Shown here one piece after another: positions 1 through 26,394 of a stretch of 26,394 nt of DNA. Each line of letters opens with the position of its first letter. The first letter of the stretch is position 1. The notes beneath the pieces are model-generated. The model had not been told where the DNA came from, did no database searches, and saw nothing but the letters and a program-made list of their open reading frames with translations. The position numbers and the translations under genes are program-made. This DNA is from a virus: positions 1 to 26,394 of IMG/VR virus record IMGVR_UViG_3300021365_001482. One strand, 5' to 3'.

Positions 1-483
1 TATGTCAAGATATCTGTTGTCATTGTCTGTGCAACCATATAAATCCATACAGTGTGCTTCATTGTTATCATCAAAGTAAAAAGTATGAGGGTACATGTTA
101 ATTTTGTATATGTTTTGCTGTTCTAAATCTTGTTTTATTTGTTTAATTTTTTCTTTCCAATTGGGTATGTTGTCTATCTGATTGGTTTCAATCAAAACAT
201 TAAGATTTTTATTGTACCATTTGAATTTAATTTCTCTTTTAGCATAATCAATATCTAATAATTCTGGAATATATTTTGTGTCTTTTAATTTTGAAAGATA
301 TACCACTTCTTGATCAAACCAGAAGTTGTATAATTCTTCATTCATAGATTCATTCTCAAAATAGTCGTTTGGATTCCAATTCATACAGAACACAGTGTTG
401 TCTTCGCTGACAAGCGGTTGGTAAAGCATATTCGCCACAGCGAGTCCTTGTTTATGTTTATAAAAATGCTTCCAATTAGGCAT
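1..483 (-). CDS. Partial protein with faint protein-kinase-like features (C-terminus outside window)
   Basis: The reading frame stays open from an ATG at 483 to the window edge, giving 161 residues without a stop, so the C-terminus is missing. The ATG overlaps the end of the preceding 2OG oxygenase gene by 8 nt, which implies cotranscription. The layout loosely recalls a kinase or aminoglycoside-phosphotransferase fold. There is a Glu (E59) in an early helix-like segment, then a stretch resembling 'YIPELLDID' with a following beta strand, then a catalytic-loop-like segment around N129-D139 (IN-MYPHTFYFDD), and a DFG-like 'MDLYG' with D147. The canonical HxDxxxxN is not intact. Function is therefore unknown and a pseudokinase or unrelated fold is possible. 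The gene's existence is much surer than its family. Confidence 0.6.
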   Translation of the reverse strand, partial: MPNWKHFYKHKQGLAVANMLYQPLVSEDNTVFCMNWNPNDYFENESMNEELYNFWFDQEVVYLSKLKDTKYIPELLDIDYAKREIKFKWYNKNLNVLIETNQIDNIPNWKEKIKQIKQDLEQQNIYKINMYPHTFYFDDNNEAHCMDLYGCTDNDNRYLDI

Positions 484-1153
484 ACACAATATCTATTTTA
501 AATCCACAAATTTGTTGCATCTTTAAAAGTTCATTTATTTTTGATCCATCACACAAAAATTTAATTGTGTGTTCATTAATTCTAGCAAAGGCATCTATTG
601 ATTGTTCTTTTGCTAATCTGTTGAGCAGTATTGAAAAAGAACTGTCAAAAAGATATCTTAAATTGTACACAGGATCGGTTGATGTCATAACAACCTGTCT
701 TGGATCATTCATCATACGGTTACTTTGCAATCTCTTGCGTATTACCAATTGATATCTGTTCTTGTATCCATAATTAGACGCTGAATGAAGCATTCCTGCG
801 TTCATCAAGTACACTGTGTTGTCTGGTTTACTAGAATACATTGTTTCATTTTCAATATCATGAAGAAAACTTTGTTCTGCATCTAGTGTGACATGATATC
901 TGTCATCTACATCAGCATGAACCGAATAACTTTTGCCGGGTGCCATTACAATTACTCTTGCTTCACCGTGATCTGGCAACTGTTTCAATAAATCTTCAAT
1001 GGCAGTGCCTTTATATTCTGGTAACACCTCCCAAGGATCATAAAAAAAGTCTCCTGTAGGTTTGTTCAAAGTATTTTTACCTTCTGGTAAATGCTTTACT
1101 AAATCAAATAATATTTTGGAATTGGTTTTGGTATCTAATTTTTTTAACATCAT
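476..1153 (-). CDS. 2-oxoglutarate/Fe(II)-dependent oxygenase, aspartyl/asparaginyl hydroxylase-like
   Basis: This 225-aa protein carries the jelly-roll Fe(II)/2OG signature. H79 and D81 form the HxD pair (S-V-H-A-D), H123 is the distal iron ligand after a 'VYLMNAG' strand, and R133 or R139 would bind the 2OG carboxylate. The spacing fits the aspartyl/asparaginyl beta-hydroxylase-like group, whose members hydroxylate peptide side chains or free amino-acid moieties; the substrate here cannot be read from sequence. About 85 C-terminal residues follow the catalytic core and are unassigned. Translation starts at a tandem ATG-ATG (1153/1150) with no clear Shine-Dalgarno. The gene is divergent from the PP-loop gene across a 60-bp promoter region. 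A second enzyme with the same active site lies at 8504-9163. Confidence 0.75.
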   Translation of the reverse strand: MMLKKLDTKTNSKILFDLVKHLPEGKNTLNKPTGDFFYDPWEVLPEYKGTAIEDLLKQLPDHGEARVIVMAPGKSYSVHADVDDRYHVTLDAEQSFLHDIENETMYSSKPDNTVYLMNAGMLHSASNYGYKNRYQLVIRKRLQSNRMMNDPRQVVMTSTDPVYNLRYLFDSSFSILLNRLAKEQSIDAFARINEHTIKFLCDGSKINELLKMQQICGFKIDIVYA

Positions 1154-1169
1154 TTGTACTTATCGTAAA

Positions 1170-1177
1170 TTATAATG
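1170..1177. promoter_or_regulatory. Self-complementary -10-like element in the divergent intergenic region
   Basis: ATTATAAT is its own reverse complement and therefore presents TATAAT on both strands, in the 60-bp gap between divergently transcribed genes (starts at 1153 and 1214). No good TTGACA-like -35 sits 16-18 nt upstream on either strand, so use as a host-type promoter is uncertain. Confidence 0.3.
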
Positions 1178-1191
1178 TGCGTAGTTAATAG

Positions 1192-1200
1192 CGATAAATA
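1192..1200 (+). promoter_or_regulatory. T4-type late promoter (CGATAAATA)
   Basis: CGATAAATA matches the T4-type late -10 consensus (TATAAATA; NATAAATA in relatives) and is identical to the element at 18382-18390 ahead of a fibre gene. It lies 13 nt before the ATG at 1214, so the transcript would have a leader of only a few nucleotides. No Shine-Dalgarno is visible there. Confidence 0.45.
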
Positions 1201-1213
1201 GAAATGTCCATAT

Positions 1214-2020
1214 ATGTCCAATTTAGAAAATATAAGATCTCTATACCAATCTAGTGCCTATCATGATATCCTTCATGATGTAAATGGAGTAATATTTCCT
1301 TTCAATCCTGAATGGAAAAATATTGGTATCAGTGTGAGCGGTGGTGCAGACAGTGCCTTAATGAGTGTGCTGTTGTGCAGTATTATATCTCAATTGAAAT
1401 CTAACACCAATGTACACATCATAACCAATATAAGATGTTGGAAAACCAGACCTTGGCAAAAACAAAACAGTTTGAATGTGTTCAATTGGATTACTAATTC
1501 TTTTCCTAACATACAATTTAAAAGACATGAAAATTTTATTGCTCCTGATTTAGAATGGGGATCAATAGGACCCAACATACAGGATGAATATGGCAAATTA
1601 AAAAGCGGAAATCAAATAGAATTAAGAGCACACGCAGAATATGTGGCTCATACAGAAAATTTAGATGCTTGGTACTGTGGTGTGACCAAGAATCCAGACA
1701 AAGAATTTGATGGTCGTCTATTGGATCGAGACATCGAAGATGTTACATTAGACAGACTGATCAAAACACACATGGGCGGCTTGGCTTGTCACCCTTTCAC
1801 ACACGTTCAAAAAGATTGGATAGTTGCTCAATATAAAAAATTAGGCATAATGGACCTATTTGATCTTACAAGAAGTTGTGAAGGTGATAATCAGACATAT
1901 CCTGAAATCTTTGGAGACTTAGATTACAAGACATATGTTTCAGGGTCGCCTGTGCCAGTGTGTGGTAAATGTTTTTGGTGTAAAGAACGAGAATGGGGAG
2001 TTAGCAAATGTCAAGACTGA
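1214..2020 (+). CDS. PP-loop ATPase, QueC-like (7-cyano-7-deazaguanine synthase-like)
   Basis: This 268-aa protein has the ATP-pyrophosphatase PP-loop SGGADS at residues 42-47. Its C-terminus carries a QueC-type zinc site: C222 in a 'TRSC' motif, then C250, C253 and C256 in a C-x2-C-x2-C cluster. The segment before C222 (a conserved K, a short helix, then 'DLTRSC') also follows the QueC pattern. The fold adenylates a carboxylate or similar group; in QueC the product is preQ0. No QueD, QueE, FolE or DNA-transglycosylase gene is in the window, so a deazaguanine role is not established and a related amide- or nitrile-forming reaction is possible. First gene of the only plus-strand cassette; its last 13 nt overlap the next gene. 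Confidence 0.75.
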   Translation: MSNLENIRSLYQSSAYHDILHDVNGVIFPFNPEWKNIGISVSGGADSALMSVLLCSIISQLKSNTNVHIITNIRCWKTRPWQKQNSLNVFNWITNSFPNIQFKRHENFIAPDLEWGSIGPNIQDEYGKLKSGNQIELRAHAEYVAHTENLDAWYCGVTKNPDKEFDGRLLDRDIEDVTLDRLIKTHMGGLACHPFTHVQKDWIVAQYKKLGIMDLFDLTRSCEGDNQTYPEIFGDLDYKTYVSGSPVPVCGKCFWCKEREWGVSKCQD

Positions 2021-2625
2021 TAACTTTTGGTTGTTCGTATGCTTATGGCACAGGATTACCTGACTGTAACAATTGGATGTTTGATAAACTGCATAATCTA
2101 AAACCCAGCAAATTAGGATGGGCAAGTTTATTGGCTAACAAAATGAAAGTTGAATGTGTGAACGAATCTTTTCCAGGATCAAGCAACACAGAAATACTGT
2201 ACAATGTTTTAAAATTTGATTACAAACCTAATGACACTGTGGTTGTTATGTGGACACACTTTGTGAGAGACATGCTGTTTAATTTTCCTCATAAATTTCC
2301 TTTCTTTAGAGATAGATTAGGTCCTTGGGCAAAAACAAATCAAGAACGCAAATGGGCAGAGTATTTGAGTGAAAAAGATTATGCAATGAAAAGTTGGTTC
2401 AATATACAACATGCAGATTTACATCTACAAAAACAAGGTGTAAATTATATTCATTATCCTGCGACACCTGAAGAATTAAATAAAAACAAATTAGAATTTA
2501 TACAAGTAGAAAACTATCATAGCGATGGTATCGTGTACTTGGACACAGCAACAGACGATATGCACCCTGGAGAAAAAACAAATCAACTGTTGTGCGAATC
2601 AATATATAGGAGATTACATGACTGA
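2008..2625 (+). CDS. SGNH/GDSL-family hydrolase
   Basis: This 205-aa protein shows the SGNH blocks in order. An N-terminal strand ends in F-G-C-S with S10 as the likely nucleophile (the usual GDS Asp is replaced by Cys). Next comes 'FPGSSN' (about 55-60) with the block II Gly and block III Asn, and finally D183-x-x-H186 followed by Pro-Gly as the catalytic Asp-His pair. Family members are esterases, acyl- or acetyl-esterases and acyltransferases, often acting on carbohydrates. There is no signal peptide, so action in the infected cytoplasm or on virions is likely. The start at 2008 is supported by GGGGAG at 1995-2000. It overlaps its upstream neighbour by 13 nt and its downstream neighbour by 8 nt, so it is translationally linked to the PP-loop and radical SAM genes. 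Confidence 0.7.
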   Translation: MSRLITFGCSYAYGTGLPDCNNWMFDKLHNLKPSKLGWASLLANKMKVECVNESFPGSSNTEILYNVLKFDYKPNDTVVVMWTHFVRDMLFNFPHKFPFFRDRLGPWAKTNQERKWAEYLSEKDYAMKSWFNIQHADLHLQKQGVNYIHYPATPEELNKNKLEFIQVENYHSDGIVYLDTATDDMHPGEKTNQLLCESIYRRLHD

Positions 2626-4036
2626 TAGCAACGAGTATTGGCAAAATCCTAAAGACACCCAGTTGGGTAAATGGCAAAAAGAACTTGAATCTGTATCAGG
2701 CAGTTCTACGTTTTGTATTCTACCATGGATACATTTTGCTACCAGACCCAATGGAGATATGAGATTGTGTTGCTCAGCAAACGCCAGCGGTGCTGGTACC
2801 GACCACGAAGTGGGACTGGTTAAAAAGGAAGATGGCACTCCTGCAAACTTTGGCAAGGACACTCCTATGGAAGCATGGAACAACGATTACATGAAATCAG
2901 TGCGTACAACTATGATGAATGGCAAAGTACCTGCCAGTTGTAGCAAATGTTTTCAAGAAGAAAAAGTAGGTGTTGTGAGTAAACGTATATGGGAAACTGG
3001 TACGTGGTACAAAGATGGAGTTGATATACCCGAGTTACTGCGTCAAACTAAAGAAGATGGCACAGTGCCTGAACAATTAATGTATCTGGATCTAAGACTT
3101 GGACACACTTGTAATATCAAATGTGTGATGTGTTCTCCGCATGACAGTTCAAAATGGGTTAAGGATTGGCAACAGTTGATGCCTCAATTAAAAGATAAAA
3201 CTGTAAAAGATCAATTACAATGGAATAAAAAAGAATTCAATAACAAATGGCATGAAAAAGATACGTTCTGGCAAGAGATGTACGCACAGATTCCTAATCT
3301 TAAACAGGTTTATTTTGCAGGCGGTGAGCCTTTAATGATTAAAGAACACAAACAGTTTATTGAAGAAATTATCAGACAAGGCTATCAAGATAAAATATTG
3401 TTGCGTTACAACTCTAATGGCTTGTTAGTGGATGAAGATTTAATCCAATTGTGGAGCAAGTTTAGAAAAGTTAAATTTGCTGTCAGCATGGATGCCATGG
3501 GCAAACGTGATGAGTACATACGTTTTCCTACAAATTTTGATACAGTGGAAAAAACTTTACACATGCTGGATAACACGCCAGACAATATTCAAACCAGTTT
3601 AGCCACAGCAATACAAATTTTCAACATCAAACACTTGCCCGACTTTATGAAATGGAAAGTGCAAAGTGGTTTTAAAAAGTTAAATGAAGGCACTGTGCCT
3701 GGTGGAGTACAAATGGGAGGTGGATTAGTGAACATGCACCTATTGTATATTCCAACATTCTTAAGCATACAGATATTGCCTAAAGAAGACAAACAAGAAG
3801 TTGAAGAAAGATTTATGGACTTTAAAGACTGGCTATGGAAAAATTATAGACAAGATGATGAGTATTGGAAACACAATCCTTATGGTTGGCGTCGTTGGGA
3901 GGCTGTGTTAAAACATATGAATCAAAATGATCACAGTAATCTACTTCCAGGATTCAAAGAATATGTTACAAAATTAGATGCCATAAGAGGCATAGATGCA
4001 AAATCTATATTTCCTGAATTGGAGCATTTATTATGA
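2618..4036 (+). CDS. Radical SAM protein with N-terminal twitch-like Cys domain (copy A)
   Basis: The start is ATG 2618, preceded by AGGAG at 2608-2612; the in-frame ATG further upstream lies inside the previous gene. The product is 472 aa. Residues about 30-115 form an N-terminal cysteine domain (C33, C51, C52, C108, C111) of the kind in 'twitch domain-containing radical SAM' proteins and probably bind an auxiliary iron-sulfur cluster. The radical SAM core follows, with the C165-x3-C169-x2-C172 cluster and GGEP at 235-238 for SAM binding, then a 'YNSNG' strand. Twitch/SPASM-type enzymes usually modify peptides or proteins, though some act on carbohydrates; the substrate is unknown. It overlaps the next radical SAM gene by ATGA, implying paired enzymes. 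A diverged homologue is at 5874-7148. Confidence 0.9.
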   Translation: MTDSNEYWQNPKDTQLGKWQKELESVSGSSTFCILPWIHFATRPNGDMRLCCSANASGAGTDHEVGLVKKEDGTPANFGKDTPMEAWNNDYMKSVRTTMMNGKVPASCSKCFQEEKVGVVSKRIWETGTWYKDGVDIPELLRQTKEDGTVPEQLMYLDLRLGHTCNIKCVMCSPHDSSKWVKDWQQLMPQLKDKTVKDQLQWNKKEFNNKWHEKDTFWQEMYAQIPNLKQVYFAGGEPLMIKEHKQFIEEIIRQGYQDKILLRYNSNGLLVDEDLIQLWSKFRKVKFAVSMDAMGKRDEYIRFPTNFDTVEKTLHMLDNTPDNIQTSLATAIQIFNIKHLPDFMKWKVQSGFKKLNEGTVPGGVQMGGGLVNMHLLYIPTFLSIQILPKEDKQEVEERFMDFKDWLWKNYRQDDEYWKHNPYGWRRWEAVLKHMNQNDHSNLLPGFKEYVTKLDAIRGIDAKSIFPELEHLL

Positions 4037-4995
4037 ACGTAGTACAAGTATGGAATCCCCAACCTAAAGAAGTGTTGCGTATAGAATTTATGATCGGTAA
4101 CACTTGTAATTTTTCTTGTTGGTACTGTTTCGAAGGTTCACATGAAGGCACTCACAGATGGACAGATGACATGGATCAATTGGTGCTAAATTTTAAACAT
4201 CTATTTCAAAAATACAGAGCAGTAGGCAAAACAAAACTGGAACTGCACATTGTGGGAGGAGAACCTACATTGTGGCCTAGACTAGGTGAGTTTGTAACAG
4301 AAATCAGAAAAGAAATACCTTCATACATCACAATCAGTTCCAATGGTAGTAGAACTGTGAGATGGTGGCGCAAGTATGGTGAAGTGTTTGACAAAATTTT
4401 ATTGAGTGCTCATTGGAAACAATGTGACGTGCCACATTTTATTGAAGTGGCAGACACACTGCATGAACTGGATAGAAGTCCTAACGCAATGGTTTTGATG
4501 GATCCAACTCAATGGGACGTGTGTTTAGGCTTGATTGATAAATTTAAAAAAAGTAAACATGATTGGTTTATAAGTGCTATGGAAGTGATGCATCGCACAA
4601 TCACTTACACCGACGAACAAAAAGCATTCGTCGCCAAACCCACAAAAAGAAGACCTAGTCTATGGCATTTATGGACACACAGAAAACATTTAAAAAGTGA
4701 ACCCACTATTAAGTTTGAAGATGGATCAAAGAAACAGGTTAATCGCAATTGGCTTGTATTGAACAAGCAAAATGACTTCCGAGGTTGGATGTGTAATATA
4801 GGAGTAGACAGCATGATGATTGATCCTGCTGGTCTGATAACAAGTGCTTGTAGAACTAGTCTGTTTGAAGATTACAACATATATGATCCAGACTTTGTGA
4901 CAAAATTTAATCCTGATATCAAACCAAAAATTTGTGACAAACGCAACACTTGTATGTGTCAGCCTGAAAGTTTATTGGATAAAGTTAAACTTTAG
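4033..4995 (+). CDS. Radical SAM protein with C-terminal GWxCNxG cysteine domain (copy A)
   Basis: This 320-aa protein has the radical SAM cluster C25-x3-C29-x2-C32 (T-C-N-F-S-C-W-Y-C), GGEP at 75-78 and a 'SSNGS' strand. A SPASM/twitch-like C-terminal domain holds C254 in GWMCNIG, C273, then C301, C307 and C309, enough for one or more auxiliary clusters. The same C-terminal signature recurs in the genes at 4985-5881 and 10733-11821, defining a three-member family in this phage. It starts within the stop of copy A of the twitch enzyme (ATGA, with GGAG at 4021-4024). Its 3' end overlaps the convergent minus-strand gene by 11 nt. The reaction is unknown; family context suggests peptide or glycan modification. 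Confidence 0.88.
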   Translation: MNVVQVWNPQPKEVLRIEFMIGNTCNFSCWYCFEGSHEGTHRWTDDMDQLVLNFKHLFQKYRAVGKTKLELHIVGGEPTLWPRLGEFVTEIRKEIPSYITISSNGSRTVRWWRKYGEVFDKILLSAHWKQCDVPHFIEVADTLHELDRSPNAMVLMDPTQWDVCLGLIDKFKKSKHDWFISAMEVMHRTITYTDEQKAFVAKPTKRRPSLWHLWTHRKHLKSEPTIKFEDGSKKQVNRNWLVLNKQNDFRGWMCNIGVDSMMIDPAGLITSACRTSLFEDYNIYDPDFVTKFNPDIKPKICDKRNTCMCQPESLLDKVKL

Positions 4996-5881
4996 ATTTT
5001 GTAATATTAATATCTGCGGCACATGTACACCATTCACGTGTACAGTCAATTGATTCAGTAGGTTGAACAAACGTACCTTCATAGATATTTCCGATAGGTC
5101 CTCCCACTCTACAAGTGGCTCTATGCACTTCTCCGTCCCAATTGATCATTAAACTTTCCAATCCTGCATTGCATTTCCAGCCTTTGAATTGATTTGTTTT
5201 TTCAATCAGCAAGTCGTTTGTGTTGCAAGATTCTGTTTCGTCTATCAATGTGTTGTGTGGGGGATTATGATTTTGTGCCACCAAAAAATCTTTTTCTTCT
5301 GCAGAGTAACGTTCCATATCTTCAAAAATATCATGCGTTTCTGTCCAACGAATTGGACGTAGAGCATAGTTTATTCCTGCTTCTTTTAGGCGTCTACAAG
5401 CGTCAGAGACGTCATCTAACTGCCCTGGTAACATCATTACGTGTGCTAGTATATTTTTATTTTTTGTTTGTTGTGCGACGTTTAAAACGGTTTCTATCAC
5501 CTTTTGGTAGTCGTATTCGAAGTGTATAGAGAACACAATATGGTTTATCAGTCTATCCAAAATATCTATGTAGAACTCTGCAGTTCTTGTTCCGTTTGTG
5601 GTCACATTTAACCAAGACACTTTTGGTTTAGCATACTCCAATAGTTCTAAAATTTTTGGATGCACACAAGGTTCTCCACCTGTAAAACTGATTCGCATGT
5701 TGTTGATTTTGGAAAGTTCATCCACAGCATTTTTTAAAATGTCAATGTCTGTGTGAGGACTTGTATTGTCATGTATCACTGCTGGACAATAAGAACAATC
5801 GTAATTGCATCTTTTTCCAAGATTCCATTCAACTTTTACACTCTGTTGTATGTGAGGATATAGATGTTCAACTTTAAACAT
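4985..5881 (-). CDS. Radical SAM protein with C-terminal GWxCNxG cysteine domain (copy B)
   Basis: This 298-aa homologue of 4033-4995 has C25-x3-C29-x2-C32 (R-C-N-Y-D-C-S-Y-C), a 'FTGGEP' SAM motif and a 'TTNGT' strand. The C-terminal auxiliary-cluster domain has C237 (GWKCNAG), C257, C280, C285 and C287, matching copy A ligand for ligand, including the final C-x-C. It is the last gene of the long minus-strand operon. It overlaps the upstream twitch radical SAM gene by 8 nt, and its 3' end meets the plus-strand cassette tail to tail. GGAG lies about 10 nt before the ATG. The partner order (twitch enzyme first, this enzyme second) repeats the plus-strand pair. Confidence 0.88.
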   Translation of the reverse strand: MFKVEHLYPHIQQSVKVEWNLGKRCNYDCSYCPAVIHDNTSPHTDIDILKNAVDELSKINNMRISFTGGEPCVHPKILELLEYAKPKVSWLNVTTNGTRTAEFYIDILDRLINHIVFSIHFEYDYQKVIETVLNVAQQTKNKNILAHVMMLPGQLDDVSDACRRLKEAGINYALRPIRWTETHDIFEDMERYSAEEKDFLVAQNHNPPHNTLIDETESCNTNDLLIEKTNQFKGWKCNAGLESLMINWDGEVHRATCRVGGPIGNIYEGTFVQPTESIDCTREWCTCAADINITKSKV

Positions 5882-7148
5882 AATCTTGAAACTCCGGATT
5901 TATTTTTTCAAACGGTCCTTGGTTTCTTGTTAGATCAAGTTTTCTGTTAAAGTCTACGCAATCTTGCCAATATTGATTAAGGTCTTTTGCTTGTAAAAAA
6001 TTAATGTTATCTTGTATTTGTTGTTGTGTAATTTTTTCCAATACTGGGTGTTGTTTTACTATTTCATAATCTTTAATCTTAGGTTTCATTGCCTCTAATT
6101 TTGCTACCACTTGATCTTTTAATGCTTTGGGTAGAACCTGTGCCGATAATGCTCTAGGATAATTTACTCTGTGACTGTAAAACACAATCTTCATATCATT
6201 TAAAAAATAGTCAATCACTTTGTCTATTTGTAGAATATTGTTTGCTTGTACAGTAAAAGCACCCACGATTCGACTGACTGTTGGAATCTTTTTCATTTCT
6301 TTAATATTGTATTCAACATCCGAAAACTTTCCATTACCTCGAATGTATTCATATATGTCATGCAATCCGTCTATGCTTACATTGACAGCAACACTTTTAA
6401 ACTTGGGCCAATAGTCATGCACTGTTCTTCCGCCTTTGATTCCTAATTTAGTGCCGTTGGTTGCATATTTTATTTCAATGTTATCTCCATTCTTGGATAA
6501 CAAATCTAATATTTTATAATGCACAGGATCCATTAACGGTTCTCCACCTGCAAATTCTACACGTCTAAAGTAAGGTAAAAGTTTTTCAAGGTTTTCCCAA
6601 AAATGATCTTTATCTTCAAATATTCCTACATAAGGTGCTTTCGTTAATCCTAAATTTTCAACAGCGTCTACTAGATAGTTTCCTTCTTTTTTGTAATGAT
6701 CGACAATAGACGTCCAATCTTTCCATTGAGTAGAATCTAAAGGATTACACATTCTACATTTTAAATTGCATAAGTTATTAATTTTAATTTCTATTGTGGG
6801 CAATTCAAACGGCATTGAATAATCATCGTTAAGTTTGTCTAATGCATTTGGGTATAAATTAATTCTAGATTCCGGAGATGAATCAGTAATATGTCTTTGA
6901 CGCAGACTTTGTACTCCTTGATCTTCTAAATCAAAACAAGGTTCACACACATCTGGACGTTCATCGTTTAACACTTGACGTCTTACATCTTTCATTTTGT
7001 CAGAGTTCCATGCTTCTTCCAGACTCATGTCTTTTATATTGCCTATAGGAAGACTACGACAGCAAACTTTAATTGCTCCGTCTTCTCTAGTAGCCAATCC
7101 TGTGAAAGGATGCATACAAAAAGTACAACTGTTTTTATTTTTCTTCAT
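5874..7148 (-). CDS. Radical SAM protein with N-terminal twitch-like Cys domain (copy B)
   Basis: ATG 7148 was chosen because a purine-rich GGGAAGAAG immediately precedes it and it keeps the overlap with the upstream gene to 14 nt; ATG 7190 would add 14 residues and a 56-nt overlap. The 424-aa product has an N-terminal cysteine domain (C8, C11, C29, C30, C68, C71). The radical SAM core has C127-x3-C131-x2-C134, GGEP at 201-204 and a 'YATNGT' strand. The spacing of N-terminal cysteines and the 'EAWNSD' segment parallel copy A at 2618-4036 ('EAWNND'). Overall similarity looks distant, so this is not a recent duplication. The final ~100 residues are helical and unassigned. Confidence 0.9.
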   Translation of the reverse strand: MKKNKNSCTFCMHPFTGLATREDGAIKVCCRSLPIGNIKDMSLEEAWNSDKMKDVRRQVLNDERPDVCEPCFDLEDQGVQSLRQRHITDSSPESRINLYPNALDKLNDDYSMPFELPTIEIKINNLCNLKCRMCNPLDSTQWKDWTSIVDHYKKEGNYLVDAVENLGLTKAPYVGIFEDKDHFWENLEKLLPYFRRVEFAGGEPLMDPVHYKILDLLSKNGDNIEIKYATNGTKLGIKGGRTVHDYWPKFKSVAVNVSIDGLHDIYEYIRGNGKFSDVEYNIKEMKKIPTVSRIVGAFTVQANNILQIDKVIDYFLNDMKIVFYSHRVNYPRALSAQVLPKALKDQVVAKLEAMKPKIKDYEIVKQHPVLEKITQQQIQDNINFLQAKDLNQYWQDCVDFNRKLDLTRNQGPFEKINPEFQDYV

Positions 7149-8520
7149 CTTCTTCCCAAGGATCTTTGGGATTACTCCAATCTTTTCCAAAACGCCACAT
7201 AGGCGCTTTTAAGGTTTCAATATCTACTTCATAGAAATCTTCAATAGGTCCTGCATCAATGTCATATTCTACAAAACCTGACCATGCATGTTGAGACACT
7301 ATTAATTGTATTTTATCGTATTTTTCTTTAAGCAATCTTATCAATTGATTCTGTTTGAATACTCGTTGCTTGGTTGGGACAAACGGCACTGTTGGCTCAT
7401 AAGCAAATATGTTACTGATGTTGAAGATAACATTTCGATCATTTTTTGGGTTGATTGTGAATTCATTTAACAAATCGCACTCAACAAATTTAAATTTAAT
7501 TTTATCTTTAATGTGCCAAAGATGTCTAAAAGTTTCAAAATGTTCCGCTACTTCTAATTTAGAATTTAACCAGTCTGGTGTTTTGTGTCTATTACAAGAT
7601 TGTAAAAATTTATGATAATCCCCGCCATCAAATTTTTGTATTGTTTGTTCCATGTAGTACAATGCGTTAGGATTGTAATCATAAAACACAACTTCAGTAC
7701 CTTCGTCATAACCATGTTTTTCCAGATACAATAACCAGTTAAATCCACTGGCAGGTGTTATTAATTGTTTAAGTGTGCCTGTGTGGACAGACTGTAATTC
7801 TTCTGTATTGATTGGGTAAAACAATCTATTCGCACTTTGATTATATTTTTTAAATATCTGTTTACTGTTTTCATTGAAGTCTGTTTCATGTACAGCATAA
7901 TAACATTTTTTACTGGCACGTATTGCTTCATCAAACACTATAATGTTTTCTTTATTGTCCAGTGCAGTTCTAATAATGTTCCATCCATGCCATTTGTGTT
8001 TGTACGTTTTAAGTTCATTGCCGGGTTTTACCCATAAAGGCGTATAATCATCATGGAAATTTTCATCACTCCTGATTGGTTCTGTACTAAAATGTTCTGA
8101 GTTTCGTTCAAGATCACCTATTGTAGGTAATTCTAATTCTTTATGTTTTTTTAAATTGATCACATAACATTGTTCATGAAGTTCATAGTATCCGTCTTTT
8201 CTATCTAACACATGACCGGCTATATAAAAATCTTGTTCAATCAGTTTGTGTAAATGTTTGAAGAATGCACCGCCCTGAAATTCTGTGTCAGGAGTAAACA
8301 CCACAGCATAATCATAATCATCAACCATCTTGGCTATGGTGGCATCTTCAGATATTGAAATCTGTACATCATATCCCATTGTGTTTAAATTTCCAATTTG
8401 GTATTCAGTGATGTTTTGAATTAATTCTTTTGCTGAAACATTTTTAATTGCGTGTAAATTAGTTTCAAGAATAAAAACTATATTGTGTTTTTTATGCTGT
8501 GCATTATAATCGAACGCCAT
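7135..8520 (-). CDS. Two-domain protein: N-terminal GT-A-like region, C-terminal Rossmann/methyltransferase-like region
   Basis: This 461-aa protein has two apparent halves. Residues about 12-125 resemble a GT-A nucleotide-sugar fold: a beta strand 'IVFILET', 'YAVVFTPDTE' with D78-T-E80 in a DxD-like position, then an amphipathic helix and 'FYIAGHVLD'. Residues about 250-430 resemble a class I SAM methyltransferase: 'TPASGF' (255-260) at motif I, 'VVFYDYNP' (277-284) with an acidic residue after strand 2, and 'VIFNISNIFAYEP' (374-386) at motif IV. The C-terminus is acidic (EEDEE). Neither half is textbook, so both calls are inference. AGGAG lies 11 nt before the ATG. It overlaps the upstream oxygenase gene by 17 nt and the downstream radical SAM gene by 14 nt. 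Confidence 0.5.
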   Translation of the reverse strand: MAFDYNAQHKKHNIVFILETNLHAIKNVSAKELIQNITEYQIGNLNTMGYDVQISISEDATIAKMVDDYDYAVVFTPDTEFQGGAFFKHLHKLIEQDFYIAGHVLDRKDGYYELHEQCYVINLKKHKELELPTIGDLERNSEHFSTEPIRSDENFHDDYTPLWVKPGNELKTYKHKWHGWNIIRTALDNKENIIVFDEAIRASKKCYYAVHETDFNENSKQIFKKYNQSANRLFYPINTEELQSVHTGTLKQLITPASGFNWLLYLEKHGYDEGTEVVFYDYNPNALYYMEQTIQKFDGGDYHKFLQSCNRHKTPDWLNSKLEVAEHFETFRHLWHIKDKIKFKFVECDLLNEFTINPKNDRNVIFNISNIFAYEPTVPFVPTKQRVFKQNQLIRLLKEKYDKIQLIVSQHAWSGFVEYDIDAGPIEDFYEVDIETLKAPMWRFGKDWSNPKDPWEEDEEK

Positions 8521-9163
8521 ACTTTTTTATACTCCTATCTAATAATGTGTTAAATTCAGTTCTTTTGTTGCCAATGTGTGCTTGAGCAATCATGTGTATT
8601 CTTTCAACATTGGCGTTGTTTATTACTTGATGATCTTTTAATATATTAAGTAAAAATACTTTGCCATGTCTAAAAGGCACAAGACCGTGATCTTTAATTT
8701 CCATATAACATAGAGCAGGGTGTAAAATAGCAACATTGATAGGAATCAGATATTCGCACAAATCTTCTGGCAATTCATGTCCTGGATTATCATTGTGCCA
8801 ATCAATTCTTCCAGCAGGATCCAATTTCATAAATCTTATTCTACTGTATCTTTCAGCAGGAAATTTATCCCAAAACATTTTTACTGCCGGAGTCTCCTGT
8901 GACAACTGTGTCCATTTGTATGGAGCATTTAACTCATCATCATAACCATATTCTTTTGCCACCTGTGTTTTATCAATCCCCAATCCATGCAGACAACAAC
9001 TGCTCCATCCTTTGTGTGATTCATTCTCTCTGTGAGGCACATAATGTTTGTCCACTTTTGCTAATTCTTTGTCATCAACATACGGATTAAAATCCATATC
9101 TAGTTCCAACCACGGCAGTGTACCGTCTTTGAATTTGTCAAAAACTCTAGTTGCTGTATCCAT
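8504..9163 (-). CDS. 2OG/Fe(II)-dependent oxygenase, aspartyl/asparaginyl beta-hydroxylase-like
   Basis: This 219-aa protein has the complete AspH-type active site. W122-H123-N-D125 supplies the HxD pair, H178 is the distal iron ligand in a 'DHQVINN' motif, and R188 (after 'NANVE') fits the 2OG-binding Arg in the HxVxNxxxxxR signature of the Asp/Asn beta-hydroxylase family (PF05118-like). Such enzymes hydroxylate Asp/Asn or related side chains in peptides and some small molecules. The start is firm: AGGAG six bases before the ATG. It overlaps its upstream methyltransferase and downstream two-domain gene by 17 nt each. It is a clearer family member than the second oxygenase at 476-1153. Confidence 0.82.
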   Translation of the reverse strand: MDTATRVFDKFKDGTLPWLELDMDFNPYVDDKELAKVDKHYVPHRENESHKGWSSCCLHGLGIDKTQVAKEYGYDDELNAPYKWTQLSQETPAVKMFWDKFPAERYSRIRFMKLDPAGRIDWHNDNPGHELPEDLCEYLIPINVAILHPALCYMEIKDHGLVPFRHGKVFLLNILKDHQVINNANVERIHMIAQAHIGNKRTEFNTLLDRSIKKYGVRL

Positions 9164-9764
9164 CTTTTGCTCCTAATATCATAAATCTTTTGTATTTTTC
9201 TGTAACCAACTCGGAAGCAGATGAAACCTGCAATCCGCAATTTTTTTTAAATGATAATAAACTTTCATGACAGTTTACATGCTCTTTGTTATCAAAATAA
9301 TCATTGCTTTGTATTATAACCTGCGTTTGGTTAGGTAATTTTGCAATCCATTTATTGTATTCATCTTGCGTCATGTGTTCACAAGCAGTGTTTATTATCA
9401 CATTATGTTTGTGATAGTTTTTATAATCTAAAATGTTTTCTGTAATTGCTTGGAATTTACCAGACATTTCATAATCTTTGTTCATTGTGTTAGCAATAGA
9501 TTCACATGCAGGGTCTTTGTCTATTGATGTTATTTTTACAATGTCTAATTCGCTGTTGAATAGCAATGTAGATAGCACTCCGTTCCAACCACCACACACA
9601 ACAATATTATATGGCAATCTTTGAAAATACTTCTGCAATGTTTCAATCAACCAAACTTTGCTGTTGATTTGTCCTTTCCAAAAACTTTCAAGAGTGCGAT
9701 ACCTGTCATCAGATTGTCTAATAGCATCCATCCAATACAACACATCTTTAATATTAATTTTCAA
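9147..9764 (-). CDS. Class I SAM-dependent methyltransferase
   Basis: This 205-aa protein starts at a TTG (9764) supported by AGGAG six bases upstream (9771-9775). The Rossmann methyltransferase signature is visible: motif I 'VVCGGWNGVLSTLL' at about 55-68, motif II 'ITSIDKDP' at 78-85 with D82 as the probable ribose ligand, and motif IV 'NVIINTACEH' at 121-130. The target (protein, sugar or small molecule) cannot be told. It lies between a SPASM radical SAM gene (11-nt overlap) and a hydroxylase gene (17-nt overlap), consistent with successive modification of one substrate; that is inference. Confidence 0.75.
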   Translation of the reverse strand: MKINIKDVLYWMDAIRQSDDRYRTLESFWKGQINSKVWLIETLQKYFQRLPYNIVVCGGWNGVLSTLLFNSELDIVKITSIDKDPACESIANTMNKDYEMSGKFQAITENILDYKNYHKHNVIINTACEHMTQDEYNKWIAKLPNQTQVIIQSNDYFDNKEHVNCHESLLSFKKNCGLQVSSASELVTEKYKRFMILGAKDGYSN

Positions 9765-10740
9765 ATTGAGCTCCTAGTTTATCAAAAGATCCACATTGTT
9801 TACCACATTCTTGTAATGGTGAGTGACCCCAAGTTTTTTCAATCTTATCAAAGTATCCATTATCAAATATTTCTTTTAAACTGTTTTTATTTAGGTTAGG
9901 AAATTCTCCAATTCTTGTCATGTAGTCTATTCTGCTTTCTTGCATAGGAGGAATCCATTCCATATCTAACCAACAACAAGGTGAAACATTGCCACAGGCA
10001 CTCACGTACAACTGACTGTTTTTCACTGCTTTACACACAATGGTTGGCGTGGTTTCTTTTTGCGACTGTTCAATTAATGGAATCATGTCATTGCTTTTTT
10101 GTGTAGGTTCTAATTTATGCAAAGGTTTTCCTTGCTCATCTATAACTTGTAAACTATCATTTTTAAATCTAGAAGTGTGTTTTGTAGAAAACATTTTAAA
10201 TCCTAGGTCTTTGCTCATTTGTTCTGCTTCTTCCACTTGATGTTCGTTGTGTTTGAACACCAACATGTGCCATTTAGCAAATCCTCCAGCGGCAATAAAT
10301 GCTTTTGCGTTCTCAATAATTTTATCAAAGTTTGTGGATATTCTATAAAGATGATTGGTGTCTGATAGTCCATCTAAACCAAAAGTAACTTTCACTCTTT
10401 CTTGTGCTAATTTTGTCCACCATTCAGGATCTCTAGCACTGCCATTTGTGTGCATCGCAAGTCTTATAGCGGGATTAGTTGCTCTAAGGTGTTGATATAT
10501 TTCCAGTGTGTCTTTGCTTACAATAGGATCTCCTAAGTTACCACACATAAACATACTGTCTATTTGTTTTATAAAATCTTCAGGAAACCATTTTTTAAAT
10601 GTGTCCAATGTTATTTCATCCAGATGTATGAAAGGATTTAATGGACCTCCTTGTATTCTTCTAGGACACATAGGACATTTGGCTTGACATTTACTCGTAA
10701 TTTCTAAATGAACATCTTTTATGTCTGTAAGTTTATACAT
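9754..10740 (-). CDS. Radical SAM/SPASM domain protein
   Basis: This 328-aa protein has the radical SAM cluster C18-x3-C22-x2-C25 (K-C-Q-A-K-C-P-M-C-P-R). A 'CGNLGDP' segment stands in place of GGEP, as in other SPASM enzymes of the 'GDP' type, and 'MHTNGS' follows. The C-terminal SPASM-like set is C236, C249, C255, C256, C312 and C316, suited to one or two auxiliary 4Fe-4S clusters. SPASM enzymes typically modify ribosomal peptides or proteins; a few act on aminoglycosides or other small molecules. It overlaps the upstream radical SAM gene by 8 nt and the downstream methyltransferase by 11 nt. AAGGAAAG precedes the ATG. Nothing in the sequence fixes the substrate. Confidence 0.9.
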   Translation of the reverse strand: MYKLTDIKDVHLEITSKCQAKCPMCPRRIQGGPLNPFIHLDEITLDTFKKWFPEDFIKQIDSMFMCGNLGDPIVSKDTLEIYQHLRATNPAIRLAMHTNGSARDPEWWTKLAQERVKVTFGLDGLSDTNHLYRISTNFDKIIENAKAFIAAGGFAKWHMLVFKHNEHQVEEAEQMSKDLGFKMFSTKHTSRFKNDSLQVIDEQGKPLHKLEPTQKSNDMIPLIEQSQKETTPTIVCKAVKNSQLYVSACGNVSPCCWLDMEWIPPMQESRIDYMTRIGEFPNLNKNSLKEIFDNGYFDKIEKTWGHSPLQECGKQCGSFDKLGAQFEN

Positions 10741-11821
10741 TTGTTCTTTCCTTTTTAAATAATTTTGATTGCTTACGACTAATTTCCATTATAACTTCTT
10801 CATTTTCTATGGCTTCTAATTTGTCTAACTCCCTTGATTTAGGAATTTTACTATCAGCAGAACTGACGCAAGTTGGTGTGATACACTTGTTAGGATTTTT
10901 AAATAATTGAAATCCTCCATCAATTGTTCCCAACGGTTCATCATGACAACTGTATGCTCTTTTAATTTCACCACCCGGCTCTCTTACAATACAACTTTGA
11001 TATCCTGCATTACAAGTCCAGCCTTTAAACTTATTGAAGCCAAATGCGTTGAACCTTTCTGCTTGATCTAGTTCATAGAAGTTTTCTTTGTGATCCATAA
11101 GTTTTATTTGACCAATTGTTGAACCATCATTTTTCTTTAATGGAAATCCTGTTTTCATTAATTCTATTTGTTCATCACTGTAACCTGTCACAATTTCACT
11201 TGCTGATTCATTGCTTTGTGGTTTTAGTGTAACATTTATTCCTCTATCGTTGAATCTTTTACATCTATCATATAGTTCATCAAACAAGTCTGGAACCATT
11301 ACTTGGTTAATTGTAACATAGACGCCTGCATTTTGCAACATCAAAAGTTTGTCTCCAAAAGTTTGTTCATCTGCAAACTCATGATGATAACTTGCTGTAA
11401 TACTTCTACGCATGAGAGATTCTGTGGCTTTAAGCCAAGTGTTCCACCATTTTATTCCCGGTGAACAATTTGTTGTCATGTGAATACTTTGGTATTTGCT
11501 TCTATCATCTGAAGCATAATGTCCAATTAAAGGTAAAAATCTTTTGTATGCTGTTGGTTCTCCACCTGAAAAACTAAAATGGAAACTGTTAAACCCATTA
11601 CTTCTTGCTTGTGATTTTATTTCATCCATTGTCTTTTTGTAAACGTCTAATGGTCGATGGTCTAATTTTTTAGAATGGGCATAAGGCCAACAGTATGAGC
11701 AATCATAATTACAGAATCTACTCAATATCCAACTCACATTAAACACGTTCTTCCATATCATGGTGCGTTGTCCGAATTGAACAATGTTATCAAATGGTAT
11801 TTTAGTAGTAGGTACTGACAC
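10733..11821 (-). CDS. Radical SAM protein with C-terminal GWxCNxG cysteine domain (copy C)
   Basis: GTG 11821 is chosen because GAGGAG (11829-11834) sits 7 nt upstream; a TTG at 11836 would overlap that Shine-Dalgarno. The 362-aa product has C37-x3-C41-x2-C44 (F-C-N-Y-D-C-S-Y-C), GGEP at 86-89 and 'MTTNCS' where relatives read TNGT. The auxiliary domain has C270 (GWTCNAG), C277, C292, C313 and C318. Unlike copies A and B it lacks the terminal C-x-C pair and has an extra Cys at 277, so its auxiliary cluster is probably ligated differently. About 44 charged, helix-forming residues extend the C-terminus. It is the first radical SAM gene of the minus operon and overlaps the upstream glycosyltransferase by 20 nt. 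Confidence 0.87.
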   Translation of the reverse strand: MSVPTTKIPFDNIVQFGQRTMIWKNVFNVSWILSRFCNYDCSYCWPYAHSKKLDHRPLDVYKKTMDEIKSQARSNGFNSFHFSFSGGEPTAYKRFLPLIGHYASDDRSKYQSIHMTTNCSPGIKWWNTWLKATESLMRRSITASYHHEFADEQTFGDKLLMLQNAGVYVTINQVMVPDLFDELYDRCKRFNDRGINVTLKPQSNESASEIVTGYSDEQIELMKTGFPLKKNDGSTIGQIKLMDHKENFYELDQAERFNAFGFNKFKGWTCNAGYQSCIVREPGGEIKRAYSCHDEPLGTIDGGFQLFKNPNKCITPTCVSSADSKIPKSRELDKLEAIENEEVIMEISRKQSKLFKKERTNV

Positions 11822-12491
11822 TGCAGGTCTCCTCAAAATGTTTTTTTAACCAATCAAAATTATTGATATAATTCAATTTGTCTTTGTTTTCTATGCCAAA
11901 TTTTTTACCAGACTTTGCTCCTTCAATTGCAAAATCACCATAAGGTCTATCTGCACCTTTACTACACCATACATCTAATCTTTGTTCTGTTTCTTTATCC
12001 TCTTGTCTATCGATCACTTTCGAACTTAATTTTACACACTCCCTAAAAGCACTTTTCCAAGCACTGAAAGGATCTGAATTAAATGCTGTGATGTTTGATA
12101 CTTGTTTTATTGCTTTAAAATTTTTAGAAATGCTTGTGGTCATGTCTGTTGTATCTGTGTCTAGTGCTAATGTTAAGTTCTTTGGCAATAGTTTTACTCC
12201 ACCATATCCATACTGTAAATCATTGATCGGATTACGACTCTGCCACACATGAACTGTTTCTAAATTGTATTGATCTACATCATAATCAAAATTAAAATCA
12301 TTTACAATTTGTGCGTCAGCATCAACTACCCAAAACATTTTTGTAACAGATGTTTTTGCGGCTTCAATGTGTGCTTGATGAATACCTTTTACTCCTTGTA
12401 CACGTTGAGCAATAGGGAATCGTTCACACAAAGTTTTATAATTATGATCTGCTAATGCTTCGTTGTAACTTATAAACACAATATCGTACAT
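11802..12491 (-). CDS. GT-A-type glycosyltransferase-like protein (pair 2, short member)
   Basis: This 229-aa protein begins with a 'DIVFISYNE' strand and has the segment 'RVQGVKGIHQAHIEAA' followed by 'FWVVDADA', where D57-A-D59 is a DxD nucleotide-sugar/metal motif. A later segment around 'WKSAFRECVKL' and 'YGDFAIEGAKSG' matches the neighbour at 12491-13399, so the two are paralogues; this copy is about 70 residues shorter at its C-terminal end. Similar GT-A-like proteins occur in T4-like marine phages (from general knowledge). The donor and acceptor are unknown. It is linked by a TAATG one-base overlap to its upstream paralogue and overlaps a radical SAM gene downstream. Confidence 0.65.
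   Translation of the reverse strand: MYDIVFISYNEALADHNYKTLCERFPIAQRVQGVKGIHQAHIEAAKTSVTKMFWVVDADAQIVNDFNFDYDVDQYNLETVHVWQSRNPINDLQYGYGGVKLLPKNLTLALDTDTTDMTTSISKNFKAIKQVSNITAFNSDPFSAWKSAFRECVKLSSKVIDRQEDKETEQRLDVWCSKGADRPYGDFAIEGAKSGKKFGIENKDKLNYINNFDWLKKHFEETCSVSTYY
11829..11834 (-). promoter_or_regulatory. Shine-Dalgarno (GAGGAG) that decides a GTG start
   Basis: GAGGAG lies 7 nt upstream of GTG 11821 and inside the coding end of the preceding glycosyltransferase. It argues for GTG over the in-frame TTG at 11836. Confidence 0.6.
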
Positions 12492-13399
12492 TATAATGTT
12501 TTCCTCATTATTCTTGGAGTATTAAGATAAACCTTTTTAAAAAATTTGCTTTGTTCCACAGTTAATGGTTCAATAGGCAGTTCAATGTCATGTTCGTTAA
12601 TAATCTTTTTGCCTAAGTCAATACTGTCTTTATAAAAATCAACTTTAATGTCATCATGAAGTTCAAACTTCCAATACTTTTCAAAATATCTATATTCATT
12701 TGCCTGACTAAAGTCCCAATCTGTACACATTGTAAGATAACAACCTGTCCTAGCACCATGAATAGCATGAATGCCGTAAGTGTTATCCATGCCCACTGTC
12801 ATCCAGACAAGTAATCGTTGATAATTTTGCCACCATAAGTCTTTTGGTGCTTGTCTAACATTTTTATCCAAACTCATTTTTACACCTTCTCTAAATCCTG
12901 CTCTCCAGGCTTGGTAAGCAGATCCATCTATGTAACTGGTTGAATAGTTATCGTTGAATTGATAGTAATTAGGAAAATGACAAAATTCTATTACATTTTT
13001 ATTGTTACTTCCTTCTAATCCATCATGATTCTCATGTGTTTTCATATTTTTAACAAAGTCCTTGGTCCAACATTTTAAACTGCCATTGCCATATTTTAAA
13101 CCATTTAGATCAATATTGCCGCACCAACTGAATTGATAGGTGTTGTCTACGCCTAACGATTTTAAATCTACTATTACATTAAGAAAGTCTTCATGCACCT
13201 GCGTATCTGCATCCACTGTTATAAATCTTTCTGTGTCAGATATCTCTGCCGCTTTTTTATGTGCTGTGTCAAAGCCTTTTACGCCATGCACACGTTTTGC
13301 CCAAGGGATTTTTCTTTTTAAATCAGCAAAATTTTTTTCAGCATTGGGCTCATCCACACTTAAAAATACAAAATCCATTTCAGATATCTTTAAAATCAT
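12491..13399 (-). CDS. GT-A-type glycosyltransferase-like protein (pair 2, long member)
   Basis: This 302-aa paralogue of the gene downstream has an N-terminal 'DFVFLSVDEPNAE', then 'RVHGVKGFDTAHKKAAE' and 'FITVDADTQ' with D63-A-D65 as the DxD motif. The second shared block is 'AWRAGFREGVKM', and 'YGIHAIHGARTG' aligns with 'YGDFAIEGAKSG' of its neighbour. The C-terminal ~60 residues, with aromatic-rich 'YRYFEKYWKF', are absent from the short member. The start overlaps the upstream stop as ATGA, with GAGGT six bases before it. A role in decorating a virion or host glycan is inferred from the fold. Confidence 0.65.
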   Translation of the reverse strand: MILKISEMDFVFLSVDEPNAEKNFADLKRKIPWAKRVHGVKGFDTAHKKAAEISDTERFITVDADTQVHEDFLNVIVDLKSLGVDNTYQFSWCGNIDLNGLKYGNGSLKCWTKDFVKNMKTHENHDGLEGSNNKNVIEFCHFPNYYQFNDNYSTSYIDGSAYQAWRAGFREGVKMSLDKNVRQAPKDLWWQNYQRLLVWMTVGMDNTYGIHAIHGARTGCYLTMCTDWDFSQANEYRYFEKYWKFELHDDIKVDFYKDSIDLGKKIINEHDIELPIEPLTVEQSKFFKKVYLNTPRIMRKTL

Positions 13400-13992
13400 T
13401 GCGTTACCTCATATGAATAATTGTAAATCTTACGACAAAACAATCTGGGCGTGGCAGTTGAATTATGATCAATCTGCATATTACCATTTGTGCATAGTTC
13501 TGACAAGTCGATATTGAATGAATAATCAAGCACACTGGTGTTATCTGCCGGTGTAGTAAAAAATTTAAACATATTATTTTTTTGTGTTACTGTTTTTTGA
13601 ATCAAGTCTTTTAATTCATCATCGATACTGATATTCCATTTTTTATTTTTTAAGTCTAGCATAAATCTAATACATGAATCTTTATCATTTTTTACTATCT
13701 CATACACTGTTTTGTTTATGTGATCGACTTTTTCTATTTCTGTTTGAGTTTTAGCATTGACAACATACTTAGATTCCACAATATACTCATTATTTTTAAA
13801 TGTAACTTTGTAGTCTGCTAAATGCTTTGATCCTACATGTATTTGATCTGCTAATTCTTTTGTAATTTCTACACTGTGACCTTGTTTTTGAACACTGCAA
13901 CCTAGCACCTCATCAGTTTCCGGATCAAAATGGAAATAAAAATTAACTTTAGGTCGTATTACATCAAATTCTAGTGGAGGTCTTATTTTCAT
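13396..13992 (-). CDS. Protein of unknown function, beta-rich, between two glycosyltransferase pairs
   Basis: This 198-aa product is not recognised. It has no signal peptide or membrane segment. Strand-forming sequences predominate ('VNFYFHF', 'YKVTFKNNEYIV', 'KWNISIDDEL'), with scattered cysteines (C32, C107 and two near the C-terminus). It is held by ATGA overlaps on both sides (13989-13992 and 13396-13399), so it is translated in step with the glycosyltransferases. GGAG lies eight bases before the ATG. It could be a small structural or adhesin-like protein, a glycosyltransferase partner, or the substrate of the surrounding enzymes; nothing in the sequence chooses among these. Confidence 0.55.
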   Translation of the reverse strand: MKIRPPLEFDVIRPKVNFYFHFDPETDEVLGCSVQKQGHSVEITKELADQIHVGSKHLADYKVTFKNNEYIVESKYVVNAKTQTEIEKVDHINKTVYEIVKNDKDSCIRFMLDLKNKKWNISIDDELKDLIQKTVTQKNNMFKFFTTPADNTSVLDYSFNIDLSELCTNGNMQIDHNSTATPRLFCRKIYNYSYEVTQ

Positions 13993-14816
13993 TGTAGATG
14001 CTCCAACACTTGGTCTGTTAAAAAATTATCTTCAACATAATGGAATAATCCAGATTGTTTTATATTACCTACAAATAACTCAGATTGCGAATTGAGATTG
14101 TAATCAAGTTGTTCAGTCCATAAATTCATCTGGCTTTGATAGTTCTGTATTTTAGGTTTCATGTGCGTAAACGTTAAATTGTTATGTTTGCTGAAAACCT
14201 TATGCTGGATTCCTAGTATCTTTATTGCTATGGCAGTGGCAACATCCATACTGCACCAGGATTGTGTTTTATTTTTTGTAAAACGTTTGCTGTACAATTC
14301 ATAATTTGTAACAATGTCTTTTAACAAGTTAAAAAATATTTCATTGTTCTTACATTTTTGAAAATAATGAAATCCACAATACACATTAGGTAATGAATTT
14401 TCAACAAATACTTTTCTATAATAATCACTTGTTACCCAATCATTTCTATAAGTTTTAACTTTATCTGTATAATATAATTCATATTGACTCAATTGTTTCC
14501 ACCAATGATCAATGTTTTGCAACAATAACATATCCACGTCTAACACAATAGATTGATCAAATGGACTTATGTGATATATTTTACACCTATTATTCACTTT
14601 CCAGTCATTGTCTACTGCTAGATCTTCTCCAGGTATATCTTTAATAAAGTTAAAATGTTTTTGATATTCTTTTGGAACATCAATGTCCGTGATTAAACAT
14701 ACCTGTTCATTAGGCATAAATTTTTTAATACTGAGACTACAAGCGACAGCCTGCTTTAGATAATCACAAGCATCGTTCTTCTGTACAAATAATATAAAGC
14801 CTCTATTCAATTTCAT
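13989..14816 (-). CDS. GT8-like GT-A glycosyltransferase (pair 1, second member)
   Basis: This 275-aa protein has the pattern of GT8-like or nucleotide-diphospho-sugar transferases. It has an N-terminal strand and helix ('YLKQAVACSLSIKKFMP'), a second strand 'VCLITD', then 'YHISPFDQSIVLDVDMLLLQNI' with D93-V-D95 as the DxD motif preceded by the conserved 'SPFD' turn. Downstream 'SLPNVYCGFHYFQK' resembles the acceptor-side strand. It shares this architecture with the gene directly upstream (14803-15615), with which it overlaps by 14 nt. No Shine-Dalgarno is evident, so translation probably depends on coupling. Confidence 0.65.
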   Translation of the reverse strand: MKLNRGFILFVQKNDACDYLKQAVACSLSIKKFMPNEQVCLITDIDVPKEYQKHFNFIKDIPGEDLAVDNDWKVNNRCKIYHISPFDQSIVLDVDMLLLQNIDHWWKQLSQYELYYTDKVKTYRNDWVTSDYYRKVFVENSLPNVYCGFHYFQKCKNNEIFFNLLKDIVTNYELYSKRFTKNKTQSWCSMDVATAIAIKILGIQHKVFSKHNNLTFTHMKPKIQNYQSQMNLWTEQLDYNLNSQSELFVGNIKQSGLFHYVEDNFLTDQVLEHLQ

Positions 14817-15615
14817 CTATAATTTTATTCAATCCTATTTTATTCATTATGTGTATATTCATATCTTTTATTTGACACTTGATGCCTCGTTCAAATGTAA
14901 AATTCCATTTGTTGTCCACATAGGAATCTACACTATCTTTATCTGTCACATAAAACAGTTTACTAGGCAACTGTTTGGGCCAATTAGTTTTAGCAAAATC
15001 ATTAATTGTGTGAATTGCTATGGCAAACGCAAAGTCATTTCTATAAATTGTGTTCCCAATTTGATATTTGAATCTGTAAAATTCCCATTCATTTTTTATA
15101 TGATTAATTAATTCAAATAAAATTTTAGTTCTTTCAGTTTTTTTAAAATAAAACACTGTGGCCCAACACATTTCAATACCAGTATCACTGACATATTTCA
15201 TTTCTTCAGTGTATCTAGATTCAAAATCTATGTGTTGTGCTTTGTAGTTGATTAGGAAATCTTCTTTACTGTGGAATACTTTGTTAAGATTGCTATTTGC
15301 CACAATGTAATCTGTATCCATTACAATTGTTTCATCATATGGAGATAAAGAATAAGCATCAGGTCTTGAAGTGTTGTTCCAAAAATCTTTGTAACGTGCT
15401 GTTGCATTATTAAAAGTTTTTGTTTGATTAGTTGATGGCTTGTCTACCACAATAACATGATTAAAATTGTTATGATCTTCGTTAAATTTGTCTGATGTGA
15501 TTAAACACACTGGCAAATCAAGATGCTTTTTTATCTGTCCTGCACAAAAGTTTGCCTGTTTAACATAGTCCACAGTGCTATTGTTATGTGCAAAAAGTAA
15601 AACTCCTTTTGACAT
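14803..15615 (-). CDS. GT8-like GT-A glycosyltransferase (pair 1, first member)
   Basis: This 270-aa paralogue of 13989-14816 reads 'YVKQANFCAGQIKKHL', 'VCLITS', then 'YSLSPYDETIVMDTDYI' with D100-T-D102 as the DxD motif and the same 'SPyD' turn. 'EMCWATVFYFKK' corresponds to the 'NVYCGFHYFQK' strand of its neighbour. The C-terminal half is helical and Lys-rich. AGGTGAG lies upstream of the ATG, at the very end of the preceding small gene, which it follows after 2 nt. Sugar donor and acceptor are unknown; the pairing suggests two successive transfers. Confidence 0.65.
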   Translation of the reverse strand: MSKGVLLFAHNNSTVDYVKQANFCAGQIKKHLDLPVCLITSDKFNEDHNNFNHVIVVDKPSTNQTKTFNNATARYKDFWNNTSRPDAYSLSPYDETIVMDTDYIVANSNLNKVFHSKEDFLINYKAQHIDFESRYTEEMKYVSDTGIEMCWATVFYFKKTERTKILFELINHIKNEWEFYRFKYQIGNTIYRNDFAFAIAIHTINDFAKTNWPKQLPSKLFYVTDKDSVDSYVDNKWNFTFERGIKCQIKDMNIHIMNKIGLNKIIDEIE

Positions 15616-15617
15616 GA

Positions 15618-15953
15618 TTAGATCTCACCTTTATCTTTCACTATTTGATTATATTCTACAAAATATTGATTAAGATTGCGTTGATACAAGTCAGTAATAT
15701 CGCTGTGAAAGGATTTAATGTCTGTAATTTTCACAGGAAGTTTATAATCATCAAGGAAGATTGCTTCATTAGTTTTCTTAATGTTCATTAGTGTTAACGA
15801 ATAATTGATAAGGTTTAAATCAACAGTGAATTGGTGTCCTTGAGTGTATAAGATATTGTTCTCAAGACATTTTTCTTTTAACAATTTTATTTGATTGTTA
15901 AATGTTTTTAGACGCTGTGCGTATTCCAAAGATTTTGATAAGGATTCATCCAT
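15618..15953 (-). CDS. Small DUF4376-like phage protein, possible tail-fibre accessory/chaperone
   Basis: This 111-aa product follows the pattern of the DUF4376 family often encoded beside phage tail fibres: an N-terminal helix, 'QGHQFTVDLNLIN', a helix, then 'IFLDDYKLPVKITDIKSFHSDI' and a C-terminal amphipathic helix. The position directly after the fibre block fits a fibre accessory or assembly role, which is inference. It is the first gene after a sigma70-type promoter (15966-15994). The predicted transcript would begin only a few bases before the ATG and no Shine-Dalgarno is present, so it may be translated leaderless. Confidence 0.5.
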   Translation of the reverse strand: MDESLSKSLEYAQRLKTFNNQIKLLKEKCLENNILYTQGHQFTVDLNLINYSLTLMNIKKTNEAIFLDDYKLPVKITDIKSFHSDITDLYQRNLNQYFVEYNQIVKDKGEI

Positions 15954-15965
15954 AATATTAAGAAT

Positions 15966-15994
15966 ATTATACTTGATTTTTGGATATAAGTCAA
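15966..15994 (-). promoter_or_regulatory. Near-consensus sigma70-type promoter (TTGACT-17 bp-TATAAT)
   Basis: On the minus strand TTGACT (15989-15994) is separated by exactly 17 bp from TATAAT (15966-15971), in the 49-bp gap between the structural genes and the accessory operon. It would start transcription near 15959, just ahead of the ATG at 15953. This is the only promoter-like gap between 16003 and 4985, so it probably serves the whole accessory operon. Confidence 0.65.
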
Positions 15995-16002
15995 ATTATA
16001 GA

Positions 16003-16869
16003 TTAGAAATTATCGCCAGAACCACGTACAACACCTGGTGCAGTACCAATTACATCTGTGATTGCTGTTGCTGTGTAGAAATAGGATCTTAGGTTACCAA
16101 TATTTTCGTCTGGATTACCACCTGATTGGTCTCTCCAATACACTGAGAATCTGATTTGGGTTGAGCTGGTTGATTGTACATTCACATAATAATCGTTGGC
16201 AGAGTATGCTCCACCTCCTGCATCAAAGTTTGATAATAGTCTTTGTGAGGCTCCTGTTAGTTCGAAGTTTCCTAATGCGGTTGTTGGAGTTCCATTTCCT
16301 GTGTGTGTTGTTCCATGAGCACTGAATTTTAAATTTCCGCCCATTACTGAATTCCAAGAACTTCCTTTTGAACTGCCGTCTGTTGTGCTGGATGAAATTT
16401 GAATGTATCCACCTGCATTAAAATAATGTCTTCTAGCATCTGCTGATGCAAAATTTACGTTCACAATAAGAGTAATATTTCCATTCCAAGAACCTCTAGT
16501 ATTGTTTCTAGCAAGTACAACTGATTGCTGTGTTGCATCAACTGTTAATCTATTTGTGCTGACTGTTGTTGCCAATGCTTCATATTGATCCCAACCTGTG
16601 TAACTCACGCCATCATTTTCTTTGATCAAGTCTCCTTGATTGACTGCTTGAATTAAACTTGATGCTGGGTTGCCACCTGTTTGGTGTTTGTATGCTTTTC
16701 TTAAATCTTCGTATGAATTGTTAATGTTCTGTGCGTTGATTAAATCACCAACTTGTACTGATTGTGTTGTAAGTGTTTGTCCATAGCCAGTATCACCTGA
16801 ACCATTTCCTAACACATTATCAATTTGCTGTCTTAGAGTATTGAATCTATTTGCTGTTACTAAAGCCAT
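16003..16869 (-). CDS. Virion structural (fibre/tail-associated) protein
   Basis: This 288-aa protein starts with 'ALVTANRFNTLRQQIDNVLGNG' broken by Gly-rich turns, then has two similar short segments ending in 'GDLI' (about 42-45 and 80-83). The C-terminal ~170 residues are rich in Gly, Ser, Thr and Asn, with alternating beta patterns typical of a receptor-exposed head domain. This organisation is familiar from virion proteins of T4-like marine phages (general knowledge); the exact position in the particle is not known. It has its own late-promoter-like element about 20 nt upstream (16890-16897) and AGGA before the ATG. It is the last gene of the structural block. Confidence 0.6.
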   Translation of the reverse strand: MALVTANRFNTLRQQIDNVLGNGSGDTGYGQTLTTQSVQVGDLINAQNINNSYEDLRKAYKHQTGGNPASSLIQAVNQGDLIKENDGVSYTGWDQYEALATTVSTNRLTVDATQQSVVLARNNTRGSWNGNITLIVNVNFASADARRHYFNAGGYIQISSSTTDGSSKGSSWNSVMGGNLKFSAHGTTHTGNGTPTTALGNFELTGASQRLLSNFDAGGGAYSANDYYVNVQSTSSTQIRFSVYWRDQSGGNPDENIGNLRSYFYTATAITDVIGTAPGVVRGSGDNF

Positions 16870-16884
16870 TGTATTTTATTCCTA

Positions 16885-18363
16885 CTAATTATTTATTAAA
16901 CGTAGTGCGACCTCAACTAATTTCATGGATTCATCTGGATTTGATTCTAAAGCAAAACCTACCAATTGTCCTTTTTTGGTAGCAGTTGCCATACCAAGAT
17001 CTTTCGCATATACTTTTTGACCTTTTTCAACTGGGCCTTCAACTTTAACTGGCACACGACCAACAAAAGCAATCGCTTGTCCTTCAGCATCTTTGTTCAT
17101 TAAAAATCCTGGACTGCCTGATATAACACCAAAAACATTTCCACCAAATGGACCACCATCAAAAAATGCTGTTGTTTCTGCGTCACCGCCAATTGCCATA
17201 ACCGTTCCCACATCGTATGTTTGGTCTGTTGTGTAGATCTCTGCCAAGTCAGCATAAGAAGCCTGTGTTGCTCTACCATTGAATACACTGGCAGTAATTT
17301 CTCCTGAACCATCTCTCAATGCCACTGTGTTGTTCACAGCATTTGTAGAACCTAAATAAGTTTGTGCACCAAACTCAATACCAGAAGCACTGTCTGCCAA
17401 ACCTTTGAAATAGTTTGCATGTACTTCATACCATTTGTCTGTCACTATACCTAAATTTTTATTACCAGTTCCTGGAATAATTCCATCTGTGTTAACAAAA
17501 GCAATTTCATTAACAGATCCAGAATCATTTACTTTTAAAGAAATCTTGTTGCCTATTTCATTGGCAATAGATCCTTCTGTGCCATTCTCGATTGAAACTT
17601 TTAAATCATTTGAATCACCCACTGTAAATCCTACATCACCAAATCTAACAATGCTAGAGAAAGCACTTGCTCCTGATCTGATATAATCAGATGCTTCAAA
17701 TCCGCCTAATCTATCTGAGTTGGATGCTGTACCCCAAAATCTGTGATCTGTGGATGTTACACCGTTTGTTGTAGATTGAGTATTGACTAATGTGATACCT
17801 TTTTTCACAACATCAAATCCTGTGATTGTGTTGGTTGGATCTGTTGTACCTATCGTGAATGCTGATGAACTGAATAGCATTGTAGTGATATTGTTAACTT
17901 TACCTTCTATGATAATTTGATTGGCATCTAGATTGTCTTTGATTTGTCTTGAAACAAATTGAGTAACTGTGCTACCTGTTCCTTGTGGACCTACAAGAAT
18001 GAAACTTGTTCCGTCCCAAGCATACAATTGACTGTTTGCTGAATCCCACCAAAAATCACCAGTGGTTAATCCTACTGGAGCAGTAGCACCAACTTCAGCA
18101 CCACCTGTTGTTCTAAATTTTGTTCCATCATAAAATTTTAATTTGCTTGAAGATGAGTCAAACCATATTTGACCGCCCAATGGACGACTTGGTTGACTGC
18201 CACTTGCAAAATTTTCTAATAGATGTAAAAAGTTTTCGTTTTGGATTTCACCGTAACCAGCGTAATTTTTACCTATAAAACGTAAGTTAGTTGTGTTGTC
18301 AATAGTACCGTCTTCTACAGTTGCTATCAGTGTTCCATCAAATTTGTTAACAATATATGCCAT
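16885..18363 (-). CDS. Tail-fibre-type protein with shared N-terminal module and possible self-cleaving C-terminal domain
   Basis: This 492-aa protein has residues about 1-130 shared with the two upstream fibre genes: 'NENFLHLLENFA', then 'GGQIWFD...LKFYDGTKF', then a second related unit 'GDFWWD...QLYAWDG' ending in 'LVGPQ'. A beta-rich shaft follows. The last ~123 residues (from about 370) begin 'YADLAEIY' and include 'VFGVISGSPGFLM' (about 410-422). This recalls the peptidase-G2-like intramolecular-chaperone domains that cleave themselves from trimeric fibres, with S415 a candidate residue; this is inference. A late promoter lies 18 nt upstream and AAAGGG precedes the ATG. Confidence 0.68.
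   Translation of the reverse strand: MAYIVNKFDGTLIATVEDGTIDNTTNLRFIGKNYAGYGEIQNENFLHLLENFASGSQPSRPLGGQIWFDSSSSKLKFYDGTKFRTTGGAEVGATAPVGLTTGDFWWDSANSQLYAWDGTSFILVGPQGTGSTVTQFVSRQIKDNLDANQIIIEGKVNNITTMLFSSSAFTIGTTDPTNTITGFDVVKKGITLVNTQSTTNGVTSTDHRFWGTASNSDRLGGFEASDYIRSGASAFSSIVRFGDVGFTVGDSNDLKVSIENGTEGSIANEIGNKISLKVNDSGSVNEIAFVNTDGIIPGTGNKNLGIVTDKWYEVHANYFKGLADSASGIEFGAQTYLGSTNAVNNTVALRDGSGEITASVFNGRATQASYADLAEIYTTDQTYDVGTVMAIGGDAETTAFFDGGPFGGNVFGVISGSPGFLMNKDAEGQAIAFVGRVPVKVEGPVEKGQKVYAKDLGMATATKKGQLVGFALESNPDESMKLVEVALRLINN
16890..16897 (-). promoter_or_regulatory. T4-type late promoter-like element (AATAAATA)
   Basis: AATAAATA on the minus strand lies 20 nt upstream of ATG 16869 and overlaps the last codons of the preceding fibre gene. 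It matches the NATAAATA late consensus. Confidence 0.5.
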
Positions 18364-18381
18364 AATACCCTTTGTTTCTTA

Positions 18382-18390
18382 TATTTATCG
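18382..18390 (-). promoter_or_regulatory. T4-type late promoter (CGATAAATA)
   Basis: CGATAAATA on the minus strand lies in the 30-bp gap between two fibre genes, 18 nt before ATG 18363. It is identical to the plus-strand element at 1192-1200. Confidence 0.6.
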
Positions 18391-18393
18391 TTC

Positions 18394-20601
18394 CTATGAA
18401 GTTAATGTAAGTGTTATCTCCCTGTCAAATGTCCACGCACCACCATTGACACCAAATTGTAATAATTTTCTTGTGGGAGCAAATGTGATTGCTCCAGTTA
18501 CGTTTGAAGCATTTGATAACTCTTCTAGCACCTGTTTGTTTGCATTACCTACCACAGTAGTTCTTTCCACAGTACCAACAGTACAAGTTGCACTCTGCCA
18601 ACCTGCCGCAGAAGTGTCTAAATTAATTGTGAAACTTACAAAGTTTGGACTTTCTGCTGAAAATTCAGCCGCCTGTATTGTGTAGTTGCCATCTATGTTG
18701 GCTGACACACCATTCACCACAGTTGTGCCTGAAATCACTATTGCTTGAGCACCTTCATAATAGTGCGAAGCAGTTGTGGTAATTTTAGTTGTTGCTAATA
18801 AATTTGGATCTTGTGCACCAAATGTAACACTGGAAATAGTTCTTTGCATCACAGTTATTGTTTGATCCACTTGAGCATAATTTTTTAAACTCGAGAAATC
18901 AAGTGTTGGTATTGTGAATCCGCCACCCGTTCCATAATCAACAGTCAACACTCTTGCTAAAGCACCATCGCTTCTTGCAGGGATCACACTGTTTGCAAAC
19001 ACACCCAATGGTGGTTCTGCAGATCCGCTTCCATATCCTGCAACAGGATATAATGTTTGTAAAACTTCTCTTGTGTTTAGATAATTGTTTCCCACAGTGT
19101 TTTGCGTAAAGCCTGAAACATCTAATTGTAAACTGATAATCGTTGAACCATCTGTGTATTCTTTTGTGGCAACATCAGAAGCATTTACTGGTGTTCCGAC
19201 TCCTGTAATTCTTTTGTTACTTAAAACTTCTATTGCCGCTGTGTCTGAACTTAATTTTAACGACTCAGCATTTTGACTTGTGATTGTAGATCCATTAATG
19301 TTTACATCATCTACATCTAAATTAACAAGTGTTCCTACAGATGTTAATGATGAACCTGCAACTGATCCGCCTAGAGCAGTTTCTGTTAGCACAGTGTTAG
19401 TGTTAATTTTAATACCTCTGCCTACAGCAAAGTCTAACCATTCCGAACTGGTCCAAGCATCTGTACCGTCTGCCCAAGCAAATGTTTTATCACCGTCTGC
19501 AGATTTTAAAGTAATTCCGCCACCGTCTGCTCCAGCATCGTTGGTTGTTACGCCATCGCTGTTTAAGTTTAATTCTATATTTTTATCTTCAACTCTTAAA
19601 TTTACTGTGTCGACTGATGTTTGTGTTCCGCCTACAGTTAAATTGCCATCAATGATTGTGTCTCCGCCTACATGTAAACTTGCTGTTGGAGTTGATTTGT
19701 AAATTCCAACTGCAGAAGCAGAAGCGTCTATTTTGAATGCAGAAACTTCAGCCGGCGTTCTAACTTTTATTTCAACATCTTGATTGGATAATTGATTTGC
19801 TATCGTGAATGCATTGTTAGTGAATTGTAATTTTGTGTTTTGATTTAATCCAACAGTTAATCCTGCATTGTTTTGAATTGTTAAAGCACCTGTAGTGATG
19901 TCATCACTGTCTGACACCAAATATTGATCTGCTGTACGCACAATGCCATTACCATCAACCAAAGATTCAGCAATAGTGGCTGTGCCTTTGTATTTGTAAT
20001 CTGTTCCTACTGTGTTAAATCCTTTTGATATCAATCCTGTTGGGTTAGACGCTGTAACAAGTTCTGTTATTCTTTCTGTCGATGTCGGCGTAAATGTAGC
20101 ATTTGAATGAACTCCAACAAGGTTTCCACCAACAAACATTTTAACGATGGTTTGTGTAGTATTTTGTGTGTCAATCACACTTGCCACTTGATGACCTGAT
20201 GTGCCTTGTGCTGTTGAATAAGAAGGTCCTACTAATTGTAATCTCACACCATCGTAGAAATACATTTGACTGGTAACACTGTTGATCCAAAGATCACCTG
20301 CAACCATGTTAGGTTGTGTTTCAGTTACTGTGGTTCCACCTGATGATGTAAATGCTGATCCGTTGTAAACTTTTAATCTATTTTCTGCTGTGTCAAACCA
20401 AAGTTGTCCTCTGATTGGATTTATAGGAGCAGATGCGTTAGCAAAATTTTCTAATAACTGTATGAAATTTTCATTTAATACTTCACCAAATCCTGAATAA
20501 TTTCTTCCGATCAGTGTTAAGTCACTGGAAGTGGTATCTAATTGACCGTCAATTAAATCTACAAGTAAACTGCCGTCAGTTTTATTCAACCTATAACTCA
20601 T
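18394..20601 (-). CDS. Large tail-fibre-type protein with shared N-terminal module
   Basis: This 735-aa protein has an N-terminal ~130 residues aligning with those of the genes on both sides ('NENFIQLLENFA', 'GQLWFD...LKVYNG', then 'GDLWINS...QMYFYDG', 'LVGP'). The middle is a repetitive beta shaft; 'TPTASLHVGGDTIIDGNLTV' is typical of trimeric fibre shafts. The distal ~200 residues form a separate Gly/Thr-rich region ending in 'EITLTLTS', a likely receptor-facing tip. The ATG overlaps the upstream stop by one base (TAATG) and GGAGGA provides a strong Shine-Dalgarno, so it is cotranscribed with the collar-domain fibre. No promoter is visible before it. Confidence 0.7.
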   Translation of the reverse strand: MSYRLNKTDGSLLVDLIDGQLDTTSSDLTLIGRNYSGFGEVLNENFIQLLENFANASAPINPIRGQLWFDTAENRLKVYNGSAFTSSGGTTVTETQPNMVAGDLWINSVTSQMYFYDGVRLQLVGPSYSTAQGTSGHQVASVIDTQNTTQTIVKMFVGGNLVGVHSNATFTPTSTERITELVTASNPTGLISKGFNTVGTDYKYKGTATIAESLVDGNGIVRTADQYLVSDSDDITTGALTIQNNAGLTVGLNQNTKLQFTNNAFTIANQLSNQDVEIKVRTPAEVSAFKIDASASAVGIYKSTPTASLHVGGDTIIDGNLTVGGTQTSVDTVNLRVEDKNIELNLNSDGVTTNDAGADGGGITLKSADGDKTFAWADGTDAWTSSEWLDFAVGRGIKINTNTVLTETALGGSVAGSSLTSVGTLVNLDVDDVNINGSTITSQNAESLKLSSDTAAIEVLSNKRITGVGTPVNASDVATKEYTDGSTIISLQLDVSGFTQNTVGNNYLNTREVLQTLYPVAGYGSGSAEPPLGVFANSVIPARSDGALARVLTVDYGTGGGFTIPTLDFSSLKNYAQVDQTITVMQRTISSVTFGAQDPNLLATTKITTTASHYYEGAQAIVISGTTVVNGVSANIDGNYTIQAAEFSAESPNFVSFTINLDTSAAGWQSATCTVGTVERTTVVGNANKQVLEELSNASNVTGAITFAPTRKLLQFGVNGGAWTFDREITLTLTS

Positions 20602-22631
20602 TATGCTCCTCCAGTATAAATGATGTAGTTTAATGTTAAGTATGGATTCATCACATCCATTGCTTGTCCTATTGTTCCGTCAATGCCACCTGAATTAGGT
20701 AATTGCTGAGCACCATTGGTGTTTGCTAAATCTGGTCCACTTGTTGTTGTTACAGCAGGATCTGTAGAAGCACCTGCAATGTTTCTTCCTGCAAAGAATT
20801 GATCACCATTGTTTGCTCTTAAATCGTGTTCGTGTTCTGGAAGGTTTTCTTTTGTAATAGTTTTATCTTCATTACCAGCACCTGATCCCAATGCATCTGC
20901 AACGGGCGATGTTACTCTGTCTGCTGAACCTTGTCCTAAACCAGGATTACTCATGTTGTCTTTACCTAGTGGAAATCTACCACGCATGTCTGGTAACTTG
21001 AAAACTGAAGAACTGCTTGGAGTTCCAAATTGTGTTCCAATTGCTTGAAACAGTTGATTGTAAACTGATCTTTGCACTTCTGCACCATCACACAACAACC
21101 AATCCGAAGGAGCAGTTGCTCCAGCATAAGGCATCATGGATGCTACTGGTGGTGTTGCTATTGAATTAGTAATTGCTCCAACAGTTGTTTTAAAGATTCC
21201 TGTTGTTCCTGATGTTCTATTGATAATAATTTCATCACCAACTGCACTTGTTGTTGTCAATGTTTGATTACCTATAAATGAATTGTTTATGCTTGTTGTA
21301 AAAGTTTTTGTTGTTCCGCCAGTTTGTCCATCAAATGAAACATCAACTGCTGTAACATCTCCCGTCAATCTAAATGTTGTTGCTTGGGCAATTTTATCAG
21401 CCGTTGTAGCACTTGTGGCATTTCCTGTTATACTGCTTGTAACAACACTACCTGCTTGTATTTGATTAGCATACACTGTGTTGTATCTATTTGTGGTTGA
21501 ACCTAAATTGTAAGTTAAATTTTGTGAAGGTAAAACAGACTGTGCTGTAACGTCACCAGCAAAAGTTCCTGTTCCACCAATGTTTGCATTAAGAGCCACA
21601 CCTAAACCACCTTTAGAAACAATTGCTCCTGTGCCTATGTTGACTGATGGTGATGTGCTGTTTGACACTATTGTGCCTGATGATAAAATATTTCCTGTGA
21701 CATCTAATGCTTCATTTGGATTTGTTTTGTTAATACCAACTTGTTGTTGTGAACTAATTCTCATCACTGTTGATATCGAGCCACCATTGTTTAATCTAAA
21801 ATCTATTTCTTCGTCTTGTGTTCCTAATTGAATTATACCTGCTTGATTTTCAACAAACATTTTGAATGTTCCAGCAGATCCAACTTCAAGACCTTGATCT
21901 GTTTTGATTTTTATAGGAAAATCTGTTAATGATGTTGTGTCTCCTCTTAAAAAATTTCCTGCGGCAACTGTTGAATTACCAACCACTAATGATTCTGCTT
22001 TTTCAGATGTACCATATAATTTGTTTACGTCTGCACCAAAGTTTGTTGCACTTAGATTTACTCCTGGATTCAATGCTGAAAAACCTGGAATAGTAATTTT
22101 AGGAGTGAATGAATTTTTAGAAATTATAGCAACTGTCTGTGCTTCAACTTCTAATTTAACAATGTTGTATGTTAAATCATCTGTGCCAGTTACTGATTCT
22201 GGTGTTGCACCAGTTGTTAATCCTTGACTGTATTGTGGACCTATTAAAATCCATCCTGATCCAGTAAACAGGTATAGTTGTTGAGCATTTGTATCTACCC
22301 ATAAATCTCCTGAAATACTTTCAGATGCACTTGGTTGATTGATTGCTTTTTTCAATCCACCTGCCGCTACCCAATTTGCTCCGTCATACACTTTAAGTTG
22401 ATTTACACCTGATGTAGTATCAAACCAAGTTTGTCCTTCAATTGGTCTTAATGGTGCTGAACTGTTAGCAAAATTTTCTAATATGTTTAAAAAGTTTTCT
22501 GATATAACTGTTCCATATGAAGTTGTATTCTTTCCTGGAAAATTGATGCTGGTTTGATTGTTAACAGTGTTGTCCTCAATCGTGATAGTGCCTTTGTTTA
22601 CAGCATCAGTAAAACTTATTGTATATGCCAT
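20601..22631 (-). CDS. Tail-fibre protein with C-terminal phage tail collar domain
   Basis: This 676-aa protein has the shared N-terminal module ('SENFLNILENFA', 'GQTWFD...LKVYDG', 'GDLWVD...QLYLFTG', 'LIGPQ'). The C-terminal ~180 residues contain a clear tail-collar domain (about 500-556: 'WLLCDGAEV', 'YNQLFQAIGTQFG', 'LPDMRGRFPLGKD'). It is followed by an H600-E-H602 motif of the type that binds a metal between chains in T4 gp12 and gp37 receptor-binding tips, and ends 'MNPYLTLNYII'. It is therefore probably a trimeric, metal-stabilised receptor-binding fibre. It starts 4 nt after the preceding stop, with AAGGA before the ATG. Confidence 0.85.
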   Translation of the reverse strand: MAYTISFTDAVNKGTITIEDNTVNNQTSINFPGKNTTSYGTVISENFLNILENFANSSAPLRPIEGQTWFDTTSGVNQLKVYDGANWVAAGGLKKAINQPSASESISGDLWVDTNAQQLYLFTGSGWILIGPQYSQGLTTGATPESVTGTDDLTYNIVKLEVEAQTVAIISKNSFTPKITIPGFSALNPGVNLSATNFGADVNKLYGTSEKAESLVVGNSTVAAGNFLRGDTTSLTDFPIKIKTDQGLEVGSAGTFKMFVENQAGIIQLGTQDEEIDFRLNNGGSISTVMRISSQQQVGINKTNPNEALDVTGNILSSGTIVSNSTSPSVNIGTGAIVSKGGLGVALNANIGGTGTFAGDVTAQSVLPSQNLTYNLGSTTNRYNTVYANQIQAGSVVTSSITGNATSATTADKIAQATTFRLTGDVTAVDVSFDGQTGGTTKTFTTSINNSFIGNQTLTTTSAVGDEIIINRTSGTTGIFKTTVGAITNSIATPPVASMMPYAGATAPSDWLLCDGAEVQRSVYNQLFQAIGTQFGTPSSSSVFKLPDMRGRFPLGKDNMSNPGLGQGSADRVTSPVADALGSGAGNEDKTITKENLPEHEHDLRANNGDQFFAGRNIAGASTDPAVTTTSGPDLANTNGAQQLPNSGGIDGTIGQAMDVMNPYLTLNYIIYTGGA

Positions 22632-22634
22632 TTA

Positions 22635-23246
22635 TTATCCTTCGTTAAAACCTGTCAAACTTTGAACTCTTACTGTGTAGTCAATCTGTATCAGTCTGTT
22701 TAAACTTTTTTGTACTGGGTGAAAAATTACATGTGTTAATAATTTGCCTGTTCCACTTGGCGAGTAACTTACTAATCCTAATTCATCAAACACATATAAA
22801 CTGTCTGATCCACTTGCTGTATCCACAGCATCTTGACCATTTGGCTCACCATAGTCTAACAAACAAGTTACAACAACATCTGTGTAATTTGTTCCATTGA
22901 TATGTCTTGTTTCTATTTTGTTTCTTTGCGGATCTAGGTTTGAAACTGATCTGTCGTCAACAATCTTTGTGTATGTTTGATTGTACAGTGTAGCATTTGT
23001 ACCTGTACTGTTTGGTGTAAGATATGTGATGATCCCTGTTGGGTCAACACTCGTTCCGCCGTTTCCAAACGACATTGAATTTATGAATCCTTGTCCCTGA
23101 TTAGCAACACTTTCTGCCAAAGCAACACTCATATTTTCATAATGAATTGCATTGCGTTTATCAACAAAAATCTTGTCTGATTCAGGATCGTGTATTTTAA
23201 TGTGTCCTTGTATTAATACACCGCTGTTGTCTTTAATTTTGCTCAT
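22635..23246 (-). CDS. Virion structural protein, fibre- or baseplate-associated
   Basis: This 203-aa protein begins 'SKIKDNSGVLIQGHIKIHDPES', a Gly-punctuated beta start, and continues with 'AIHYENMSVALAESVANQ' and 'FINSMSFGNGG' before several beta strands ('TDVVVTCLLDYGEPNG', 'TGKLLTHVIFHPV'). It resembles small structural proteins encoded next to fibres in T4-like marine phages; an adaptor role between baseplate and fibre is possible but is inference. CGGAG precedes the ATG and a late-promoter-like element lies about 22 nt upstream. Confidence 0.55.
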   Translation of the reverse strand: MSKIKDNSGVLIQGHIKIHDPESDKIFVDKRNAIHYENMSVALAESVANQGQGFINSMSFGNGGTSVDPTGIITYLTPNSTGTNATLYNQTYTKIVDDRSVSNLDPQRNKIETRHINGTNYTDVVVTCLLDYGEPNGQDAVDTASGSDSLYVFDELGLVSYSPSGTGKLLTHVIFHPVQKSLNRLIQIDYTVRVQSLTGFNEG

Positions 23247-23267
23247 TTTTGCTCCGTTCTACCATTG

Positions 23268-23276
23268 TATTTATTG
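23268..23276 (-). promoter_or_regulatory. T4-type late promoter-like element (CAATAAATA)
   Basis: CAATAAATA on the minus strand overlaps the stop codon of the large upstream gene (TAA at 23271-23273) and lies about 22 nt before ATG 23246. It would serve the 203-aa protein and the two following fibre genes, which have no promoter of their own. Confidence 0.5.
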
Positions 23277-26200
23277 CGGCACAGCCACTTCTTTTTGACG
23301 TATGAATCTTGCAATGTCATTTTCCGTCTGACTTAGTGGATCTGTTCCTGTTTGCCATATTTTACCTTGTTTTCTTACCAGCAAAATTTGGGCATTTTCG
23401 ACTGGCGTGCTAGTGAAAGTGATCACAGCAGTCGTTCCTGTCACACTGAATTCTGCAGGCACTGTGCTATCTGCTTCTGGACTATCTTGTCCTAAAGTAG
23501 GATCATACACACTAATACTGTTTTTTCTCATTCTCTTACCACCTACAAACAGTTCAAATTCATTGACTGATTTTGGTGTAAACCCTATATTAAGAGTATT
23601 GTTCACCACATCTGCACCTGTGTAAGTTTCAGATATGAAAGAATCTTTATATGGAACATTTTGGAACGCACTTTGATCGTAAACATCAGTGTTGGCATGA
23701 TGTATTTCTGCTATACCAGTACCAAAGGTTCCGCGTCTTAGTTGTTGTAACTTGTTGCCATCCTTTTTGTAATATTCAATTCGTTCATTGTCTATAAAAA
23801 TAATACCTGGTTGTTGTGAAGCAACACTAGGTTCTGTTATTCCAGTAGCATCAATCAACTCAATTTCTTTGTCATTCCATGATAAATTTTGTGCCAATGT
23901 GTATTGTTTGTCATCGCCAATACGTTTGAAATGAGTTCTGTTCATAATGTCTTTGAATTGTCTATATGCAAATTTACCAACAAAACTTGGAGCAGTGAAA
24001 TGAATCACATCTATTTCATCATTTTGCGATAATGTTCTATTAATTTTCAAATACATTTGGTTGTTGGAAACTGTGTAGTCCACACTTGGTGCTAGCCATT
24101 CACCATTTACGCATACCCAAACATATTGAGCATCAACTGCCGGACGATTTAATTTTACAATACCATTTGTCAATTGATTGTATTGGAAATAATCTTCTGT
24201 GTTGACTGTGATTGTTAATTTTTCCACAACATCATATTGTGTTCTATCTATATCTTGTACATCATGTTTGCTGAATTGATATATTGTAACTGTGCTTGAT
24301 TGAGCTGGAGCAGTTGTAAATGTTATCAATCCACTATCGTTTACACTGTACTCGCCATTTTCAATATACACATCAACTGTGTCGCCTACTTGACCTATTC
24401 CTGTGCTTAATGTAATACTTGAATTTCCAGGGTTCCATCTGTATTCAGCAGATGTTAATTCTATTTTGTTAATGTATGCTCTTACATCCGTGGCATTGAT
24501 TGTGCCTGGTAACACTTGCCAATTTTCAAATTCATATTCTCTTAATGTGCTTACAGTGAATCTTCTGTGGAATCCACTTCTTAGAACATCATTGTTTACT
24601 TTTACAATCACATTGTTTGTGAAAGGTGTTTGTGTGAAAGGAGTTTGATTCATTTGGTAAGATACTGTACTTCCATCTCCTGTAAATGTGTCTTGAGTAA
24701 CTTCACTGAACGACTGCGAAGCACTTTCATACACCACAATGTTTATGAAACTGTCTGATGCAGGAGCATTGTTGAATCTAATTGCCACTCTGTTAGGAAC
24801 AGCATAAGAAGAATCTGTTTCAATCACAGAATAAGTTGCGTCTTGTCCGTCTACTTTCACAAAGGTTTGTATGTTGCCTGCTTTGAATTTCGCTCTTGTT
24901 ACGTATTCAACTGTGCTTCCGTCTCCTGTAAATGTATCAACATCTAATATAGACTCTCCATTGTTGCCCATGGTAATAAAGTTAATCTTGTCGCCAACTG
25001 CTGGTGCTTGATCCAAATCAATGTGTTTATCTTGATAGTTCACTGTGAATTGATTTGTGTTGTATAAAATATTGTTTATGCTTAAGAATATTGCTGTGTT
25101 GCTTTGTGGTGAATCCACAAAACCAAATTCTGTTGTTGTGCCATCTCCAACATAATTGTAACTGTTAATTTTACTTCCTGAATTTTGTCCTCTGTCATAC
25201 ACTTGAATGTCTAAAGTATCTAAAACTTGTCCTGGAACAAATTCTTCTGGTCCTTTTGCAGTTGTTTCTGTAACAAAACCGTCACCGTCAACATTTATAT
25301 CTTCTGCATTTATACCTTGTGCAGTTGAATATGTTAAGTCTCCGCCTTTTACTAAAGTGTCCACAATGTTTGGATCTGGTAAAAATGATCCATCACTTGT
25401 GGATTTTCTAACAATGATTATATCACCGTCATCAGTTTCTAACATACTGATATCAACTGTTTTTGTAGATCCATCACCTTGTAATGAATTCATTTGTGCT
25501 AAAATATTTGTAGGATTACCGGCATCAAATGCAGGATCATCCACTCTTTTTCCATTTTGATAAATGTGATATTCAATGCCAGACACCAACGTGTTTGCAA
25601 GATTTAATGTTAATGTACTGCCGTCTAAATAGAATACTTCATCTTCATAACTTTCGTCAAACGTATCCCACTCACTTTCCATGAAAGGTTCATTGCCCCA
25701 ACCTGAGTTGTTTTCAAACCCAATACTTCTCACTTCAACTCCACCGTAATCTATACCATCAATTACCTGTGCTAATTCTTTTCCAGGCATTCCTGATGTT
25801 GGTTCATACAATGCGAATCTGTCAGCAGTGTTTAAAATATCTTCATTTATTTTGTAACTGATTGAAATTGTTGATAAATTTGCAGGCGGTAAAGTAAATT
25901 GGATATATCCTGTGTTTCTAACATATGTTTTTGTTTCATCTATTTCATTTGCATATGTGAATTCACTTTTCAATTGTTTTTTGCCTGCCACTAGTATCGA
26001 AATTGTGTTTGTACGCAGATCCATTGGCCATTTTAATTTAAATTTTAATTTACTTGCATTGCCTGTGAATGTTTCAGTTCTTTGTAAACTGGTAATAAAT
26101 GTATCTCCTGTGTTTCTATCAAATTTTATTCCTATGTGTGTCGTTCTCGGTAAACTTTCACCTAACACAGCACTTGCTTTGGCTTGAGTACCTGTCGTTG

Positions 26201-26394
26201 ATCCACTTAATGTTATTGTTGGCGAAGAAATATATCCCGATCCACTGTTTGTTACATTTATTCTATAAACTTTTCCATTTTTAATGTATGCAGTAGCAGT
26301 CGCGCCTGTTCCGCCGCCGCCGGTAATTACCACAGCAGGTGGATTAGTGTATGATGTCCCGCCATTTGCAATGTTAATTGCAGTGATTTTGTAA
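23271..26394 (-). CDS. Very large repeat-containing virion protein (N-terminus outside window)
   Basis: The frame is open from the window edge to the stop at 23271, giving at least 1,040 residues; the apparent GTG start at 26333 is only an internal Val, since 20 more in-frame codons precede it. The visible N-terminal part has two Gly-rich units ('GGTSY...PPAVVITGGGGTGATATA' and 'NSGSGYISSPTITLSGS'). It then carries repeated beta domains marked by GDGST or a variant (near 25475, 25150, 24930 and 24680), each followed by strands such as 'VIVKVN' or 'TFVKVDG'. The C-terminal ~300 residues include 'FKDIMNRTHFKRIGDD' and a 'IIFIDNERIEYY' segment. This is a long tail- or baseplate-associated structural protein, probably trimeric; its exact location is unknown. 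Confidence 0.75.
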   Translation of the reverse strand, partial: YKITAINIANGGTSYTNPPAVVITGGGGTGATATAYIKNGKVYRINVTNSGSGYISSPTITLSGSTTGTQAKASAVLGESLPRTTHIGIKFDRNTGDTFITSLQRTETFTGNASKLKFKLKWPMDLRTNTISILVAGKKQLKSEFTYANEIDETKTYVRNTGYIQFTLPPANLSTISISYKINEDILNTADRFALYEPTSGMPGKELAQVIDGIDYGGVEVRSIGFENNSGWGNEPFMESEWDTFDESYEDEVFYLDGSTLTLNLANTLVSGIEYHIYQNGKRVDDPAFDAGNPTNILAQMNSLQGDGSTKTVDISMLETDDGDIIIVRKSTSDGSFLPDPNIVDTLVKGGDLTYSTAQGINAEDINVDGDGFVTETTAKGPEEFVPGQVLDTLDIQVYDRGQNSGSKINSYNYVGDGTTTEFGFVDSPQSNTAIFLSINNILYNTNQFTVNYQDKHIDLDQAPAVGDKINFITMGNNGESILDVDTFTGDGSTVEYVTRAKFKAGNIQTFVKVDGQDATYSVIETDSSYAVPNRVAIRFNNAPASDSFINIVVYESASQSFSEVTQDTFTGDGSTVSYQMNQTPFTQTPFTNNVIVKVNNDVLRSGFHRRFTVSTLREYEFENWQVLPGTINATDVRAYINKIELTSAEYRWNPGNSSITLSTGIGQVGDTVDVYIENGEYSVNDSGLITFTTAPAQSSTVTIYQFSKHDVQDIDRTQYDVVEKLTITVNTEDYFQYNQLTNGIVKLNRPAVDAQYVWVCVNGEWLAPSVDYTVSNNQMYLKINRTLSQNDEIDVIHFTAPSFVGKFAYRQFKDIMNRTHFKRIGDDKQYTLAQNLSWNDKEIELIDATGITEPSVASQQPGIIFIDNERIEYYKKDGNKLQQLRRGTFGTGIAEIHHANTDVYDQSAFQNVPYKDSFISETYTGADVVNNTLNIGFTPKSVNEFELFVGGKRMRKNSISVYDPTLGQDSPEADSTVPAEFSVTGTTAVITFTSTPVENAQILLVRKQGKIWQTGTDPLSQTENDIARFIRQKEVAVPQ

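Follow-up and report, generated by a model that had tools for sequence, protein, structure and literature searches.

A conserved cluster of six radical SAM genes beside the tail-fibre operon of a marine T4-like phage, with a core shared by Bdellovibrionota

Overview of the gene cluster

The viral DNA analysed here (the window, 26,394 nucleotides) harbours six radical SAM (rSAM) genes together with genes for partner enzymes and glycosyltransferases beside a tail-fibre operon (Table 1). The cluster would encode one biosynthetic pathway, conserved in a group of marine T4-like phages and located in their host-recognition region. Its predicted core comprises R1, R5 and R6, rSAM enzymes with auxiliary iron-sulphur clusters, together with MT205, which has a SAM-dependent transferase fold, and GTa. 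Phage additions around this core would be three further rSAM enzymes (R2, R3 and R4), glycosyltransferases of the GT8 type, two hydroxylases and a QueC-superfamily ATP ligase. In the reading that we prefer, to which we give a probability of roughly 0.4, the pathway acts late and builds a decoration that is tailored by rSAM enzymes, is probably linked to a glycan and most likely sits on a p288-type fibre protein. The glycosyltransferases would assemble a glycan on the fibre protein in the cytoplasm, with p288 as the best candidate, and an unusual group would be made or tailored by the rSAM enzymes, the hydroxylases, the ligase and MT205. We infer the chemistry, the order of the steps and the target of the pathway in this form.

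Table 1. Features of the window, with positions, strand and supporting evidence
Feature	Position (strand)	Description	Evidence
~225-aa protein	1..489 (-)	conserved; kinA/kinB families in relatives; cut by window end	no Pfam match
2OG_A	476..1153 (-)	2-oxoglutarate Fe(II) oxygenase, Asp/Asn beta-hydroxylase type	HxD...H...R invariant
Late promoter	1194..1200 (+)	T4-type core before PP-loop operon	ATAAATA
PP-loop	1214..2020 (+)	PP-loop ligase, QueC superfamily, C-x27-CGxC-x2-C motif	PF06508 via relatives, AlphaFold, Foldseek, alignment
SGNH	2008..2625 (+)	SGNH-hydrolase-like protein	by-eye motifs alone; relatives in 10 loci
R1	2618..4036 (+)	rSAM with N-terminal twitch domain, core member	NF033640 395, PF04055 39.5, invariant Cys
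R2	4033..4995 (+)	rSAM, GWxCNxG C-terminal auxiliary-cluster region	PF04055 43.2, invariant Cys
R3	4985..5881 (-)	rSAM, GWxCNxG C-terminal auxiliary-cluster region	PF04055 51.1, invariant Cys
R4	5874..7190 (-)	rSAM with N-terminal twitch domain	NF033640 327, PF04055 43.7, alignment
p461	7135..8520 (-)	conserved 461-aa protein	seen in 23 loci; no match in Pfam or PHROG
2OG_B	8504..9163 (-)	Asp/Asn beta-hydroxylase-type 2OG oxygenase	PF05118 28.8 bits, cut-off 22.6
MT205	9147..9764 (-)	class I SAM-dependent Rossmann enzyme (predicted fold)	AlphaFold pLDDT 89; Foldseek best 3fpe 2e-9
R5	9754..10740 (-)	rSAM with C-terminal SPASM, core member	PF04055 44.7, PF13186 25.3, invariant Cys
R6	10733..11836 (-)	rSAM with GWxCNxG, core member	PF04055 46.2, alignment, tree
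GTa	11802..12491 (-)	putative glycosyltransferase, core partner	
GTb	12491..13399 (-)	putative glycosyltransferase, paralogue of GTa	PF00535 E 0.096 only; alignment
p198	13396..13992 (-)	small conserved protein	placed GTc-p198-GTb
GTc	13989..14816 (-)	GT8/glycogenin-like glycosyltransferase	profile match to glycogenin 6e-5
GTd	14803..15615 (-)	GT8/glycogenin-like glycosyltransferase	same glycogenin-matching alignment as GTc
p111	15618..15953 (-)	small protein	always fibres-p111-glycosyltransferases
p288	16003..16869 (-)	fibre-like protein, candidate substrate	
fib492	16885..18363 (-)	tail-fibre protein	phrog_19602 tail fiber, E 2e-11
Late promoter	16890..16896 (-)	T4-type core before p288 + glycosyltransferase/rSAM operon	ATAAATA
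fib735	18394..20601 (-)	virion structural or fibre protein	phrog_6002, phrog_14394
fib676	20601..22631 (-)	tail/collar fibre protein	phrog_9116 tail protein 3e-20
p203	22635..23246 (-)	fibre-operon conserved protein	77-97% identical in relatives; phrog_11259
p1020	23271..26393 (-)	virion structural protein; 5' end beyond window	phrog_708 baseplate wedge 2e-15

Radical SAM enzymes

The six rSAM genes are intact and span positions 2618-11836 of the window. As proposed in the preliminary description, all of them encode CX3CX2C (6/6), with GGEP in R1-R4 and R6 and GDP in R5, and all score above the PF04055 cut-off (39.5-51.1 vs 29.5 bits). Extra cysteines had been assigned there to two N-terminal twitch-like regions, three GWxCNxG regions and one SPASM domain, and NF033640, PF13186 and the invariant-cysteine alignments agree. 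R1 and R4 are clear full-length members of the NCBIfam family N_Twi_rSAM (NF033640; 395 and 327 bits, cut-off 170), whereas R2, R3, R5 and R6 are not. The family name implies no reaction, and the literature search returned no experimental paper on it. R5 possesses a C-terminal SPASM domain (PF13186, 25.3 vs cut-off 21.5), and R2, R3 and R6 share GWxCNxG. Besides CX3CX2C, each rSAM family retains four to five invariant cysteines among 17-30 diverged relatives. The auxiliary cysteines are real, and auxiliary clusters are predicted from them.

Comparison of the rSAM profiles with solved structures gave only generic matches. Identity with viperin (NF038283) was rejected, the best score being 56 bits vs a cut-off of 180 and covering the core domain alone. 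A role as RiPP maturases was rejected as well, as the search for a precursor peptide or conserved short ORF in or beside the cluster found none (median gap 28 nt).

Partner enzymes and glycosyltransferases

Both 2OG oxygenases named in the preliminary description were recovered, 2OG_B by PF05118 and 2OG_A, which alone misses that family (17.7 bits), by its invariant HxD...H and by a profile match to the solved beta-hydroxylase 7v4f (8e-16). The PP-loop ATPase is a protein of the QueC superfamily, with PF06508 matched by 17 of the 22 members of its family and a model of pLDDT 88. Two canonical QueC features are kept, SGGxDS as SGGADS and CxxCxxC as CGxCxxC with a further cysteine.

A pathway modifying phage DNA or RNA, for example with a 7-deazaguanine type base, would suit a QueC-like ligase, and DNA modification is common in T4-like phages. 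We nonetheless consider such a pathway very improbable. The QueC motifs YxQxHxxE, VPxRN and YPDC (PMC13329287) are missing from the PP-loop protein in the alignment to E. coli QueC, equivalents of QueD, QueE and FolE are absent from the window, and both location and promoters are typical of virion genes. A queuosine or deazaguanine pathway was rejected on the missing motifs and on QueE matches, which lie far below and never above the cut-off. The PP-loop protein also resembles the Cap9/QatC protein-deazaguanylating ligases of the QueC family (PMC13329287) in its PP-loop and C-terminal cysteine motif, C-x20-CGxC in shorter relatives being close to the C-x19-CGxC of QatC. However, the best Foldseek match, Cap9 (9nto), is weak (TM 0.47, 16% identity), and no CD-NTase, QatA, QatB or QatD partner was seen in the window.

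By its modelled fold, MT205 is a class I SAM-dependent enzyme, nearest to nicotianamine synthase or methyltransferases, with nicotianamine synthase barely ahead of many methyltransferases in Foldseek. Solved-structure searches with the PP-loop, MT and GTa/GTb profiles returned no matches. Four glycosyltransferases had been proposed; the assignment is supported for GTc and GTd, whereas GTa and GTb found no support as glycosyltransferases in Pfam and PDB searches.

Late promoters

Four late-promoter sites are present in the window, each just upstream of a start. In the relatives, 71 of 145 ATAAATA sites lie upstream of starts vs 5 expected (14-fold), a T4-like trait of TATAAATA-type late promoters. 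The gp23 major capsid protein is found in 8/12 related records; the 26-kb window stops short of gp23. The timing late in infection suggested previously is consistent with the T4-type late promoters predicted before the p288 and PP-loop operons. Because of these promoters and the gene overlap, we infer that the cluster is expressed late, together with the tail-fibre operon.

Conservation among phages

The same gene set was recovered from different starting genes. Among 56 loci found with R4, R3 was present in 56, MT in 54, R1 in 53, R5 in 49, the PP-loop gene and 2OG_A in 48 each, and R6 in 45. An independent search with MT205 found 24 loci, with R5, R6 and GTa in 24 each and R1 and R3 in 22 each. 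Within the stretches examined, the fibre operon p1020-p203-fib676-fib735(-fib492-p288-p111-GTs) precedes the cluster in 8/8 long T4-like records. When the search started from the fibre genes, each of the 62 loci recovered had both an rSAM relative and a glycosyltransferase-like gene after the fibres. A check on independent occurrence of the genes was run as well: they co-occur, and the fibre neighbourhood is conserved. These results uphold part of the earlier interpretation, that of a dedicated, conserved pathway adjoining fibre genes. Conserved order in the fibre region is possible without action on the fibres. A chance grouping is excluded, because the set recurs in the 56 loci found with R4 and again from other starting genes, and because the rSAM genes are under purifying selection (dN/dS 0.02-0.15).

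Alternatively, the region might be a hotspot where unrelated auxiliary metabolic genes collect, which boost host metabolism without forming one pathway. Phage rSAM genes have been so interpreted (PMC2853527, PMC5332604), and content at the cluster edges differs from locus to locus. This explanation is improbable and mostly refuted by co-occurrence, the core being near-constant from different starting genes; the orthologous core in bacteria and the strong purifying selection also argue against it.

Related loci add sugar-nucleotide genes (UDP-glucose dehydrogenase-like, epimerase-like and SDR-like), which would suit a host-surface glycan as well. A serious rival is that the pathway changes such a glycan late in infection and blocks re-adsorption or superinfection, fibre adjacency reflecting a shared host-recognition region. 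The glycosyltransferases of the same region in pelagimyophages have been explained likewise (PMC7029224), and the Bdellovibrionota modules described below possess GT2 glycosyltransferases and mostly lack a fibre. We regard this rival as unlikely. No membrane segment, flippase, polymerase or lipid-carrier transferase was found in the window cluster, and the promoters are late, whereas an earlier surface change would help. Moreover, p288 and p111 accompany glycosyltransferase and rSAM genes in one bacterial chromosome contig.

The core on Bdellovibrionota chromosomes

The R1-R5-R6 core is encoded on Bdellovibrionota chromosomes (22/369 genomes), mostly without fibres; the carriers identified are essentially all MAGs. 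An initial genome scan with R4 as sole query gave no matches; the Bdellovibrionota were found with a broader N-twitch alignment. Two loci, from the marine MAGs MED685 and MED657, were left out because these genomes also contain gp23, which makes the loci probable phage contigs. Phage R6 is 49-55% identical to its Bdellovibrionota orthologues, and one bacterial locus (L299) is a compact operon, GTa-R1-R6-R5. The R5 tree was quick and has a long branch, and no conclusion rests on it. As Bdellovibrionota chromosomes carry the core, it predates the phages or extends beyond them, and its mostly fibre-free occurrence there argues that the core reaction is not fibre-specific. In 21 of the 22 R6-bearing genomes p111 and p288 are missing; therefore, the core works without the p288 fibre protein.

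In the remaining case, a Bdellovibrionales contig of the SI034_bin15 lineage, rnhB-rplS-trmD-rimM-pheS-pheT (names assigned by eye) is followed by R1-GTa-R6-p288-p111-GTd-GTc-163aa-GTb-R1-R4-R3, with p288, p111 and the glycosyltransferases arranged as in the phages. No further phage genes were detected along 119 kb of this contig, and p288 was absent from the rest of the 369 genomes. The contig could be an assembly chimera.

Occurrence of the core alone on bacterial chromosomes, in a compact operon, would also suit a freely diffusing small molecule or cofactor, such as a signal, a metal binder or a natural product, that serves infected cells as well as Bdellovibrionota and is glycosylated by the glycosyltransferases. 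The nearest fold of MT205, nicotianamine synthase, and a natural-product-like set at the same place in the pelagimyophage Mosig point the same way. We hold such a product to be distinctly unlikely: the window cluster lacks an exporter, a free product leaves the fixed fibre-gene link in 62/62 loci unexplained, and the nicotianamine synthase match is hardly above many methyltransferases. Returning to a decoration of the fibre, it is rather unlikely that the modification is novel in the sense that a late multi-step rSAM pathway with the R1-R5-R6 core puts a new group on the receptor-binding fibre, with predatory or related Bdellovibrionota sharing the core by descent and using it for one of their own surface components.

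Comparison with known systems

The preliminary description regarded isolated rSAM genes in phages as known, which understates the record. Phage multi-rSAM modules are already published, for CP220 (2010) and, with 12 rSAM genes, for a T4-like genome of marine origin (2017). The T4-related Campylobacter phages CP220/CPt10 possess five clustered rSAM genes in modules exchanged between phages (PMC2853527); the cluster also includes two nucleotide-diphospho-sugar transferases and lies only a few genes away from those for the baseplate. However, in the phage collection the best match of R5 is only 26% identical and R6 has none, CP220 encodes a glycine amidinotransferase where the window has a QueC-like ligase and hydroxylases, and an orthologous bacterial core is not described for the CP220 module. 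The marine genome TARA_ERS488813_N000010 resembles the window phages by description, being T4-like with 12 rSAM genes and an Fe-S carrier gene, interpreted as Fe-S metabolism (PMC5332604); relatives of the window have 4-15 rSAM genes each and an A-type carrier in 3/15. Unlike the present analysis, PMC5332604 describes neither a pathway nor synteny, and no link to fibres or core in Bdellovibrionota.

The pelagimyophage Mosig EXVC030M (PMC7029224) has a similarly placed host recognition cluster, between fibre and VrlC/baseplate genes. Glycosyltransferases occur in this group, and the Mosig cluster has Asp/Asn hydroxylase-like genes, rSAM genes and an MT205 homologue (27%). In contrast, Mosig has only three rSAM-like genes, annotated as MoaA-like, and aminotransferases, nitroreductases and a carbamoyltransferase replace the R1-R5-R6 core. 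Mosig VrlC found no match in the related records and therefore gives no proof of exact region correspondence. In Vibrio phages K566/K567, two GT8 glycosyltransferase genes are interspersed among several rSAM genes, which include N-twitch relatives at 23-25% identity, but R6 is unmatched in the phage collection. The Bdellovibrionota counterpart of the R1-R5-R6 core goes beyond the preliminary description.

Implications

Long biosynthetic stretches beside fibre genes occur in many marine phages. For the question of what such genes make, the analysis supplies a concrete core of R1, R5, R6, GTa and MT205, p288 as a candidate target, a counterpart in bacteria and a likely late timing of expression, which opens it to in vitro work and mass spectrometry. 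Should the fibre carry the product, a widespread group of marine phages would need oxygen-sensitive radical chemistry for receptor binding, and fibre sequence by itself would not suffice for a full prediction of host range.

Radical SAM genes and partner enzymes

The IMG/VR virus record of 26,394 bases harbours six intact radical SAM (rSAM) genes, R1 to R6, between positions 2618 and 11836, and all six passed the cut-off in a Pfam search. R1 and R4 belong to the NCBIfam family N_Twi_rSAM, and their N-terminal domain also matches the BtrN twitch domain in a profile search. In alignments with 17-30 diverged relatives, each rSAM family retains the core triad and 4-5 additional invariant cysteines; dN/dS against relatives is 0.02-0.15. 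The cluster genes overlap by a few bases, with no space for a further gene.

Features of the window and of related loci
Feature	Coordinates	Strand	Description
R1	2618-4036	+	
R2	4033-4995	+	GWxCNxG
R3	4985-5881	-	GWxCNxG
R4	5874-7190	-	
R5	9754-10740	-	C-terminal SPASM
R6	10733-11836	-	GWxCNxG
L310 (G077 contig 21, Bdellovibrionales)	6549-19013		Housekeeping genes, then p288/glycosyltransferase/rSAM block
L128 (Mosig EXVC030M)	4702-22520		Natural-product-like gene set between fibre and VrlC genes
L122 (Vibrio phage K566)	10195-21163		Two GT8 genes interleaved with rSAM genes
L316 (G003:C1)	70000-89900		~3998-aa protein between fibre operon and gp6/gp25-like baseplate genes

The PP-loop protein is a member of the QueC superfamily; 17 of its 22 relatives match PF06508, and its C-terminal cysteine motif can be aligned to that of E. 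coli QueC. Motif and alignment comparison with E. coli QueC revealed none of the true-QueC substrate motifs (PMC13329287), thus its substrate is probably different. The top PDB match of its AlphaFold model is Cap9 (TM 0.47), a QueC relative that modifies protein (PMC13329287), and the model of MT205 has a class I SAM-binding fold nearest to nicotianamine synthase, with many methyltransferases close behind; such structural matches do not reveal substrates. 2OG_A and 2OG_B are predicted Asp/Asn-beta-hydroxylase-type oxygenases. GTc and GTd resemble glycogenin/GT8 proteins in profile matches. The putative glycosyltransferases GTa and GTb possess invariant acidic residues, family and solved-structure searches found no database support for them, and these two calls, like that of the SGNH protein, are weak.

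Conservation in T4-like phages

Relatives of R4 are encoded in 188 IMG/VR stretches. ORF clustering of 56 loci selected through R4 detected R3 in 56, MT205 in 54, R1 in 53, R5 in 49, PP-loop and 2OG_A in 48 each, R6 in 45 and R2 in 38. Since this set was chosen by R4, co-occurrence was counted again from MT205, where R5, R6 and GTa were present in all 24 loci with sufficient flank, R1 and R3 in 22, and R2 and R4 in 21. Phages with the cluster are T4-like, and gp23 was found in 8 of 12 related records. Fifteen large related records, all metagenomic, contain 4-15 rSAM genes each. Two marine MAGs, MED685 and MED657 (L132, L180), also combine rSAM clusters with T4-like gp23, and these two loci are therefore probably misbinned phage contigs.

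A-type Fe-S carrier genes (PF01521) occur in 3 of the 15 records (sources of L063, L043 and L047), which would fit a phage-supplied Fe-S need. Family c9 (L043, L056, L058, L062, L067) is a ~184-aa protein in two or three tandem copies, 2OG-oxygenase-like in its motifs by eye and without a Pfam match.

High rSAM gene numbers are known from CP220 (11) and CPt10 (12), with an exchangeable five-gene module (PMC2853527), and from a marine T4-like genome of 183 kb (12; PMC5332604); rSAM and glycosyltransferase genes are enriched in Tasman Sea viromes (PMC7150976). The set of the cultured pelagiphage Mosig includes three MoaA-like rSAM genes, aminotransferases, nitroreductases, a carbamoyltransferase, a desaturase and hydroxylases. 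In Vibrio phage K566, rSAM genes alternate with the two GT8 genes, and genes farther along are annotated as PagP, which acts in lipid A acylation, and as nicotinamide phosphoribosyltransferase. A search of open-access literature, which did not cover most subscription papers, found no paper on the cassette as a conserved unit, on its synteny with fibre genes or on the core in Bdellovibrionota.

Fibre neighbourhood and probable late expression

The fibre genes p1020-p203-fib676-fib735 run straight into the rSAM block in 8 of 8 long records, joined by fib492-p288-p111 and glycosyltransferases wherever the fetched stretches extend that far. In each of the 62 loci found through the small protein p111 with sufficient flank, one or more rSAM relatives and a glycosyltransferase-like gene lie no farther than 10 kb away; only 5 of these loci show the R6 orthologue itself in this range. 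ATAAATA, the T4 late promoter core, occurs at four sites in the window, each just upstream of a start (PP-loop, p288, fib492, p203). Of 145 such sites in relatives, 71 are placed likewise, versus 5 expected. The related phage Mosig has an annotated late sigma factor and late accessory protein; together with the motifs, this makes late co-expression with virion genes likely.

The fibre-like p288, single in the window, is duplicated in several relatives (L315, L319, L325). In L316, the ~3998-aa protein occupies the place of VrlC in Mosig.

A core shared with Bdellovibrionota

A broad N-twitch profile search found relatives outside phages mostly in Bdellovibrionota. R6 orthologues (49-55% identity to R6 of the window) were present in 22 of 369 Bdellovibrionota genomes, on contigs of up to 1.6 Mb, accompanied by R1 and R5, often by GTa, MT and GT2 glycosyltransferases, and once by a QueC-family gene; none of the 22 has a gp23 match. 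Bacterial and phage sequences split in the R6 tree with support of 100/100, which argues that the shared R1-R5-R6 core is old and not recent contamination.

Beyond housekeeping genes, identified by eye as rnhB, rplS, trmD, rimM, pheS and pheT, L310 reads R1-GTa-R6-p288-p111-GTd-GTc-163aa-GTb-R1-R4-R3, with p288 to GTb in phage order. A search of its remaining 119 kb for a T4-like gene set gave no matches; thus, the fibre-like protein, its small neighbour, glycosyltransferases and rSAM genes can form a unit outside a phage, as seen on one metagenome-assembled contig with the block close to its end. p288 and p111 were absent from all other of the 369 genomes searched, and the p288 profile included the L310 protein, inflating its own score. 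This unit is the best evidence for p288 as a candidate substrate or partner.

Proposed function

Cytosolic GT8-like enzymes, protein-modifying-type hydroxylases, a QueC-like ATP ligase and auxiliary-cluster rSAM enzymes, with neither precursor peptide nor exporter found in the cluster, suggest cytoplasmic glycan building and radical tailoring; no cluster protein of the window has a membrane segment. Among candidate targets, a fibre protein would best fit the position of the genes, their timing and the L310 unit. Alternatively, the pathway may modify the host surface, as argued for pelagimyophages (PMC7029224), or may make a free product. In most bacteria with the core p288 is missing, so the product of R1-R5-R6 must presumably be of use even in its absence. 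If this product were a sugar or some other group that glycosyltransferases attach afterwards, it would fit the phage and the bacterial cores alike.
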